A stretch of 64,000 nt of DNA, taken from Parasedimentitalea psychrophila (GTDB taxonomy: Bacteria > Pseudomonadota > Alphaproteobacteria > Rhodobacterales > Rhodobacteraceae). Within the stretch, counting starts at the first letter, position 1. Every line of letters begins with the position of its first letter. The stretch spans positions 4,425,501 through 4,489,500 of the forward strand of contig NZ_CP127247.1 in assembly GCF_030285785.1 (NCBI RefSeq), read 5' to 3'. The translations under genes were made by a program, and so were the position numbers. Below are positions 1-64,000 of this stretch, piece after piece. Under the pieces are notes generated by a model. The model did no database searches, had not been told where the DNA came from, and saw only the letters and a program-made list of their open reading frames with translations.

Positions 1-547
1 CCTCGGCATTCTCAACCGGGATCAGTCTCGCCCCATCTGACAAGCCAATGTCAAACCGGCGGACAAGCGTGAAATTATTCAATTTAGACCGGTCAACTTC
101 CTGGATTGCGCGTTCCCCCTGCCCCGTCCAACTGTCCCTGGTGGCTTTGACCGAGTCTTGGAGAGCCTCCATTTCGGAGCGGCGCGCGTCTTCTATGTTT
201 TTGGTTACGGCCTCACCTTCGGCCTCATGCATCCGCTGGAGAGCTTCCATTCCAGGGCGAAAAGCCTCTTCCTTGGCCTTAGTATATATATCGTTCATGG
301 CCTTCGATATCTCACGCCTCTCGCTCACTCCCGTTAGCACGTAGAGAACATCTACACCTGCTTTTGCAGCGGCCATGAAATACTCTCCATCCGGAGATCT
401 TCGTCCTGCTTCATAGTTGAGCTGTGCATTCTTTTTTACGCCCACAAGAATACCAAAATCACCTTGGTTAAAACCAAGTGTTTCGCGTTCCTGCCGTAGT
501 CGAAATCCCAAGGCATCCAATTGAATACATAGCGTGCGTAACAACAT
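1..547 (-). CDS. Phage repressor, XRE HTH type (prophage 1, 3' end outside window)
   Basis: The reverse strand is open from an ATG at 547 to the window edge. It reads MLLRTLCIQLDALGFRLRQE, then an XRE-type helix-turn-helix (GFNQGDFGILVG, then YEAGRRSPDGEYF and VDVLYVLTG). A long helical linker rich in Glu, Lys and Arg follows, and the last residues (RFDIGLSDGARLIPVEN) resemble the entry to an S24/LexA-like domain, which lies outside. By position, leftward at the head of a Mu-like early operon, it should be the c-type immunity repressor. The start is uncertain: no good ribosome binding site precedes 547, and only 23 bp separate it from the divergent gene at 571. It is unrelated in sequence to the prophage 2 repressor at 35956. 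Confidence 0.8.
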   Translation of the reverse strand, partial: MLLRTLCIQLDALGFRLRQERETLGFNQGDFGILVGVKKNAQLNYEAGRRSPDGEYFMAAAKAGVDVLYVLTGVSERREISKAMNDIYTKAKEEAFRPGMEALQRMHEAEGEAVTKNIEDARRSEMEALQDSVKATRDSWTGQGERAIQEVDRSKLNNFTLVRRFDIGLSDGARLIPVENAE

Positions 548-570
548 CGGAACGCAGTTTGCGAGGCACT

Positions 571-876
571 ATGATCGAAAAGCCATTCCCATACCAGCCG
601 GGCGTGATCCTGTATGACGTAATTATCGGCCTTTTACGGACCCGTGAAACCACTTTTTCCGCGTGGTGTAAGGAGTTACAGATCGGGGAAAGCTCGGCCC
701 GCAATGCGCTATATGGCCAGTCCAGCGGCCGCCGAGGACAGGAACTGCGGGAAAACGTCATTGAACGCGCGGGCCGCGATCTAGTCGAACGGGCCTATTC
801 AGAACGCGTGAACCAACATGCCAGCAGCGTTGCCGAAGCGTTGCAGTCCCGGTTGCACCCCCGGAGGGCACCATGA
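571..876 (+). CDS. Early protein in Ner/Cro position
   Basis: A 101-residue protein, first gene rightward of the repressor. ATG 571 is chosen because GCGAGG precedes it and longer versions would overlap the repressor start. The stretch FSAWCKELQIGESSARNALYG looks like a helix-turn-helix and the C-terminal half is a charged helix. Position suggests a Ner/Cro-like negative regulator, but I do not recognise the family. Its stop overlaps the next start (ATGA at 873). Prophage 2 carries an unrelated protein at the same position (36408). Confidence 0.6.
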   Translation: MIEKPFPYQPGVILYDVIIGLLRTRETTFSAWCKELQIGESSARNALYGQSSGRRGQELRENVIERAGRDLVERAYSERVNQHASSVAEALQSRLHPRRAP

Positions 877-1148
877 CCCCCTACACCCCTTCCAACCACG
901 CCCCTGCTCGGGCCCAGTTGGGCAACTCCCTCGGCGGCCATGGGGATGCGCCGCTGGGGGCTTTTTATTCTAGCCCACCACTCGCGGAGACGGGCCCTAG
1001 CACCTGCACATTGATGCAGAGACGCTGGGGCCAAGACCGGCGCGCCTGGTTTGCAACCTCCCTTTTCTGGCTCGGGGAGATCCTCGGCGCAGCCAGCCTG
1101 TTCATAATTCTCATTTTCGGACTTTTGGCTGGAGAAATTTTCAGATGA
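873..1148 (+). CDS. Small single-pass membrane protein (early region)
   Basis: A 91-residue protein starting in an ATGA overlap with the gene before it. The N-terminal half is polar; the C-terminal part (FWLGEILGAASLFIILIFG) forms one strong transmembrane helix followed by a short charged tail. A clear homologue lies at 36689 in prophage 2. Function unknown. Small membrane proteins in Mu-like early regions can act in exclusion or host modulation, but nothing in the sequence proves that here. Confidence 0.6.
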   Translation: MTPYTPSNHAPARAQLGNSLGGHGDAPLGAFYSSPPLAETGPSTCTLMQRRWGQDRRAWFATSLFWLGEILGAASLFIILIFGLLAGEIFR

Positions 1149-1266
1149 ATATTGGTGAACAAATACAGGCTCTTGCTACCATAAAACTGGCCCCACCAGG
1201 GGGGCAGGATCGGTCATTTGAAGTGTTCTCCCCCACCCGGTAATTTTTCATTTAGGAGCATCCCCC

Positions 1267-2175
1267 ATGCGTCCCCCACGCCTGATTGAAGTTAAAGAAA
1301 TCCCGCTTGATGACATCGACACGTCGAACCGGCTGCGCCCGGTGTCGGAAACGGCTGTCAAAAGCCTGACCCACTCGATTGAGCCCCTTGGTCTGCAATC
1401 CGAGATCCAAGTCCGCAAAATCAAGAAAACCGGCAAGCTGCGGCTGATAGCCGGCGGCCATCGGATAGCGGCGTTTCGCGCCCTGGGCCACGCTGAAATC
1501 CCCGCCAAGATCTGGGACTGTACCGAAGATTGGGCGGATCTGGCAGAGATTGACGACAACCTGGCCCACGCCGAGTTGGATTTTTTGGAAAAAGCTGTCT
1601 TTTTTGCGCCCCGCAAAGAGGTCTATGAGAAGGCCTACCCAGAAACAAAACAGGCTGTTGGCACCGAACTAGCCGCTAAACGCTGGAATGCGGCGGACAC
1701 AATGTCCGTCGCATCCTTCGTCACCTCAACCGCCGACAAAATGGGTGTAGATGAACGCACAGTACGCCGTCTTGTTGCAGCGGGGAGGTCCCTCGGACCC
1801 CGCGAGATCCAAGAGCTCCGCGACGCCCCTAAGAAGGTCTCGCTTTCAGACCTGCAGGAGATCGCCAAATGCTGCTCCCCCACGGATCGCTATGACATTT
1901 GCCGCGCCCTAGGCGACGGCAGCGCCAAATCGGCCAAGGAAGTTCTGGCCCGCAAGAAAGCCCCCGGCACGGCCGTAAAAGATCCGATTGAGGCTGCGCG
2001 GGGCAAGTTAAACGACGCCTATGCACGGGCCCCAAAAGAAGCCCGCCGACGGTTTGTTGATGATCACCGCGACGAGCTGCTGGAACTGTTGGGCGAAGAG
2101 GCCCCTATCGAGAGTGGCGAAGCCCCCGAGATAGACGCTGAGATCGTTCAGTTCAGCACCAAAAGGGCGGGGTGA
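1267..2175 (+). CDS. ParB/Srx-like N-terminal domain protein
   Basis: 302 residues. The N-terminal 100 residues have the ParB/sulfiredoxin fold pattern: a strand-rich start (IEVKEIPLDDID), the GGHRIAAFRALG box near residues 58-69, and a NLAHAEL helix. A second helix-turn-helix-like region (KMGVDERTVRRLVAAG, about 158-173) should bind DNA. It sits directly upstream of the transposase with a 4-bp gap, as in many alphaproteobacterial Mu-like phages. The role may be DNA binding or regulation in transposition; a partition role is unlikely for an integrated phage. Compared with the copy at 37091 the ends are nearly identical but residues about 105-175, covering the HTH, are strongly diverged. Confidence 0.85.
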   Translation: MRPPRLIEVKEIPLDDIDTSNRLRPVSETAVKSLTHSIEPLGLQSEIQVRKIKKTGKLRLIAGGHRIAAFRALGHAEIPAKIWDCTEDWADLAEIDDNLAHAELDFLEKAVFFAPRKEVYEKAYPETKQAVGTELAAKRWNAADTMSVASFVTSTADKMGVDERTVRRLVAAGRSLGPREIQELRDAPKKVSLSDLQEIAKCCSPTDRYDICRALGDGSAKSAKEVLARKKAPGTAVKDPIEAARGKLNDAYARAPKEARRRFVDDHRDELLELLGEEAPIESGEAPEIDAEIVQFSTKRAG

Positions 2176-2179
2176 TCTG

Positions 2180-4312
2180 ATGAGCGTCGTTGAACCCAAA
2201 CAAATCTGGTGGACAGCCGAAGAGCTGGCGGCGTCTGGCCTCCCCGAACTGCCGGGCAGCAAGCGGGGCATAAACTCACTCGCTGAACGGTTCGTCTGGC
2301 GTTGCATTGAAGGCTGCGCCAAGCGCAAGGTCGGGCGTGGCAGCGGCTGGATTTACCACTGGTCGGTGTTGCCCCTAGCAGCGCGGCGCAAGCTGCTGAC
2401 CGAGGCCGCCGAGGCCCCTGACGAGCGCCCGGATCGGGGTGCTGCCTGGGCGATGTTTGATAGCCTGCCGGAAACCGCAAAAACTAAGGCCAGGACCCGG
2501 CTGACCGCCCTGCAAATGGTGGATGGGCTGCATCAGTCTGGCGTCACCCATGTTCACGCCGTTGCCGAGGCCGCGCGCCAATGTGGCTCCTCTGCCCGTA
2601 GCATTTACAACTGGATCGGGATGGTTGAAGGCGTCGCGCCAGAGGACCGCCTGGCCTACCTGGTGCCGCGCAATCGGCTGGCTCAGCGAAAGCCCATCAA
2701 AGCGCCCTGCAACCAGGCCTTTATGGACTATTTGAAGAGCCTTTATCTGCGCCTTGAACAGCCGACATATGCCCAAGTTTACCGAGACGCCTGCGCCAAG
2801 GCCAGGCATGAGGGCTGGGATGTCCCGACCAACAAGACGGCCAGGCGACGTCTGGACGCCGAGGTGCCGCGCGTCACTCAGGTCTTTGCCCGAGAAGGCG
2901 AAGGCGGGCTGATGCGTTGCTTCCCAGCCCAGATCCGCGACCGATCTACTCTCACCGCCCTGGAGGGCGTCAACGCCGATTGCCACAAGATCGACGTCTT
3001 CGTGCGCTGGCCGGATGGCACCATAAACCGGCCTCAGATTGTCGCCTTTCAAGACCTGTATTCCGGCAAAATGCTAAGCTGGCGCGTCGACAACGACCCC
3101 AACAAGGTCATGGTCATGGCAGCCTTTGGAGAACTTGTCGAAACCTGGGGCATTCCGCGCCATTGCCTGTTTGATAACGGCCGCGAGTTCGCCAACAAGT
3201 GGATGACGGGCGGCGCCCCTACCCGCTTCCGGTTCAAGGTGCGCGACGACGACCCACTTGGCGTGTTGCCCCTGATGGGAATTAAGTTCCACTGGGCCAC
3301 TCCGGCCCATGGCCAGGCCAAGCCGATTGAACGCGGTTTCCGGGATTTTGCATCGAGCATTGCCAAGGACCCGCGTTTCAAAGGCGCCTACACCGGCAAC
3401 CGCCCCGATGCCAAACCCGAGAACTATGGCAGTCGCGCTGTGCCGCTGGACACCTTCCTGAAGGTAGTTTCCGAGGGTATTGCCGAGCACAACGCCCGCC
3501 AGGGCCGGTTGTCTGCCACGGCGCGGGGCCGGTCCTTTGACGAGACCTTTGCCGAGAGCTACGCAAAAGCCCCCGTCCGCAAGGCGACAGAAGATCAACG
3601 CCGCCTTTGGCTGATGGGTCAGGAGGTTGGCAAGCTGAACAGGAACAGCGGCCAGTTCCAGCTCTATGGCAATTTCTACCACTCAAACTGGATGTCTGAG
3701 CGCACAGGCGACCGGGTTGTGGCCCGGTTTGATCCCGAGGATCTGCATTCCGGCGTCCACATTTATGAGCTCGGCGGCTCTTACCTGGGCTTTGCCGAAT
3801 GTCAGCAAAAAGTCGGGTTCTTTGACGTTACAGGCGCAAGGGAAGCGGCGCGCCGCAAACAGCGGATTAAGAAGGCTCAAAAGGAGCTTCTGAACGCCCA
3901 TCGGCCGCTGTCGATTGAAGACATTGCCGCCGACATGGATGCCCGCGCGCCCGACCTGCCGGCTCAACTGGTGGCCAAGGTTGTGAAGCCTGTTTTTAGC
4001 AAAAAACCGGTCACAGTTCCACGCCACCAGGTCACGTCAGATCCGGCAGTGGTTGAGGCCCGCAAGGCCTTTGAGAGCCGCGTAGAACAGAGGAAGAAAT
4101 CAGATCCAAAACCCAAAGCGGTGGGGCGGTTTCAGCCAGCATCAACACCCAGAGAGCGGTTCCGGGACGCCAAAGACATCATCGCGAAATCGGAGGCCGG
4201 GAAACGGGTTGGCAGTGGCGAGGCCGACTGGCTGCGCAGCTACATCGAGCTGCCCGAGTATCGCGGTTTTCACAAAGTAGAGCAATTTGCAAAGCGGGAC
4301 GACGCCGGTTGA
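2180..4312 (+). CDS. Mu-type transposase (MuA-like DDE recombinase)
   Basis: 710 residues, close to MuA in size. The N-terminal 70 residues fit the Mu end-binding winged domain (WWTAEELAASGLPELPGSKR). The catalytic core has the RNase H-fold triad aligned with MuA: D267 (in VNADCHKIDVFVRW), D332 (in LFDNGREFANKWMTGG) and E384 (in GQAKPIERGF). A beta-barrel region and a basic C-terminal tail, where MuA contacts MuB, follow. It cuts and joins phage ends for integration and replicative transposition. All catalytic residues are present, so it may be active even though this prophage's late genes are broken. Nearly identical to 38004-40136. Confidence 0.96.
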   Translation: MSVVEPKQIWWTAEELAASGLPELPGSKRGINSLAERFVWRCIEGCAKRKVGRGSGWIYHWSVLPLAARRKLLTEAAEAPDERPDRGAAWAMFDSLPETAKTKARTRLTALQMVDGLHQSGVTHVHAVAEAARQCGSSARSIYNWIGMVEGVAPEDRLAYLVPRNRLAQRKPIKAPCNQAFMDYLKSLYLRLEQPTYAQVYRDACAKARHEGWDVPTNKTARRRLDAEVPRVTQVFAREGEGGLMRCFPAQIRDRSTLTALEGVNADCHKIDVFVRWPDGTINRPQIVAFQDLYSGKMLSWRVDNDPNKVMVMAAFGELVETWGIPRHCLFDNGREFANKWMTGGAPTRFRFKVRDDDPLGVLPLMGIKFHWATPAHGQAKPIERGFRDFASSIAKDPRFKGAYTGNRPDAKPENYGSRAVPLDTFLKVVSEGIAEHNARQGRLSATARGRSFDETFAESYAKAPVRKATEDQRRLWLMGQEVGKLNRNSGQFQLYGNFYHSNWMSERTGDRVVARFDPEDLHSGVHIYELGGSYLGFAECQQKVGFFDVTGAREAARRKQRIKKAQKELLNAHRPLSIEDIAADMDARAPDLPAQLVAKVVKPVFSKKPVTVPRHQVTSDPAVVEARKAFESRVEQRKKSDPKPKAVGRFQPASTPRERFRDAKDIIAKSEAGKRVGSGEADWLRSYIELPEYRGFHKVEQFAKRDDAG

Positions 4313-4358
4313 ACGCCAAGACGCCGTCCCAATGGCACTAAATTTAAGAGGCACCACA

Positions 4359-5102
4359 ATGTTACAAAAAACAAAACTCGGCGAATATGTAAAGCCGCTG
4401 ACCAATGTTTACCTATTGAGCTCATTGATTGAGACGCTGGAAAACCGCGACATTGGCCTGCCCGGCATTGGTGTTTTCCACGGCGAACCCGGTGTTGGCA
4501 AAACCCACGCAGCGATGTTTGCCTCGGCGCATCAGGACATCCTGCATATTCAGCTCACCAACAATTACACCAGCAAGTTCCTGTTTGAGAAGCTCCTCAG
4601 TGAGCTGGGTGCCAGGGAGAAAGGCTCCACCGCCTATCTGGAAATGCGCGCCCAAGAAAGCCTGACCCAGGCTGGCCGCACCCTGGTCATTGACGAGGCC
4701 GACCACGCCCTGAAACCCCGCATGATCGACAGCATCCGGTTTCTGCATGACCGCTCAGACGTGCCGCTGATCCTGATTGGCCCCTATGACTTCCCGGCTA
4801 ACCTTGCCAAATATACCGCCATCGCCAGCCGGGTCATGCAGCGGGTCACAGCCCATCCGGCCAGTCTGGAGGATGCCCAATCCCTTACCGGATATTATGG
4901 GCGCGGCATCGAAATTGCCCCCGACTTGCTGGAACATATTGTCACCCTGCGGCGCGGCAAGGTTCGCGAGATCTGCACCTGCATTGCCCATGTCAGAACC
5001 ATGGCGCGCACCTGGAACATGCAGACCGTGACCCTGAAGGACTGGGGCAAGGAACCCTTTCCGGCCGGGAACGAATTTCTCGCCGTTGGGGGCGCTCTAT
5101 GA
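4359..5102 (+). CDS. MuB-like AAA+ ATPase, target-DNA delivery
   Basis: 247 residues from ATG 4359, preceded by AAGAGG; the same start is the only one open in the second copy at 40182. Walker A is GEPGVGKT (residues 42-49) and Walker B is LVIDEAD (109-115). As in Mu B and TniB/IstB relatives, the ATPase should bind target DNA and stimulate the transposase encoded 46 bp upstream. It lacks the long N-terminal HTH of Mu B, which is usual for the alphaproteobacterial phages. The stop overlaps the next start (ATGA at 5099). Confidence 0.93.
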   Translation: MLQKTKLGEYVKPLTNVYLLSSLIETLENRDIGLPGIGVFHGEPGVGKTHAAMFASAHQDILHIQLTNNYTSKFLFEKLLSELGAREKGSTAYLEMRAQESLTQAGRTLVIDEADHALKPRMIDSIRFLHDRSDVPLILIGPYDFPANLAKYTAIASRVMQRVTAHPASLEDAQSLTGYYGRGIEIAPDLLEHIVTLRRGKVREICTCIAHVRTMARTWNMQTVTLKDWGKEPFPAGNEFLAVGGAL

Positions 5103-5983
5103 GCGACCACATTCCATCAGGGCCGCATGAGGAGGAAATCTGGCGGTTCATTAAATCCCGGCAGGTGTTCACCCACGCTGACGTCGAAGCATTCTGCGCT
5201 GCAGGTGAGTGGAAACGGACAAACTACCTGCGCAACCTGGCCCGTCTCGGCCTGGTGACCCTCTATCAGCGTAAAGCCAACATCCGCTATTACACCGCGC
5301 AAGATCCGGCCACCCTTTCCGGCGATGCATCCCAGATTGATACCAGCGTCCAGGATGCACAACGGCGCTCTGACACCCTGAATTCCAAGATCTCTGCAGG
5401 CCAGGACATCAGCCTGCCGGTGCAGCCCTGGACGCCGGACACGGCTGAGGATCAAAAGCTTTGGGATTTTGTGCGCGGCCAGATCCGCTTCACCCGCGAC
5501 CATGTCCTGGCCCAGAAAATCGCCCCCGACAACAAGGTCACCTTGTTTTTGCGGTCACTGGAAAGCGCCAGTCTGTTGCGATCCGCCGGCTATGACAACG
5601 CCAAGCCCTATTACACCGCGTTTTCGCCCTCGGAAATCATGCACCGGGCCAAGGACAAACGCCTGACCAAAGAGGGTCGGATCTGGACCGCCATGCGCGC
5701 CGCCAGCAAGTTCACCATTGAAGACCTGCTGATGACCTTCGCCGGGCTGGAAGATGAATTCTCGGAAAAGAGCATCCGCAGCTATTGCTCGACGTTGCAA
5801 AAGGCCGGGTACCTGAAGGACACCCGCCGAGGCCGAGTGGCCGCGCAATCGGTGCGCTACCACTTGGTGCGCGACACCGGCCCCCTGCCCCCAACAGTGA
5901 AGCGAGTGCCGGTTGTGACCGATGCCAACGAGGGCCGCGTTGTCTATGTCCAGGGGGAGGAAGCCACATGGGCAACCACCTAA
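5099..5983 (+). CDS. Early protein with three tandem winged-helix-like units
   Basis: 294 residues, unknown family. Three similar units can be read: residues about 8-62 (IWRFIKSRQVFTHADVEAF ... YLRNLARLGLVTLYQ ... YYT), 118-175 (LWDFVRGQIRFTRDHVLAQ ... LFLRSLESASLLRSA ... YYTAF) and 192-258 (IWTAMRAASKFTIEDLLMT ... YCSTLQKAGYLKDTR ... YHLV). Each has helix, helix, recognition helix and a hairpin ending in an aromatic strand, as in winged helices. Lies between MuB and a small HTH regulator, with overlaps on both sides, so DNA binding linked to transposition or early control is likely. Copy 2 is at 40922. Confidence 0.75.
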   Translation: MSDHIPSGPHEEEIWRFIKSRQVFTHADVEAFCAAGEWKRTNYLRNLARLGLVTLYQRKANIRYYTAQDPATLSGDASQIDTSVQDAQRRSDTLNSKISAGQDISLPVQPWTPDTAEDQKLWDFVRGQIRFTRDHVLAQKIAPDNKVTLFLRSLESASLLRSAGYDNAKPYYTAFSPSEIMHRAKDKRLTKEGRIWTAMRAASKFTIEDLLMTFAGLEDEFSEKSIRSYCSTLQKAGYLKDTRRGRVAAQSVRYHLVRDTGPLPPTVKRVPVVTDANEGRVVYVQGEEATWATT

Positions 5984-6423
5984 TCAGCGACCGCGAGATC
6001 GTCGCTCAGGACGCCTGGGGCGATGATGTTCCCGACTGGATCATGACCCTGGTCAGGGAGTGCGACGGCAGCTCGCAAAACAAGGTGGCAACCCGCCTTG
6101 GCATCAGCGCCGCCGCCGTCAGCCAGGTCATCCGCAAGAGCTATATGGGCAGCTATGACAACGTCGCCATGCGGGTGCGTGAGATCTACATAAGCGGCGA
6201 TATTGAGTGCCCTGCCATCGGTGAAATCAGCTCGGAGGTCTGCCTGCATTGGCGCGACGAGATCCGCAAAGGTACCTCAGCCGGGCCGCAACGCATTCTG
6301 ATGACCCGGTTCTGCAGAAAGTGCCCCCGCAACATGCCGAGGTCCAACAAGGCGGTGGAAACGCCCACCCCTGAAATCGATTTTAAACCCGTCTTCAAAA
6401 CGAGGAGATTACCCCGTGCCTAA
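5968..6423 (+). CDS. HTH protein with four conserved cysteines
   Basis: 151 residues from ATG 5968, supported by the GGGGGAGG box upstream and by the matching start in copy 2 (41791). A helix-turn-helix is clear (KVATRLGISAAAVSQVIRKS, about residues 31-50). The C-terminal half contributes cysteines in DIECPAI, SEVCLHW and RFCRKCPRN, which could form a small zinc site. It overlaps the gene before and the gene after. Probably an early regulator; the exact Mu counterpart is unclear. Confidence 0.75.
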   Translation: MGNHLISDREIVAQDAWGDDVPDWIMTLVRECDGSSQNKVATRLGISAAAVSQVIRKSYMGSYDNVAMRVREIYISGDIECPAIGEISSEVCLHWRDEIRKGTSAGPQRILMTRFCRKCPRNMPRSNKAVETPTPEIDFKPVFKTRRLPRA

Positions 6424-6919
6424 ACGCAATCAAGATCCGCAAGAGCTGCGCGATGTTCTGGGCGCGAACCTCAGACGGCTGACCAAGGGGCTGAACGTCA
6501 CTCAGGTTGCCCGTGATCTGGAGATCCGCCGCACCCAATTCAATCGCTACCTCCACGGCGAGAGCTTCCCTGGGCCTGAATTGCTGGCGCGGATTTGTCG
6601 GCATTTCAAAGTGGATGCCAATATCCTGATCCGCCCGATTGACGAGACGCCAGAGACCCCAGAGCGCATAGCCCTGCGCCATGCCATCCGGGCCGGGCGG
6701 TTTGATTGTGCCGGTGATCTGACGCTGACCCTGACAACCCTGCGCGCGTTTCGCTCCACGGAAACCGCCCGTTTCATTCTGGCCCAAAGCGCAGGCACGG
6801 TGAACGGCACCGAGTTCGACCTGCTGGCCGAGGAAGCTGGTTTCTCTGGCCTCCCACAGAACCCGGCCTTGATCCTTGGCTCCGCATCCAAGGCAACACA
6901 AAACGAGGTATTACAATGA
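6416..6919 (+). CDS. XRE-family HTH regulator (early operon)
   Basis: 167 residues with a GTG start at 6416 just after GAGGAG. Residues about 10-65 form an XRE helix-turn-helix (LRRLTKGLNVTQVARDLEIR ... QFNRYLHGESFPGPELLARI), followed by a helix-rich C-terminal region of unknown role. The N-terminal fold resembles small phage repressors, but the operon position points to modulation of the lytic or middle phase. Virtually identical to the protein at 42239. Overlaps DUF3164 by 4 bp. Confidence 0.82.
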   Translation: MPKRNQDPQELRDVLGANLRRLTKGLNVTQVARDLEIRRTQFNRYLHGESFPGPELLARICRHFKVDANILIRPIDETPETPERIALRHAIRAGRFDCAGDLTLTLTTLRAFRSTETARFILAQSAGTVNGTEFDLLAEEAGFSGLPQNPALILGSASKATQNEVLQ

Positions 6920-7581
6920 CCAATCAACCCTCAAGCCAGTTCGATCCGGCGCCAATCCCCGACGGTCGTATCGACGTCGACGGAAGCCCTCACATGCGCG
7001 ACGGCAAAGGCGCATTGGTTCCGCTGGATATGGTGAAAGCCAAAGACCAGCTTCGCGACGAAACCGTTCGTAAAATCATCGGCCATGCGATCGCCCTGCA
7101 GGATCAGGTCGCGCGCTTCAAGAAACACGTATTCGATGACCTCGAAGCCTATGAAGACCTGCTGGCACAGGAGTATGGCGCGACACTAGGCGGCGCAAAA
7201 GGCAACAAGTCCCTTCTCAGCTTTGACACCTGTTTCAAAATCTCCGTTTCTGTTGCGGATCAGATTGATTTCGGGCCCGAGTTGCAGATCGCCAAGGCAC
7301 TTGTGGACGAGTGCATGATTGAGTGGGCAGCGACCTCTCGCGTTGAAATTCAAGCCATCATCACCAGCGCTTTCAACACTGACAAAGAAGGCAAAATCAA
7401 CCGCGCCGAGATCGTCAAACTGACCAAACTGGATATCGATGACGAACGCTGGTTGAGCGCAATGCGGGCCATCAAAGACTCCGAGCATGTCGTCGGCAAA
7501 GCGACCTATGTGCGATGCCACAAGCGCGATGCCTCCGACAATCCCTGGCAGCACATCACCATTGATCTCGCCAAAGCCTGA
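6916..7581 (+). CDS. DUF3164 family phage protein
   Basis: 221 residues. Family traits seen: an early DAKG/DGKG-like segment, the central LIPV/LVPLDMVKAKDQLRDE helix, a run of helices with Lys-rich face, and the C-terminal QAIITSAFNTDKEGKINRAE and DERW segments. The family is typical of Mu-like early operons and its function is not established. Sequence is moderately diverged from the copy at 42739, more than the flanking genes are. Confidence 0.85.
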   Translation: MTNQPSSQFDPAPIPDGRIDVDGSPHMRDGKGALVPLDMVKAKDQLRDETVRKIIGHAIALQDQVARFKKHVFDDLEAYEDLLAQEYGATLGGAKGNKSLLSFDTCFKISVSVADQIDFGPELQIAKALVDECMIEWAATSRVEIQAIITSAFNTDKEGKINRAEIVKLTKLDIDDERWLSAMRAIKDSEHVVGKATYVRCHKRDASDNPWQHITIDLAKA

Positions 7582-7594
7582 AGAGGAGCTCAAA

Positions 7595-7846
7595 ATGCCG
7601 ATGACAAACGAAGAATTCCGCGCGCGCCTGCATTCCAGTTTTAGCGCCTCCACCACCGCCCAGGCCCGCGCCATGATGACCTTGTCCGGGCGGCTTACCC
7701 TGCTCATCAGTGACGCCAAGAGTGCTGGTATCACCGCTGCCGATATGAATCTGATCATCCAGGAGGAAATGGCGACTGCTGACCGCCGTCTGGCCGGGTT
7801 TGCGGATCGGTTTCCTCAGGATGCCAATCTGGACATGGAGGCCTGA
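7595..7846 (+). CDS. Small early protein found only in prophage 1
   Basis: 83 residues from ATG 7595 (alternative ATG 7601), with AGAGGAG upstream. Mostly helical (STTAQARAMMTLSGRLTLLI, then a second amphipathic helix). No family recognised. In prophage 2 the flanking genes abut directly (43402-43404), so this gene is an insertion or deletion difference between the two early operons. Confidence 0.6.
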   Translation: MPMTNEEFRARLHSSFSASTTAQARAMMTLSGRLTLLISDAKSAGITAADMNLIIQEEMATADRRLAGFADRFPQDANLDMEA

Positions 7847-7847
7847 C

Positions 7848-8303
7848 ATGAGCCGCGCCTTACAACAGACCGTCCATGTCGGCTGCCGCCAGCTTGGCAT
7901 GGACGCCGACGCCCGCCGCGCTCTGCAGCTCGCTGTAACCGGCAAGCATTCCATGAAGGACATGGACCACGCCGAACTCTTGATGCTGATCAAACGGCTT
8001 AAAAGCGATGGCTTTAAACCCTCTTCAAAGGGCACCAAAAAACACAAAGCCGCCTCCCGCCCAGATTTGCGCCTAATCCATGTGCTGTGGACCAAGCTTG
8101 GCGAGACAGGTGCGTTGCGCGATCCCAGCCGCGCCGGGCTCAACAAATTCATTCAGGCCCGCTTCGGAAACACCTGGGGCTCGGTGCCTGCCGACGTCGA
8201 CATGCTGCGCCAATGGCCCCAGATCGACGCCGTCATCCAGGCGCTGAAAGCCTGGGGCGGGCGCGCGGGCATCGACTTTGACTGGTCGGAGCACCGCTCG
8301 TGA
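7848..8303 (+). CDS. gemA: GemA-like regulatory protein (Mu gp16 / DUF1018)
   Basis: 151 residues from ATG 7848; the longer open frame is ignored because copy 2 starts at the same point. Family features are the N-terminal VHVGCRQLGMDADARRALQ segment, the LRLIHVLWTKLGETGALRDP core and the ending that places a short helix after PQIDAVIQALKAW. In Mu, GemA affects host gene expression and DNA topology late in the early phase. The stop overlaps the GTG of the next gene. Confidence 0.88.
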   Translation: MSRALQQTVHVGCRQLGMDADARRALQLAVTGKHSMKDMDHAELLMLIKRLKSDGFKPSSKGTKKHKAASRPDLRLIHVLWTKLGETGALRDPSRAGLNKFIQARFGNTWGSVPADVDMLRQWPQIDAVIQALKAWGGRAGIDFDWSEHRS

Positions 8304-8566
8304 AAAAGCCCCGCCACCGCGTTTCTGACCATGCCGTCCTGCGCTATCTGCAGCGGGTCCAGGGCGTCGACATTGAGGCCCTGCGGCGCAGGATCGGCCA
8401 TATCGTCGACCGGCACCGCGAGCACGATGGCACCAGCGGCGTGATTTCTGGGGGTTTTGTCTACAAGCTTCAGGGCGGTGTGGTGGCCACCATCATTCCA
8501 GCCTCCCGCCAAAACCGCCGATCCGGTTTCAAAGGTGGAAACGGGCCATGTAATGACCGATCCTGA
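8300..8566 (+). CDS. Small conserved early phage protein
   Basis: 88 residues with a GTG at 8300 overlapping the gemA stop; copy 2 uses ATG at 43859. The core (SDHAVLRYLQRVQGVDIEALRR) followed by a short beta segment (GGFVYKLQGGVVATIIP) recurs in rhodobacterial phage genomes. The fold recalls small RNase-like or regulator proteins, but no active site can be assigned. It overlaps the Mor-like gene by 14 bp. Confidence 0.7.
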   Translation: MKKPRHRVSDHAVLRYLQRVQGVDIEALRRRIGHIVDRHREHDGTSGVISGGFVYKLQGGVVATIIPASRQNRRSGFKGGNGPCNDRS

Positions 8567-8960
8567 TCTGCCGCACCCAAAGCCGACCGCCCAGGTTGAA
8601 CCCTATTTTGAGGTCCTGGGCCTGGACGACACCCTGCGGTTCATCGAGGCCTTTGGTGGTACTGAAATCTATATTGCAAAGAACCCCAGAACCCGGTCCA
8701 GCGTCGCCGCACTGGTGGGCTATGACAAGGCCAATGCGCTGACCAACATATCCCACCGTTTGCAATCTCGGGTCCCGCTGGCCAAAAAATGGCGGACCTG
8801 CGCTTACAAAGCCCAGGGCCTGGCAACGGTTGAGATCGCGCGCAAACTTGGCGTTACCGATGTGGCGGTGCGAAACTGGCTGAGGGCTGGTGAGGTTACT
8901 GCGCCCGTCAGGCGGCTGAGCATCACTTTGCCGCCCTTGCCTCTGTTTCCTGACCTTTAG
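8553..8960 (+). CDS. Mor/C-type middle or late transcription activator
   Basis: 135 residues from ATG 8553. The segment DTLRFIEAFGGTEIYIAKNP matches the Mor family's dimerisation region with its GGTxxYIP-like signature, and the C-terminal helix-turn-helix is clear (GLATVEIARKLGVTDVAVRN). In Mu, Mor turns on the middle promoter and the related C activates late promoters. Here one such gene ends the early operon, so it is the best candidate activator for the late genes. Copies: 44112-44519 (full) and 22231-22578 (short). Confidence 0.88.
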   Translation: MTDPDLPHPKPTAQVEPYFEVLGLDDTLRFIEAFGGTEIYIAKNPRTRSSVAALVGYDKANALTNISHRLQSRVPLAKKWRTCAYKAQGLATVEIARKLGVTDVAVRNWLRAGEVTAPVRRLSITLPPLPLFPDL

Positions 8961-9014
8961 GTTCAAGGAACAAAAGACCTCCCCCTGCCCGTCGATCGAC
9001 CACAAGAAGGCTCA

Positions 9015-9530
9015 TGCGCTGAAGCCCTGGACAGACACCCCAATCAATTGAGTGGCAGATTGACCCGGAAGTGGACCAGGTCGAGGCGCGCGACACCAGG
9101 CCTCGTCGCCCCTAAGGCTGGCGCCCATTTTTGGGTTAATCTGCCCTACCTCTGCCAAATTCGCGAATTGCACCTAGCACCAGCAACCAGAACCCCTCTG
9201 AGACTTCAGTTAAATACCACTTAAAGGGTCTCAATGGAAAACTTCAGGGGGATGCCGCTTTCCGGGGACAAAGGCTCTCAGCGGGCCGCGTTGGTGATAT
9301 CGAGCGCGCGACCCTGCTGGGCGATCAATTGGGGCAAGTGAAACCCCGGCCATGAATGACATGGTTTCGACAAATGAGGCCGTGATAGCAGTCCCCAGAT
9401 CACTGGAAGAAAGCCGAAAGCACCTGCTGGACGATGTTCCCGATTTGCCTTCAGGGGATCTGGTCAAAAATCATCGGCGAGGCCATTATGGCCTCCTTGG
9501 CCAGTCGTCACGCCCAATTGAGCAATGACG
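9015..9530 (+). pseudogene. Remnant of phage portal gene (gp29-like), C-terminal part
   Basis: Nucleotide matches to the intact portal gene run in order: GCCTGGACAGA, then a CCCCTAAGGCTGG-type block, AAATTCGCGA, CCAGAACCCC, ATACCACTTAAAGGG, TCTCAGCGGGCCGC and the GATCTGGTCAAAA end. They correspond to about 53485-53990. Small indels and stops break every frame. The remnant starts about 55 bp after the Mor-like gene, so endolysin, holin, terminase and most of the portal are deleted. Confidence 0.85.
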
Positions 9531-9704
9531 AACTCCCGTTTACCGATCCATCGCGGTGGCAGCTCTAACGAACCTCGCCTGTAGTAAATTCGGCAATCGG
9601 GCGCTTTCCACGCTCAGCATCAGCTGGAACGACCCAAAGCTGCCCTTCGTGCCAAACCCGTCTACGACATTCGTGCCGGGCCCAGCATGAGGCGGCATCT
9701 AGAG

Positions 9705-9733
9705 CACTAAGGGCGGAATGCGGCCGTTCGCTG
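9705..9733. repeat. Dispersed intergenic repeat (left edge of prophage 1 cargo)
   Basis: CACTAAGGGCGG followed by GGCCGTTCGCTG: the reverse form of the repeat core seen at 21145, 26121 and elsewhere. It lies just after the portal/F scar and before the first cargo gene. Confidence 0.7.
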
Positions 9734-10150
9734 CATATGCGAATAAATAGTATGAACGTCTCAAAGCGGCAACTTTTGGGAGAGGTAGTATTTTCGAAAA
9801 TTGTACCAACTGTTCAGATGACGACATTTCTATGGAAAGTTCACGTGATGAGAGCAGATTGGCGGCAGCTTTATCTGGTGTAGATTCTGGCTGACCACGG
9901 GAAACTGAGACAAGTTTGAATTCGTCTGACAGTCCCCCACTGCGGGATTGACCGAAATGGTTGCGGCAATTGTTGAGGGCCGCGATCATCGATGTTTCCT
10001 TGACCTCGCAGTCCATCCAGTGAACATTATAACTTCGATTTTTTAGTCGGGCGAGACTGACACATTCATTGAAATTGGCACAACATGCGACCGTCCGTGC
10101 CTCTTGGCTCTGATGTGGCTCAAGCACCGCCAAAATAAGGTATGTTTAAG
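9734..10150. other. Intergenic, upstream of aldo-keto reductase
   Basis: About 400 bp with no convincing gene. A leftward frame of 144 codons (9699-10133) crosses it, but its 3' end is dispersed-repeat DNA and its protein resembles nothing known to me. The reductase promoter must lie here. Confidence 0.5.
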
Positions 10151-11179
10151 ATGAGCTATACAGCAAGTGACACCAGATATGAAAAAATGGACTATCGGCG
10201 CTGTGGCAAAAGCGGGCTGAAACTACCCGCCATTTCACTGGGTCTTTGGCACAATTTTGGTGGCGACACACCGCATGAACTAAAGCGTTCCATTTGTCAG
10301 ACAGCATTTGACCACGGCATCACGCATTTTGACTTGGCGAACAATTATGGCCCTCCTCCTGGTAGCGCCGAAGAAGCTTTTGGCGAGATTTTGCGCACGG
10401 ATTTCGCGCCGTATCGCGATGAAATGGTGATTTCCAGCAAGGCAGGATATGAGATGTGGGATGGCCCATATGGTGAATGGGGTAGTCGCAAATATTTGAT
10501 TTCGTCGTGCGATCAAAGCCTGAAACGCTTGGGACTAGATTACGTTGATATTTTCTATTCCCACCGTTTTGACCCCGACACACCGCTTGAGGAAACAATG
10601 GGCGCTTTGGATCACATTGTGCGTTCCGGAAAGGCGCTTTATGTTGGGATTTCATCCTATAATTCTAAGCGCACTCGCGAGGCCGTGGCCATTCTGAATG
10701 ATCTCGGCACACCCTGCATCATTCACCAACCCAGTTATAATATGATTAACCGCTGGGTGGAACGAGACGGGTTGAAAGACACGCTCAACGAATTGGGTGT
10801 TGGATCGATTGCGTTTACGCCATTAGCACAAGGCATGTTGACCAACAAATATCTGAATGGAACCCCCAGCGACAGCCGCGCCAGCCAAGGAAAGTCGCTC
10901 AACCCGAATTACCTGAGCGACCGCGCGATTGCCAATATCAACAAACTGAATGATATCGCAAAGTCTCGGGGTCAAACACTAGCGCAAATGGCGATTGCGT
11001 GGGTATTGCGTGATGGCGGGATCACTACTGCTTTGATCGGCGCATCCAAACCCCAACAAGTAATTGACTGCGTGGGTGTCATCGACAACCTGACTTTCAC
11101 GGCATCCGAACTTGCCGACATCGACAAATATGCTGACGAAGAAAATATCAATCTCTGGGCGTTGTCATCCGATACGTAA
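10151..11179 (+). CDS. Aldo-keto reductase, YghZ / L-glyceraldehyde-3-phosphate reductase type
   Basis: 342 residues from ATG 10151 (AAGG about 10 bases upstream; the ATG at 10142 sits too close to it). The family's catalytic tetrad is present: D61 and Y66 (FDLANNYG), K97 (SSKAGYE), H138 (YSHRFD). The opening YRRCGKSGLKLPAISLGLWH and the loop GPYGEWGSRKYL mark the AKR14/YghZ branch, which reduces small aldehydes with NADPH. Monocistronic; faces right inside the prophage 1 cargo. A detoxifying or sugar-aldehyde role is likely, substrate unknown. Confidence 0.92.
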   Translation: MSYTASDTRYEKMDYRRCGKSGLKLPAISLGLWHNFGGDTPHELKRSICQTAFDHGITHFDLANNYGPPPGSAEEAFGEILRTDFAPYRDEMVISSKAGYEMWDGPYGEWGSRKYLISSCDQSLKRLGLDYVDIFYSHRFDPDTPLEETMGALDHIVRSGKALYVGISSYNSKRTREAVAILNDLGTPCIIHQPSYNMINRWVERDGLKDTLNELGVGSIAFTPLAQGMLTNKYLNGTPSDSRASQGKSLNPNYLSDRAIANINKLNDIAKSRGQTLAQMAIAWVLRDGGITTALIGASKPQQVIDCVGVIDNLTFTASELADIDKYADEENINLWALSSDT

Positions 11180-11426
11180 AAAGGGGCCGTCGCATGATCC
11201 AAAATCCCGCTTGAAAGTTTACAATCATGCCATCACGCCACTGCACGAAAAAGCAGATCTGGGCCCTTGTACAACTTCGATACTTGCCTTGAATGTCCAG
11301 TTTGGTGGCTCTCGACCAATCAGGAACAAGCTGCTGCGTTGTTCGAAATCAAGTGCAGTATTTAAATTTTCCAAAGATAGGTCTTAGATATGTAAAATAT
11401 TGGTTAAAACAACTTGGAGTACGAAT

Positions 11427-11711
11427 ATGTCAGTCTACAGAATTACTGAGTTTACATCACCTGATATGGCCAAAGCGGTCGAATCTAGTGGAACTATGCG
11501 CGGTGACGTCGCAGCTGCTGGTGCCGAATCCATCGATATCCTCTCCCTCGGAGATGGTGCGGGAATGGTAGTCGCCAAGTACGCCACACAGGCTGACATG
11601 GAGGCGGCAACCGATATCAGTAAAGCTGTATTCGGAAAAATGGTTGCGGCTGGCATAATCAATGGCGCTAGCATCAGCGGAAAATCTGGTGACGTGGTCT
11701 TTTCTTTCTGA
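11427..11711 (+). CDS. Small ferredoxin-like-fold protein, unknown function
   Basis: 94 residues from ATG 11427, TTGGAG upstream. The pattern (MSVYRITEFTSPDMAKAVE ... GMVVAKYATQADMEAATDI) is that of dimeric alpha-beta barrel proteins: strand, helix, strand, strand, helix, strand. Such proteins often bind small molecules. It stands alone, 247 bp after the aldo-keto reductase. Confidence 0.7.
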   Translation: MSVYRITEFTSPDMAKAVESSGTMRGDVAAAGAESIDILSLGDGAGMVVAKYATQADMEAATDISKAVFGKMVAAGIINGASISGKSGDVVFSF

Positions 11712-12174
11712 ATCTTTGACGAAAGAGGCAGTCATATCGTGCCCGTGCGTTCAACCTAACTGTCGTTGATTGACAAGGCCCTTTATGCTGCCTCGGCAGT
11801 ACAACTACGTGTATGAATAGCTGACATTGAGCCAACGGCATCTCCGACCCGCGCTGCCGTCAGTTGACCTATGAACTTTCTGCACTGTGTACGAATGGCA
11901 GCAAAGCGAAAGCTGCACCGCGGCATCTGGAGCAGTTGCGAGAGGCCGGCTTGGGCCGGTTGTGTCGCTTCAAGGCATCTGGGGCGGCACTTTGCAAAGG
12001 TCGGTATCTGCGCAATGCTGCCATTAGTGCCGGTCGCAGTGAAGGTCCGGAAACCGGCCCTATTGTCGAAATGTGCATGGTGCAGCATTGATCTCAAACG
12101 TAACTGAATCCGGTAGTTCTCTGCGGCTTACATGATGGTCCGGTGCGGGCCGACCATGAGATCGGCCCAACTTA
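11712..12174. other. Gene-poor stretch with degenerate repeats
   Basis: No credible gene. Fragments of the dispersed repeat family appear around 11880-12095 (GTACGAATGGCAGC, CTTTGCAAAGGTCGG, CAATGCTGCCATTAGTGCCGG), in decayed form. Confidence 0.5.
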
Positions 12175-12231
12175 CTAGATTTCAACTGATTCAGAGATTG
12201 CCAGAGCGTCTTCCAGTTCAACACCGAGGTA
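12175..12231 (-). pseudogene. Scar: last codons of a tyrosine recombinase (integrase)
   Basis: On the reverse strand the last 18 codons before TAG (12175-12177) read YLGVELEDALAISESVEI. This matches the usual C-terminus of alphaproteobacterial site-specific integrases (form ...VRYLGVxxxDALxxAExxEI). The frame is broken immediately upstream. It records a lost integrase or transposon. Identification is from memory of the family and rests on a short segment. Confidence 0.55.
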
Positions 12232-12359
12232 TCGGTGAGAACGCCGGTGGAATACTGCACCACGAAGCGGCTGGATTATCCGGCTGCAGATAGGCTGATT
12301 TGCCTGTCCATTTTCGGTTCTCCATGTTTGATTTTGCAACTCCGTGGAATACCAGTTTG

Positions 12360-12397
12360 GTGAGCCCCTGCTGGGGCATGCCCCAGCAGGGGCTCAC
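12360..12397. repeat. 38-bp perfect palindrome
   Basis: Arms GTGAGCCCCTGCTGGGG and its exact complement meet at CATG, giving 19 bp on each side without mismatch. There is no T-run on either side, so it is not a typical terminator. It lies between an integrase scar and the 3' end of the HyuA-like gene. May be a fused inverted-repeat end of a lost element or a recombinase site. Confidence 0.85.
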
Positions 12398-12733
12398 AGC
12401 GCAATCTCCAACAAAATTTCCAGACTTCAGGTTACAGTACCGGCGTCGGATCGCCTGCGCGCACTGACCACATCTGATCCAGACGAGTCCGGCGTCTCGA
12501 TATCTGCTCCGATAGTCATAGGGTTTTTGTCCTTCGCTTCGCGATGCAGAGCTAAGCGCCAACGGGAAGAATAAAATCTACCGGCAAGGGTGGCGTGCTG
12601 GAAAACGGATATGCCAGCGCCAGTCAGACCCCGCCGCCACAACCGCCGGGTTTCCCACCCCGGTCAGGGGCCACCACCAGTGACCAAAAGTCTTTTGCAT
12701 CAAAAAGGTTCGGCGGCGGCTGGACCACCGTGA
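12398..12733. other. Downstream of the HyuA-like gene, no gene recognised
   Basis: Reverse-strand frames are open (for example through HREAKDKNPMTIGADIETP) but resemble nothing I know and are interrupted. A HyuB partner would be expected on this side and is absent. Confidence 0.45.
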
Positions 12734-14740
12734 TTATCCCAGAGCCACCCGCGGGCGACCGCTGGCTTCGACCGTCAGCACCGCCTCAACAAACACCTGC
12801 CGCGATTCAACCTGGGCGGTGCGGATGTCACGCTCCACCTCTATGTGAATATCCTCGGCTCCGGCCTCTCCGGCGGCGTCACGGGCCTGTTCGGAGAGGA
12901 GGTGTTCCAACATTTCCAAGGCAGAATCAGAATCGTCAAAATCCTGAGGCCCACTTTCCAGGAACACCCGAAAGCGGCCCTCGGCGGGCGAACTGACGGT
13001 GCCGCTGCGCCGCATGGCGATACGGCCCACAACAGCACCAATGGCATTGGCAACACCGGCGTGCTGCGGCAGGATCATCCGGCAATGCAGGCGCCCGCCC
13101 ACCGCCGGATAATACGCCGGTGCCGAAGCCCCCAGCCCCACCACATCAATGTTCAGCGCCGCATCCAGCGCCAGCAGCCCGCGATGCCCAGCCAGGCCAC
13201 GCTGCATCAGAACATGGCGCGCCAGCTTCGCGGCGGGCAGGCCAAAATCCTCGGCGTCTTCTTCGATGGCGGTCTCTAACAGGGTTAACGCGGTTTGTTC
13301 TGTCAGTTGATCAACAATCATTTGCGCCAAGCCCAGCGCGTCGGCAGCCAGCACATCGCCACTGCCAATCCGCCGACGGGCAAACAGCGTCAGTGCTTTT
13401 TCCGCCGCTTCCCGGTCCCAGCAATGCAGCCGCCCCAACACATGGCTTGCATCCGAAGGTGTGATCCCGGCCACTTGCACCAACCCACGATCCAGCAACC
13501 GGCTCAATGCGCCCTGATCAACCCGGTTGCGAAGCACATCTGCAAAGGGATGCAGCTGATCGCCGATCCGCTGCAACAACCGCGTCTCACGGTCTGTCAG
13601 CCCGGTGGGTTCCACCCCCTTCAGAGTCTGTACAAACCGGCCATCATAGTCACCAGGCAGCGGCGCGTTCAACTGTCGGTCCAGCGCCGCATGCACCACC
13701 TCGGCGGCGTCGACCGCGATGAGAGACACTGGCAACACCCGGCGCGGGCCCAGCGCCAAGCCGCCAGACATCCCTGTGGCATTGACATGCACTTGGCTGT
13801 CACCGCCCAGCCCGGTGGTCCGCATGGCCACCGCTTCGACCATGGTGCGAAAGCCGCCAACCCGGGCGCCGGCCGGGTCAATCGTCGGCTTGCCACCGCG
13901 CAGCACCGCCACATCGGTGGTGGTGCCGCCAATGTCAGAGACCAATGCGTCGTCTACTCCGGTCAGCCAACGCGCGCCAACAATCGAGGCGGCCGGCCCA
14001 GACAGGATCGTCTCAATGGGCCGGCCGCGCGCCTGTTTGGCCGACATCAAGGCGCCATCGCCGCGCACCACCATCATCGGCGCCGCGATGCCCAGGTCCT
14101 GCAATGTGTCCTGCGCCCGGCCGATCAACCTGTCGATCATACCGATCAGCCGCGCATTCAACACTGCCGTCAACGCCCGCTTTGGTCCGTTCAGCTTGGC
14201 AGACAACTGGTGCGAACAGGTGACTGGCGCCCCCGTGTGCGCCGCGACAATCCGAGCCGCCTCCAGCTCATGTGCCGGGTTTCGGGTGGCAAACAAACCC
14301 GCCACCGCAAAACCCGTGACCCCTGCGGCCTCGTTCTGCAAAAAGCGCTGCAGGGCCGCCACATCCAACGCGCTGAGCTCTGCCCCTGCGTGGTCGTGGC
14401 CACCGCCCAGGATCAGCGCTGGATCTCCCTTCAATGCCTCAGACAGCCCATGCCGGTCCAGATCGCTGTGCTTGAAGCCAATGTAGATCAGCGCCACCCG
14501 GCCACCCTGGCCCTCCACCAATGCATTGGTGGCCAATGTGGTCGACAGCGCCGCCATCGACACCTCCTGTGGGGCCGCGCCGGAGTGTTGCAATACCGCC
14601 TGAATGGCTTCGCTTATGCCCAGAGCCAGATCTTGCCGCGTGGTCAGTGCTTTGGCCGAGGCCACCACCGTCTTGTCATCGCGGATCAGCACCGCATCGG
14701 TATAGGTGCCGCCAGTATCTACCCCCAAAAGCAATGCCAT
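12734..14740 (-). CDS. HyuA-like hydantoinase/oxoprolinase subunit
   Basis: 668 residues. The N-terminal hydantoinase A domain carries the actin-like phosphate motif LGVDTGGTYTDAVL (residues 4-17) and a second one, VSDIGGTTTDVAVL. The central GDGALMSAKQARGRPIETIL region and the glycine-rich C-terminal half are complete. Such proteins hydrolyse ATP to open cyclic amides (5-oxoproline, N-methylhydantoin), usually with a HyuB subunit, or carboxylate small ketones. No HyuB gene is next to it. It starts leftward 556 bp from the divergent GlxA-type regulator. Confidence 0.9.
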   Translation of the reverse strand: MALLLGVDTGGTYTDAVLIRDDKTVVASAKALTTRQDLALGISEAIQAVLQHSGAAPQEVSMAALSTTLATNALVEGQGGRVALIYIGFKHSDLDRHGLSEALKGDPALILGGGHDHAGAELSALDVAALQRFLQNEAAGVTGFAVAGLFATRNPAHELEAARIVAAHTGAPVTCSHQLSAKLNGPKRALTAVLNARLIGMIDRLIGRAQDTLQDLGIAAPMMVVRGDGALMSAKQARGRPIETILSGPAASIVGARWLTGVDDALVSDIGGTTTDVAVLRGGKPTIDPAGARVGGFRTMVEAVAMRTTGLGGDSQVHVNATGMSGGLALGPRRVLPVSLIAVDAAEVVHAALDRQLNAPLPGDYDGRFVQTLKGVEPTGLTDRETRLLQRIGDQLHPFADVLRNRVDQGALSRLLDRGLVQVAGITPSDASHVLGRLHCWDREAAEKALTLFARRRIGSGDVLAADALGLAQMIVDQLTEQTALTLLETAIEEDAEDFGLPAAKLARHVLMQRGLAGHRGLLALDAALNIDVVGLGASAPAYYPAVGGRLHCRMILPQHAGVANAIGAVVGRIAMRRSGTVSSPAEGRFRVFLESGPQDFDDSDSALEMLEHLLSEQARDAAGEAGAEDIHIEVERDIRTAQVESRQVFVEAVLTVEASGRPRVALG

Positions 14741-15296
14741 GTGATAATCTCCGATCCAGTTTCAACCGACATGTCCCAAAATGCGCAAAATTGGCAATAG
14801 GTCTTATCTTGGATGCGACATTTTCATGCCTAAGCTGCGCATCTTGACCCATTGAGTAATCTGACGAGACCGTTGGACAGCAAATGGCAATCCCTGCGCC
14901 GAGGCGCAGTGCCAACATGGCATCAACCAGACTGCGGAGAGAAGCGTGACCCGGATGAGTGACAATGACCCAAAAGAAAGAACGAAAATGATCTTGACCC
15001 AAACACCCAATTAGAGAAGCCGACATTCGTACGGGCTGTAGCGAACGGCAGGAACGAGCCCACTTTGCCGATCTTCTGCATCGCAGCCAATGTCAGCAAT
15101 CCTGACAACGATGAAAAAAGTGACCATGTTCAGGGAAGTTTTAGGAGCTTGTGCCCATTGATTTTCTAACGATCGCGTCAAGCCAGTGTCTTCGGACAAT
15201 GCACGATTGGTCAAGATGATGATATTGCTGGCACCTCCAACTTGTCACACGCCATCCGAGTTTACTTTTTCGGCCCTAAAATATACGTTTGCGGCC
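14741..15296. other. Divergent intergenic region, HyuA-like / GlxA-type regulator
   Basis: About 556 bp holding both divergent promoters. A degraded dispersed-repeat copy lies around 15030-15090 (TAGCGAACGGCAGG ... AGCCCACTTTGCCGAT). No gene of its own is supported. Confidence 0.5.
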
Positions 15297-16313
15297 ATGA
15301 ACGCATCAAATCCTGATACCTTTGACTTGCTCATTTTGGTCACGCCTCACTTTAACCTGGCAACAACCACCGCATTTCTCGACCCTTTCAGAGTGGCCAA
15401 CTATCTGACGGGTAATTCAAGTTTCCGATGGCAGTTGGTTTCTTCAACTGGAGATGAAACGCCAACAAGCAATGGCCTGTCCATTTCAACAAATTCAATT
15501 GCCACTACCCTGAGTTCAAAACCTGATCTGGTCCTTGTGTCGTCAAGCTGGGTTCCGGAAACCCACCACACAGTTGAGGTGACCAAGGCACTGGTTCGGT
15601 GGTCACGCGACGGCGCAAAGTTAGGGGCCCTGGATACCGGTACATTCATTCTTGCCAGAGCAGGTTTACTCAGCAACAGACGTGCGACGGTCCACTATGA
15701 GCACATCGATGCTCTGATTGAGCTGTTTCCAGATGTGACGGTCACCGAGGACCTTTTTGTTGTGGACGATAATAGGCTGACCTGTTGCGGTGGATTGGCC
15801 TCGGTTGATCTGGCATTGCATATCTTGCGGGACATCGGTGGGGAAGGTCTGGCAAATGCCACCGCCAGATACCTGTTCCATCATCACGTGCGGGGACCTG
15901 AGACATCTCAAAATCCGAACAGCTTAGAACCTTTTGGACAAATAACGCCTAGCGTTGTGCGTCGCGCCATTGATCTGATGGAAGCCAACTTGGAGGATCC
16001 GCCTTCGATCCCGAACATCTGCGCCCAATTAAAGGTATCCCAACGCCACCTTGGCAGGTTGTTCAAACAATACGTCCGAAAATCCCCAGTGTTGTACTTT
16101 CGCGATATCAGGCTGGATCGTGCCCGAGGGCTGGTGACCCAGACTGAAATGAAGCTGAGCGAGGTTGCGGTGGCGTCTGGGTTTGCCAGTCAGGTCCACT
16201 TCAGTCGCGCATATCGTGGCCGCTTTGGTCTTCCACCTAAACAAGACCGGATTGAAGGCCGGGTTCCATTTGAATTCCGGGCCTGGCCGATGCACAGCCC
16301 CAAAAATGCTTAG
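15297..16313 (+). CDS. GlxA-type AraC regulator (amidase-like sensor plus AraC HTH)
   Basis: 338 residues from ATG 15297. Residues about 8-175 form the DJ-1/PfpI-like sensor fold (FDLLILVTPHFNLATTTAF ... GALDTGTFILARAGLL), residues about 225-325 the AraC DNA-binding domain (IDLMEANLEDPPSIPNICAQ, then LSEVAVASGFASQVHFSRAY). The same architecture is found in CdhR and GbdR, which sense carnitine and glycine betaine. It converges on the catabolic operon to its right and their stop codons share four bases (16310-16313). Likely activator of that operon, or of the HyuA-like gene. Confidence 0.88.
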   Translation: MNASNPDTFDLLILVTPHFNLATTTAFLDPFRVANYLTGNSSFRWQLVSSTGDETPTSNGLSISTNSIATTLSSKPDLVLVSSSWVPETHHTVEVTKALVRWSRDGAKLGALDTGTFILARAGLLSNRRATVHYEHIDALIELFPDVTVTEDLFVVDDNRLTCCGGLASVDLALHILRDIGGEGLANATARYLFHHHVRGPETSQNPNSLEPFGQITPSVVRRAIDLMEANLEDPPSIPNICAQLKVSQRHLGRLFKQYVRKSPVLYFRDIRLDRARGLVTQTEMKLSEVAVASGFASQVHFSRAYRGRFGLPPKQDRIEGRVPFEFRAWPMHSPKNA

Positions 16314-17239
16314 CGCAACTTGGCTGTCGCCACTTGCATGGCAGCCAACATCGCGTCGCGTTTCACTGAGAGGTCAGATGGAGAAACCCCATTTGCCTCA
16401 AGGGTAACACCAGCAACCAGCTGTTCAGCCAACTCCGGCGTTAGGTGAAGCTCTCCCAGATCATCCCACCACCTATTAAAACTGTCGGAATAGCGCTCGC
16501 AGAATTCTGTCAAACCACCCTCACCAGCCCCTAGGTGAAATAGCATTGTTGGCCCCATAGCGGCCCATCGCAAGCCTGGACCGGCCCACATCGCGGTATC
16601 GACATCTTCAACAGAGGCGACGCCTGTTGAGATTAAGTGAATGGCTTCCCGCCACACCGCAGCTTGAAGACGGTTGGCGACATGGCCAGGAACCTCGCGG
16701 TTGACGCGAATAGTGACCTTGCCGACGGCCTGATAAAACGCTTCGGCCTCGGCAACAACGCCCTCAGCCGTATCCTCGTTTCCCATGACTTCAACAAGTG
16801 GGATCAGATGAGGCGGATTGAACGGATGTCCAAGAACCAAACGGCTAGGATCGGCCCAGCCCGCCTGCATCTCAGACAATGTCAGACCAGATGCAGAGGA
16901 CGCGACGATTGCATCGTCCGAAAGTGCATTTTCAATTTCCGCATAAAGGGCATGCTTAATTGGTAACCGTTCTGGGACGCTTTCCTGAACAAAATCTGCA
17001 CCATCGACGGCTTCACTTGCCGACGTATGAAAGGTTATAGCGTTGGGCGTGCCGTGTTTTGTCAGTCCCAGTTGATCCAATATGGGCCAGGACTTTTCAA
17101 CATAGTCGCGCACCATTTTCTCAGCCGTTGGCGAGGGGTCGTACACGGCGACACTGCGGCCGGAAGCCAGGAACAATGCGGACCAGCTGGCCCCAATCAC
17201 TCCGGCACCAAGTGTGGCAGTATGTGCGAAATTGGTCAT
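16310..17239 (-). CDS. L-carnitine dehydrogenase-like, 3-hydroxyacyl-CoA dehydrogenase family
   Basis: 309 residues. NAD-binding GAGVIG at 11-16 and the family box VLGHPFNPPHLIPLVEVMG mark the carnitine 3-dehydrogenase/hydroxyacyl-CoA dehydrogenase fold. The C-terminal domain (VASVEDVDTAMWAGPGLRW, then RYSDSFNRWWDDLG) resembles carnitine dehydrogenase, which oxidises L-carnitine to 3-dehydrocarnitine. Beside a BKACE gene, this makes a CdhA/CdhC-type pair. Last gene of a five-gene leftward operon; its ATG overlaps the upstream stop. Confidence 0.85.
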   Translation of the reverse strand: MTNFAHTATLGAGVIGASWSALFLASGRSVAVYDPSPTAEKMVRDYVEKSWPILDQLGLTKHGTPNAITFHTSASEAVDGADFVQESVPERLPIKHALYAEIENALSDDAIVASSASGLTLSEMQAGWADPSRLVLGHPFNPPHLIPLVEVMGNEDTAEGVVAEAEAFYQAVGKVTIRVNREVPGHVANRLQAAVWREAIHLISTGVASVEDVDTAMWAGPGLRWAAMGPTMLFHLGAGEGGLTEFCERYSDSFNRWWDDLGELHLTPELAEQLVAGVTLEANGVSPSDLSVKRDAMLAAMQVATAKLR

Positions 17240-17976
17240 CAGAATAGTCCTGGATTAAGTGGCGACGCTGCGGTCATGCCGCCGTCAATTGTAAAGAGCT
17301 GCCCAGTTGCAAAAGCGGCATCGTCAGAGGCGAGCCAGACGGCCATAGACGCAATATCGGCAGGTTTTCCAAAACGGCGGGTCGCGTGGCGCGCAAGCGC
17401 ATCTGTTCTGGCCTGTTCAGGGTCGTTTGCCAGATCAAATCCAGCATCCAACATTCCTGTTTCGATCCATCCGGGGCAGATCGCGTTGCAGCGGATGGTG
17501 GGGCCATGATCGACCGCAATCGACCGTGTTAGTCCATGAACAAAGGCTTTTGACGCATTGTACAACGCCATAGAAGGGTCGGCGACATTGCCGGAAATAG
17601 ACCCAATGTTGATGATGGATCCACCCGTGTTCATTTGAGGAATAAGGCTGCGGCAGACATTAAAAACGCCACGGGCGTTGACGCCCATCACCGCGTCCCA
17701 GTCATCATCTGTACTGTCAACGACCGTCTTTTCAACCTGCACGCCTGCGTTGTTCACCACGATGTCCAGCGCTCCCAGGGTCCGCGCAGCTGCCGCAACA
17801 GCTACAGCATTGGATACATCCATTGACACCCAATCCACGTCCAAGCCTTCAGGCTTAGGGCCGCGACCACAGGTAATGACCTCGGCCCCTTCAGAGATAA
17901 AGGCATCTACGATGCCGCGACCAATCCCTTGGCGTCCGCCAGTGATAAACGCCCGTTTTCCCGCCAGCCGTTTCAT
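17239..17976 (-). CDS. SDR family oxidoreductase
   Basis: 245 residues from ATG 17976 (GGGGACAG upstream), not the longer frame that would run into the neighbour. NAD(P) motif TGGRQGIG (12-19), NNAG, catalytic Ser near GSISG and Y-x-x-x-K (YNASK) are present. The ending ATGQLFTIDGGMTA is typical of classical SDRs. Probably acts on a hydroxyl or keto intermediate of the amine pathway; exact substrate not readable. Confidence 0.88.
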   Translation of the reverse strand: MKRLAGKRAFITGGRQGIGRGIVDAFISEGAEVITCGRGPKPEGLDVDWVSMDVSNAVAVAAAARTLGALDIVVNNAGVQVEKTVVDSTDDDWDAVMGVNARGVFNVCRSLIPQMNTGGSIINIGSISGNVADPSMALYNASKAFVHGLTRSIAVDHGPTIRCNAICPGWIETGMLDAGFDLANDPEQARTDALARHATRRFGKPADIASMAVWLASDDAAFATGQLFTIDGGMTAASPLNPGLF

Positions 17977-17989
17977 GCTGTCCCCTTTG

Positions 17990-18922
17990 TTAGAACCCAA
18001 CCTGATCACCGCCCTTGAGTGCCAGTCGTTCTCGTGCCTCCGCAGGAGTCGCAACACTAAGCCCCAGATTTTCAATGATCTCCCTGATCCGGCGAACCTG
18101 CTGAGCGTTCGAGGTGGCCAGTTCCCCTTTGCCGATGAACAGACTGTCTTCTAACCCGACTCGCAGATTACCGCCAAGCATTGCGCTTTGGGTCGCAAAT
18201 GGCATCTGTTGCCGTCCAGCGGCCAGCACCGACCATTCGTAATTTTCGGCCCCAAACAGGCGATCGGCGACCTTGTGCATATGCATCAAGTTATCAAGGT
18301 CAGCCCCAACACCGCCCAGGATGCCAAAAACCATCTGGATGAAAAATGGAGCCTTGATCAGGCCCTGATCGACGAACCATTTGACGTTATAGAGGTGGCT
18401 CAGATCATAACACTCAAATTCAAACTTGGTGCCATGACCTTCGCCCAGTGTTTGCAAGGCATACTTGATTGTTTTGAGGGTGTTAGGAAAGATGAAGTCT
18501 TCGGTCATTTCAAGGAAGGGCCGCTCCCAATCATGTTGGAACTCGGTGTATTTTTGCAGCATCGGAAAAATGCCAAAGTTCATCGACCCCATATTGAGCG
18601 ATGCCATCTCGGGGCTGGTCGATGTTGCGGCCAAAAGCCGTTCATCCATGTTCATGCCCAGACCGCCACCGGTCGAGACGTTGATAATCGCGTCGGTGGA
18701 TTGCTTGATGACAGGCAGGAATTGCTTGAAAAGTTCCGGTCTGGGATCCGGCTTCCCGGTTTCCGGGTCCCGCGCATGAAGATGAATGATGGAGGCCCCG
18801 GCCTCTGCCGCATCAATGCTCGCAGTGGCAATCTCTGCAGGCGTGATCGGCAGGTGCGGAGACATCGACGGCGTGTGTATGCCACCTGTCGGGGCGCAGG
18901 TGATGATGATAGATTTTGACAT
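17990..18922 (-). CDS. BKACE / DUF849 beta-keto acid cleavage enzyme
   Basis: 310 residues from ATG 18922, which overlaps the stop of the SDR upstream. Family signatures: IITCAPTGGIHTPSMSPHLP at the N-terminus, zinc ligands H47 and H49 in IIHLHARDPETG, NVSTGGG and the PFFIQMVFGILGG segment. BKACE enzymes condense a beta-keto acid with acetyl-CoA and split it. With 3-dehydrocarnitine they give a betainyl-CoA and acetoacetate (CdhC). The adjacent dehydrogenase supports that reading, though other quaternary amines are possible. Confidence 0.9.
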   Translation of the reverse strand: MSKSIIITCAPTGGIHTPSMSPHLPITPAEIATASIDAAEAGASIIHLHARDPETGKPDPRPELFKQFLPVIKQSTDAIINVSTGGGLGMNMDERLLAATSTSPEMASLNMGSMNFGIFPMLQKYTEFQHDWERPFLEMTEDFIFPNTLKTIKYALQTLGEGHGTKFEFECYDLSHLYNVKWFVDQGLIKAPFFIQMVFGILGGVGADLDNLMHMHKVADRLFGAENYEWSVLAAGRQQMPFATQSAMLGGNLRVGLEDSLFIGKGELATSNAQQVRRIREIIENLGLSVATPAEARERLALKGGDQVGF

Positions 18923-19716
18923 TAAAGTTTCATCTGTTGCACTTGTGCAGACAGCCCCCCATCCAGGATCCAAAGTTGACCAGAAGCATAACGTGCTTCG
19001 TCCGATGCCAGCCAGTTCACCAGATTGGCGATATCCTCGGGTGTTCCGTAGCTCCGCATTGGGTGAACATCTCGCACTGCTTTTTGTAAGGTTCCGATAT
19101 CGCCACCGCCGCCACCTGAACCATCACCTTTGAAAAAGCTCTGCAACATTGGGGTGTCGATGTAGCCCGGGCAGATCGCATTGACCCTGATCCCTTCGGG
19201 GCCGTGGTCACAGGCCATCGCGCGCGTCAGCGCATGGACAGCCCCTTTGGTGGCGCAATAGGCCGCCAATCCCGGATCCGCGATAAAGCCATCATAAGAC
19301 CCAAAATTGATCAGGCTGGCCGTGACTCCTGATTTCACCGCTTCACGCATCAAAGGAAGCGCATATTTGGAGGTCAGGAAGGTGCCGGTGGCGTTGACCG
19401 CAAAGCTTTGGTTCCACTCGTCCAGAGTCGTCTCTTCCACGGTTTTTTCGATTTCAATACCCGCAGCGTTCACCAGGATGTCCAATTTGCCCTGCTCGGA
19501 CATGACACGGCCCATTGCAGCAATGGCGTCACCCTCGCGCGTTACATCCAGCTTGATGAAGATGCTGTCATCATCGTCATTACCTGCCAGCGATCCTTGC
19601 GGGGTCAAGTCTGCGGCATAGACTGTCGCGCCTTCTTTCACGAACCGGCTGACGATTGCCCGTCCGATACCACCCCGCCCGCCGGTCACCAGAGCGATTT
19701 TACCTTCAAGTCTCAT
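18922..19716 (-). CDS. SDR family oxidoreductase
   Basis: 264 residues. Motif VTGGRGGIG near residues 9-17, NAAG, and the catalytic Y-x-x-x-K (YCATK). The segment FFKGDGSGGGGGDIG in the substrate loop is unusual for its run of glycines. It overlaps the Rieske oxygenase gene by 11 bp and shares its stop/start with the BKACE gene, so it is translationally coupled. Two SDRs in one operon may handle stereoisomers or successive alcohols. Confidence 0.88.
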   Translation of the reverse strand: MRLEGKIALVTGGRGGIGRAIVSRFVKEGATVYAADLTPQGSLAGNDDDDSIFIKLDVTREGDAIAAMGRVMSEQGKLDILVNAAGIEIEKTVEETTLDEWNQSFAVNATGTFLTSKYALPLMREAVKSGVTASLINFGSYDGFIADPGLAAYCATKGAVHALTRAMACDHGPEGIRVNAICPGYIDTPMLQSFFKGDGSGGGGGDIGTLQKAVRDVHPMRSYGTPEDIANLVNWLASDEARYASGQLWILDGGLSAQVQQMKL

Positions 19717-20860
19717 TGCGGTCTCCGTTGGACGCGGTCAGTGGCGCGCTCTTGCCATAGGCATCCAGAACCAACCCATGGAAGTGATGCACTGCGTGTT
19801 CCGATTTCCCCGATCCGTCGGGGTCATGCACAATGCGACCCTGGGTAAACGCAGGCGTGTTCATGCCCCGTTGCACGCTTTCGACCAAGCCGATATCTTC
19901 TACCTGCAAAACCTCATCCAGGTATCGGATCGCATCCAGCTCTGTTGCATCGGGCTCGGGGGTTTCAAGGAAAAAATCGTAGGTTTCCAAGGTGCGGTCT
20001 GGGCCGACAGGGATAATATTCAGCACAATCATGCTGGACCGCCCTGGATAACGCATCAAACATGTGGTGGGCCACAGCCACCAAACCGCATGGGTTTTCA
20101 CCGTCGCATTTGAGACGTCATAAGCGCTGTTTGGACCGTTGCCAGCATCCGCCATATGGCTGGAGTAAATGCCGTAGGTGGTCACCTTGTAGGTGTCCAT
20201 GTCGACCAGATCACAAAAGTCCTTGTGAGCTGTTGGACAATGATAACATTCAAGGAAGTTGTCGACGACGTTCTTCCAGTTTGACTTGATCTCGTAGGTC
20301 AGCCGATGGCCAAAGGTGAGCTGCTCAACATCTGGTGCCCAGTGGCGGACTTCCGTCTCCAGATTATCCGACTGTGAGGAAAGGGAGGAGGCTTTGGGGT
20401 CAAGATTGACGAATACGAAGCCACAGAACTCCTCAACCATGACCTGGTCTAAACAGATGTCACCAGTGACAAAGTCCTTAAGGTTTTCTGTGTGTGGGGC
20501 GCGGGCCAATTGGCCGTCCAGTTTATACACCCATGCATGGTAGGGACACATGATCCGCGTGGTATTTCCCTCGCCCGAAAGTAGCTCGTGCGCCCGATGT
20601 TTGCAGACGTTGTAAAAGGCCCGCAACGTGCCATCCCTGTCACGCACAACTGCAATGGGGTGACCGGCAATTTCCGCGGTTACGTAGGATCCTGGCTCCC
20701 GTGTTTTTTCCACATGACAGACCCATTGCCACGTCTTGCCAATGACTTGTTTCAGGTCAGCATCGAACCATTTGTCTTGCGTATACGCATCAGAACTTAG
20801 GGATTTGGATCGCGATGGGTCCTGATCGTAGCCCAGGGCGATGTTTGATATTTCGGACAC
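19706..20860 (-). CDS. Rieske non-heme iron oxygenase, CntA/GbcA-like alpha subunit
   Basis: 384 residues from a GTG at 20860 with GGAGG eight bases upstream; the longer ATG form at 20956 adds residues foreign to the family. Rieske ligands are C86-x-H88 and C105-x2-H108. The catalytic iron site is NFLECYHCPTAH with E204 in the bridging position, H207 and H212. Glutamate in place of aspartate at the bridge is a mark of carnitine/betaine-type oxygenases. First gene of the operon. No reductase gene is nearby, so an electron donor must come from elsewhere. Confidence 0.9.
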   Translation of the reverse strand: MSEISNIALGYDQDPSRSKSLSSDAYTQDKWFDADLKQVIGKTWQWVCHVEKTREPGSYVTAEIAGHPIAVVRDRDGTLRAFYNVCKHRAHELLSGEGNTTRIMCPYHAWVYKLDGQLARAPHTENLKDFVTGDICLDQVMVEEFCGFVFVNLDPKASSLSSQSDNLETEVRHWAPDVEQLTFGHRLTYEIKSNWKNVVDNFLECYHCPTAHKDFCDLVDMDTYKVTTYGIYSSHMADAGNGPNSAYDVSNATVKTHAVWWLWPTTCLMRYPGRSSMIVLNIIPVGPDRTLETYDFFLETPEPDATELDAIRYLDEVLQVEDIGLVESVQRGMNTPAFTQGRIVHDPDGSGKSEHAVHHFHGLVLDAYGKSAPLTASNGDRNET

Positions 20861-21144
20861 AAGGCAGCCTCCGCATTGGTGTACTAAATGGTATTCTGCC
20901 GTTGCCCTGCAATCATTCTTAACCTGATTGGCCTCACCTTTAACATAACTGGACATACCGCACCAAAGACACCCAATTTACCTGCTTTCAGCATACCAGC
21001 ATTTCGCAGATCAGATCAGATTTCGATGCCAGATCTCTGACTTCTGCTTATCCGTGAAAAATATCCGTCGACGATAGGCAATGATCTACACTCCATATTT
21101 CTAAAAATACTAAAGTGTTGCATCGACCCGTTGAAAACACACCG
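20861..21144. other. Promoter region of the amine operon
   Basis: About 280 bp upstream of the Rieske gene with no gene of its own. The leftward operon promoter must lie here. It is bordered on the right by a dispersed-repeat copy. Confidence 0.45.
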
Positions 21145-21260
21145 CACTGCAGTCGTCGGTGCACGCTGCAGCGAACGGCTCCTTACCGCCCTTAGTGCCC
21201 CATATGCCGCGTCATGCTGCACCCGGCACGAATGTCGTAGAAGGGCTGATAACCGCCGTT
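21145..21260. repeat. Dispersed intergenic repeat (right edge of prophage 1 cargo)
   Basis: One of the fullest copies: GCAGCGAACGGCTCC, then ACCGCCCTTAGTG, followed by CATATGCCGCGTCATGCTGCA and TGTCGTAGAAGGGCTGA. The same order occurs at 35100-35245. It closes the cargo block just before phage gene G. Confidence 0.75.
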
Positions 21261-21499
21261 AGACGTGTTTGGCACCAATGACCGGTTAGGACCGTTCGCT
21301 CCTGTAGACCAATGACAATAAGCAAGGGCATTGTCCGCAATCGAGCCAATTGTGATCATCGCAGCGACTGGCTGCGATCCACTCGCTCGTTACTCATTTG
21401 CGGTGAGAGTCGTATCGTTTACGAATGAGAAAAACCGGCGGCTTCAGCCAAAGAGCTTGGCGACCTGATGCCAGCAACAACAGCAAAGGTAGAATTACC

Positions 21500-21991
21500 A
21501 TGGCCAGCATCGAGTACAACACCGACACTCTGGACCCGGCCCTGGCTGCGGTAGCTGCGGCTGTGAGCGATATGACCCCGGTGATGGACGCCATTGGCGA
21601 ATTGCTGCTGGTCTCGGCCCAGGACCGCGTGCGCGACGGCGAGCAACCCGACGGCACGCCTTTTGCCCCACGCACGCAGACCACTCTGGACCGTTATGCC
21701 AAACTGGGGCTAACCTTTGGCGCACCGCTGAATGTCTCGGGAGATATGCGCAACACCCTGTTTTATGAGGCCGACCAGGACAAGGTTGAATACGGTTCAA
21801 ACGCCATTCAAGCCGCCGTGATGCAGTTCGGAGCAGCCAAGGGCGCTTTTGGCAAGGCTTCAAACGGCTCTTCAATCCCCTGGGGCACAATCCCAGCCCG
21901 CCCGTTCATCGGCCTGTCTGATGAAGACCAAAGCAATATCGTCGCCGAGTTGGAAGACTGGCTGGAAGAGGCCGCCATCCGCCGGGATTGA
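21500..21991 (+). CDS. Phage virion morphogenesis protein (Mu G-like), prophage 1
   Basis: 163 residues from ATG 21500. The protein is nearly the same as the one at 57926 (YNTDTLDPALAAVAAAV ... LDRYAKLGLTFG ... SSIPWGTIPARPFIGLSD). The family acts in tail or head completion. Here it is an island: cargo genes precede it where F should be, and the protease after it is cut short. Still intact as a reading frame, but probably not useful on its own. Confidence 0.88.
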   Translation: MASIEYNTDTLDPALAAVAAAVSDMTPVMDAIGELLLVSAQDRVRDGEQPDGTPFAPRTQTTLDRYAKLGLTFGAPLNVSGDMRNTLFYEADQDKVEYGSNAIQAAVMQFGAAKGAFGKASNGSSIPWGTIPARPFIGLSDEDQSNIVAELEDWLEEAAIRRD

Positions 21992-22037
21992 CCGGTGCGT
22001 AAATCCCCGCCAACCTGATCAAATCTCATGAGCCGCC

Positions 22038-22061
22038 ACACCCACAACTAGTTGTGGGTGT
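22038..22061. promoter_or_regulatory. 24-bp palindrome before protease gene (late-promoter candidate)
   Basis: Perfect dyad ACACCCACAACT/AGTTGTGGGTGT, 32 bases before the protease ATG. Related dyads at 58466-58489 (same spacing, same gene) and 48222-48239 (before the endolysin). In Mu, late promoters activated by C lie just before lys and I, exactly these genes. A terminator is the alternative, helped by the following GTTTTTGCC. Confidence 0.6.
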
Positions 22062-22093
22062 CTGCGTTTTTGCCCTTCTGCATAAATGGCTGC

Positions 22094-22210
22094 ATGAGTA
22101 AAACCCCACAAACCGCCTTTATCTCCCAGACTGCCCAGCTCTGGCCCGATGACAACGGACAGGGGCCGGGCGACCGCCCCCTCCCCCCCTTGACCGCCCT
22201 ATCTATGAGC
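22094..22210 (+). pseudogene. Stump of phage protease gene (Mu I-like)
   Basis: The start (MSKTPQTAFISQTAQLWPDD) matches the first ~25 codons of the protease at 58522. After about codon 30 the homology ends, and from about 22208 the sequence CCGCTTCAAAGG matches the DNA just upstream of mor in the early operon. So a deletion joined protease to mor. Confidence 0.75.
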
Positions 22211-22230
22211 CGCTTCAAAGGGGCCGCGTC

Positions 22231-22578
22231 ATGACCGTTTCTGACCTGCCCCATCCAAAACCAACCGCACAGGTCGAACCCTACTTCGAGGTCCTGGGCC
22301 TGGACGACACCCTGCGATTTATAGAAGCCTTTGGCGGCACCGAAATCTATATTGCGGGCAACCCGCAAACCCGCTCTAGCGTGGTCGCCCTACTGGGGTA
22401 TGATAAGGCCAAGGCCTTGACGGAAATATCTGACCGGTTACAGCCTCGCGTCCCTCTGGCTAAAAAGTGGCGCGCCCTCGCTTATAAAGCCCAAGGCCTG
22501 TTGACGGTGCAAATCGCCCGAAAACTCTGCGTTACCGATGTCGCCGTGCGCAATTGGCTGCGATCTGAAGCAACCTAA
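22231..22578 (+). CDS. Mor/C-type activator, third copy, shortened C-terminus
   Basis: 115 residues; residues 1-113 align closely with the 135-residue proteins at 8553 and 44112, including FIEAFGGTEIYIAGNP and the HTH (VQIARKLCVTDVAVRNWL). It lacks the last ~20 residues, which lie beyond the HTH. One HTH residue differs (Cys for Gly in KLCVTD), which may weaken the turn. It is preceded by the late-promoter-like dyad and the protease stump. Confidence 0.8.
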   Translation: MTVSDLPHPKPTAQVEPYFEVLGLDDTLRFIEAFGGTEIYIAGNPQTRSSVVALLGYDKAKALTEISDRLQPRVPLAKKWRALAYKAQGLLTVQIARKLCVTDVAVRNWLRSEAT

Positions 22579-22757
22579 GACCCTGCCCGTTGACCCTGTC
22601 TGCACTCTTTGCCTCTCGGTTCTGACCTCTAGGGGGCAAGCTGAGTTCATCACCCGCTATGACCGGCTCCGCGCTGCTCTATCCGGACCCGCCCAGCGGG
22701 GACTGCGCGGACACACTATGGCAAGGCAATGTGTGCACCAGAGGGCTTTGAAACCTG

Positions 22758-23558
22758 GTGCGGTGGATTAGATCAGCCAGAACACGCAGTCAGCTTGACC
22801 GTGGCCAAGCCGCCTTATTCAAGGACCGCCTGGTCAACCGCGTTCTGACTGGGCAGGCCGGGCAAAAATCCGGCCCGGTGCAGATCACTCTGGACAACCG
22901 CATCGAGTTACCCCAGGTGGGCGCTGTCCAGGACATCGTCGCCAAATTCGCCGGTGAAAATGGTCTTAAAACCGCCGTTTCAGAGAGTTTGAAAGCCTAC
23001 TTTTACGGCTACCTGGCGCAGACCGCCGAAAGCGATCTGAACTTCCTGACCCGTTTAGCGCTCGATCTGGATGCCACCGCCAAACCGGCAGGCGGTGCGC
23101 TGGTCTTTGTCAAACGTGGCGAGGGCAAAGCGGCTGATGGCACTGACCTTCCGGTGCCGGTTATTACCCTGGCGCAGATGAGCCGGGCCAACTGGAAAGT
23201 GACCGGCCGGGGAAAGTACGGCAAGGTCATTGCCGAATGGTCCGAACTGGGCGCGGCCTCGGTCAACCAGGTCAGCGCCGGTGATAAAGAGCCGCTTCTT
23301 CAGCTACGCCACCGCCATGCCAGCCAAGGTGAGGCCCAACGCGCCGCCGACAGTGCCCTGCAGCGTAGCAAACGCGCCAGCGGCAAGATATCGATCCAGC
23401 TTGCTGGGTTTATCGGTGACCTGTTGGCCGAGGGCTTTGTCGAGTTGCAGGGCATCCACCCGGCCCTGACCGGCCAGTGGCTGGTCTCGCAGGTCACCCA
23501 TCGTCTGGGCGGCACCCTGATCACCAGTTTTGATGCAGAAAGGGACAACGATGGCTGA
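22758..23558 (+). pseudogene. Phage late control gpD-like tail gene, N-terminus lost
   Basis: 266 codons. The C-terminal two thirds fit the gpD/baseplate hub family: YFYGYLAQTAESDLNFLTRL, then LQLRHRHASQGEAQRAADSA, then SIQLAGFIGDLLAEGFVELQ and GQWLVSQVTHRL. The first ~25 codons do not fit, and about 90 N-terminal residues of the usual protein are missing. Upstream DNA (22579-22757) is jumbled. In Mu-like phages this gene belongs near the end of the tail operon, far from mor. Confidence 0.75.
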
Positions 23559-23579
23559 GCGCGGCGGGCAAAGCTGCTA

Positions 23580-24139
23580 GGGACAAATCCAATTGTGATC
23601 ATGGCGCAAAGAACCCTTTCAGAGATCAGCCCATAGGTAGCTAACGGCCCTGAGCCGCCGTTCATGACCACTGCGGCGAATGGCTGGTCAGAGCCCTTTT
23701 TGACTGATTTGAAGATGTCGCTGCTTGAACAGAGGTTTGGATGCGCGAAGGCCATTCATAACCCCACTCAGACATTCAAGAGAGAACTGTCCGAGCGAGT
23801 TTTTCATATTGACGGGTGCCGACTTACTTCATCTCGGCGAAGTCACCAGGTGTCCGCCGTGCACTTGCTGGCAGACAGGGCCTTTGATGCAGATTGGCTA
23901 CGTAATGATCTGATGGATCGTGACATCATCCTCGTCATGCCACCGAAACCCACCCGGAAGGTTCCAGCGGAGTTCGACAAGGAAACCCACAAATGGCGGC
24001 ATTTGATCGAAAAATACTTCGGCAACCTGAAGAAAATCAGAGAGATAGCCAAGCGCTCTTGCAGAGCAAACCAGAGTGTCAAAGCCTTAATCTCAATCGC
24101 GGCAACGATCATTCACTCAAGGTGAATGTCAACAGTCCC
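23580..24139 (+). mobile_element. Remnant of an IS5-family (IS427-like) insertion sequence
   Basis: The segment from about 23860 encodes a transposase C-terminus: LLADRAFDADWLRNDL, MPPKPTRK and the catalytic-glutamate region HKWRHLIEKYFGNLKKIRE. The ends read GGGAC ... GTCCC and are both flanked by TA, as expected for the TA target duplication of this group. The transposase N-terminus is missing; its place holds a copy of the dispersed repeat (about 23640-23700). Not autonomous. Confidence 0.75.
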
Positions 24140-24294
24140 TAATCCTACAATTTTTCAGTGCATTTGTACCGATACAATAATTGTGCCGCTTTTCGCGTGC
24201 ACATGTCGCAAGTCGCACATCAAAGCCTAAATCTCGCGTTTTATTGTGCAATACTCAACCGAGGGCTCGCCCCTCTCAGCAACGCGGCATTGTC

Positions 24295-25080
24295 ATGAAA
24301 CTCATCCACCTTACCGACCTGCACCTCACCCCTTCAGGCGCTGAGCTGGCCGGTTCCGACCCTTCGGCCCGTCTCTCACACTGTCTCAAGGATATTGAGC
24401 AGTGGCACAGCGACGCCAGCTTCTGCGTCATTTCCGGCGATTTGGCAGATCGTGCCAACCCAGCAGCCTATTCCTGGCTGAAAGAGCAACTGGCCGGGTT
24501 TTCCATCCCGACCTTTCTAATGGTCGGGAATCACGATGATCGATCTGTTTTCCTAAGCGTCTTTGACGATCATCCCCGTGACGACAATGGGTTCGTCCAG
24601 CATAGCCACCAAACAGAGGATAGCCTGTTCCTGTTTCTGGACACCACCAGCGACGGCGCCAACCCAGATGAGGGGCAATTGTGCCCACAGCGTCTGGATT
24701 GGTTGCGGACCCAATTGATCAATGCCGGGGACACGCCTGTTTACCTGTTCATGCACCACCCACCATTTGATATCGGCATCACTTTCGTCGACGACATCAA
24801 ACTCGTACAGCATCAGGAGTTTGCCGACGTTCTGAAACAGGGCCGCAACATCCGACATGTGTTTTATGGTCACGTACATCGAACCACATATGTGCAATGG
24901 AACGGGGTCTCCTTCACCTCGCTCCCCAGCCTGAACCATCAGATCCCGCTGATCCCCGCAAGCACCGGCACACCCTATAGCTCCGAGCCCCCGGGATATG
25001 GCGTTGTGCTGCTGAACGGCGACCAGATGACAGTCCATGTCGATGCCTTCCTAAATCGCGGTGCGATTTTCCGGAGCTAA
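24295..25080 (+). CDS. Metallophosphoesterase, CpdA-like phosphodiesterase
   Basis: 261 residues from ATG 24295. All calcineurin-type motifs are present in order: DLHL (D8, H10), GDLAD, GNHDD, MHHPP and GHVHR. These bind two metals. The closest functional classes are class III cyclic nucleotide phosphodiesterases and glycerophosphodiesterases. A three-base gap to the following EamA transporter gene implies cotranscription, so the two may handle the same phosphorylated compound or its product. Confidence 0.9.
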   Translation: MKLIHLTDLHLTPSGAELAGSDPSARLSHCLKDIEQWHSDASFCVISGDLADRANPAAYSWLKEQLAGFSIPTFLMVGNHDDRSVFLSVFDDHPRDDNGFVQHSHQTEDSLFLFLDTTSDGANPDEGQLCPQRLDWLRTQLINAGDTPVYLFMHHPPFDIGITFVDDIKLVQHQEFADVLKQGRNIRHVFYGHVHRTTYVQWNGVSFTSLPSLNHQIPLIPASTGTPYSSEPPGYGVVLLNGDQMTVHVDAFLNRGAIFRS

Positions 25081-25083
25081 GAC

Positions 25084-25947
25084 ATGGACAATTTCTGGAT
25101 TCTTCTCGTCTTAGCCTCGGCTCTGCTTCATCCGTTTCGCGATCTGACACTGAAGGGAGTGGCACACCCGGTCTCTTGCTATGTCGGGGTCTGCCTCAGC
25201 TGGGTAATCTTTGCTGGGGCACAGGCGACCCTTAGCGGCCAAAGCCTGCGCCTGCCACTGTCGGTCTGGCCTCTGGTCATCCTATCGGCGCTGGGTCTCG
25301 GTTTCTACTACTACGGCACTCTGGCGGCGGTCCGGAGGGGCAATTTGTCAGTCTACTATCCGATCATCAGGTCCTCGCCGATTGCCATTGTGATCATCAG
25401 CTGGCTGTTTCTTGGGCAAAGCTACGCCTGGATTACGCTTGCGGGTGTTGGCTTGATTATCCTGGCTGGTCTCGGGATTCAAAAACCTCCCGGCGGCCTG
25501 CTGGAGGATGCCAAAGCGTTTGGTCTTGCGGTGATGGCAATGATCGCCTCGGCGGTTTATGCGTTGGCAGACGCAGTTGCGATGCAAGACGTGGCCGCTG
25601 CCCCGTTCCTCTTTTCTACCTATATCTTGGTCACCTTGATGCTCGCTGCGGCGCGATCCTGGGAGGACCGGCATCTGTCCGAACCGTTTTGGGGCGTGAT
25701 CCGAGGCTGGCAGCAGGCGCCGTGGCGAATTCTGTTTGCCGGGGCGACTTCCTATGTCTCCTATCTTTTGATCCTCAAGGCCTTTCAACTGGGTGCTGAA
25801 ACAGCTGCTGTCAGTTCGGTCCGTCAGGCCTCGATTCCAATCTCAGTGATCATGGCCGCCGTGATCCTCAAGGAGCCACGTTTCCTGAAACGGATCGGCT
25901 GGGCCTGCCTATTGGCACTGGGTATTATTTTAGTTGCTTTCAGCTAG
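25084..25947 (+). CDS. EamA/DMT-family inner-membrane transporter
   Basis: 287 residues with about ten hydrophobic helices in two EamA repeats (first about 1-137, second about 145-287). Starts three bases after the phosphodiesterase stop. DMT transporters move amino acids, nucleotides or metabolites. Substrate unknown. The ending GWACLLALGIILVAFS is a normal last helix. Confidence 0.88.
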   Translation: MDNFWILLVLASALLHPFRDLTLKGVAHPVSCYVGVCLSWVIFAGAQATLSGQSLRLPLSVWPLVILSALGLGFYYYGTLAAVRRGNLSVYYPIIRSSPIAIVIISWLFLGQSYAWITLAGVGLIILAGLGIQKPPGGLLEDAKAFGLAVMAMIASAVYALADAVAMQDVAAAPFLFSTYILVTLMLAAARSWEDRHLSEPFWGVIRGWQQAPWRILFAGATSYVSYLLILKAFQLGAETAAVSSVRQASIPISVIMAAVILKEPRFLKRIGWACLLALGIILVAFS

Positions 25948-26035
25948 AAGCCACGTAGGCATCTGCAGAACCTTCGGGCAAATCGAGATCAGGCGCGGTG
26001 GGGGCGGATCGCGATGCGATCTAATCCCCCTGCCG

Positions 26036-26122
26036 CTAAAACGGAATGTCATTGCAGACGAAGACATAGGCAGCCACCACTTTCTTGGTCCCCGCCTTGC
26101 CAAACTCCACCTCAAGCTTGTC
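26036..26122 (-). pseudogene. Scar: last codons of a UvrD-type helicase gene
   Basis: On the reverse strand, the last codons read DKLEVEFGKAGTKKVVAAYV plus a short tail to TAG at 26036. That is the family C-terminus of UvrD/PcrA (form KLxVxFDKAGxKKVxxxFV). Upstream it runs straight into the dispersed repeat at 26123, so only the tail is left. Short but distinctive. Confidence 0.55.
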
Positions 26123-26205
26123 CGCACAGCAGTCGTCCGTGCGACGCGCAGCGAACGGCTCCTTACCGCCCTTAGTGTCCGATGCTGCACTATGCACAAA
26201 GGACG
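26123..26205. repeat. Dispersed intergenic repeat
   Basis: CGCAGCGAACGGCTCC then ACCGCCCTTAGTG, followed by GATGCTGCACTATGCACAAA. It is a close match to the copy at 21145 and abuts the UvrD scar. Confidence 0.75.
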
Positions 26206-26611
26206 CGAAAATGCAGCTAGCTGACATTGCGGAGATGTGTCCAACTAACCCCCGTCAACGGCAGCTATGAGGGGACTTGCAGTCATTCACTGATGTTGAT
26301 CCAATTGGAGCGAACGGCCCACTGCCGCCATTCGTGACGCATGCGGCGAATGGCAGGATTGAGATCAAATTGACAAGTTCTGCACAGCAACAATTGCTGC
26401 ATCGCAACCAATATGGACGCAAAGTTCTGAAAACTGGTGTCGGGCCAATGGTTAGACGGTGGGATATTACTTAAAGCCGCCCTGTCACCGCAAGGCACGC
26501 ATTCTGAGTATCGGCACCCTTCAATGAGACGTCAGCCGTGTGCTAGGAAAGGAAACCGCTGCCGCAAAGAAAGCTCCTTGCAGGCAACATTTGCGGCCAA
26601 TTCAGAATGGA
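26206..26611. other. Intergenic, contains a second repeat variant
   Basis: No gene. A variant repeat at about 26308-26362 reads GAGCGAACGGCCCACTGCCG, CCATTCGTGACGC and TGCGGCGAATGGC. Similar variants occur at 23640 and 29860. Confidence 0.5.
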
Positions 26612-27595
26612 TCAACCGTGGGAGAGAGCGTGCTTTTTGTTGTGAAAAATAAATCCGATGAAGTTCAGCAACAGCTGAGCCGCCAGGATCTGCGTACTTT
26701 CTGACGGGTCATAGGCGGGGGCGACCTCTACCAAATCAATACCCACCACATCACCGTGCTTGCTTAGACCCTGAAGGATTTCCAGCACGTCGTAATATTG
26801 AAATCCTCCATGACTGGGCGTGCCTGTGCCGGGTGCAATCGATGGACAAAACGCGTCAATATCGATGGTTACATAGTATCGCGCGCCTTTCGGAATGCGC
26901 TCGAGAACGGCCGCTGTCCCCAATGTGCGCACTTGACGCACTGACAGGATGTCAGACCCACGCGCGCGGGCATCCTCGTAGCCCTCTTTCGCGGTCGAAG
27001 ACACATTGCGGATGCCCAGCTGCGTCATGCCCGCGACATAGTCTTTTTCGATCGCACGACGCATCGGGTTACCATGCCCCACCGTGACCCCGTGGCGCTC
27101 ATCGACAAAATCCAGATGCGCATCAATCTGGATTACATGTAGCGGACCCTTTTCGGCGCAATCCTCGGCGAAGGCGTTGATGCAGGGAATGTTGACGGAA
27201 TGATCGCCGCCAATGGTCACCGGCAGCGCTCCCGCGTCGAGGATTTTCTTTACACCATACTCGATGTTCGCATGACTTTCTCGGGTCTTGGTGTGGATAA
27301 TGTCTGCATCGCCGATATCGACGATACGTACATCGCTGCCCAAGTAGGTGGCGTCATCCTCGTGATCGTAAGCACCGGCGTGACCGAAGCTGAACAATGT
27401 CGATGCCTCACGGACTGCTCGCGGTCCGAACCGTGCCCCGGGCCGGAATTGACATCCAAAGTCATAAGGGGCCCCGAGGATTGCAACATCGGCATCAATC
27501 TTGTCCCAATCCGACACGTATTCCTTTTTGCCAAAGGTTGAGATGCCAACAAAGGGCAGATTCAGGCGTCCAGCCTCATAACCATGGTTTGACAT
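26612..27595 (-). CDS. Agmatinase-like ureohydrolase (arginase family)
   Basis: 327 residues; AGGAGG six bases before the ATG. Arginase-fold motifs: GAPYDFGCQFRPGARFGP, VTIGGDHSVN, VIQIDAHLDF and TIDIDAFCPSIAPGTGTPS. The metal ligands H and D of GGDHS and DAHxD are present. The last metal motif reads DIDAFCPS where agmatinases usually have DIDxxDP, as seen in a branch of marine and rhizobial ureohydrolases. Substrate could be agmatine, guanidinobutyrate or another guanidino compound. Confidence 0.88.
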   Translation of the reverse strand: MSNHGYEAGRLNLPFVGISTFGKKEYVSDWDKIDADVAILGAPYDFGCQFRPGARFGPRAVREASTLFSFGHAGAYDHEDDATYLGSDVRIVDIGDADIIHTKTRESHANIEYGVKKILDAGALPVTIGGDHSVNIPCINAFAEDCAEKGPLHVIQIDAHLDFVDERHGVTVGHGNPMRRAIEKDYVAGMTQLGIRNVSSTAKEGYEDARARGSDILSVRQVRTLGTAAVLERIPKGARYYVTIDIDAFCPSIAPGTGTPSHGGFQYYDVLEILQGLSKHGDVVGIDLVEVAPAYDPSESTQILAAQLLLNFIGFIFHNKKHALSHG

Positions 27596-27741
27596 TTATT
27601 TCCTCCTTGAATTTGTTGTTTATGGTTGAGGGCCGATTGCTATTCTCAGCGGCTACGCTGCCATCGCGAGGATCTCAGCCAGCAGAATGGCAAGGAAAAC
27701 TTGCGCCGACAATGATTGGTTCTGTCAAAGCGCAAAGACCT

Positions 27742-28476
27742 CTAATCGATCCGGCGCACCAAAATCTGGTTGCCATCACCTCGTTTGGTTTCAAAGGTTT
27801 TCAGTGTGGCGATCAGATTGCTAAGTTTCCCTGTCCCATAGCTACGCGTGTCAAAATCGGGGTTAGCAGCAGTGATGTACTGGCCGATCTGGCCCAGTGT
27901 GAACCATTCATCGTCCTGATTGATCGCGTCCATCGCGCGGTTTACAAGCTTTGTAGGGTTTTCCAACTGAGCGGGGGCTTGGCTTTCATCCTCGTCCTTC
28001 TGTGGCTTCGGCTTCGCCTTGGTTGGTTCGGAAATCAGGTTTTCAACATAGATGAATCGCTTGCAGGCCTTTACGAAAGCAGCCGGGGTTTTGCGCATCC
28101 CCATTCCGAACACGTCAAGTCCCTGTTCGCGGATACGGCTAGCCAATCGGGTAAAATCGCTATCGGACGAAATAAGTACAAAGCCGTCGAACCGGCCAGT
28201 ATGCAAGATATCCATCGCATCGATCACCAGTGCAATATCGGATGCATTCTTGCCGGTGGTATTGGCGAACTGTTGGTGGGGGACGATGGCCAGTGCTGCC
28301 AGCTTGTCCTTGGTCCAACCTTGCGGGCCACCCCCTGCGAAATCGCCATAGATGCGGCGAATCCCGGCCTCGCCTAGTGAGGCGATCTCCTCGAACATGG
28401 CCGTGGAGTGTTTGGCCGAGATGTTGTCGGCGTCAATCAGAACTGCCAAAAGAGGGGGTCTGGATGAATTTTTCAT
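27742..28476 (-). CDS. NYN-domain (PIN-like nuclease) protein with OST-HTH/LOTUS C-terminus
   Basis: 244 residues. The NYN acidic residues are seen in VLIDADNIS, SDIALVIDAMD and ISSDSDF, so a metal-dependent RNase site is plausible. A charged proline-rich linker (about 150-172) leads to a C-terminal LOTUS-type domain (DDEWFTLGQIGQYITAANPD). Such LabA/DUF88 proteins act in RNA turnover. Standalone gene on the left strand, 146 bp from the agmatinase-like start. Confidence 0.88.
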   Translation of the reverse strand: MKNSSRPPLLAVLIDADNISAKHSTAMFEEIASLGEAGIRRIYGDFAGGGPQGWTKDKLAALAIVPHQQFANTTGKNASDIALVIDAMDILHTGRFDGFVLISSDSDFTRLASRIREQGLDVFGMGMRKTPAAFVKACKRFIYVENLISEPTKAKPKPQKDEDESQAPAQLENPTKLVNRAMDAINQDDEWFTLGQIGQYITAANPDFDTRSYGTGKLSNLIATLKTFETKRGDGNQILVRRID

Positions 28477-28789
28477 GTCTTTGAACTATCCGTAAGCAGG
28501 TGTTTTTGGGCCAGTATCTTCTTAATCTAAGTTGAAATCCATCTCATCTGGTTGGTGTGATTATGAGACAAGTTTGCGGTGTTGCAAGTTCTTGGATACG
28601 AGCGCTTGGTGTTTGATCCTTCCTCGTGAGTTCCAACCAATGGGAGCGAAACCGTTGAAGGGTGTACCGGGCGCAGGGCCCTTGGGCCGTTTTACAGGCT
28701 GATAAACCCCATACCGCAAAAAACATAAAAATTCTAATTGGTCGCAAAGTTAGAGCCCTATCTCTCTTAATTGCAGCGAACAGCAGCTA
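28477..28789. other. Intergenic, gene debris
   Basis: No supported gene. A reverse-strand frame around 28555-28705 reads VYQPVKRPKGPAPGTPFNGF before a stop, which looks like a fragment of a coding region, but I cannot name it. Confidence 0.4.
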
Positions 28790-28920
28790 GGTCCGCACAG
28801 CAGGCACTAGTGCGCAGCGCAGCGAAGGGCCGGTATCCGCCCTTAGTGACGAAATGTGCTTGGTGCAGCAATTGAACCGTTGCCCCGACCCATTAATCCT
28901 TTGCCACCATTCGTGACCAC
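28790..28920. repeat. Dispersed intergenic repeat, two variants in tandem
   Basis: First GCAGCGAAGGGCCGGTATCCG with CCCTTAGTGACG, then TGCCACCATTCGTGACCAC. The second variant abuts the methyltransferase scar. Confidence 0.7.
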
Positions 28921-29052
28921 TCGACCGCTAGCCCGGCCTTAAACCCCGCCTTTACCGACCATCTGATGGGCTGGCCCATGGGCTGGATCGATCCGCTGCA
29001 GCCGGTAACAGGGTGGTCCCAATGGCTGCAGCGCGCGCGTTTGAAGCGTTGA
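28921..29052 (+). pseudogene. Scar: C-terminus of a phage-type DNA methyltransferase
   Basis: The frame ending at TGA 29050-29052 reads LNPAFTDHLMGWPMGWIDPL and then TGWSQWLQRARLKR. This is the typical end of phage-encoded cytosine methyltransferases (LNPxFxxxLMGWPxGWT ... W ... MR). Everything upstream of about 28921 is repeat DNA. So another phage-derived gene was cut here. Confidence 0.65.
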
Positions 29053-29290
29053 AGAAGGAGCTTTTGAACGGGGTTTAAAAACCCTTCAAAGACCGTTTAA
29101 GGAAGTGGTCAAACCGGTGATTTGAGCAGTTTGAGCCGCTGCCCGGCAGGCTACTGCAATTATCTCTGTCCCAAATCGCCGAAGCGGAACCGTCCGAATC
29201 CGGGACCCGGCAGCGCCTCACCCCGCCGTCCAGCGCCCATCGTTTAGAAAGGCCGGGCAATTGCTGTTTGATTTTTTGAAGTGCTTCCAA

Positions 29291-29837
29291 TGTTGTTGGA
29301 CACTAGATATTGCAGTAACCGGAAGACCCCGGAGGATGGCGGAAGAATCCGGATAGAACCTTACAAACAAGGGATTTTGTGTCGGTGGATCGCATCCTGG
29401 ACAGGTCTGATGGGTGTCCTTCAAAACAGCTTAAAACGGGCCTTTAACGCCGTTTGTCCAATATTGAGACACCTAACTTTGCAAATTCCCCTGTCCTCCC
29501 TGAGAGCCTTATAAATAGGGTTAATCGACTATTCTAACCGTCCCGGCGCCCTACCAAGTGAGCCTCTTCCTAGGGACGGAACTGGGAAATCCCGTTCCAA
29601 GTTTGTTCACGGCTTCCCAGATAAAGATTAGTTGAAAATAATCAAAGACATAGAGGTATTTGATAAGTTCGCTTGCGTGCCGGAAGTGGGAAGCGTTTTT
29701 GGTGGGAACTGACACATGGTGCCCCCATCTGGGGTCCGAGAACGGCACCATTTTCGTACACTTTCTTCCGATACCGACCCTTCGCCGCGTCCAGCACCAA
29801 CGGCAGCTACGAGCAGATTGTGACCTTTGCAAAGTCG
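29291..29837. repeat. 548-bp direct repeat, copy A
   Basis: Starts TGTTGTTGGACACT and ends GACCTTTGCAAAGTCGG. It matches 33437-33984 along its whole length with scattered substitutions (for example TTCCGATACCGACCCTTCGC is shared exactly). A reverse 93-codon frame is open in both copies, yet the protein resembles nothing known and differs at about one residue in six. Probably non-coding mobile or repeat DNA. Confidence 0.85.
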
Positions 29838-29859
29838 GGGTTGCCCTGCGTCCTGAAGG

Positions 29860-29920
29860 TGCGCGAACGGCCCTCAGCAGCCATTCGTGACCACTGCGGC
29901 GAATGGCTGGTCAGAGCCAT
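29860..29920. repeat. Dispersed intergenic repeat variant
   Basis: CGCGAACGGCCCTCAGCAG, CCATTCGTGACCACTGCGG and CGAATGGCTGGTCAGAGCC. It is almost the same as the copy inside the IS remnant at 23645-23700. Confidence 0.65.
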
Positions 29921-30187
29921 CTTAACTAATGCTGCCATCCCAGCAATCAGTAGCTTTTCCGGAAAGCGAAATTCGCTGCAAACGCGAGGGGGCGTGAACT
30001 GATTCAATAAAACGGCCGTTCAGAAGTGGATTTTGAATTTCGAGCAGCCAACGGCCGCTGAACAGAGAGCAGGAAGACCCACCCTTATGGAACTTGTGGT
30101 CCTAATCTTTGATCTGATCGCGGAGACGTGTTGCCTTGAGGGGATGGTAGAACGAAAAAACGACTGTCAGGCCTTTTGTAGAGCCCT
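29921..30187. other. Intergenic, no gene seen
   Basis: Lies between the repeat variant and the 3' end of the binding-protein gene; nothing recognisable. Confidence 0.4.
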
Positions 30188-31270
30188 CTAAAGACCAATC
30201 TGAAGCCTTCTCCAGCGATGATCGAGACCCCGTTTCTCCAGGCCATCGCGCGGTTTGATGAAGTATAGTGGAACGTGAATATTTTGAGGAAGCGCCAATA
30301 CTGGCAAATCAAAGTCTGGGTCGTCGATTTCGACCCGTGAGGAAGGAACGCTGTTGTTCGCCAATGTACTTAGGGTCGTCAAAGCCATCATGTCAGGCCG
30401 CAGGATGTGATTCATTAATTGGTTTGCCTGATCCACATTTGCTGCATCGCTAGGAATAACGAAAACGTCGGCCCAAAGGTTCGTTCCTTCTTGGGGAAGA
30501 ATGTATTGATATTGGTCGCGTTTCTCCAGCAAAAGCGGCGCTAGAGCATCAGTGCTCCATGCAACTGTGAGGCAGATTTCCCCGCCGAGCAGGTCATCGA
30601 ATTGATTGTTATCAAAGGAACGGACGTAGGGCGCAATGGCGGACAATACCTCAAAGGCCGCATCAATATCCTGGTCAGATTGGGAGTGTGGATTCAAGCC
30701 GAGATAAACGAGAGCTGCGGCAACCACCTCTTCAACTGAATCAACGATTGTGATGCCACAATCGGCTAACATTTCCGCATTCTTAGGATCGAAAATGAGT
30801 GCCCAACTGTCAATTGGGGCATTCGGCAAGCGTTCAGACACGGCGTCAACATCATATGCGATGCCAGTCGTGCCCCAAAGGTAGGGCAGCACGTACCCGT
30901 CCGCACCGGGCATGGACTTGAGAAAAAGTTCCTGCAGTTGTTGATCCACACCCGCCACGTTCGGAATGGCATCCATCTCGATTTCCTGGATGGCTCCTGC
31001 CTCAATTAAGCGGCCTACAATTTCCATGGGGACCACCACCAGATCGTAACCTGAGCCGAGTGTGATCAAGCGCGACTCTGCTTCGTCCGCCTCACCATAT
31101 GTGTCCATGGAGAACTGAATGCCGAATTCTTCCTGAAAACTATCGATGGTCTCCTGGGCGATGTATCCGCTCCAATTGTAAAGCCAAACTTGTTCGGTTT
31201 GCGCAGCAATCGGAGCGGCCAATATAGTTGCAGCAAATAGGGTTGAGGCAGTGGTTTTTGTCAGACGCAT
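30188..31270 (-). CDS. PotD/PotF-like periplasmic polyamine-binding protein
   Basis: 360 residues from ATG 31270. A signal peptide is clear (MRLTKTTASTLFAATILAAP, cleavage near AAQTEQ). Family marks: QVWLYNWSGYIAQETIDSF, GSGYDLVVVPMEIVGRLIEAGAI, PYLWGTTGIAYDVDAV and EICLTVAWSTDA. No permease or ATPase gene is adjacent. It overlaps the 3' end of the hybrid kinase gene by 10 bp, so it is expressed with it and may be its ligand sensor. The tail after VPLYFIKPRDG is longer than usual. Confidence 0.88.
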   Translation of the reverse strand: MRLTKTTASTLFAATILAAPIAAQTEQVWLYNWSGYIAQETIDSFQEEFGIQFSMDTYGEADEAESRLITLGSGYDLVVVPMEIVGRLIEAGAIQEIEMDAIPNVAGVDQQLQELFLKSMPGADGYVLPYLWGTTGIAYDVDAVSERLPNAPIDSWALIFDPKNAEMLADCGITIVDSVEEVVAAALVYLGLNPHSQSDQDIDAAFEVLSAIAPYVRSFDNNQFDDLLGGEICLTVAWSTDALAPLLLEKRDQYQYILPQEGTNLWADVFVIPSDAANVDQANQLMNHILRPDMMALTTLSTLANNSVPSSRVEIDDPDFDLPVLALPQNIHVPLYFIKPRDGLEKRGLDHRWRRLQIGL

Positions 31271-33108
31271 CGTTTTTTCGGTTCCTTTGATTTGCTGTTC
31301 TCGTCTGGCCAAAGGCGCGTTAGTACCTCGGCCAGATCAGCCTTCCTGATTGGCTTCGAGAGATAGCCGCTCATGCCCGCTGACATGCCGGCATTGCGGT
31401 GTTCATCCATAGCGTTGGCCGACAGCCCGATGATCGGGAGTGTTGCTGTCCCCAATTCGCGTTCTTTCACCCTGATTGCCCTGGTTGCGTCCAGCCCGTC
31501 CATTTCTGGCATCCGAACATCCATCAGGATCAGGTCAGGCGACCATGACTTTTCAAGTTCGATTGCTTCGATACCGTTCGCGGCAGTATTTATCACGCAA
31601 TCCATGCGTTCCAGCATCTTGCTGACGACCAATCGATTGACCCGATTATCATCAGCCACCAGGATCTTTTTGTTGAAGGTCACTGCAATTTCATCAGGGC
31701 CGGAAATCCCTGATACCGCGGGGGCCTCTTGAACCGGAAACTCAACAACAAATTCTGATCCTTCACCCAAGGTGCTTTTCATTGAAATCTTGCCGTTCAT
31801 GGCTTCTGTGAGCCTTTTGACAATGGCGAGGCCCAACCCGGTCCCGCCAAACCGCGTTGTCGTCGAGGCGTCGGCCTGAGCAAATTGATCAAAGATCCGC
31901 TCTTGAAATTCTGGTGCCACTCCCACTCCACTGTCTCGGACAACAAGCCTGAAAATGCGTTTCCCTGCGGTCAGCGGTGTCAACTCGTTCAGCTCAATTT
32001 CAACAGCACCGCTTTCAGTAAACTTGATTGCATTGCTAACTAAGTTGAGAACAATCTGCCGGACGGCTTTGCCATGTCCGAGGACGCGCCAATTGGTTGT
32101 TTCTGAACGTGCAGTAAGGAGAAGGTCAAGATTTTTGCTCTGTTTTTGCGCCGAAAATAAGTCAACGACGTCCTGACAGAGAGAAAGAGCATCAAATGTC
32201 TCGGTCTCCATTTCGAACTTGCCGGCTTCGATCTTGGAAAGATCCAGCACATCGTTGAGGATGCGTAACAGAGAATTGCCACTCACGATCATCATGTGGA
32301 TCATATGCCGTTGTTCGTCATCAAGATCTGTATCTTGCAGCAACTCCGCCAAACCCAACACACCGTTCAAGGGGGTTCGTATTTCGTGACTCATTGTCGC
32401 CAGAAACATCGACTTTGCTTCGGACCCGGCCTCAGCAGTTCGGCGGCTCGTCTCAATTTCGGATTGTGCTTTGATGATGTAGCGTTCCATCGGCAAGTGC
32501 ACAAAACGAGCCGCCACCAGAACTCCCAAAGCGCCGATGGCCACGGCAATCAATGCATAGATCAACTGCGCATCTGTGTCGGCGCGACCAGTTCTGACTT
32601 CCGCATTCTTAATCTGCATAATTGCCGGGATCAATTGTCGTGACAGATCCGAAGCAAGGGTAGCTGCTTTTGAAATCTCGGCATTGGTTTTCCCAGGGTT
32701 CGTCAAAAAGTTGGTGAGGAACAGGATGTCGCCAAGCTCGACCAATGGGTTCAATGATGTCTGGGCCATCATTTTCTGCGCGTCCTCAGAAAATGCGGAC
32801 CGCGATTTGGCATCAGAAATCTTGACTAGGGCTCCACTAGCCATCAGCGCGCTTCGCCTGACGCGGCCAATGGCAATCAAAGCCCTTTGTTTGGCGGGGT
32901 CATTTTTCAGTTCGTCGAAAGCCAGAGAAAGTTCAGCGAGAGAAACCAAAATCAGATCGAGAGATTGTGTGTTTTCAGCACGTCGAGCGACTCCGTCGCG
33001 CCCGGAAAGCGTAATGAGAAAGGCGCCAATAGCCGCAGACAACAAGATCACCAACGCAATTCCGCTGCGCAGACGGAGATAACCTTGAGTGATACGCTGT
33101 TTTGACAT
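31261..33108 (-). CDS. Hybrid sensor histidine kinase (periplasmic sensor, HisKA, HATPase, receiver)
   Basis: 615 residues from ATG 33108; longer upstream frames lack support. TM1 about 16-36 and TM2 about 182-203 enclose a helical periplasmic domain of about 145 residues. H241 is the phospho-acceptor (FLATMSHEIRTPLNGVLGL). The ATPase domain has LVSNAIKFTESG, DSGVGV and GGTGLGLAIVKRL. The C-terminal receiver (KILVADDNRVNR, ILMDVRMPEMDG, YLSKPIRK) has the phospho-aspartate. No partner regulator or HPt is adjacent. Coupled by overlap to the polyamine-type binding protein downstream. Confidence 0.92.
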   Translation of the reverse strand: MSKQRITQGYLRLRSGIALVILLSAAIGAFLITLSGRDGVARRAENTQSLDLILVSLAELSLAFDELKNDPAKQRALIAIGRVRRSALMASGALVKISDAKSRSAFSEDAQKMMAQTSLNPLVELGDILFLTNFLTNPGKTNAEISKAATLASDLSRQLIPAIMQIKNAEVRTGRADTDAQLIYALIAVAIGALGVLVAARFVHLPMERYIIKAQSEIETSRRTAEAGSEAKSMFLATMSHEIRTPLNGVLGLAELLQDTDLDDEQRHMIHMMIVSGNSLLRILNDVLDLSKIEAGKFEMETETFDALSLCQDVVDLFSAQKQSKNLDLLLTARSETTNWRVLGHGKAVRQIVLNLVSNAIKFTESGAVEIELNELTPLTAGKRIFRLVVRDSGVGVAPEFQERIFDQFAQADASTTTRFGGTGLGLAIVKRLTEAMNGKISMKSTLGEGSEFVVEFPVQEAPAVSGISGPDEIAVTFNKKILVADDNRVNRLVVSKMLERMDCVINTAANGIEAIELEKSWSPDLILMDVRMPEMDGLDATRAIRVKERELGTATLPIIGLSANAMDEHRNAGMSAGMSGYLSKPIRKADLAEVLTRLWPDENSKSKEPKKRCV

Positions 33109-33436
33109 GTCTTGTGAGAACTTCCATATTCTAGACGATGGTTCGCAGCATCTGATTTCGATTGGATTAACCTTAGGCTTTGATCCTGTTAAGAAGCACT
33201 CCCCCGTTCTGGGATGGATAACGCAACCCATGATCAATCAAAATAGTGCGAAGCGGCGTTTGAAGCTCTGCTAGGGGCACGGGCAGTAGCCAGTCTGGTC
33301 AGGAAGTGGCCTACGAGGATTCCTGCATTCTATAGGTCTTGATAGAAGGTTCCAGCTGTGATGAGCGCATCAATTCGCATTAGTTTTGTGCCGACATACT
33401 TACATACCGTGGGGAACTATCTTTCCGTGTATGCGT
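33109..33436. other. Promoter region of the sensor pair
   Basis: About 330 bp between the kinase start and repeat copy B. No gene. Should hold the leftward promoter. Confidence 0.4.
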
Positions 33437-33984
33437 TGTTGTTGGACACTTATTATTGCAGTAACCGGAAGAGCCCGGAGGATGCCGGAAGAAGCCGGAT
33501 AGAACCTTACAAACAAGGGGTTTTGTGACGGTGGGCCGCATCCTGGGCAGGATTGATGCGTGTCCTTCAAAACAGCTTAAAACGGGCCTTTAATGCCGTT
33601 TGGCCAATATTGGGACACCTAACCTTGCAAATTATCCTGACCTCCCTGAGAGCCTTATAAATAAGGTTACTCGGCCATTCTAACCGTCCCGGCACCCTAC
33701 CAAGTGAGCCTTTTCCTAGGGACGGAACTGGAAAATCCTGCGCCAAGTTTGTTAACGGCTTCCCAGAAAGGGATTAGTTGAAAATAATCAAAGGTATAGA
33801 GGTATTTGATACGTTCCCTTGCGTGCAGGAAGTGGGAAGCGATTTTGGAGAGAACTAACACATGGTGCCCCCTTCCGGGATCCGAGAACGGCACCATTTT
33901 CGTACATTTTCTTCCGATACCGACCCTTCGCCGCGTCCACCACCAACGGCAGCTATGCGCAGTAATTGACCTTTGCAAAGTCGG
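33437..33984. repeat. 548-bp direct repeat, copy B
   Basis: Same orientation as 29291-29837, 4146 bp apart. The two copies enclose the methyltransferase-free segment with the binding protein and the hybrid kinase. Recombination between them would delete the sensor pair cleanly. Confidence 0.85.
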
Positions 33985-34004
33985 CCCCCAGGACGCGTCG
34001 ACAT

Positions 34005-34090
34005 GTCGCGAACGGCTTTTAGCGGACCTTGGGACGGTGCGCAGCTAACGGCGGCAAAGAGCCCACTTTGACCGATGCTGCGTGACGCAT
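34005..34090. repeat. Dispersed intergenic repeat, degenerate
   Basis: CGCGAACGGCTTTTAGCGGA, then GCAGCTAACGGCGGCAAAG and GCCCACTTTGACCGATGCTG. Lies directly after direct repeat B. Confidence 0.6.
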
Positions 34091-34176
34091 GAATGGCCGG
34101 TTACGCGCGCCTTGTATCTAGATCAGGCGTTGCAGCCATTGGGTAACAAGTCATCAAGATCACAGCAATGGTCTCA

Positions 34177-34965
34177 TTATTCACCAGTGAAGTTTGGCTT
34201 CCGTCTTTCTAAAAAAGCGCGAATACCTTCGTCTGCATCATTGCTGTCTTGCGCGAGCGCAAATTGATCGTGGTCTGCTTGGCTGGCCACTCCAGCCAAG
34301 GCATTGGCGTAAGCATTGATGCTTTGCTTGCACATACGGACCGCAACTGGAGGCAAGGATGCCGCGAGCGTTGCCAAGTCCATTGATTTCTCCAATGTGG
34401 TGCCGTCTTTAGAAAGCCAATCAGCCAACCCCCAATCCAAGGCCCGCTGTGCCGGACATTTTTCTGCTAGAATGATAAGCCTTTTGGCCTTTGCCGGGCC
34501 GACTAGATTGGTAATCCGCGGCACAGACCCCCAGGACATATTCAATCCGCGTTCGATTTCTGGCACATACAGTCCAGCGCTCTCGCCCATAACACGCAAA
34601 TCGGTTGCGACGCTGAGTGCTACACCACCACCGACGCACCAGCCTTCGATGGCAGAGATTGTCAGCGCCTGCACATTTTCCCAAGCCTGACACATCCGTT
34701 TGCCTGTAGTAACGGCTTCGCGACGCTCAGCCAATCCGGCGTCTCGCAGCTTCTGTGTTTCAGGGTCACTCAGATCAAAACCCATGGAGAAATTATCAGA
34801 CCGGCCCGTCAAAATAACTGCTGATGTCTGATGATCACCCTCAAAACTGCGCGCTACTTCTGTAAGCTCCGACATAAGATCATAGGAAAGCGGATTTGCG
34901 GGTTTGCCCCGATCAAATGACACAATTGAGATGGCGCCCTGGCGTTCAATTCTAACGTATTTCAT
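34177..34965 (-). CDS. Enoyl-CoA hydratase/isomerase family protein
   Basis: 262 residues. Crotonase-fold motifs: the first oxyanion-hole segment SDNFSMGFDLSDPE and the second AIEGWCVGGGVALSVATDLR, then YVPEIERGLNMSWGSVPRIT. The glutamates used in hydration are not clearly in place, so an isomerase or other CoA-thioester reaction is possible. Single gene, leftward, next to repeats. Confidence 0.88.
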   Translation of the reverse strand: MKYVRIERQGAISIVSFDRGKPANPLSYDLMSELTEVARSFEGDHQTSAVILTGRSDNFSMGFDLSDPETQKLRDAGLAERREAVTTGKRMCQAWENVQALTISAIEGWCVGGGVALSVATDLRVMGESAGLYVPEIERGLNMSWGSVPRITNLVGPAKAKRLIILAEKCPAQRALDWGLADWLSKDGTTLEKSMDLATLAASLPPVAVRMCKQSINAYANALAGVASQADHDQFALAQDSNDADEGIRAFLERRKPNFTGE

Positions 34966-35099
34966 GGGGTTGCTGTTGCTCCATTTTTAGATGCACGACA
35001 AAACCTAGGTTCAAATCTCTGAGAAGAAAAGCGGTCTGACGATTTGGTCTAAAGCAGACGTAGGCGTAATTGCAGCGAAAGCTCACTTTGTCCGCTCTG

Positions 35100-35245
35100 C
35101 AGACCTTGGCGCATACCGCAGCGAATGACCGCAATCCGCCCTTTGTGCTCCATATGCCGCGTTATGCTGCACCCTGCACGAATGTCGTAGAAGGGCTGAG
35201 ACCTGCCGTTAGACGGGTTGGTCACGAACGGCAGGTCAGGGCCGA
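35100..35245. repeat. Dispersed intergenic repeat, long copy
   Basis: GCAGCGAATGACCGCAATCCG, CCATATGCCGCGTTATGCTGC, TGTCGTAGAAGGGCTGA and GCCGTTAGACGGGTTGGT. Same block order as 21145-21260. Confidence 0.7.
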
Positions 35246-35284
35246 ACCCGCTGAACGAGATGAATCAGATGGCACTGTCCGGTT

Positions 35285-35575
35285 TCATCGTCGCCAGTAT
35301 CGGTCGCCCTGAGAAGTTGGGTTACTTAGAACTGTCAGTCGCTTGGCAGACCTCTTTCCACCGAACGGAAAACTATTCGCAAATGCAAAAGCAGCCTCTT
35401 GAGTGGAAAAAGTATAGGCCAAACCCGGATTTCCAGTTGTACTGAAACTGCCTTTTCGCCAGGTTGCATAACTCCATCCACTGTTGCCACGCCCGACAAG
35501 TCCTACCCAAGGATGCTTTTCATCGTGGTCTCGGGTTCCGCCAAGCTTTTCTGGAAGTGGAAGTTCGCTGCTCAT
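35285..35575 (-). CDS. Small hypothetical protein
   Basis: 96 residues from ATG 35575 with AAAGG nearby upstream. The protein is protein-like in composition (KHPWVGLVGRGNSGWSYATW, then GLAYTFSTQEAAFAFANSFP), with no known family. The C-terminal residues run to the edge of a repeat. Moderate support only. Confidence 0.4.
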   Translation of the reverse strand: MSSELPLPEKLGGTRDHDEKHPWVGLVGRGNSGWSYATWRKGSFSTTGNPGLAYTFSTQEAAFAFANSFPFGGKRSAKRLTVLSNPTSQGDRYWRR

Positions 35576-35882
35576 CTGGTTAACCTTTATTTTTTTCTGA
35601 ATCGGGCCGTTCTCTGGAAATCCACTTACATGTGGTCATTCTCATAGTGGAAGGCAAGGTACGCTTATCCCGCGATCTATGGTTGAAATGTCATCGGCTT
35701 TGCGTCTGCAGCGAATAGCTGCAAAGTGGGCTGCGGGTAGGTCCCTTCTTCACCAGATTTCCGAGCGGCCAAGATCGCATTGCGTTGCGAGTTGCCATTG
35801 GGCGCAAAACGGAACGCCAACGTGCATACATCTCAGAATTGTATAGAGATGCCTACTTTTCAAGAAAAATAGGCACACAAAT

Positions 35883-36029
35883 ATGAATGAAAGAGAATTT
35901 CTTGAACTGGTTGCTTTGGTCCTCGACCTCAGCCCAGAGCAACTCAGAGAGACAATTATGTTTTGTCGGTATCTGCGATCGGTCCGCGAACCAAAGGATC
36001 CGCCTTCAAGTGGTTTTTCAGGGCAGTAA
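35883..36029 (+). CDS. Tiny ORF converging on the prophage 2 repressor
   Basis: 48 residues (MNEREFLELVALVLDLSPEQ ... ETIMFCRYLRSV), too short for usual callers. Composition is protein-like and helical. Its 3' end overlaps the 3' end of the repressor by 74 bp on the opposite strand. No good ribosome binding site. It could mark the left end of prophage 2 or be a host gene remnant. Confidence 0.35.
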   Translation: MNEREFLELVALVLDLSPEQLRETIMFCRYLRSVREPKDPPSSGFSGQ

Positions 36030-36288
36030 GCTCTTCAGGTGTCAACTTTGACATCTCATTGAAGACTCCGTCAAAAGTGGGGTCTTCTCTCTTTCCAGTG
36101 AAGACATAAACAAACGAAATTTCCGCGGATTTGCAGACCTTCATCACATCAGTGATACCAGGATTACTGCCCTTTTTTGTCATCCGGCCAATGTAGTCGC
36201 GACTGTATCCCAGCTGTTCGGAAAGGAGAGTGATTTTCACTCCTCTTGCCGCCAACTCAGCACGCATTCTGGTCCGCCAGTCGTCCAT
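35956..36288 (-). CDS. Phage repressor, XRE HTH type (prophage 2)
   Basis: 110 residues from ATG 36288; the longer frame would cross the operator. HTH: KITLLSEQLGYSRDYIGRMT (about residues 19-38). The C-terminal part (DGVFNEMSKLTPEELTALKN) is a short helical domain, so no LexA-like cleavage domain is present, unlike the prophage 1 repressor. Transcribed leftward from the operator region, it should hold the early operon off. Confidence 0.82.
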   Translation of the reverse strand: MDDWRTRMRAELAARGVKITLLSEQLGYSRDYIGRMTKKGSNPGITDVMKVCKSAEISFVYVFTGKREDPTFDGVFNEMSKLTPEELTALKNHLKADPLVRGPIADTDKT

Positions 36289-36324
36289 CACACCTATCAA
36301 ACTCGTTATCTCTCTAGTCCTACT

Positions 36325-36346
36325 AATACGACTTATAAGTCGTATT
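36325..36346. promoter_or_regulatory. Operator O1, 22-bp perfect palindrome
   Basis: Half-site AATACGACTTA followed by its exact complement, between the divergent repressor and early genes. Ideal binding site for the dimeric HTH repressor at 35956 and/or the small protein at 36408. Confidence 0.8.
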
Positions 36347-36369
36347 GACAATGCAATCTTAATCTCGAT

Positions 36370-36391
36370 AATACGATATATAAGTCGACAT
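36370..36391. promoter_or_regulatory. Operator O2, imperfect copy of O1
   Basis: AATACGATATATAAGTCG keeps most of the O1 pattern. Starts 45 bp after O1, about four helical turns, on the side of the early gene. The two-site layout fits cooperative repression of the rightward promoter. Confidence 0.7.
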
Positions 36392-36407
36392 ATTGCGATT
36401 GAGGAAC

Positions 36408-36692
36408 ATGACAAGCCAAGCTCAAAAACACAACGACAGGTGGAAAACCCTAACGGACCAGTATGAAACTCGCCGTCAAACTGTTGGTGTTTCTAAACGA
36501 AAGCTCTCAAAGACTGCGGGTTTGGAACCGTCATATTACCAGCACTGGACGGCCGGTGACTTTCTCTTCCCGACGGAGCCCAAACTTGCTGCTCTGGATG
36601 ATGCACTGACGCATTTAGAAGAGGTTCGTCGCCTCGAAATTCGTCGACAAGAGAAGCAATTGGAAACACGGTCCGAATGGGTCGCACCATGA
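36408..36692 (+). CDS. Early Cro/Ner-position HTH protein (prophage 2)
   Basis: 94 residues from ATG 36408 with GAGGAAC upstream, right after O2. A helix-turn-helix is visible (VGVSKRKLSKTAGLEPSYYQ), followed by a charged C-terminal helix. Expected to oppose the repressor at O1/O2. Unrelated to the protein at 571 in prophage 1. Overlaps the next gene by ATGA. Confidence 0.7.
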   Translation: MTSQAQKHNDRWKTLTDQYETRRQTVGVSKRKLSKTAGLEPSYYQHWTAGDFLFPTEPKLAALDDALTHLEEVRRLEIRRQEKQLETRSEWVAP

Positions 36693-36973
36693 CCTCCTGC
36701 CCCCCTCACTCCCAATCCAACCACGCCCCTGCTCGGGCCCGGTTGGACAACTCCCTCGACGGCCCAGGGGATGCGCCGTCGAGGGCTTTTTATTCTAGCC
36801 CACCACTCGCGGAGACGGGTCCCGGCGTTTGCACATTGATGCAGAAACGCCGGGACCAGGATCGGCGGGCCTGGTTTGCAACCGCCCTTTTCTGGCTCGG
36901 CGAGATCCTCGGCGCGGCCTCACTTTTCATAATCCTCATTATCGGACTTATTTTTGGAGACATTTACCGATGA
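36689..36973 (+). CDS. Small single-pass membrane protein, copy 2
   Basis: 94 residues, homologue of 873-1148; the C-terminal helix (FWLGEILGAASLFIILIIGL) is conserved while the first residues differ. Large-scale homology to prophage 1 begins inside this gene at about 36716. Starts in an ATGA overlap. Confidence 0.6.
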   Translation: MTSCPPHSQSNHAPARARLDNSLDGPGDAPSRAFYSSPPLAETGPGVCTLMQKRRDQDRRAWFATALFWLGEILGAASLFIILIIGLIFGDIYR

Positions 36974-37090
36974 CTGCACATGGCCATTTTCAAGTCTTTG
37001 CAACCGTAAAAATGACCCGCCCAAAATACCTGAGCAGGTTGATCGAAGCATCTGTCCCAGCCCTCTGATTTTCAAATAGGAGCATCCCCC

Positions 37091-37999
37091 ATGCGTCCCC
37101 CACGCCTGATTGAAGTTAAAGAGATCCCGCTGGACGAGATCGACACATCGAACCGGCTGCGCCCGGTTTCGGAAACGGCCGTTAAGAGCCTCACCCATTC
37201 GATTGAAACCCTTGGTCTGCAATCCGAGATCCAAGTCCGCAAAATAAAGAAGACTGGCAAGCTGCGGCTGATCGCCGGCGGCCACCGGATGGCGGCGTTT
37301 CGCGCCCTGGGCCGCGCTGAAATCCCCGCTAAAATTTGGGACTGTACCGATGATTGGGCGGATCTGGCCGAGATTGACGATAACCTGGCGCATGCTGAAC
37401 TGGATCCTTTGGAATTGTGTGTCTTTTTGGCGCGTCGAAAAGAGGTCTACGAAAGAGCATTCCCTGAAACGAAGGCCGCTACCGGAGCCGACTTAGTCGC
37501 AAAGCGGTGGGATACGACTGACAATGTGTCAGTCGTATCGTTTGCAGCCGCCTCTGCCTCCAAAATGGGAGTTACGGAGCGCACCGTTTTCCGCCTTTTA
37601 GCAGCAGGCCAAGCCCTCGGACCCCGCGAGATCCTAGAGCTACGCGACGCCCCCAAGAAGGTCTCCCTTTCAGACCTGCAGGAGATCGCCAAATGCGGCT
37701 CGACCACGGACCGCTATGACATTTGCCGCGCCCTGGGCGACGGCTCTGCCAAATCAGCCAAGGAAGTTCTGGCCCGCAAGAAAGCCCCCGGCACTGCCGT
37801 TAAAGACCCGGTTGAAGCTGCCCGAAGCAAATTGAACGACGCTTTTGCGCGGGCCCCAAAAGAAGCCCGCCGACGGTTTGTTGATGATCACCGCGACGAG
37901 CTGCTGGAGCTGCTGGGCGAAAACGCCCCGGTCCAGAGTGACGACGTCTCCGAGATAGACGCCGAAATAGTCCCTTTCACCTCCAAAAGGGCGGGGTGA
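37091..37999 (+). CDS. ParB/Srx-like N-terminal domain protein, copy 2
   Basis: 302 residues. The N-terminal fold (IEVKEIPLDEIDTSNRLRPV, GGHRMAAFRALG) and the C-terminal ~120 residues are nearly the same as at 1267. Residues about 105-175 differ markedly (FLARRKEVYERAFPETKAAT; KMGVTERTVFRLLAAG), including the likely DNA-recognition helix. This suggests exchange of the DNA-binding part or selection for a different target. Confidence 0.85.
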   Translation: MRPPRLIEVKEIPLDEIDTSNRLRPVSETAVKSLTHSIETLGLQSEIQVRKIKKTGKLRLIAGGHRMAAFRALGRAEIPAKIWDCTDDWADLAEIDDNLAHAELDPLELCVFLARRKEVYERAFPETKAATGADLVAKRWDTTDNVSVVSFAAASASKMGVTERTVFRLLAAGQALGPREILELRDAPKKVSLSDLQEIAKCGSTTDRYDICRALGDGSAKSAKEVLARKKAPGTAVKDPVEAARSKLNDAFARAPKEARRRFVDDHRDELLELLGENAPVQSDDVSEIDAEIVPFTSKRAG

Positions 38000-38003
38000 A
38001 CCG

Positions 38004-40136
38004 ATGAGCGTCGTTGAACCCAAACAAATCTGGTGGACAGCCGAAGAGCTGGCAGAGTCTGGCCTTCCCGAACTGCCAGGCAGCAAGCGGGGCATTAACT
38101 CACTTGCCGAGCGTTTCGGCTGGCGCGCAATTGAAGGCTGCGCCAAGCGCAAGGTCGGGCGTGGCGGCGGCTGGATTTACCACTGGTCGGTGCTGCCCCT
38201 GGCGGCGCGGCGCAAGCTGCTGACCGATGCCGCAGATACCCCTGACGAGCGCCCGGATCGGGGCGCTGCCTGGGCTGCATTTGATAGCCTGCCGGAAACC
38301 GCAAAGACAAAAGCAAAACTCCGCCTGGCTGCTCTGCAAATGGTGGATGGGCTACACCAGTCTGGCGTCACCCATGTTCACGCCGTTGCCGAGGCAGCGC
38401 GCCAATGTGGCTCCTCGGCCCGCAGCATTTACAACTGGATCGGAATGGTTGAAGGCGTCGCGCCAGAGGACCGTCTGGCCTACCTGGTGCCGCGCAATCG
38501 GCTGGCCAAACGTGCGCCCACCAATGCGACCTGTAACAGCGCGTTTATGGACTATTTAAAGAGCCTTTATCTGCGCCTTGAACAGCCGACATATGCCCAG
38601 TGTTTCCGAGACGCCTGCGCCAAGGCCAGGCATGAGGGTTGGGATGTCCCGACCAACAAGACGGCCAGGCGACGTCTGGACGCCGAGGTGCCGCGCGTCA
38701 CTCAGGTGTTTGCCCGAGAAGGCGAAGGTGGGCTGATGCGTTGCTTCCCAGCCCAGATCCGTGACCGCTCCACGCTTACGGCCCTGGAAGGCGTCAACGC
38801 CGACTGCCACAAGATCGACGTCTTTGTGCGCTGGCCGGATGGCACCATTAACCGGCCTCAGATCGTGGCCTTCCAAGACCTCTATTCCGGCAAAATGCTA
38901 AGCTGGCGCGTCGACAACGACCCCAACAAGGTCATGGTCATGGCAGCCTTTGGAGAACTGGTCGAAACCTGGGGCATCCCACGCCATTGCCTGTTTGATA
39001 ACGGCCGAGAGTTCGCCAACAAGTGGATGACTGGCGGCGCCCCTACCCGCTTCCGGTTCAAGGTGCGCGACGACGACCCACTTGGCGTGTTGCCCCTGAT
39101 GGGGATTAAGATCCACTGGGCCACCCCGGCCCATGGCCAGGCCAAGCCGATTGAGCGCGGGTTTCGGGATTTTGCATCGAGCATTGCCAAAGACCCACGT
39201 TTCAAAGGCGCCTACACCGGCAACCGCCCCGATGCCAAACCCGAGAACTATGGCAGCCGCGCCGTGCCGCTGGACACCTTCCTGAAGGTGGTTTCCGAGG
39301 GCATCGCAGAGCACAACGCCCGCCAGGGCCGGTTGTCGGCAACTGCGCGGGGCCGGTCCTTTGACGAGACCTTTGCCGAGAGCTACGCAAAAGCCCCCAT
39401 CCGCAAGGCGACAGAAGATCAACGCCGCCTTTGGCTGATGGGTCAGGAAGTCGGCAAGCTGAACAGAAACAGCGGCCAGTTCCAGCTCTATGGTAATTTC
39501 TACCACTCAAACTGGATGTCTGAGCGCACAGGCGACCGGGTTGTGGCCCGGTTCGATCCCGAGGATCTGCATTCCGGCGTCCACATTTATGAGCTCGGCG
39601 GCTCTTACCTGGGCTTTGCCGAATGTCAGCAAAAAGTTGGGTTCTTTGACGTTACAGGCGCAAGGGAAGCAGCGCGCCGCAAACAGCGGATTAAGAAGGC
39701 TCAAAAGGAGCTTCTGCGCGCCCATCGGCCTCTGTCGATCGAAGACATTGCCGCCGACATGGATGCCCGCGCACCCGATCTGCCGGCTCAACTGGTGGCC
39801 AAGGTTGTGAAGCCTGTTTTCAGCAAAAAACCAGTCATAGTTCCACGCCACCAGGTCACGTCAGATCCGGCAGTGGTTGAGGCCCGCAAGGCCTTTGAGA
39901 GCCGCGTAGAACAGAGGAAGAAATCAAATCCAAAACCCAAAGCGGTTGGACGGTTTCAGCCTGCATCAACACCCCGAGAGCGGTTCCAGGACGCCAAAGA
40001 CATCATCGCGAAATCAGAGGCCGGGAAACGGGTTGGCAGTGGCGAAGCCGACTGGCTGCGCAGCTACATCGAGCTGCCCGAGTATCGCGGTTTCCACAAA
40101 GTAGAGCAATTTGCAAAGCGGGACGACGCCGGTTGA
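38004..40136 (+). CDS. Mu-type transposase, copy 2
   Basis: 710 residues, same length as 2180-4312 with few substitutions, mostly in the first 200 residues. D267, D332 and E384 are kept. Because the end-binding domain is almost unchanged, either transposase may act on the ends of both prophages. Four bases separate it from the ParB-like gene. Confidence 0.96.
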   Translation: MSVVEPKQIWWTAEELAESGLPELPGSKRGINSLAERFGWRAIEGCAKRKVGRGGGWIYHWSVLPLAARRKLLTDAADTPDERPDRGAAWAAFDSLPETAKTKAKLRLAALQMVDGLHQSGVTHVHAVAEAARQCGSSARSIYNWIGMVEGVAPEDRLAYLVPRNRLAKRAPTNATCNSAFMDYLKSLYLRLEQPTYAQCFRDACAKARHEGWDVPTNKTARRRLDAEVPRVTQVFAREGEGGLMRCFPAQIRDRSTLTALEGVNADCHKIDVFVRWPDGTINRPQIVAFQDLYSGKMLSWRVDNDPNKVMVMAAFGELVETWGIPRHCLFDNGREFANKWMTGGAPTRFRFKVRDDDPLGVLPLMGIKIHWATPAHGQAKPIERGFRDFASSIAKDPRFKGAYTGNRPDAKPENYGSRAVPLDTFLKVVSEGIAEHNARQGRLSATARGRSFDETFAESYAKAPIRKATEDQRRLWLMGQEVGKLNRNSGQFQLYGNFYHSNWMSERTGDRVVARFDPEDLHSGVHIYELGGSYLGFAECQQKVGFFDVTGAREAARRKQRIKKAQKELLRAHRPLSIEDIAADMDARAPDLPAQLVAKVVKPVFSKKPVIVPRHQVTSDPAVVEARKAFESRVEQRKKSNPKPKAVGRFQPASTPRERFQDAKDIIAKSEAGKRVGSGEADWLRSYIELPEYRGFHKVEQFAKRDDAG

Positions 40137-40181
40137 AGCCAATAACGCCGTCCCAATGGCACTAAATTAAGAGGCACCACA

Positions 40182-40925
40182 ATGTTACAGAAAACAAAAC
40201 TCGGCGAATATGTAAAGCCGCTGACCAATGTTTACCTATTGAGCTCCCTGATTGAGACGCTGGAAAACCGCGACATTGGCCTGCCTGGCATTGGTGTTTT
40301 CCACGGCGAACCCGGCGTTGGCAAAACCCACGCGGCGATGTTTGCCTCGGCGCATCAGGACATCCTGCATATTCAGCTCACCAACAATTACACCAGTAAA
40401 TTCCTGTTTGAGAAGATCCTCAACGAGCTGGGTGTCAGGGAGAAAGGCTCCACCGCCTATCTGGAAATGCGCGCCCAGGAGAGTCTGGCACAGGCAGGTC
40501 GCACCCTGGTCATTGACGAGGCCGACCACGCCCTGAAACCCCGCATGATCGACAGCATCCGGTTTCTGCATGACCGCTCAGACGTGCCGCTGATCCTGAT
40601 TGGCCCCTATGACTTCCCGGCTAACCTTGCCAAATATACCGCCATCGCCAGCCGGGTCATGCAGCGGGTCACAGCCCATCCGGCCAGTCTGGAGGATGCC
40701 CAATCCCTTACCGGATATTATGGGCGCGGCATCGAAATTGCCCCCGATTTGCTGGAGCATATTGTCACCCTGCGGCGCGGCAAGGTTCGCGAGATCTGCA
40801 CCTGCATTGCCCATGTCAGAACCATGGCGCGCACCTGGAACATGCAGACCGTGACCCTGAAGGACTGGGGCAAGGAACCCTTTCCGGCCGGGAACGAATT
40901 TCTCGCCGTTGGGGGCGCTCTATGA
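40182..40925 (+). CDS. MuB-like AAA+ ATPase, copy 2
   Basis: 247 residues; GEPGVGKT (42-49) and LVIDEAD (109-115) as in copy 1. Only a handful of substitutions, for example in the region after residue 75. AAGAGG precedes the ATG. Overlaps the next gene (ATGA at 40922). Confidence 0.93.
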   Translation: MLQKTKLGEYVKPLTNVYLLSSLIETLENRDIGLPGIGVFHGEPGVGKTHAAMFASAHQDILHIQLTNNYTSKFLFEKILNELGVREKGSTAYLEMRAQESLAQAGRTLVIDEADHALKPRMIDSIRFLHDRSDVPLILIGPYDFPANLAKYTAIASRVMQRVTAHPASLEDAQSLTGYYGRGIEIAPDLLEHIVTLRRGKVREICTCIAHVRTMARTWNMQTVTLKDWGKEPFPAGNEFLAVGGAL

Positions 40926-41806
40926 CGGCTCACACCCCATCGGGGACCCATGAGGAGGAAATCTGGCGGTTCATTAAATCCCGGCAGGTGTTCACCCACG
41001 GCGACGTCGAGGCCTTCTGTTCTGCCGGGGAATGGAAACGAACCAACTACCTGCGCAATCTGACCCGCCTTAACCTGGTCACGCTCTATCAGCGCAAGGG
41101 CAATATTCGCTATTACACCGCACAAGATCCGGCCACCCTGTCCGGCGATGCCGCCCAGATTGATAGCAGCGCTTTGGATGCACAGTGGCGCTCTGACACG
41201 CTGGGCTCCCGAATATCCGCAGCCCAGGGCATCACCCAGCCGGTGCAGCCCTGGACGCCAGAAACACCCGAGGATCAAAAGCTCTGGGATTTGGTGCGCG
41301 GCCAGATACGCTTCACCCGCGACCATGTCCTGGCCCAGAAAATGGCCCCCGACAACAAGGTCACTTTGTTTCTGCGCTCTTTGGAAAATGCAGGCCTGTT
41401 GCGCTCCGCCGGCTATGACAACGGCAAGCCCTATTACACCGCGTTTTCGCCCTCGGAGATCATGCACCGGGCCAAGGACAAACGCCTGACCAAAGAGGGC
41501 CGGATCTGGACCGCCATGCGCGCCGCCAGAAAGTTCACCATCGAAGACCTGCTGATGACCTTCGCCGGGCTGGAAGATGAGTTCTCAGAGAAAAACATCC
41601 GCAGCTATTGCTCGACGTTGCAAAAGGCCGGGTACCTGAAGGACACCCGCCGAGGCCGAGTGACCGCGCAGTCCCTTCGCTACCACCTGGTGCGCGACAC
41701 CGGCCCCCTGCCCCCAACAGTGAAGCGAGTGCCGGTTGTGACCGATGCCAATGAGGGCCGCGTTGTCTATGTCCAGGGGGAGGAAACCACATGGGCCACC
41801 ACATAA
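40922..41806 (+). CDS. Triple winged-helix-like early protein, copy 2
   Basis: 294 residues, same three units as at 5099. The first half is more diverged from copy 1 (residues 60-110, including the linker) than the third unit, which is nearly identical. Unknown family; likely DNA-binding. Confidence 0.75.
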   Translation: MTAHTPSGTHEEEIWRFIKSRQVFTHGDVEAFCSAGEWKRTNYLRNLTRLNLVTLYQRKGNIRYYTAQDPATLSGDAAQIDSSALDAQWRSDTLGSRISAAQGITQPVQPWTPETPEDQKLWDLVRGQIRFTRDHVLAQKMAPDNKVTLFLRSLENAGLLRSAGYDNGKPYYTAFSPSEIMHRAKDKRLTKEGRIWTAMRAARKFTIEDLLMTFAGLEDEFSEKNIRSYCSTLQKAGYLKDTRRGRVTAQSLRYHLVRDTGPLPPTVKRVPVVTDANEGRVVYVQGEETTWATT

Positions 41807-42246
41807 CCAGCGACCGCGAGATTGTGGCCCAGGACGCCTGGGGCGAGGATGTTCCCGACTGGATCATGACCCTGATCGGGGAATGCGACGGCAGCTCACA
41901 AAACAAGGTGGCAACCCGTCTTGGCATCAGCGCCGCCGCCGTCAGCCAGGTCATTCGCAAGAGCTATCTGGGCAGCTATGACAACGTCGCCATGCGGGTG
42001 CGCGAGATCTACATAAGCGGCGATATTGAGTGCCCGGCCATCGGCGTCATCAGCTCAGAGATCTGCCTGCATTGGCGCGACGAGATCCGCAAAGGCACCT
42101 CAGCCGGGCCGCAACGCATTCTGATGACCCGGTTCTGCAGAAAGTGCCCCCGCAACATGCCGGGGTCCAACAAGGCGGCACAAACGCCAGCCCCTGAAAT
42201 TGATTTCAAACCCGTCTTCAAAACGAGGAGATTACCCCGTGCCTAA
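41791..42246 (+). CDS. HTH protein with four cysteines, copy 2
   Basis: 151 residues. HTH KVATRLGISAAAVSQVIRKS and the cysteines of DIECPAI, SEICLHW and RFCRKCPRN are kept as in the protein at 5968, which supports a structural role for the cysteines. Confidence 0.75.
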   Translation: MGHHITSDREIVAQDAWGEDVPDWIMTLIGECDGSSQNKVATRLGISAAAVSQVIRKSYLGSYDNVAMRVREIYISGDIECPAIGVISSEICLHWRDEIRKGTSAGPQRILMTRFCRKCPRNMPGSNKAAQTPAPEIDFKPVFKTRRLPRA

Positions 42247-42742
42247 ACGCAATCAAGATCCGCAAGAGCTGCGCGATGTTCTGGGCGCGAACCTCAGACG
42301 GCTAACCAAGGGGCTGAACGTCACTCAGGTTGCCCGTGATCTGGAGATCCACCGCACCCAATTCAATCGCTACCTCCACGGCGAGAGCTTCCCTGGGCCT
42401 GAATTGCTGGCGCGGATTTGTCGGCATTTCAAAGTGGATGCCAATATCCTGATCCGCCCGATTGACGAGACGCCAGAGACCCCAGAGCGCATAGCCCTGC
42501 GCCATGCAATCCGGGCCGGGCGGTTTGATTGTGCCGGTGATCTGACACTGACCCTGACAACCCTACGCGCGTTTCGCTCCACGGAAACCGCCCGTTTCAT
42601 TCTGGCCCAAAGCGCAGGCACGGTGAACGGCAGCGAGTTCGACCTGCTGGCCGAGGAAGCTGGTTTCGCTGGCCTCCCACAGAACCCGGCCTTGATCCTT
42701 GGCTCCGCATCCAAGGCAACCCAAAACGAGGTGTTACAATGA
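42239..42742 (+). CDS. XRE-family HTH regulator, copy 2
   Basis: 167 residues from GTG 42239 after GAGGAG. Differs from the protein at 6416 at only a few residues (for example His for Arg next to the recognition helix, LEIHRTQ versus LEIRRTQ). That change could alter DNA specificity. Confidence 0.82.
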   Translation: MPKRNQDPQELRDVLGANLRRLTKGLNVTQVARDLEIHRTQFNRYLHGESFPGPELLARICRHFKVDANILIRPIDETPETPERIALRHAIRAGRFDCAGDLTLTLTTLRAFRSTETARFILAQSAGTVNGSEFDLLAEEAGFAGLPQNPALILGSASKATQNEVLQ

Positions 42743-43404
42743 CCAATCCCCCCTCCAGCCAGTTCGAGCCCGCGCCAATCCCCGACGGCCGCGTCATCGC
42801 AAACGGCAACACCTACATGACCGATGCCAAGGGCGGTCTCATTCCGGTTGACCTGGTCAAAGCCCAGGACCAGCTCCAGGATGAAACCGTACGCAAGATC
42901 ATCGGCCATGCTCTGGCTCTCAGTGGCCAAACGACCCGGTTCAAAGCGCATACATTTGAGGACATTGGCGATTTTGAAGCCATCCTCGAGCAAGAGTACG
43001 GCGGCAAAATAGGCGGTAAGCGTGGCAACAAAACCCTGATGAGCTTTGACGGCCTTTTCCGGATCCAGGTTGCCGTTGCTGACCAGATTGATTTTGGCCC
43101 CGAGTTGCAGATCGCAAAGGGCATACTGGACGAGTTGATGACGGAATGGGCCGCCAACGCCCGGCCAGAGGTTCAAGCGATCATCACCAACGCCTTCAAC
43201 ACCGACAAAGAAGGTCAGATCAACCGCGCTGAAATCTTCAAACTGCTGCGTCTGGACATAGAGGACGAACGCTGGCAGTGCGCCATGAGGGCCATTCGCG
43301 ACGCCATCCGCGTAATCGGCCAGGCCACCTATGTGCGCTGCTACCAGCGCCCTGCCCCGGATGCGCGCTGGCAGCACATTACTATTGATCTGGCCAAAGC
43401 CTGA
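42739..43404 (+). CDS. DUF3164 family phage protein, copy 2
   Basis: 221 residues; conserved DAKGGLIPVDLVKAQDQLQ, ITNAFNTDKEGQINRAE and ATYVRC segments. More diverged from 6916 than neighbouring genes. Its stop and the gemA start share the bases TGATG, with no gene in between. Confidence 0.85.
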   Translation: MTNPPSSQFEPAPIPDGRVIANGNTYMTDAKGGLIPVDLVKAQDQLQDETVRKIIGHALALSGQTTRFKAHTFEDIGDFEAILEQEYGGKIGGKRGNKTLMSFDGLFRIQVAVADQIDFGPELQIAKGILDELMTEWAANARPEVQAIITNAFNTDKEGQINRAEIFKLLRLDIEDERWQCAMRAIRDAIRVIGQATYVRCYQRPAPDARWQHITIDLAKA

Positions 43405-43862
43405 TGACCCGCGCCCTGCAACAAAAAATCCACGTCGGCTGCCGCCAGCTTGGCCTGGACGGTGACGCGCGCCGTGCCCTGCAACTTGTCGAGACCGGCA
43501 AGGCCTCGATGAAGGATATGGACGGTGCCGACCTTTTAAAGGTGATTAAACGGCTCAAAAAGGACGGTTTTAAGACCTCTTCAAAGGGCATCACCAAAAA
43601 GCACAAAGCCGCCACCCGACCAGATCTGCGCCTGATCCATGTGCTGTGGACCAAGCTGGGCGAGACTGGCGCGTTGCGCGATCCCAGCCGCGCCGGGCTC
43701 AACAAGTTCATTCGCGCGCGGTTCGGCAACACCTGGAGCTCAGTCCCGGCCGACGTCGACATGCTGCGCCAATGGCCCCAGATCGATGCCGTGATCCAGG
43801 CGCTCAAATGCTGGGGTGACCGCGCGGGTATCGATTTTGATTGGTCGGAGCATCGCTCATGA
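43404..43862 (+). CDS. gemA: GemA-like regulatory protein, copy 2
   Basis: 152 residues, one more than copy 1 (an extra Thr-Lys-Lys region change near residue 64). The LRLIHVLWTKLGETGALRDP core is unchanged. Overlaps both neighbours. Confidence 0.88.
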   Translation: MTRALQQKIHVGCRQLGLDGDARRALQLVETGKASMKDMDGADLLKVIKRLKKDGFKTSSKGITKKHKAATRPDLRLIHVLWTKLGETGALRDPSRAGLNKFIRARFGNTWSSVPADVDMLRQWPQIDAVIQALKCWGDRAGIDFDWSEHRS

Positions 43863-44125
43863 AAAAGCCCCGCCACCGTGTTTCTGACCATGCCGTCCTG
43901 CGCTACATACAGCGCGTCCAGGGCGTCGACATTGAGGCCCTGCGGCGCAGGATCGGCCAAATTGTCGACCGGCACCGGGAGCACGATGGCGCCAGTGGGG
44001 TGGTTTCTGGCGGCTTTGTCTACAAGCTCCAGGGCGGTGTTGTGGCCACCATCATTTCAGCCACTCGCCGAAACCAAAGGACCAGTCGCAAAGGTGGGAA
44101 CAGGCCGCGCAATGACCGCTCCTGA
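43859..44125 (+). CDS. Small conserved early phage protein, copy 2
   Basis: 88 residues from ATG 43859 overlapping the gemA stop. SDHAVLRYIQRVQGVDIEAL and GGFVYKLQGGVVATII are kept; the last 20 residues diverge from copy 1. Function unknown. Confidence 0.7.
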   Translation: MKKPRHRVSDHAVLRYIQRVQGVDIEALRRRIGQIVDRHREHDGASGVVSGGFVYKLQGGVVATIISATRRNQRTSRKGGNRPRNDRS

Positions 44126-44519
44126 CCGCACCCATCCAAGGCCAACCGCCCAGGTCGAACCCTATTTCGAGGTCCTGGGCCTGGACGACACCCTGCGCTT
44201 TATTGAAGAGTTCGGCGGCACCGAAATCTATATCGCCAGAAATCCGAGAACTCGGTCCAGCGTTGTCGCATTGCTGGGCTTTGACAAGGCAAACGCGCTG
44301 ACCAGCATATCCCACCGCTTGCAACCAAGGGTCCCTCTGGCCAAAAAATGGCGGGCTCGAGCCTACAAATCCCAAGGCTTGGTAACGGTAGAGATCGCCC
44401 GCAAACTTGGAGTTACCGATGTGGCAGTGCGAAATTGGCTGAGGGCTGGCGACATTCAAGAGCCTGCAAGATGTGAACGTCTTCCATTGTTACCGTTGCC
44501 TCTTTTTCCAGACCTCTAG
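44112..44519 (+). CDS. Mor/C-type transcription activator, copy 2
   Basis: 135 residues from ATG 44112. FIEEFGGTEIYIARNPRTRS and HTH GLVTVEIARKLGVTDVAVRN. Last gene of the early operon. In this prophage it should drive the late operon, whose first gene now lies 3.8 kb away because a cargo cassette intervenes. Confidence 0.88.
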   Translation: MTAPDRTHPRPTAQVEPYFEVLGLDDTLRFIEEFGGTEIYIARNPRTRSSVVALLGFDKANALTSISHRLQPRVPLAKKWRARAYKSQGLVTVEIARKLGVTDVAVRNWLRAGDIQEPARCERLPLLPLPLFPDL

Positions 44520-44909
44520 GGGTAAAGGCAAAATTACAGGCAAACTCGCGGTGGTAGTGTTGTACATGGGTGGCGGTTTTTCAGTTGCAGCATCCGTCAA
44601 AAAGGGCGGATTTCGGTCATTCGCTGCAGTTCGCTCCGATGGCGGCTATGCGCAGTTAGCACATTTTGCAAAGTTCAGGCCGCCATGCATAGTGGAAGGG
44701 CGCGAACGGCCCACAGCTGCCTTTCGTGTAGTTTGCGGTGAAGGCCCGCTCCGAGTCTATTCTGTTGCGGGATCGACGCCACAGCGTACAACCCTGAACC
44801 TGAAATGGTGTGCGCAATAGATCAAGAAGCCGATCTCACTAATCTTGGCAGATCTATTTGTTTCTGCGGCTCGATTTTGCCCGGCGATCAATATCTATTC
44901 CGTTGTTGA
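44520..44909. repeat. Dispersed repeat cluster at left edge of cargo cassette A
   Basis: From about 44595: AAAGGGCGGATTTCGGTCATTCGCTGCAG-type core, then GCAGTTAGCACATTTTGCAAAG, then CGCGAACGGCCCACAGCTGCC. Several repeat variants in series. No gene of its own. Confidence 0.6.
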
Positions 44910-45731
44910 TCATTTAAAGAAATACTTTACACCAACGTATGGGCCATGTTGAACCATATCGTAGGCAAATTCACCACCTGGTAACGTGTCGCTATAGTCG
45001 ATACTGAAATAACGATACCCAAACGTGATCGCTGTGTTATCCCATGGCTGGTAATCAAACCCTATATTGACGCCAATTTGTAGGTCATTGCCACCTGCTC
45101 CGAAGCCTCCGAGATCCATCGACGCCACAGTTGTCCATTTGTCATTGAGTTTCCACATTCCGCGTGCTCCTATCACGGGCTCAAACCAACCTTCGTCACC
45201 ACCAAGCGTTGGCGGAACACCAGGTCCGGGCGTAGTAATGTCGATGGTTTGTCGGATGGAATTGTAGCGTGCTCCCCCCTGAATATCGAAGGTATAGCGC
45301 TGGTTCGAAGCGCCATAGGTTCCGTCAGCAACTCGATATGCAGCAAGGACGCCAAACCATTTTTGTCTGACGTCGACTTCAATTCCGGAACCTAGTGGTC
45401 CTGGTAGAGCATCCGCATGGCCAATTGCGGCGTAGTTAGCGTCAACTATAACCCCAAAGTCTCCATTCCAAGCTTCGTAGCGGCCAGCCGCTGCGAAATC
45501 CAACAGATCCAATACGTCACCCAAATCTAGGTCGATGTCGGCAGATCTTCCTGCAATCGTCGATGTCCCGTGGGTTCGAGCAGGTAAGAACGCATATGCG
45601 CCAATGGTGTGCCGCCAGCCGTCTTCGCTCTGCCCTGGTGCAGGTAAGGATTGTGAATAAACTGCGCTACCGGCAAATGTTGCAATGGTCGCGATTGAGA
45701 TGACGCTAACAGTGCTCAAATTAATTTCCAT
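44910..45731 (-). CDS. Outer-membrane beta-barrel protein (cargo cassette A)
   Basis: 273 residues. Signal peptide (VSVISIATIATFAGSAVYSQ). The rest alternates polar and hydrophobic residues in strands, and the last residue is preceded by YVGVKYFF, a typical outer-membrane insertion signal. Strand pairs such as IGFDYQPWDNTAITFGYRYF support an eight-or-more-stranded barrel. It follows the DUF3604 gene on the same strand after 203 bp. Confidence 0.82.
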   Translation of the reverse strand: MEINLSTVSVISIATIATFAGSAVYSQSLPAPGQSEDGWRHTIGAYAFLPARTHGTSTIAGRSADIDLDLGDVLDLLDFAAAGRYEAWNGDFGVIVDANYAAIGHADALPGPLGSGIEVDVRQKWFGVLAAYRVADGTYGASNQRYTFDIQGGARYNSIRQTIDITTPGPGVPPTLGGDEGWFEPVIGARGMWKLNDKWTTVASMDLGGFGAGGNDLQIGVNIGFDYQPWDNTAITFGYRYFSIDYSDTLPGGEFAYDMVQHGPYVGVKYFFK

Positions 45732-45934
45732 ATTAGGGGATTCCCTTTCAACTTAACTTTTGAAGATTAACGATTGCATTCGGCTATATCGGGATGATAT
45801 ATGAATGCAATTCCTACACTTAGTGATGCGGAATAAGTTTTCCGATATGACATTAATCCCTTTTGCATCAACGCATGGCAGCTCCGAGCCCGAAGCGGAC
45901 TCGGTATGGCGTCAGCTTTCCTCGGTGCAATACC

Positions 45935-47857
45935 TCAGGGTGTATACCAAATGGGTGACGTGTATGCCCGGTCTTGAAGGGTCGGTGGTACGCTTTCGGG
46001 GAGTGGGATTCCATAAAACGCCGCGTCGTATGTCGTCCACCGAGGCTTTGGGATTTCGATCACTCGAACGTAGTAAAACGCATTGTTCGTCGCGTCGAAC
46101 TCCGGGTCCTGCCAGTAGCCAGCCAGCGTCGCCGAGCCAATCGAATTGCTGTAGGTCGCGTTTTCGATATCTACCGTCGATCCGACCGGTTCATGCGCCC
46201 GGCCGTCCTCACCAATCTCACGATTGCCGGACACGGCCACATCAAACACCCGTTCGTGCGTTTCACCGGCAGCATCGATCCATCCCTTGATGATCTGCAC
46301 ACGGTCAAGATTGGCTCCATCCGGATCGCGCATTGCGCGAACCAGAAATCGTGGTGCGGCACTATCGGGCGCGTTGACAAGATCGCTGCCCATTGGAACA
46401 CCATTCTGGTAGCCGTTGGAAACAAAATCAGGAGCCTGAAGGTCGGACTCTTCAAAGTCCCAGCCACCAAATACCCTTACGCGGATGCGGCTGCCAGTCG
46501 TCGCATAGGCCTCCTTGCGGGTGATCGCACCAAATACTTCCTTACGGGTGTTTTCGCGGGCCCAGACGGCGGTGAGGCCGGACGCAGATTCCTGGGCGGT
46601 CAGTATCCTCAACGCCGGATCATCGGTGGGGATCACGTCCAAATTGTGCCGGTTGGCGGATGGTTCCGTGTGCTGGTACTTCCCAAAGTAATTGTCCTCA
46701 CGCGTCGTGGGAAGAGCGGTGTGCGTGTCCGTGTTTCCGTAAAGCCCGAATTTGTAAGGGTTTACTCCGATATCTCGCTCAATCTCCAGCCCCACCTTTA
46801 GTGCAGACCGGGCGTACTCGTATTTCAGCATTTCCGGTGTTTTGGGTGCAGTCCCTGCAAGGTTGGAAACATCCCAGCGTTCGAATCCTGCAAACTCGTC
46901 ATCCGGCGACAAAAGCGGATGGGTTTCTTCATCGCCTTTAATCTGGGTCACCTCATGCATCGGCTCCCAGCGAATACGCTTGGCCGCATATTCTGCATCC
47001 ATGGCCGACCCGTCGAACTTGTTCCTGTTGAACATCAGCCCATTCGACACATTCCCGTTATGCGGCACGGCGATGGCCTGCCCGCCGATATTGGCCTCGT
47101 AGTCGGCCAGATAGTCCCAGAGCATTTCCGGGTCTGGCGCTAGGAAAAACGGCAAGGGGCGGGTTTGGCTGGTTTTCTCGGCACCATCGCCAAAGATGAT
47201 CACGCGATGCAGGTTGTCGCCCTTGGGTGTGAAGGTCCATTCGAACCCGCTCAGCGCGGTAAAGGTACCCGGGTCATTGTATTGGTCCACTGCCTGGACA
47301 ATATCGAGCCAGATATCACCATCGAGATTGAGGCCTTCAGTCGGGTCAATTCCCTGCACCGTTGCCAGGTCAATGATCTCCGAAAATGCAGCCATCCGGC
47401 CTTGCTGCCCTTCTCCAAACTGGTCGTAAATACGTCTACCCCAGTCGTCCTGCAACAGGCTCGGGTTTGACGTGCGGATCGCTGTGGAAAGGCCCAGCAT
47501 CTCTGCGTGCTCCGTAATTGCCAAAAAATCGAGCGGCCGAATAAGCTGTATGGGCTGGCCAGTATTCGACATGATTTTTTCGCCACGTGCCACGCGGAAT
47601 GCGTCGTGGATATTTAAAGAGGTACCAATCAAGCCCGCATCAAATGAAATCTCAGTATGAAAATGCAAATCTCCGAACAGGACCTGATCAGGATAAGACC
47701 GATGGACGAAAGGCGAGTAGTTCTCGGTGCCGTCTACTGTTTCCGTCGATACGACGCCTTCAAACGCGTGCACATCCAAAGCCATCAGTGACAGCGCAAC
47801 CACGCTTGCAGAAAGTATGGGGCGCTCTGCTCGAAAAAACGTTCCAAAAAAGTTCAT
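45935..47857 (-). CDS. DUF3604 family secreted protein (cargo cassette A)
   Basis: 640 residues with a signal sequence (ILSASVVALSLMALDVHA). Conserved metal-type motifs resemble PHP hydrolases: FGDLHFHTEISFDAG, LAITEHAEMLG, VPHNGN and GNTDTHTALPTT. The DUF3604 family is common in marine bacteria and its reaction is unproven. It lies backwards relative to the phage operon, between mor and the endolysin, so it is an accessory gene with its own promoter. Confidence 0.9.
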   Translation of the reverse strand: MNFFGTFFRAERPILSASVVALSLMALDVHAFEGVVSTETVDGTENYSPFVHRSYPDQVLFGDLHFHTEISFDAGLIGTSLNIHDAFRVARGEKIMSNTGQPIQLIRPLDFLAITEHAEMLGLSTAIRTSNPSLLQDDWGRRIYDQFGEGQQGRMAAFSEIIDLATVQGIDPTEGLNLDGDIWLDIVQAVDQYNDPGTFTALSGFEWTFTPKGDNLHRVIIFGDGAEKTSQTRPLPFFLAPDPEMLWDYLADYEANIGGQAIAVPHNGNVSNGLMFNRNKFDGSAMDAEYAAKRIRWEPMHEVTQIKGDEETHPLLSPDDEFAGFERWDVSNLAGTAPKTPEMLKYEYARSALKVGLEIERDIGVNPYKFGLYGNTDTHTALPTTREDNYFGKYQHTEPSANRHNLDVIPTDDPALRILTAQESASGLTAVWARENTRKEVFGAITRKEAYATTGSRIRVRVFGGWDFEESDLQAPDFVSNGYQNGVPMGSDLVNAPDSAAPRFLVRAMRDPDGANLDRVQIIKGWIDAAGETHERVFDVAVSGNREIGEDGRAHEPVGSTVDIENATYSNSIGSATLAGYWQDPEFDATNNAFYYVRVIEIPKPRWTTYDAAFYGIPLPESVPPTLQDRAYTSPIWYTP

Positions 47858-48221
47858 TTCGATCTCCTGTTAAAAACCGACAGTCAGTTAAATCAGACAC
47901 AACCGGCATTACCCAAATAAATCACCTTAATCTGCATGTTGCCGCTGTTTTTGAGCCCCCAATCAAGCGTCTTGGACAAGCGGTGCTATGAAACGGCCAT
48001 CTGAGGCATGACCTAAGCAGCCGGGAAGGCGAACGGTAGTACAGACCGCTCTGCCGTCAATGCCCAGTTGGAAATGCTGCGCTCCGAAACTATGACCGCA
48101 ATGACAGGCCGCACCGCAGCAATCCGAACCTATGGTCAAAGTCGGCTCTGGGCTGAAAGCACCAATTGACCTAATCCCAAAACCTCCCCAAACAATCACT
48201 CTCTGACCTTGGCGGCTGCCT
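47858..48221. other. Right edge of cassette A, no gene
   Basis: Contains degraded repeat pieces around 47985-48120 (GAAACGGCCATCTGAGGCA, GGCGAACGGTAGTACAGACC). The leftward promoter for DUF3604 should be near 47860-47960. Confidence 0.45.
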
Positions 48222-48239
48222 CCCACAACCTGTTGCGGG
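48222..48239. promoter_or_regulatory. Dyad before endolysin (late-promoter candidate)
   Basis: CCCACAAC-CTG-TTGCGGG with one mismatch in the stem, followed by TGTTTCTGCC. Resembles the dyads before the protease genes (22038, 58466), which share TTGYGGGTGT. Sits 64 bases before the endolysin start. No upstream gene ends here, which argues against a terminator. Confidence 0.55.
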
Positions 48240-48303
48240 TGTTTCTGCCCGCCCTAAATCGGCCAATGTGTACCTGTGATCAGGTTGCATAAGGGGTCGA
48301 GCG

Positions 48304-48915
48304 GTGAAGTCAGTTCAGCAAATTGCCAATGACATTGTCGCGCGCGAGGGCGGCTATGTGAACGACGCCGACGATCCCGGCGGCGCCACCAACTTTGGCG
48401 TGACGATCCACACCATGCGGCGTCTGGGTCTGGACCTGGACCGCGACGGTGATGTGGATGCCTCGGATGTGCGCCGCCTGACCCGGTCCCAGGCGGTTGA
48501 TATTTTCATCCAGCACTATTTCCAGAAGCCGCGCATAAGCCTGTTGCCGGTCGCGCTGCAGTCCTCGGTTTTCGACATGTATGTCAACGCTGGCGGCAAT
48601 GCGGTGAAGATCCTGCAGCGGTTGCTTGGCGAGTTTCAGGAGCCGGTGACCGTGGACGGATCACTCGGGGCGAAGACCGCCGCCGCTGTCCACCGGGCCT
48701 TCAAGAAAGCGGGATCTTTTTTCATAGACGCCTACGGCATTGCCCGCCGCAATTACTATTTCCGCCTGGCTGACCGGCGCACAGCGTCGCGCAAATACGC
48801 CCGCACTAGGGCGGGCGGTAAAGGCGGCTGGATCAAGCGGGCCGAGGAGTTCATCAGCCCGCAATTCCATATGACAGATCAAGATTTTTCCAAACGTGTG
48901 GGGGGCTGGGCATGA
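48304..48915 (+). CDS. Endolysin, glycoside hydrolase 108 family
   Basis: 203 residues from GTG 48304. The catalytic Glu lies in AREGGYVN (E15), followed by DPGGATNFGVTIHTM and the C-terminal peptidoglycan-binding-3 region (GEFQEPVTVDGSLGAKTAAA). An inserted loop DLDRDGDVDASD has the D-x-D-x-D-G spacing of EF-hand/dockerin calcium sites. It cleaves the murein glycan at lysis. First gene of the late operon; overlaps the holin by 4 bp. Confidence 0.93.
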   Translation: MKSVQQIANDIVAREGGYVNDADDPGGATNFGVTIHTMRRLGLDLDRDGDVDASDVRRLTRSQAVDIFIQHYFQKPRISLLPVALQSSVFDMYVNAGGNAVKILQRLLGEFQEPVTVDGSLGAKTAAAVHRAFKKAGSFFIDAYGIARRNYYFRLADRRTASRKYARTRAGGKGGWIKRAEEFISPQFHMTDQDFSKRVGGWA

Positions 48916-49475
48916 ACTTGCTGAAGATGATATTTGGCGGTGGCCGCAATGTGATCACCGAGACCGCTGAAGTGTTCATGGAGAACACCGAGGCAGGCGC
49001 ACAACGCCGCGCCGATTATGCGCAGTCGGCATTGGGCCAATTCGGAGCTGAGTTCCCGGTGGAGCGCAAGGGTTGGTTTGACCGCTTTATGGACGGGCTC
49101 AACCGCCTGCCCCGGCCGTTGATCGTGATCGCCGTCTTTTCGCTGTTTGCCTCGTCCATGTTCGACCCGCTTTGGTTTGCCGAACGGATGCAGGGGTTGA
49201 CGCTGGTGCCGGATCCACTGTGGTGGCTGGCCGGGACCATTGTCGCGTTCTATTTTGGCGGCCGCTTCCAGATGAAGTCGCAGGAGTTCAGTCAGGCCAT
49301 CGCGCAAAGCACCGCCCGGTTGCCGCAGGTGCTGCAAAACATCACCCAAATTCGTGCCCTTCGACATGACACGCCGGGTGCTGCCGAAACCGGTACCGAC
49401 ACCGCGCTGTCCCAGATGGCCATTGAGCCGTCAGACAACGAGGCCGTGCGCGCCTGGCATGAGGGCAGCAAGTGA
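48912..49475 (+). CDS. Holin family protein
   Basis: 187 residues in ATGA overlap with the endolysin. N-terminal amphipathic region, then two strong hydrophobic segments (PLIVIAVFSLFASSMFDPLW and LWWLAGTIVAFYFGGRF). This fits the three-TM holin family of rhodobacterial Mu-like phages. The C-terminal tail is charged and cytoplasmic. Should time the release of the endolysin. Confidence 0.82.
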   Translation: MNLLKMIFGGGRNVITETAEVFMENTEAGAQRRADYAQSALGQFGAEFPVERKGWFDRFMDGLNRLPRPLIVIAVFSLFASSMFDPLWFAERMQGLTLVPDPLWWLAGTIVAFYFGGRFQMKSQEFSQAIAQSTARLPQVLQNITQIRALRHDTPGAAETGTDTALSQMAIEPSDNEAVRAWHEGSK

Positions 49476-49834
49476 CTTTGGACCCCGAACTGGCCCTGAA
49501 AATATTGGGATTGGCCATTCCCCTGGGCGGCATCCTTTACACGTGGTTCGCCACCAGGCGCAAAGATGTGGACAGCGATTTCAAGGCCGTCGCTGCCCGC
49601 CTGGACGTAGGCTCCAAACGTATGGACGCGCTGGAGTTGAGAGCTCAGGCTACGGAACTTGCCCTGGGCAATATGCCAAACAAGGACGACATGCACAGCC
49701 TGCAGCTCATGCTCTCAGAAATGGGCGGTGACATGAAAGCCCTGCGCGCCACGATGCGATCCGTCGCCGAAAGCCAAAGCAGGCTGGAAATCGTCACCAC
49801 ACGCCACGAAGATTATCTGCGGGAAACCAAATGA
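49472..49834 (+). CDS. DUF2730 family phage protein
   Basis: 120 residues from GTG 49472, overlapping the holin stop. One N-terminal membrane helix (ALKILGLAIPLGGILYTWFA), then a long coiled coil. This architecture, membrane anchor plus coiled coil, is spanin-like in position, but the family function is not proven. Confidence 0.78.
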   Translation: MTLDPELALKILGLAIPLGGILYTWFATRRKDVDSDFKAVAARLDVGSKRMDALELRAQATELALGNMPNKDDMHSLQLMLSEMGGDMKALRATMRSVAESQSRLEIVTTRHEDYLRETK

Positions 49835-50127
49835 GCTATTCAGACACAGTGCGCCAACATGCGCGGATTGCCATTCTCCGCTTTCTGGAAGATGCGCCGC
49901 GCTACACCTCAAATGTGTCCATGCTGGCCTCGCAACTGCCTCTTATCGGAATTGCCTTTACCCGCGCCCAAGTGGTGACCGAGCTGGCCTGGCTTAAAGA
50001 GCAAGGCCTGGTCGAGACTGAGGAGACCGGCGCCTTCATCGTTGCCACCGCAACCACTCGCGGGGTTGAAATCGCCCAGGGCATAGCCCGCCATCCCGAA
50101 ATCCAGCGCCCCAAGCCGGGGGCGTAA
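49831..50127 (+). CDS. Small winged-helix phage protein (VpaChn25_0724 family-like)
   Basis: 98 residues. The segment ILRFLEDAPRYTSNVSMLAS and TRAQVVTELAWLKEQGLVET form a winged helix. Always found between the lysis genes and DUF3486 in Mu-like phages. Overlaps its upstream neighbour (ATGA). Confidence 0.78.
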   Translation: MSYSDTVRQHARIAILRFLEDAPRYTSNVSMLASQLPLIGIAFTRAQVVTELAWLKEQGLVETEETGAFIVATATTRGVEIAQGIARHPEIQRPKPGA

Positions 50128-50129
50128 TC

Positions 50130-50687
50130 ATGCCACCGTCCAAGAAAATGGATCTGATCCCAGCCGAGTTGCGCCAACGCCTGGCGCAGCTGCTGCAGGA
50201 CCGGGGTTTCGGTGACATTATGGAAATCACCGAGGAGCTGAATTCCTGGTTGGATGAACGCGGCGAAGAAATCCGCATCGGAAAAACCGCTGTCGGCGAG
50301 TTCTCCAAGCTGCTGAAGTCCCAACGCGACGCCTTTGCCATGGCTGAAACCTTGCTGTCCGATCTGGACATCGAGGGCGAAAGCAACATGCACAAGGTGC
50401 TGATGCAGATGATTGCAACTGCCGCCTTCCAGATGATGCAGGGCATGTCTGACAAGGACCAGGACTTCGACCCCAAAGGCTTGGCCAGCCTGTCCCGCAT
50501 GCTCAAGGACCTGATGCAATCGGCCGGTATGCGCGAAAAGCTGCGAGAGGACGAGCGCAACCGGGTGGCGCAAAAGGCCCGCGAAGACGCCGTCGATGAC
50601 ATTGAAAAAGCTGCCACCCAGCTCGGCATGACCAAAGAAACCGTCCAGGGCATCCGCGAACAGGTTCTGTTTGGAGGCAAGCGATGA
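50130..50687 (+). CDS. DUF3486 family, small terminase-like protein (Mu gp27)
   Basis: 185 residues, mostly helical, starting MPPSKKMDLIPAELRQRL with an HTH (IRIGKTAVGEFSKLLKSQRD). In Mu-like phages this gene precedes the large terminase and is the probable DNA-recognition subunit. Overlaps the terminase start. Confidence 0.85.
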   Translation: MPPSKKMDLIPAELRQRLAQLLQDRGFGDIMEITEELNSWLDERGEEIRIGKTAVGEFSKLLKSQRDAFAMAETLLSDLDIEGESNMHKVLMQMIATAAFQMMQGMSDKDQDFDPKGLASLSRMLKDLMQSAGMREKLREDERNRVAQKAREDAVDDIEKAATQLGMTKETVQGIREQVLFGGKR

Positions 50688-52363
50688 GCCCTGACACCCT
50701 CACAGACCAGGACTGGGAGAGCTTGCGCGCTGAAAGCCGCCAGGCGCTGCCCAATGTCATTGCGGATGACGACGACCTGCCAGCGGTGCTGCTGCCCTAC
50801 CAGGTCGAGCTGCTGCAAACGACAGCCGCATATCCTTTTGTGGTCTGCGAGAAGTCCCGCCGAATTGGCATGACCTGGGCGGTGGCGGCGGATGCGGTGT
50901 TGACCTCTGGTGCCTCCAAACCTGCTGGCGGCATGGACACACTCTATATTGGCTTCAATCTCGACATGGCGCGCGAGTTCATCGACACCGCCGCCATGTG
51001 GGCCAAGGCCTTCATTCCGGCTGCCAGCGGGATGCAGGAGTTCCTGTTCAAAGATCAGCGTAACGGCGAAGAAGACCGCGACATCCTTGCCTTCCGGATC
51101 AAGTTTGCCTCTGGCTTTGAAATCGTCGCCCTGACCAGCAAGCCGCGATCCTTGCGAGGCCGCCAGGGCTATGTGATCTTTGACGAAGCCGCCTTCCATG
51201 AAGAGCTGGATGAGATGCTGAAAGCCGCCAACGCGCTGCTGATGTGGAGCGGTAAGGTGTTGGTGATTTCCACCCATGACGGCGATGCCAACCCGTTCAA
51301 TGTGCTGGTGCGCCAGGTCCAGGCCGGTGAGCGTGGTGAGAATGCCAAAGTGTTGCGGGTCGATTTCAACGACGCCATCGCGGCCGGGCTTTATGAGCGC
51401 ATCGCCCTGGTCACCGGCGAAGCTGACACAGACGAGGCCAAGAAAGCCTGGACGGACAATATCCACGCGATCTATGGCGACGACGCCGACGAAGAGCTGC
51501 ACTGCCTTCCCAAGGCGGGCACCGGGGCCTGGCTGAACGCACCGCTGATCGAGGCGCGCATGACCGCCGATGCCCCGGTCCTGACCTTGGAATTGCCCGA
51601 CGGTTATCTGCAGTTGCCGGAAGACCGGCGACGAGATCTGTTGCGCGATTTCATGCTGGATCTGGAAAAGCTGCTCTCGGGTCTCGACCAAAAGCCCCAT
51701 TACGCCCTGGGATTTGACTTTGCCCGCGTGGCCGACCTGTCGGTCCTGAGCCTGCTGGCCATTGAACAGAACTTGAATCGGCGTGAGGCTCTGTCGATTG
51801 AAATGCGCAACGTGCCAGGCGACGAGCAAAAGGCCATCGTCGAAGAGGTCATGAGCGCAGTGCGCGAACGCCTGGTCGGCGCCGCCTTTGATGCCACCGG
51901 CATGGGCTGGACCGTGGCCGAAGACATGGGCCGCAAATTTGGCCTGCGCGAAAGCATCGACACCCCCGGCCTGGTCTGGGCCATCAAGTTTAGCCAGGAC
52001 TGGTACCGGCTGGAAATGCCGCCCCTTAAAACTGCCTTTGAAGACGCCACAATCTCCATCGGCAAGAGTGACGACCACCTGACCGATTTGCGTTCAGTGA
52101 AGAAGATCCGGGGCATCCCACGGGTGCCGGACGTGCGCGAGAGCGATGCCAAGGGCAAGAAACGCCACGGCGACTATGCCATTGCCCTGGCGCTGGCGCA
52201 TTTTGCATCGCGCCAGCGTTGGGTGGAAATCGACTACACGCCCGTTGGCGACCCGCGCCGGGAAAGCCTGACCGGATCATCGGGCGGCGAATGGGGCACC
52301 ATGTCCGAAGGCAGTGACTGGTGGCGCTCACCGCTGGGCGCTGGATTAAGAGGGGGGATCTGA
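50684..52363 (+). CDS. Large terminase subunit (Mu gp28-like)
   Basis: 559 residues. ATPase motor motifs: adenine-binding LPYQVELLQTTA, a Walker A variant CEKSRRIGMTWA, and Walker B VIFDEAAFHEE. The nuclease domain starts at ALGFDFARVADLSVLSLL, with its catalytic aspartate. Packages phage DNA by headful, including flanking host DNA in a Mu-like life cycle. Stop overlaps the portal start (TGATG). Confidence 0.93.
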   Translation: MSPDTLTDQDWESLRAESRQALPNVIADDDDLPAVLLPYQVELLQTTAAYPFVVCEKSRRIGMTWAVAADAVLTSGASKPAGGMDTLYIGFNLDMAREFIDTAAMWAKAFIPAASGMQEFLFKDQRNGEEDRDILAFRIKFASGFEIVALTSKPRSLRGRQGYVIFDEAAFHEELDEMLKAANALLMWSGKVLVISTHDGDANPFNVLVRQVQAGERGENAKVLRVDFNDAIAAGLYERIALVTGEADTDEAKKAWTDNIHAIYGDDADEELHCLPKAGTGAWLNAPLIEARMTADAPVLTLELPDGYLQLPEDRRRDLLRDFMLDLEKLLSGLDQKPHYALGFDFARVADLSVLSLLAIEQNLNRREALSIEMRNVPGDEQKAIVEEVMSAVRERLVGAAFDATGMGWTVAEDMGRKFGLRESIDTPGLVWAIKFSQDWYRLEMPPLKTAFEDATISIGKSDDHLTDLRSVKKIRGIPRVPDVRESDAKGKKRHGDYAIALALAHFASRQRWVEIDYTPVGDPRRESLTGSSGGEWGTMSEGSDWWRSPLGAGLRGGI

Positions 52364-54012
52364 TGACCCAAAGATTGCAAAAAGTTCTCGGCCCCAATGG
52401 CCGTCCCATTGAGCGCGCATCGCTTACAGAGGAAATCGCCGCCCCGAGCTTTGGCGGCGTGCGCTCCCCCATCGCCGGCTACCCGGCCGACGGGCTGAAC
52501 CCGCTGCGTCTGGCGCAGATACTCAGATCTGCTGACCACGGCGACCCCGTGCGCTATCTGGAGCTGGCCGAGGCCATTGAAGAGCGCGATTCGCATTACG
52601 TCGGTGTGCTTGGCACCCGCAAACGCCAGGTCAGCCAGCTCGGCATTACGGTAGAGGACGGCGACGACAGCCCCATCGGCGTCGAGATGGCCGAGCGGGT
52701 CCGCAAGTGGTTGAAGCGCGGCGAGCTGACCGGAGAGCTGTTCCATATTCTGGATGCTGTGGGCAAAGGCTATTCCTTCACCGAGATCATCTGGGAGCGC
52801 TCCGAAGGGCAATGGCAGCCGCGTGAGCTGAAGCGCCGCGACCCCCGTTGGTTCAGGTTTGAGCGGCATGACCTGGAAACCCCGCTCATGCTGAACAATA
52901 TCGGCCAGGAGGTCCCCCTGCCCGCCTTCAAGTTCATCTATGCCCGTATGCAGGCAAAGTCTGGTCTGGCCCTGCGATCCGGTATCGCGCGGGTGGCGGC
53001 CTGGACCTGGATGTTCAAAGCCTTCACTCAACGGGATTGGTCGATCTTCAGTCAGACTTACGGCCAACCTTTGCGGATCGGCAAATATGGACCGGGTACG
53101 TCTGAGAAAGACCGCAATAAGCTGTTTCAGGCGGTGGCCAATATCGCCGGGGACTGCGCCGCCATCATTCCCGAAAGCATGATGATTGAATTTGTCACGG
53201 CGCAGAACATGGGCTCGTCCACCGAGCATTATGAAAAGCGCTGTGACTGGCTGGACCGGCAAACCTCCAAGCTGGTGCTGGGCCAGACAGCCACCACCGA
53301 TGCCGTCACCGGGGGCTTGGGATCGGGCAAAGAGCACCGAGAGGTCCAGGAGGACATCGAGACCGCAGACGCTCAGGACCTTGGGGCGATCTTAAACCGC
53401 GATCTGATCATTCCCTGGATGCAGTTTGAGTTCGGGCCGCAAAAGATCTATCCGCGACTGGTGATCGCCCGTCCCGAAGCCGAAGACCTGAAAGCCTGGA
53501 CAGATGCGGCCGTGCCTTGGGTGCAGGTCGGTCTTGAAGTTGACCAGGCCGAAGTGCGCGAGAAGCTGGGCTTGAGTGCCCCCAAGGCTGGAGCCCCGAT
53601 TTTGGGGAAAACCGCCGCCACGCGGCCAAATTCGCGAGATGCAGGGAGCAACGGCAACCAGAACCCCACTGAGACTGAATTTGAATACCACTTAAAGGGC
53701 CTCAACGGAAAATTTCAGGGGGGTGCCGATCTACAGGCTCAAGAGCCCTCAGCGGGCCGCTTTGGCGATATTGAGCCCGCAGCCCTTTTGGCCGATCAAT
53801 TGGACCAAACCGCGACCCCGGCCGTGGATGGCATGGTGTCGACAATTGAGGCCATGCTGGAGGCCTCAGCCTCAATGGAAGAATTCCGCGATCACTTGCT
53901 GGTCGGCTTTCCCGATCTGCCCTCCGGTGACTTGGTCAAAATCATGGGCGAGGCCATTGCCGCTTCCCTGGCCGGGGGTCGCGCCATGATTGAGGCCAGC
54001 GCCGATGACTGA
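52363..54012 (+). CDS. Portal protein, DUF935 (Mu gp29-like)
   Basis: 549 residues from ATG 52363. Family segments: LNPLRLAQILRSADHGDPVR, EERDSHYVGVLGTRKRQVSQ, WTWMFKAFTQRDWSIFSQTY, and LILGQT-like LVLGQTATTDAVTGG. Forms the dodecameric DNA gate of the head. Its 3' 500 bp has a decayed copy at 9015-9530. The C-terminal ~120 residues are low in conservation. Confidence 0.93.
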   Translation: MTQRLQKVLGPNGRPIERASLTEEIAAPSFGGVRSPIAGYPADGLNPLRLAQILRSADHGDPVRYLELAEAIEERDSHYVGVLGTRKRQVSQLGITVEDGDDSPIGVEMAERVRKWLKRGELTGELFHILDAVGKGYSFTEIIWERSEGQWQPRELKRRDPRWFRFERHDLETPLMLNNIGQEVPLPAFKFIYARMQAKSGLALRSGIARVAAWTWMFKAFTQRDWSIFSQTYGQPLRIGKYGPGTSEKDRNKLFQAVANIAGDCAAIIPESMMIEFVTAQNMGSSTEHYEKRCDWLDRQTSKLVLGQTATTDAVTGGLGSGKEHREVQEDIETADAQDLGAILNRDLIIPWMQFEFGPQKIYPRLVIARPEAEDLKAWTDAAVPWVQVGLEVDQAEVREKLGLSAPKAGAPILGKTAATRPNSRDAGSNGNQNPTETEFEYHLKGLNGKFQGGADLQAQEPSAGRFGDIEPAALLADQLDQTATPAVDGMVSTIEAMLEASASMEEFRDHLLVGFPDLPSGDLVKIMGEAIAASLAGGRAMIEASADD

Positions 54013-55243
54013 CCCCATCGGAGCCATTTTCCGCAAACCCTTTGCGCAGCAGGTTGCGGCGTTTCGGCTGCGCCTGGGCGATCTGGTGCCCAGCTCGGCC
54101 TGGAATGACCTGGCAGGAAATGCCCACGACCGGGGGTTCATGGTGGCCGGAGCCGTAAAGGCGGATCTGCTGGCCGACCTGGCAGCCGCCGTCGAGCGGA
54201 CAATTACCGAAGGCACCGGAACTGCAGCCTTCAAACGCGATTTCAGGAGCATTGTCGCCAAGCACGGCTGGACCGGCTGGACAGGCGAGGACACCAAGGC
54301 CGGTCAGGCCTGGCGGATGCGAACCATCTATCACACCAATATGCGAACCTCTTATATGGCCGGTCGCCTTGCTCAGTTGCGCAAGGGCAAATTTGCCTTT
54401 TGGATCTATCGCCACGGCGGGTCAGCTGAGCCGCGTCTGCAGCACCTGGCCTGGGACGGGCTGGTGATGCCGTCGGATCATCCGTTCTGGCTGCAGCATT
54501 TTCCGCCCAACGGGTTTGGCTGCAATTGCCAGATCATTGGGGCCCGCACTATGGCTGGAGCCAAGCGGCGCGGCGGCGACCCCAACAAAACCCTTCAGGA
54601 CGGCTGGGACCAGGTGAACCCCAATACGGGCCGTCTGGACGGCATCGGCGACGGCTGGGACCATGCCCCTGGCGGCAGTGTTTCCGATTTAGTGCAGGTC
54701 CTGGCAGGCAAAACCGTCAACTGGCCCTATGCAATCTCCCGCGCCTTTATGGATGATCTGCCAGCCTCGGCCCAGGACGCCCATTCCTCAGCCTATCGCA
54801 ATCTGCCCTCCCTGCAGGACGATGTACGCCGCTACGCCGGGGCGGTGGCCGATGGTCGGACCGTCGCGCCGATCCGCACAATGGGTAGGCTGAGCCCGGC
54901 GCACCGGCGAAGCATTGCCAAAGTTTCAGGGCAGGATCTGGACAATTACCACTTCACTCTGGACGATTCCGCTGTGCGCCATGTTCTGGCCCAGTCTAGT
55001 GGCGCGTCTGACCGGTTCCCAATCAATCAGGAAAACCTTGCCCTACTGCCCCGCATCCTGGATCGCCCCGACAGTATCGAGGCGGACGGCACATCGAGCA
55101 CAGGCTATCCGGTTGTTCGCTTTACAAGACGGTTCGGCGCGCAGGTCTACACAGTGGTTTTGGAAATTCGAGGCAAGAAGCGGCGCATGTTGGCGGTGCA
55201 AAGCATGGGGGGGAGAACCACTCCCGCTGGATCCCCGACCTGA
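54005..55243 (+). CDS. Minor head protein F (MuF/gp30-like) with PBECR2-like C-terminal domain
   Basis: 412 residues from ATG 54005. The MuF/SPP1 gp7-like domain covers about 1-175 (IYHTNMRTSYMAGRLAQLRK ... HFPPNGFGCNCQIIGART). From about residue 300, DDSAVRHVLAQ, NLALLPRILDRPDSIEADG and YTVVLEIRGKKRRMLAVQSM fit the PBECR nuclease-like toxin fold found behind MuF. The last codons (GRTTPAGSPT) look foreign: a dispersed repeat and cargo follow, so the natural end was probably lost. Confidence 0.88.
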   Translation: MTDPIGAIFRKPFAQQVAAFRLRLGDLVPSSAWNDLAGNAHDRGFMVAGAVKADLLADLAAAVERTITEGTGTAAFKRDFRSIVAKHGWTGWTGEDTKAGQAWRMRTIYHTNMRTSYMAGRLAQLRKGKFAFWIYRHGGSAEPRLQHLAWDGLVMPSDHPFWLQHFPPNGFGCNCQIIGARTMAGAKRRGGDPNKTLQDGWDQVNPNTGRLDGIGDGWDHAPGGSVSDLVQVLAGKTVNWPYAISRAFMDDLPASAQDAHSSAYRNLPSLQDDVRRYAGAVADGRTVAPIRTMGRLSPAHRRSIAKVSGQDLDNYHFTLDDSAVRHVLAQSSGASDRFPINQENLALLPRILDRPDSIEADGTSSTGYPVVRFTRRFGAQVYTVVLEIRGKKRRMLAVQSMGGRTTPAGSPT

Positions 55244-55261
55244 ACGCCAAACCCGTTTTGC

Positions 55262-55330
55262 CCAATGCTGCCGTCGCAGAAATTCGTCACTATGGGCGGA
55301 GAGCGGAAGTTCGCTGCGCGTCGCACCAAT
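55262..55330. repeat. Dispersed intergenic repeat (left edge of cargo cassette B)
   Basis: CCAATGCTGCCGTCGCAG, ATTCGTCACTATGGGCGGA and GCGGAAGTTCGCTGCGCG: degraded copy just after the truncated F gene. Confidence 0.6.
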
Positions 55331-55554
55331 GTCTAAGATGCGGGTTTTGAGGGCATTCGAACCGGTTTTTGATTTTTTTTATGACCCTGCTTGCAGGGTC
55401 TTCCTCGTCTATTTCTGGATTTTCTGTTGGTGTAACTGACTTTATGATCACGTCTTAGCGTGGTGTGGCAGAAATGGTAATTTGCTAAAGGAATAGTCGG
55501 AATACCAAACTTAGGCCGGAGAACTATCTCTAACAAAACGAAGGAGATCGACTG

Positions 55555-56769
55555 ATGCGAGCATATATTTCAGTTTTACTTTCTGCGGTGCTCTGGGCGG
55601 CCTTACCCGCCAGCGTCGCGTTTAGCAAACCAGACAATGTTGACGGTACGAATGTACCAGAAGGTCGAATTCCTCAGGACATACTGGATAACAAGTATCC
55701 CCGCACATATTTTCCCGGAACGGAGAAGGTAGGGCCTGATGAAATGCGCATCACTGCGCTTGGAACCGGCATGCCGAACCAGTCGCCGAGCAATGCGGCC
55801 GCATCGTTCCTCGTTGAGCTTGGAAATGGCGAGGCGTTCATTTTTGATGCAGGCACTGGCTCGACCGACCGACTAGCCGGGCTCGAGCCCGATTACTCCA
55901 AGTTTGACAAGGTTTTCATCAGCCATTTGCACACCGATCATGCCGGTGATCTCGCGACGCTTTGGGTGGCGGGCTGGATCAATGGCAGGCACACCCCCCT
56001 TCATGTCTACGGGCCATCCGGGGCAAGCCCCGACTTAGGGACAAATTTCCACATTGACCACATTCGTGACGCGTGGCGATGGGATGTGACATCTCGCGCG
56101 GGAACTTTGCCGAATGCAGGTGGAATTATCGAAGCCCATGAATTCGACTATTCGAAAACTGCGGTCATTTACGATACTAATGGGGTCAAGATCACAAGCT
56201 TTCCAGCTATTCACATTCGCGACGGGTCGGTCAGCTACCGCCTGGACTGGAATGGTCTGAGTTTTGTCTTCGGTGGTGACTCCTACCCCAATCGATGGTT
56301 CGCCGAAAATTCCAAGGGTGCTGACGTTGTTGTGCACGAAGCGTTTTTTACTCCAGAACAGTGGATGGACATTGCAGGATTTCCATACAATCAGGCGTAT
56401 TGGGTAACTTCTGTGATCCACACGCCGCCGGAGGGGTTTGGAAAACTGATGTCGATAGTAGAGCCTCGCCTTGCGGTGGCTTATCACTACTGGAACCATC
56501 GCGACATTGAATTTGAAATTTATGAAGGCATCCGCAGTACTTATGACGGACCACTTGCCCTCGCCGATGATCTTACGGTGATAAACTTGACTAAGGATCA
56601 TATCGAAGTCCGCGAGGCAGTCATCAACCACGAGGCATGGCCGCAAGGTACCAGCATAGAATGGGACACCGCACCGCGCGGCGAACCGGCCACTGGCTTG
56701 ATCTCAGATTGGCTGGACGGAGGAAAGCTGGAGGGCTTGGTTCCTGCTCCAAAGGAGCCATTTGATTGA
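55555..56769 (+). CDS. Secreted MBL-fold metallo-hydrolase (cargo cassette B)
   Basis: 404 residues from ATG 55555 with GAAGGAG upstream. Signal peptide (YISVLLSAVLWAALPASVAF). Metallo-beta-lactamase motif FISHLHTDHAGD, with further ligands in FVFGGDSYPN and AYHYWNHRDIE. Overall size and order resemble the periplasmic MBL hydrolases annotated as GntH-like in cyanobacterial guanitoxin clusters, but a biosynthetic role cannot be claimed here. Rightward like the phage late operon, yet with its own upstream region. Confidence 0.85.
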   Translation: MRAYISVLLSAVLWAALPASVAFSKPDNVDGTNVPEGRIPQDILDNKYPRTYFPGTEKVGPDEMRITALGTGMPNQSPSNAAASFLVELGNGEAFIFDAGTGSTDRLAGLEPDYSKFDKVFISHLHTDHAGDLATLWVAGWINGRHTPLHVYGPSGASPDLGTNFHIDHIRDAWRWDVTSRAGTLPNAGGIIEAHEFDYSKTAVIYDTNGVKITSFPAIHIRDGSVSYRLDWNGLSFVFGGDSYPNRWFAENSKGADVVVHEAFFTPEQWMDIAGFPYNQAYWVTSVIHTPPEGFGKLMSIVEPRLAVAYHYWNHRDIEFEIYEGIRSTYDGPLALADDLTVINLTKDHIEVREAVINHEAWPQGTSIEWDTAPRGEPATGLISDWLDGGKLEGLVPAPKEPFD

Positions 56770-56814
56770 CCGATGGTGCTAACGCAGGTCGCGAGGATAT
56801 TGGCTGAGTAAATA

Positions 56815-56890
56815 TTGCTGCACCAAGCACATTTCGACACAAAGGGCGGTAAGTGGCCGTTCGCTGCGCTTCTCTCCAATGGCGGCAAAA
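56815..56890. repeat. Dispersed intergenic repeat (inside cassette B)
   Basis: GCACCAAGCACATTTCGACA, then AAAGGGCGGTAAGTGGCCG and TTCGCTGCGCTTC: reverse form of the core, between the hydrolase and the barrel gene. Confidence 0.7.
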
Positions 56891-56965
56891 GGTAAATTGC
56901 CAGCCCATCCTTTATAACACTGCTAATTGGGTTAACTCTGTACCAGCCCTAATACGGAGACAATT

Positions 56966-57712
56966 ATGACCTTTATTAGATCACTTCGCCGAATAGCGGC
57001 ACTTGCAGTCCTCTCTCTTTTTGCTGCGCCAGTATCGGCTGCCGAAAATGCGTCCAATCCGCTTTCAGCTGTCAACAACATCGACATCCGCTATCAAGCC
57101 TTGGATCTTGGCGGCGCGGACCGGCAGGATGTCTTCATCGATGGCTCGTTCATGCTGCGCGACAATCTGAAAATGAAATACGAGCTGCATTACAATTTCA
57201 CTGATGTGACCGGAACCCAACAATCAGGTATTGAGAAAGCGGTGTTGAAAGCGATCTTTTTTCCTTCGGAGAGGAAGTTGAACGAAACATGGAGGAGGAG
57301 GACCGCAGTCGGTCTCGAATGGACTTTGGATTTGGGAGATACAGCAAAGGGGATCGGCTCCGATGCTGACATACTTGCGCCGTTTGGCGGGGCTGCATTT
57401 GCAAATCGCAAGACAGGCCTGACGCTTATTCCTCTTGTGCAGCACTTTGAATCCTACAACGGATCTACTGACGTGCGCACAACGGCAGCAAGGCTGATCG
57501 CTCTTCGACCGTATAGAGAAAAATACTGGGCGAAGCTGGACCTGATTGTCCCCTATGACTGGCACAATGATACCGTGCCTGCGACTGCCGAAGTCCAGAT
57601 CGGGTACAACGTGAATGCAAAGATTGCTCTTTATGCAGATTTTCTTGTCGGGCTTGGCAAAGACCGCCCCTTTGACAAGGGGATCGGGATTGGGCTTCGC
57701 TTCAAGTACTAA
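56966..57712 (+). CDS. Outer-membrane beta-barrel protein (cargo cassette B)
   Basis: 248 residues. Signal peptide (ALAVLSLFAAPVSAAENAS). Amphipathic strands follow and the end IGIGLRFKY is a barrel-type terminus with final aromatic. Not clearly related to the barrel at 44910. It follows the MBL gene by 196 bp in the same direction, mirroring cassette A. Confidence 0.8.
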   Translation: MTFIRSLRRIAALAVLSLFAAPVSAAENASNPLSAVNNIDIRYQALDLGGADRQDVFIDGSFMLRDNLKMKYELHYNFTDVTGTQQSGIEKAVLKAIFFPSERKLNETWRRRTAVGLEWTLDLGDTAKGIGSDADILAPFGGAAFANRKTGLTLIPLVQHFESYNGSTDVRTTAARLIALRPYREKYWAKLDLIVPYDWHNDTVPATAEVQIGYNVNAKIALYADFLVGLGKDRPFDKGIGIGLRFKY

Positions 57713-57770
57713 AGCCGCCGTTCGCCGCAATGTTTATAGAGGTCGGCTCTGGGCCGTTTGAGCCAGTTGG
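57713..57770. repeat. Dispersed repeat fragment (right edge of cassette B)
   Basis: AGCCGCCGTTCGCCGCAATG then GAGGTCGGCTCTGGGCC, immediately after the barrel stop and 156 bp before gene G. Confidence 0.5.
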
Positions 57771-57925
57771 GACAACAACAATCAATAGCCAAATAGTCCG
57801 CAACCTGATCGCTCGTGGTCAACTCAGCGAATGGCTGCTGCCTTTGGTCATAACACTTTGCCGTAATTCTCATATTGGCTACTATCGGTCTGATCACCCG
57901 CAACAAAAGCAAAGGTAATACCTCA

Positions 57926-58417
57926 ATGGCAGCCATCGTTTACAACACTGACACCCTGGATCCGGCCCTGGCTGCGGTGGCTGCGGCCGTCGAGGACATG
58001 TCGCCAGTGATGGAAGCCATTGGCGAGTTGCTGCTGGTCTCAGCCCAAGATCGAATGCGCGACGGGGAACAACCCGATGGCTCTCCTTTTGCGCCCCGGT
58101 CTCAAACCACGCTGGATCGTTATGCCAAACTTGGCCTGACATTCGGGCAGCCGCTGAACGTCTCGGGCGATATGCGCAACACGCTGTTTTATGATGCTGC
58201 ACCTGACAGCGTTGAATATGGCTCAAACGCCATTCAGGCCGCTGTGATGCAGTTTGGTGCGGCAAAGGGGGGCTTTGGCAAGGCTTCAAACGGGTCTTCA
58301 ATCCCCTGGGGGACAATCCCAGCCCGTCCGTTTATCGGCCTGTCTGATGACGACCAGACCAATATTATCGCCGAGCTGGAAGACTGGCTTGAAGAGGCCG
58401 CCAATGCGCAGGATTGA
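57926..58417 (+). CDS. Phage virion morphogenesis protein (Mu G-like), prophage 2
   Basis: 163 residues from ATG 57926; near twin of 21500-21991. Motifs YNTDTLDPALAAVAAAVED, DRYAKLGLTFGQPLNVSGDM and SSIPWGTIPARPFIGLSD. In Mu it follows F directly; here a 2.7-kb cassette separates them. Role in joining heads and tails. Confidence 0.9.
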   Translation: MAAIVYNTDTLDPALAAVAAAVEDMSPVMEAIGELLLVSAQDRMRDGEQPDGSPFAPRSQTTLDRYAKLGLTFGQPLNVSGDMRNTLFYDAAPDSVEYGSNAIQAAVMQFGAAKGGFGKASNGSSIPWGTIPARPFIGLSDDDQTNIIAELEDWLEEAANAQD

Positions 58418-58465
58418 CCGGCGCGCAATTCCCCGCCAACCTGTCTGAACCGCCTTTGAGCCCCC

Positions 58466-58489
58466 ACACCCGCAAGCTGTTGCGGGTGT
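58466..58489. promoter_or_regulatory. Dyad before protease gene (late-promoter candidate)
   Basis: ACACCCGCAA-GCTG-TTGCGGGTGT, 10-bp stem, 32 bases before the protease ATG, same spacing as 22038. Corresponds in position to the Mu PI promoter. A terminator between G and I is the alternative; no T-run follows here. Confidence 0.6.
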
Positions 58490-58521
58490 CTGCATATTAG
58501 CTCTGCTGCGATTATGGCGGC

Positions 58522-59622
58522 ATGAGTAATGTTGCACAAACCACATCCCTATCGCTGAATTCCCAGCTCCTGCCCGATGATAAGGGGCAAGTTCCGGACT
58601 GGGTGCATCTGCTGCCCACCAGCGAAGGCATGGTGCAAACCAATGATGCGCGGGGTCCCTACCATGTAAGTGACGCTGAAAAGATCATTGCAGCCAGTTT
58701 TGCCGAGGCTGACCGGCTGCCCATCGACGAAAATCACGCCACCGACCTTGCCGCGCCAAAGGGGCTGCCTGCCCCGGCGCATGGCTGGATCATCTCAATG
58801 CAGGCCCGCGCCGACGGGATCTGGGGCAAGGTCGAATGGTCTGATCAGGGCCGCGCCCTGCTGGCCGCGCGCGCCTACCGCAACCTGTCCCCGGTGATTG
58901 CCGTGCCTTTGAACGGGTCCAAGGCCGTTCTCAGCATTTTGCGGGCCAGCCTTGTTAATCGTCCAAATTTTCGCGGGCTTGCCTCGCTCAACCAGGAGAC
59001 CGACGACATGTCGTTTCAGAAAACCATGGCCGGGGTGCTGGGGCTTAGCGCCGATGCCTCGGAAGCCGATATTTCCACCGCGCTGACCGCCTTGAAGGAC
59101 AACGGCGCAACCGCAACAACCGAGCTGCAATCGCAACTTGGCGAGATCGGCACCGCCCTGGGCGTCGCCGACGGTGGCGATGTGCTGGCTGCAGCCAAGG
59201 TCGCCAAAGCCGGTTTGGGTGGAGAAACTGCCCTGCAGGCCTCGGTCACCGAGTTGCAGGCGGCAAACACCACCCTGCAAACCAGTCTCAACGCCCTCAC
59301 CACCGACCGCGCTTTGGATAAGGCCACCGCCTTTGTCACCGGAGAAATGGAAAAGGGCCGCATGATCCCTGGCCCGTTGAAAGACCATTACATATCCATG
59401 CACCAGCAAGACCCGGCGCGGGTCGAAAAGGAAATCAATGCGCTCCCCAAAATGAGCGGGGCCATCATTCCTGATGTTCCCCCGGAACATGGCGGGGCTA
59501 TCTCGCTGAACGCCACCGAGCTGGCCTCTAAGGCGACCGTCTATCAGGCCGAGCAGGCCGCAGCCGGGAATGAAATCAGCATGTCCGCCGCCGTGCATGC
59601 CGTCCAGGAGGACCGCAAATGA
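58522..59622 (+). CDS. Phage head maturation protease with scaffold part (Mu I-like)
   Basis: 366 residues. The protease part (about 1-160) has LPIDENHATDLAAPKGLPAP, the family's His-containing catalytic box, and NLSPVIAVPL. The C-terminal part is a helical, alanine-rich scaffold (LQAANTTLQTSLNALTTDRA). In Mu the scaffold Z is made from an internal in-frame start; see 59008. Cuts the scaffold during head assembly. Confidence 0.92.
   Translation: MSNVAQTTSLSLNSQLLPDDKGQVPDWVHLLPTSEGMVQTNDARGPYHVSDAEKIIAASFAEADRLPIDENHATDLAAPKGLPAPAHGWIISMQARADGIWGKVEWSDQGRALLAARAYRNLSPVIAVPLNGSKAVLSILRASLVNRPNFRGLASLNQETDDMSFQKTMAGVLGLSADASEADISTALTALKDNGATATTELQSQLGEIGTALGVADGGDVLAAAKVAKAGLGGETALQASVTELQAANTTLQTSLNALTTDRALDKATAFVTGEMEKGRMIPGPLKDHYISMHQQDPARVEKEINALPKMSGAIIPDVPPEHGGAISLNATELASKATVYQAEQAAAGNEISMSAAVHAVQEDRK
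59008..59622 (+). CDS. Probable internal scaffold product (Mu Z-like)
   Basis: In-frame ATG at codon 163 of the protease gene, preceded by CAGGAGAC at the right distance for ribosome binding. The product (204 residues, starting MSFQKTMAGVLGLSADASEA) is exactly the scaffold domain. Position and ribosome site agree with the I/Z arrangement of Mu. Confidence 0.65.
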   Translation: MSFQKTMAGVLGLSADASEADISTALTALKDNGATATTELQSQLGEIGTALGVADGGDVLAAAKVAKAGLGGETALQASVTELQAANTTLQTSLNALTTDRALDKATAFVTGEMEKGRMIPGPLKDHYISMHQQDPARVEKEINALPKMSGAIIPDVPPEHGGAISLNATELASKATVYQAEQAAAGNEISMSAAVHAVQEDRK

Positions 59623-59999
59623 TCCCGACATTCATTCGCGCCTATGAGACCAGCGCCGCTGTTGCCGGGTATCGCATCGTCAAATTCTCTGACGCCGGAT
59701 CCAGTAACAAAATTGCCCAGGCAGATAGCAAGACTGCCGCGAGTTTGGGGGTTTCCGACGCCATGGGCGCAGACACGGGCGGCATGTGCGACGTGCACCG
59801 CGCCGGTCTGGTCTCTGTTGAGCTGGGCGGCACCGTCACGGCTGGTGCCCCGCTGACCTCAGACGCCGACGGCAAAGCCATTGCGGCTGTTGCGGCCGCT
59901 GGCACCACCCTCCGCATTATTGGCTTTGCCGACGAACCTGGCGTTGCCGGTGACGTCGTTGACGCCCTCCTGTCGCCTGCCCTGCTGCACCAGGCCTGA
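59619..59999 (+). CDS. Capsid decoration-like protein (DUF2190-like)
   Basis: 126 residues, overlapping the protease stop. Small beta-rich protein (IRAYETSAAVAGYRIVKFSD, GTVTAGAPLTSDADGKAIAA). This is the usual place and look of head-stabilising proteins between protease and major capsid genes. Confidence 0.75.
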   Translation: MIPTFIRAYETSAAVAGYRIVKFSDAGSSNKIAQADSKTAASLGVSDAMGADTGGMCDVHRAGLVSVELGGTVTAGAPLTSDADGKAIAAVAAAGTTLRIIGFADEPGVAGDVVDALLSPALLHQA

Positions 60000-60020
60000 T
60001 CTTTAGAAAGGATCTTAAAC

Positions 60021-60995
60021 ATGGCACCCAAACGTCCCTTCCAGGTCGATCCGGTCCTCTCTGCGATTGCGATTGGCTATAAGAACCCTGGGGTTTCCCG
60101 CATTGCCGACGAGGTCATGCCGCGCGCGGCCGTTGGCGGTGAAAAGTTCAGCTGGACTGAATACCCGCTCGACGAGGCTTTCAACGTCCCCGACGCCAAA
60201 GTCGGGCGCAAAGGCCGCGTCCAGCAGCTTGAGTTTAACGGCACTCAGAAGACCAGCGAAGTTGACGACTACGGCCTTGATGCGCCCATCCCGTTTTCCG
60301 ACATCGAGGCGGCAGCAAATGCCCGCGCCAATGGCTTGTCTGCCTTTGACCCCGAAGGCCACGCGGTGGAAATGCTGTCGGAAACCATCCTCAACATCCG
60401 CGAAGTCCGGGTGGCGCAGATGGTTCACAATGGCGCCAACTACGCGGCAGGCCGCAAGGTCACCCTGTCTGGGACTGACCAGCTTTCTGACTATGCCAAT
60501 TCCGACCCCATCGCGCTGATCAAAACCGGGATGGAAAGCACTCTGGTCCTGCCGCCCAACACCATGGTTATGGGCCGCAAGGTCTGGTCGAAACTCAGCT
60601 CGCACCCAAAGATCGTCAACGCGGTCAAAGGCAATCTGACTAATGAGGGTATCGTCACCCGTCAGCAGTTCCTGGATCTGTTCTCTGGCGAGGGGATTTC
60701 CCGGCTGCTGATTGGCGATGCCTTCTACAACGCGGCAAAGCCCAAACAGACCGCCAACCTGCAACGCGCCTGGGGCAACCACATTTCCATGCTGCACATC
60801 AACAAGATGGCAACCGCAGAAGGTGGCGATCTCACTTGGGGCCTGACTGCGGAATACGGCGGCAAGATTGCGGGGCGGATTGAGGACAAAGACATCGGCC
60901 TAGAGGGCGGCACCCGCATCCGTCGTGGCGAGCGGGTGAAAGAGCTGATCGTCGCCAAAGACCTTGGCTACTTCATTCAAGACGCCATCGCGTAA
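60021..60995 (+). CDS. Major capsid protein (Mu T-like)
   Basis: 324 residues, GAAAGGATC upstream. Typical sequence: PFQVDPVLSAIAIGYKNPGV at the N-terminus, VLPPNTMVMGRKVWSKL in the middle, and the C-terminal RGERVKELIVAKDLGYFIQD. HK97-like fold expected; no N-terminal delta domain remains because the scaffold is separate. Confidence 0.92.
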   Translation: MAPKRPFQVDPVLSAIAIGYKNPGVSRIADEVMPRAAVGGEKFSWTEYPLDEAFNVPDAKVGRKGRVQQLEFNGTQKTSEVDDYGLDAPIPFSDIEAAANARANGLSAFDPEGHAVEMLSETILNIREVRVAQMVHNGANYAAGRKVTLSGTDQLSDYANSDPIALIKTGMESTLVLPPNTMVMGRKVWSKLSSHPKIVNAVKGNLTNEGIVTRQQFLDLFSGEGISRLLIGDAFYNAAKPKQTANLQRAWGNHISMLHINKMATAEGGDLTWGLTAEYGGKIAGRIEDKDIGLEGGTRIRRGERVKELIVAKDLGYFIQDAIA

Positions 60996-61005
60996 GGGGG
61001 CGATC

Positions 61006-61317
61006 ATGAATGAACGCGAAACCCTGCTGGCCCGTGCCAAAGAGCTTGGCCTGGAGCTGCCCGGCAATATTTCCAACGCCAAGCTGAAAAAAGCTGTCGC
61101 TGGGAAGGAGGCGCAATTGGACGCGGCGTCTGGTGTCGGCGGTGATAAAGGGCCGGTTCAATCCAGCGATGCCGATGAGCTGGTGGACGCCATTGTTCTC
61201 GACCAGCTCAAGCACAACGGCAAGGACTACAGTCCTGACGATCCCGTTGAGCTGACCCAAAAGCAGTTTGAGCGCCTGGAGCACCTGGGCGTTGTGGCTG
61301 CCGCTGAGGCGGATTGA
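61006..61317 (+). CDS. Small head protein (Mu gp35-like position)
   Basis: 103 residues from ATG 61006. N-terminal SAP/HeH-like helices (RETLLARAKELGLELPGNIS), acidic linker, and a C-terminal part ending ERLEHLGVVAAAEAD. The position between capsid and DUF1320 matches Mu gp35 relatives. Exact role unknown. Confidence 0.7.
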   Translation: MNERETLLARAKELGLELPGNISNAKLKKAVAGKEAQLDAASGVGGDKGPVQSSDADELVDAIVLDQLKHNGKDYSPDDPVELTQKQFERLEHLGVVAAAEAD

Positions 61318-61323
61318 CCAACG

Positions 61324-61348
61324 GGGCGGCGCTGCAACCGCGCCGCCC
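61324..61348. terminator. GC-rich hairpin at head/tail gene border
   Basis: Nine-base stem GGGCGGCGC/GCGCCGCCC with a seven-base loop, followed only by CTCCCTTG. Could be a weak terminator or an attenuator that lowers downstream connector genes. Confidence 0.5.
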
Positions 61349-61380
61349 TCCCTTGACACTCACAAACCGGACTGCGCCCC

Positions 61381-61809
61381 ATGGCTTACACCACGCTTCA
61401 ACAGCTCATTGATCGCTACGGCGAGGCCATGTTGATTGGCCTGACCGACCGGGATGATGTGAGCACCGGCGCGGTGGATCCGGAAACCATTGACCAGGCC
61501 ATTGCCTCCGCCGGGGCCCAGATCGACGGCTATGTCGGATCTCGCTATGCCCTGCCCATGGCTGAGGTACCGCCGCTCATTGCCAAGCTGGCCCGTGCGA
61601 TCACCTGCTGGGAGCTGCATGTTTACGCCGCCCCGGACAAAATCACCGAGGACTACAAGGAAGCCGTCGCCACCCTGAAGGATATTTCTCGCGGCGCTGT
61701 GGTGCTGGATATTGCAGGCACCCAACCAGAGGGCAATGGCAGCAGCGGCATCCAGATCACTGACCGAAAACGCCCGCTTGAAGCCAGCAAAATGGGCGGG
61801 CTTATCTGA
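61381..61809 (+). CDS. Head-tail connector, DUF1320 (Mu gp36-like)
   Basis: 142 residues. TLQQLIDRYGEAMLIGLTDR, ASAGAQIDGYVGSRYALPM and ARAITCWELHVYA are the family's marks. Adaptor-like helical protein under the portal. Overlaps gp37-like by one base. Confidence 0.9.
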   Translation: MAYTTLQQLIDRYGEAMLIGLTDRDDVSTGAVDPETIDQAIASAGAQIDGYVGSRYALPMAEVPPLIAKLARAITCWELHVYAAPDKITEDYKEAVATLKDISRGAVVLDIAGTQPEGNGSSGIQITDRKRPLEASKMGGLI

Positions 61810-62237
61810 TGATCGACGCCGTCACCGACCGGCTGAATACCCAGGTCACCGATTTGCGCGGCAAGGCTGAAACCGTGGCCCATCTGGCCGATCTGATGCG
61901 CTCTGGACGCCTGCCCGAAAATGCCAGCGCCATTGTGGTGCCGCTGGGCTTCAAGGGCGGCAAACCGGGGGATGCCACCGGCCTGTTCACCCAAGACATC
62001 AATGAGGTGATCGGCGTTCTGTTGATTACCTCGGCCCATGACAAGGCGGGGCGAAAAGCCCTGAAGCGCATCGATCCGCTGATCCGCGAAGTGGTGAGCA
62101 CCCTTGCCGGATGGGCCCCTGAGGATGTCACCGGCGTGTTTCAGGTGGAGCGCGGCAAGCTGTTGTCGCTGCACCAGGGCCGGATGGTGTTTCAGATCGA
62201 CTTTTCAATCACTGACCAGTTGAGGATCTCAGCATGA
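61809..62237 (+). CDS. Tail terminator-like protein (Mu gp37 family)
   Basis: 142 residues. Opening VTDRLNTQVTDLRGKAETVA, SAIVVPLGFKGGKPG and the strand-rich C-terminus (GRMVFQIDFSITDQL) fit gp37-type proteins that cap the tail tube. Tightly packed between DUF1320 and a 60-residue ORF. Confidence 0.85.
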   Translation: MIDAVTDRLNTQVTDLRGKAETVAHLADLMRSGRLPENASAIVVPLGFKGGKPGDATGLFTQDINEVIGVLLITSAHDKAGRKALKRIDPLIREVVSTLAGWAPEDVTGVFQVERGKLLSLHQGRMVFQIDFSITDQLRISA

Positions 62238-62416
62238 CCAAACAGACAATTCCGCAAAAACTCCCCCAGGGCGGCGGCAGCTTTGCGCGCAAGCCCGATG
62301 GCAGCCTGAGCCAGGTCGAAAAACCGACCGCTGATCCTGTCCACAAGCCAGTCCATAACTCTGGCAAACCTGCAACGCCGACCGCCAAAGCCGGTTCCAA
62401 CAAGGAGATCAAGTAA
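62234..62416 (+). CDS. Small proline- and lysine-rich late protein (Mu gp38 position)
   Basis: 60 residues, ATGA overlap with the gene before and directly abutting the tail tube gene. Low complexity (KPDGSLSQVEKPTADPVHKP). Short proteins occur here in related phages. Unknown role. Confidence 0.65.
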   Translation: MTKQTIPQKLPQGGGSFARKPDGSLSQVEKPTADPVHKPVHNSGKPATPTAKAGSNKEIK

Positions 62417-63352
62417 ATGGCTGCCCCAAAATTCTGGAAGAATAAGCGGATGCTGTTTGCCTTAGAAAGCACCTATGGCGTCGACCCCGGCCCCACTGGT
62501 GCGGCAAACGCTGTGCTGGCTATGGACGTTACCTATAAGCCCATGGAAGGCCAGGACCAGGAGCGCGATCTGGAACAGCCCGGCATGAGCGCCAATGGCA
62601 CCATCCCGACCGACCTGCACGCAACGATCAGTTTCAGCGTTGATCTCAGCGCCTCGGGCGTGGCTGGAACTGCCCCCGCCTGGGGCGCATTGTTGCGCGC
62701 CTGCGGCGTGGCCGAAACTATCTCGGCCGGGGTCTCTATCGCTTACACGCCAATCAGCGAGAGCTTTGAAAGTGGCACCTTCCATCTTGTGATCGACAAA
62801 ACCCGCTATGTGTTGCTGGGCGCGCGCGGCACCGCAGAGTTTGATCTGAGTGCCCAGGCCACGCCAAAGATCAAGTTCGACTTCACCGGGTTGTTTGCAA
62901 TCCCAACCGAGGTCAGCGCCCCATCCGTTGTTCTGTCTGCCTGGAAAGAGCCCAAGATCGTCTCGGCCCAGAACACCCCCGTCTTCACCATCGACGCCAC
63001 CCCGTTTGTGATGTCATCCGCCAAACTGACCCTGGGCAACAAGGTGGAACCGCGCTTTCTGGTCAACTCCGATCGGGTGTTGATCACCGACAAATCCGAG
63101 GGTTTTGAAACCACCGTTGAAGCGCAGCCACTAACCGATTTCGACCCCTTCACCATGGCGGCTAATATGGAGCAAGTCGCGGTCAATCTGGTGCATGGCA
63201 CGGTGGGCGGCAGCATCGCCACACTTAGCCTGGCCACGGCTCAGATGCAGCGCCCCAGCCTCAGCCAGTCCCAGAACATCAAGGAATGGCCCCTGCGGCT
63301 GATCCCCCGCGCCGCCTCTGAAAACGACCAATGGTCGCTGACCCTCACATAA
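62417..63352 (+). CDS. Phage tail tube protein
   Basis: 311 residues. Beta-rich with family features KRMLFALESTYGVDPGPTGA, QDQERDLEQPGMSANGTIPT and ATPKIKFDFTGLFAIPTEVS. Resembles tube proteins of long non-contractile tails, not the Mu contractile sheath/tube pair. So this phage is siphovirus-like, as RcapMu, B3 and D3112 are. Confidence 0.88.
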   Translation: MAAPKFWKNKRMLFALESTYGVDPGPTGAANAVLAMDVTYKPMEGQDQERDLEQPGMSANGTIPTDLHATISFSVDLSASGVAGTAPAWGALLRACGVAETISAGVSIAYTPISESFESGTFHLVIDKTRYVLLGARGTAEFDLSAQATPKIKFDFTGLFAIPTEVSAPSVVLSAWKEPKIVSAQNTPVFTIDATPFVMSSAKLTLGNKVEPRFLVNSDRVLITDKSEGFETTVEAQPLTDFDPFTMAANMEQVAVNLVHGTVGGSIATLSLATAQMQRPSLSQSQNIKEWPLRLIPRAASENDQWSLTLT

Positions 63353-63367
63353 AGCCCCGGAGCCCAG

Positions 63368-63613
63368 ATGTTCGACTTTCTAGACATGAGCGGATTTTGG
63401 GTACTCGCCCAAAACAGACCCATTACAGCATGGCTTATCGCTTGGGGTTTCTGGGTCATTCCAACGACTATCGGTATCCCATGCCGTTACGCATTTCTCA
63501 CCTTCAACCGCTGGATGCGTCACAGAAACATTTCCAATCAAGGCTGGCCCACCGCACCTCTGATGGATGCCGACGGCGACATCGTTCACCCAAAGACTGA
63601 AACCCCCGACTAA
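63368..63613 (+). CDS. Small membrane-like late protein
   Basis: 81 residues with a hydrophobic stretch (ITAWLIAWGFWVIPTTIGIP) and a polar tail. Lies between tube and chaperone genes with its own CCCCGGAGCCC leader, the same leader as the next gene. Unknown role; possible phage moron. Confidence 0.6.
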   Translation: MFDFLDMSGFWVLAQNRPITAWLIAWGFWVIPTTIGIPCRYAFLTFNRWMRHRNISNQGWPTAPLMDADGDIVHPKTETPD

Positions 63614-63631
63614 AACCCCGGAGCCCATCCC

Positions 63632-63961
63632 ATGTTCAACATCGTCACCATTCCCAAGTTTTCCCGAATCGTTAAAGTCCAGGTTCCAGAGGGCGATGGA
63701 CATACCGAACAGACATTCAAAGCCCATTTTAAGGCCGGTAAAGACGACGGTATAATGTCGCTCAAATGGAACGAAGTTGAGCCTATTAAAAAGGCTTTGC
63801 GTGAGGTTTTGATTTCCGCTGATGAGCTGATCGACGATAAAGGCAAGCCCGTCTCCTACAACGATGAGGTGCGCGAAGGATTGTTATGCCTGACTTACGT
63901 CCGAACGGCGCTGCTCAAAGCCTACATCATCGGCCAGACCCAGGACACGTCGGGAAACTAA
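63632..63961 (+). CDS. Tail assembly chaperone (short form)
   Basis: 109 residues. Fold and position (after the tube, before the tape measure) match gpG-type chaperones. It ends in GQTQDTSGN on a slippery site. An extended G-T form is expected from -1 frameshifting. The extended frame is open to the window edge. Confidence 0.8.
   Translation: MFNIVTIPKFSRIVKVQVPEGDGHTEQTFKAHFKAGKDDGIMSLKWNEVEPIKKALREVLISADELIDDKGKPVSYNDEVREGLLCLTYVRTALLKAYIIGQTQDTSGN
63952..63958 (+). promoter_or_regulatory. Programmed -1 ribosomal frameshift site GGGAAAC
   Basis: Zero-frame codons are TCG GGA AAC TAA, giving the canonical X-XXY-YYZ heptamer next to the stop. After slipping, translation reads LIWAGRAWVRGALM and is open to the edge. 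Downstream GC-rich DNA could fold into a stimulating hairpin. Confidence 0.75.
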
Positions 63962-64000
63962 TCTGGGCCGGGCGCGCCTGGGTTCGGGGCGCGCTCATGG

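Follow-up and report, generated by a model that had tools for sequence, protein, structure and literature searches.

Secreted hydrolase and outer-membrane barrel genes as likely host-derived morons at two cargo positions in a Mu-like prophage

The window (the whole 64,000-nucleotide stretch of DNA that was analysed) holds a Mu-like prophage of a marine bacterium, in which four genes of bacterial type occupy two cargo positions. Cassette A, between mor and lys, consists of a predicted outer-membrane barrel (B1) and a DUF3604 protein with a gap of 203 bp; cassette B, between F and G, consists of an MBL-fold hydrolase (MBL) and a second predicted barrel (B2) with a gap of 196 bp. Cassette A is opposed to the phage late genes, cassette B codirectional with them:

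43878..44519, plus strand: mor-like late transcription activator, left border of slot 1 (mor-lys); phrog_836, E 2.6e-21
44910..45731, minus strand: predicted outer-membrane barrel B1, 273 aa; ORF, 12-strand model (pLDDT 81), Foldseek
45935..47857, minus strand: DUF3604 hydrolase-like protein, 640 aa, secreted by heuristic; PF12228, 765.7 bits, E 4e-230
48304..48915, plus strand: endolysin (GH108), right border of slot 1; PF05838, E 7e-25
53990..55243, plus strand: Mu F-like minor head protein, left border of slot 2 (F-G); PF04233, E 3.1e-11; phrog_220, E 1.8e-73
55555..56769, plus strand: MBL-fold hydrolase, 404 aa, PNGM-1 / NF041257 family, secreted by heuristic; NCBIfam, 431 bits; PF12706, E 5.5e-15; PNGM-1, E 2e-95
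56966..57712, plus strand: predicted outer-membrane barrel B2, 248 aa; ORF, 12-strand model (pLDDT 73)
57875..58417, plus strand: Mu G-like tail completion protein, right border of slot 2; PF05069, E 1.3e-26

ORF calls and family matches agree on this layout, and the hydrolase-then-barrel cassettes that the initial annotation had placed at both positions, with these gaps, are thereby confirmed. Its further claim of a "parallel design" survives as a likeness of architecture and not as a duplication, because B1 and B2 do not match one another: derivation of one cassette from the other was rejected when B1 gave no match at B2, nor B2 at B1, in the window at E 1e-5. The signal peptides of the four cargo products were assigned by a hydropathy/AXA heuristic only, rather than by a dedicated predictor. 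Promoter-like sites number 6 against 6.0 expected from shuffles (for the subset of promoter types covered), and terminator-like sites 7 against 13.9. The GC content of the four cargo genes is 50.5-55.2%, against 57-62% (0.569-0.622) in 9 phage core genes.

How unusual is it for a Mu-like phage to carry genes at these two places? The comparison covers 187 Mu-like loci, duplicates included and the window not counted: 27 come from genomes and 160 from two collections (the best 80 of at least 185 relatives and the best 80 of at least 401), records of two siblings (L130, L155, L156, L202, L203) are among them, and many fail to cover both slots. Counted by their F sequences, the distinct loci number 146. 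The F-G interval, corrected for the unmatched end of F, is measurable in 138, and in 129 of these it does not exceed 520 bp; in two others it is 520 to 900 bp. The mor-lys interval was counted in the 22 distinct loci that share this endolysin, phages with another lysis gene being left out, and is empty (85-516 bp) in 21. Filled slots, found in few relatives, hold methylase-like, chemoreceptor-like, alcohol dehydrogenase or defence-type genes, among the last ThsB-like TIR proteins after mor in L247, where the lysis gene differs, and, in L240, PDC-M30/M41 candidates in the mor-lys interval. Each of the two positions is a cargo slot. The short gap in most related phages, together with the lower GC, supports regarding the four genes as morons. 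Genes of the same pool occur in one of the 187 loci, L202, which is the named record of a sibling phage (G007:C209): its mor-lys slot carries an MBL gene, a 610 aa protein gene and HupE, together with a TPR protein gene.

The MBL exceeds the threshold of NCBIfam NF041257 (431 versus 333 bits) and has the HxHxDH motif intact (HLHTDH at residue 124). The "guanitoxin" (GntH) name of that family is an annotation label only; a search for guanitoxin together with GntH found no literature. By sequence, the nearest solved protein is PNGM-1 (E 2e-95). Relatives of the MBL adjoin HupE and a 602 aa protein.

B1, judged by its AlphaFold model of 12 strands and by Foldseek, is an outer-membrane beta-barrel, with a signal peptide by heuristic only: all 50 of the matches listed are outer-membrane proteins by title, the best E being 6e-8 and the best TM about 0.5. 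The corresponding model of B2, also of 12 strands, was built from an alignment of only 5 sequences. Both proteins match outer-membrane barrel models weakly, below cut-off, B2 scoring 18.1 bits with Pfam OMP_b-brl (threshold 28.7). B2 is present in 5 of 394 family genomes, its own genome counted. One copy, of 86% identity (G292:C167, L199), lies without MBL, and no phage gene was found there, on a 7.8 kb contig that makes only a short context visible. The dN/dS of B2 is 0.32, which indicates weaker selection than for DUF3604; B1 and MBL offer no close sequence pair for such an estimate.

DUF3604 has 27 invariant His, Asp and Glu residues across 9 sequences (including H65, H67, H117, E206, H217, H266, D377 and H379) and, by hhalign, a weak likeness to PHP-type hydrolases through a CehA/McbA protein (33 columns, probability 63); a search for solved structures related by sequence found none. 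A copy with 98.5% nucleotide identity lies, B1 being absent, in a same-genus genome (G007:C30, L107) that is probably a metagenome bin, on a 5.1 kb contig that likewise shows only a short context. The window and G007 copies differ by 13 synonymous and 4 non-synonymous changes, from which DUF3604 is judged to be under purifying selection between the two. Their dS is 0.03, against 0.21-0.30 for three phage genes compared between the window and the sibling phage.

The initial annotation had read each hydrolase and its barrel as a pair. One half of that reading stands: a secreted hydrolase near a B1-type barrel recurs outside the window, all six close B1 homologues (at least 47% identity; 101 genomes) having, at most about 1.1 kb away, a gene for a sulfatase, an MBL or DUF3604. 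The other half does not, for the pairs are not fixed units. A conserved pair, with both genes together wherever either occurs, is rejected by DUF3604 without B1 in L107 and by B2 without MBL in L199. One further occurrence of the DUF3604/B1 pair was seen, with the gene order reversed, on L115, a 3.7 kb contig that none of five phage queries matched; no MBL/B2 pair was seen outside the window in the genomes searched. Among 20 distant B1 homologues, two of them on contigs of about 7 kb, four are accompanied by a sulfatase or DUF3604 gene at distances up to about 8 kb, and one more has a DUF1254-like gene only; the barrel-hydrolase neighbourhood thus fades as the homologues of B1 grow more distant. 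What recurs, on sequence comparison, is the set of four families, in other combinations, in non-phage clusters with sulfatase, HupE/UreJ or DUF1254 genes: B1-MBL-602 aa-HupE in the window's own genome and G007; B1-B2-sulfatase in G045, G050 and G287; MBL/B1/sulfatase, and also DUF3604-DUF1254-amidohydrolase-MBL, in G014; B1-DUF3604 in G067; and DUF3604 with PPIase and HupE in 12 loci. The DUF3604-PPIase-HupE and B1-MBL-602 aa-HupE clusters of related bacteria thus hold the same families as the cargo, often adjacent; they are larger and lie outside phages, and in the window's phage the hydrolases and barrels are newly combined, without HupE.

Conserved pairs in other phages, a check that the initial annotation had proposed for prophages, were not found: 50,697 phage records, among which some very near to the window's genome may be missing, yielded no match to DUF3604, B1 or B2 and two weak matches to MBL (less than 30% identity, covering 28% and 52%). 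In IMG/VR, queries with DUF3604 and MBL (a search that reaches close relatives only) found no relative, and the best 80 loci retrieved there by F protein had no match to any pool gene.

Because the cargo families recur in bacterial clusters, because the slots are mostly empty or short in related phages and because a sibling holds genes of the same pool, we regard the four genes as host-derived morons. That they occupy two slots and give the lysogen periplasmic hydrolysis and outer-membrane transport is the reading that we hold to be probable, its functional part being inferred. Slot positions, rarity in relatives, bacterial clusters, the partnerless DUF3604 and B2, and purifying selection on DUF3604 are what was observed in its favour. 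The steps would be these: 1) The source pool would consist of genes of Rhodobacterales and relatives for hydrolases (DUF3604, PNGM-1-type MBL, sulfatase), barrels and HupE/UreJ-type membrane proteins. 2) Members of the pool would have entered the mor-lys and F-G slots of the Mu-like prophage. 3) The cargo proteins would be produced in the lysogen, the hydrolases acting in the periplasm or outside the cell. 4) The barrels would pass substrate or product across the outer membrane, in a partnership with the enzymes that need not be fixed; hydrolysis and passage together would therefore let the lysogen use an extra ester-like nutrient.

By what route might such genes enter? Copies of a dispersed host repeat, composed of modules A and B, lie in both slots:

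44586..44655, minus strand: host repeat, mainly module A, left edge of slot 1; nhmmer, E 2.9e-12, and edge alignment; sibling homology ends at 44610, inside the repeat
55276..55343, minus strand: host repeat, module A, left edge of slot 2; nhmmer, E 3.5e-10; sibling homology ends at 55318, inside the repeat
56814..56886, minus strand: host repeat, module A, between MBL and B2; nhmmer, E 1.4e-13; homology to the G292 copy of B2 starts at 56839, inside the repeat
57715..57842, minus strand: host repeat, module B, right edge of slot 2; nhmmer, E 1.3e-4 (module B model, E 1.5e-11), and edge alignment; sibling homology starts at 57740, inside the repeat

Homology between window and sibling breaks inside repeat copies at three of the four slot edges, and the nhmmer model behind the 44586..44655 match was trained without the slot copies. 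At the lys edge neither model finds a repeat in the window; the sibling's lys edge has one. Neither break point of DUF3604 homology, 45866 or 48153, falls inside a repeat match of the window; the G007 contig has a repeat some 60 bp outside the 3' break and, at the 5' break, a faint module B match (E 0.0023). The two modules are not sharply separable: the A model gives weaker matches at both right edges of the sibling as well, and the B model matches at the left mor edges. That all four repeats fall in slots (p 0.13) is unsurprising, because the slots make up 60% of the prophage's intergenic DNA. As a strong hairpin the repeat was rejected (z-scores -1.56 to 2.24 for 8 copies). A further match, seen by blastn and absent from the HMM matches, follows the last tail-fibre gene at a distance of about 120 bp (L012 8919-8986). 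A search on short interspersed or intergenic repeats in Roseobacter found no literature.

The junction sequences suggest repeat-assisted exchange of cargo at the slots. A bolder version, which we put forward tentatively and as rather less likely than not, treats the slots as exchange bays: recombination within the dispersed repeat family would replace one cargo by another, and a "module B - gene(s) - module A" unit, sometimes of a single gene, would travel between the Mu-like phage, other prophages and the chromosome of the host; the phage lineage would therefore sample the host's pool of secreted hydrolases and barrels.

Could the cargo be mere hitch-hiking, host DNA randomly caught, kept by chance and useless to phage and lysogen alike? 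The unrelated contents of slots in different phages (alcohol dehydrogenase, chemoreceptor-like, methylase-like) and the unsurprising placement of the repeats accord with it, and the insertion may be young; we nevertheless think it unlikely in view of the purifying selection on DUF3604, the open state of all four cargo frames and the presence, in two phages, of members of one pool at the same slot. Outer-membrane proteins made by a prophage can alter or mask receptors against other phages, and the initial annotation had named an alteration of the cell surface against other phages as one option; on this reading barrels and hydrolases would change or mask receptors and exclude superinfection. Defence-type genes follow mor in two other phages (L247 and L240); yet none of the four cargo proteins matches PADLOC at E 0.01, and the close relatives of B1 and MBL lie in hydrolase clusters with sulfatase or HupE, so that the proposal found no support and we consider it improbable. 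That the MBL cassette is a chemical-resistance moron of PNGM-1 type, hydrolysing beta-lactams, is very improbable: PNGM-1 does have beta-lactamase activity, which the part of its description used here puts, as promiscuous, 3 or 4 orders under true B3 enzymes on carbapenems alongside a tRNase Z-type RNase activity (PMC6882493), and the window MBL's relatives adjoin HupE and the 602 aa protein.

The host-derived moron reading has partial precedents. PNGM-1 (PDB 6j4n; PMC6882493, in the portion consulted) has sequence family NF041257 and HxHxDH in common with the window MBL, which, unlike it, is phage-borne with a signal-like N terminus. Auxiliary metabolic genes of Rhodobacteraceae prophages are likewise host-type, and none is consistent across genera; the main text of that survey, as far as available, leaves lactamase, sulfatase and outer membrane unmentioned (PMC8224337). 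The available part of a paper on two Mu-like roseophages makes no mention of moron, auxiliary, hydrolase or outer membrane (PMC5488378). The Mu-like phages of Pseudomonas aeruginosa in the PaMx73 and DMS3 groups, in the sections of the report drawn on here (PMC4378225), also carry phage-specific accessory genes at fixed places among conserved genes, some of these plasticity regions being low in GC like the window cargo. Their cargo is mainly ORFs of 34-100 codons, some of them anti-CRISPR, whereas the window cargo codes for secreted enzymes and barrels of full size that have homologues in bacteria. Their regions had no flanking sequence suggesting a common recombinase target, and acquisition was called "mysterious" (PMC4378225, same sections); the window, in contrast, has a host repeat at most slot edges.

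Two related Mu-like phages thus carry, at the same position, different members of one host pool of secreted-enzyme genes. The junctions point, in most cases, to a concrete sequence, the dispersed host repeat, and moron acquisition here becomes testable; if the exchange reading is true, that repeat would be a candidate sequence target for the acquisition of morons, where the Pseudomonas Mu-like group showed none.

The window occupies C1:4425501-4489500 of the 5.0 Mb genome, and the Mu-like prophage in it, which starts ~36.7 kb into the window, extends to a tail-fibre gene ending ~8.8 kb past the window's end. The initial annotation had placed two pairs of genes in this prophage; the ORFs bear out all four at the coordinates claimed, together with the gaps of 203 bp (cassette A) and 196 bp (cassette B) that separate them:

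Cassette A, minus strand: DUF3604 gene, then the gene of outer-membrane barrel B1, between the mor-like activator and the GH108 endolysin (lys)
Cassette B, plus strand: MBL hydrolase gene, then the gene of outer-membrane barrel B2, between the F and G homologues

We judge it fairly probable that the four genes are host-derived cargo, and limit our principal claim to that. (Two separate observations: in its C-terminal portion the F protein (window 53990-55243) scores 34.5 bits, against a cut-off of 30, with PBECR3, a nuclease domain that takes its name from phage proteins; and the window holds two copies, 90% identical, of a 548 bp segment at 29291-29838 and 33437-33984.)

The cassettes occupy places where related phages carry something else or nothing. 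The sibling prophage on a G007 contig (C209), whose proteins are 91% (F), 93% (G) and 96% (endolysin) identical to those of the window, has an MBL-610 aa-HupE cluster and a TPR protein in its mor-lys slot; its F-G slot contains an alcohol dehydrogenase and a small protein. In the second same-genus sibling (G001) the mor-lys gap is empty, at 159 bp, and the F-G slot holds two other ORFs, one of them tail-fibre-like. The Mu-like loci fetched number 187, counting duplicates and the two siblings. The F-G gap can be measured in 138 distinct ones: it is at most 520 bp in 129, intermediate in 2, and exceeds 900 bp in 7, both siblings included. The mor-lys gap is 85-516 bp in 21 of the 22 distinct loci bearing the window-type endolysin. 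Elsewhere the F-G cargo, judged from sequence, includes a chemoreceptor and Dam-type methylases (the chemoreceptor-like cargo, in L223 and L359, is in a Phaeobacter phage), and PADLOC finds ThsB-like TIR proteins and candidate defence genes after mor in other phages; none of its models is matched by the four window proteins. Within the fetched Mu-like loci, genes from the same bacterial pool (secreted hydrolases, outer-membrane barrels, HupE/UreJ-type proteins) are found in the G007 phage only.

Where, then, do the homologues reside? Across 101 genomes (the window's own included) DUF3604 is found in 17, the B1 family in 17, the MBL family in 30, and B2 in 4, counting G002 with a fragment of only 47 residues; of 394 family genomes, 5 have B2. 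Outside phages these genes cluster: B1-MBL-602 aa-HupE in the window's own genome and G007; B1-B2-sulfatase in G045, G050 and G287; MBL with B1 and a sulfatase, and also DUF3604-DUF1254-amidohydrolase-MBL, in G014; B1-DUF3604 in G067; and DUF3604 with PPIase and HupE at 12 loci. Within ~1.1 kb of each of the six close B1 homologues (at least 47% identity; 101 genomes, window excluded) lies a gene for a sulfatase, MBL or DUF3604 protein; among 20 distant ones, such a neighbour (sulfatase or DUF3604, within ~8 kb) accompanies 4, and a DUF1254-like gene one more. The objection foreseen in the initial annotation, that such genes would lie in ordinary loci and be unlinked there, thus stands in its first half and falls in its second: they do live in ordinary loci, yet are linked there as well. 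Plasmids also carry DUF3604 relatives (78 among 72,556 records). The nearest, 82% identical, comes from another Rhodobacteraceae isolate, where it lies on a plasmid of 288 kb; it has sulfatase and formylglycine-generating enzyme genes close by, and no adjoining barrel in that collection's incomplete gene table. (A 78% DUF3604 homologue in G012, L108:3918-8790, accompanies a DUF1254-like gene and a barrel-like protein; its neighbours look like ribosomal protein genes, judged from sequence alone.)

The view of each hydrolase-barrel pair as a unit does not survive, DUF3604 and B2 each occurring without its partner: 1) G007 has a 98.5% identical DUF3604 copy on a 5.1 kb contig; the match covers gene and flanks (2,288 bp), and B1 lies outside it. 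2) G292 has a B2 copy (86% nucleotide identity) on a 7.8 kb contig, adjoining an apparent CoA ligase and a transporter, with neither MBL nor any phage gene used as query. Across its coding part the G007 DUF3604 shows 13 synonymous changes and 4 non-synonymous ones: the gene is under purifying selection. Since its dS is 0.03, against 0.21-0.30 for three phage genes of the G007 sibling prophage, DUF3604 was probably exchanged more recently than the window and sibling phages diverged.

With up to 3 mismatches, a dispersed host repeat whose core is approximately GCAGCGAACGGCNNCNTTCCGCCCTTAGTG has 19 copies in the window's own genome, 8 of them within 123 kb around the window, and 31 in G007. Six other same-genus genomes have 0-2 each, G013 has one, and the core is absent from the remaining 22 of 31 genomes; the reversed core, as control, gives 0 matches. 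In the prophage part of the window, a profile HMM whose training copies came from outside the slots detects four copies (E 1.4e-13 to 1.3e-4), every one at a slot edge or between MBL and B2. On the sibling contig, matches in the phage-bearing stretches (L118, L155) are likewise confined to slot edges or to the space between cargo genes, and one further match is in a part where no phage gene matches (L156). The prophage stretch of G001 yields no match, and more distant phages (102 loci, 1.82 Mb) yield 2 that reach E 0.01.

Homology between window and sibling phage breaks at 44610, 55318 and 57740, all within repeat copies; at the fourth slot edge, 48216, no copy is detected in the window. Apart from the window's lys edge, module A of the repeat matches best at left edges and module B at right edges, with the same polarity. 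Copies at the G007 DUF3604 and G292 B2 loci (L107, L199) have the same arrangement, with faint module B matches (E 0.002-0.003). The own genome's third DUF3604 (L010:5866-7809; C1:4542365-4544308), which adjoins another prophage's endolysin and tail genes, is bracketed by copies of the same polarity, which belonged to the HMM training set. Cargo exchange by way of the repeat is the boldest reading that the data allow, and we consider it doubtful: host DNA may simply bring repeats along; the slots make up 60% of the prophage's intergenic bases, and all four copies falling there has p 0.13; modules A and B have some of their matches in common; the edges of the two siblings, which have a common ancestry, are not independent; and the copies are not strong hairpins.

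(The remnant of a second Mu-like prophage, at window 9514-21471, has an early region 89% identical to prophage 2. Between its portal fragment and G, metabolic genes (aldo/keto reductase, hydantoinase A, AraC-type regulator, Rieske dioxygenase) take up ~11.4 kb, with repeat copies at either end (9612-9749 and 21129-21380) that were partly used in HMM training.)

What might the host-derived cargo do? A heuristic predicts the proteins to be secreted. The Pfam match of the DUF3604 protein spans almost its full length, and 27 His/Asp/Glu positions, H65, H67, H117, H217, H266, D377 and H379 among them, are invariant across nine relatives; this set may represent a PHP-type metal site. When the DUF3604 profile was compared with a CehA/McbA-type PHP protein from the same genome, just 33 C-terminal columns aligned (probability 63). 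With NF041257 the MBL protein reaches 431 bits, and its nearest solved relative by sequence (E 2e-95) is PNGM-1, for which weak beta-lactamase and tRNase Z-type activity is described (PMC6882493). The model of B1 is a barrel of 12 strands (pLDDT 81), and all 50 Foldseek matches listed are outer-membrane proteins, judged by title; the B2 model also has 12 strands, at lower confidence (pLDDT 73). Twelve strands would leave space for a channel, and transport may fit better than a pure anchor. The hydrolases would be enzymatically active, the barrels would transport across the outer membrane, and the lysogen would benefit from the cargo.
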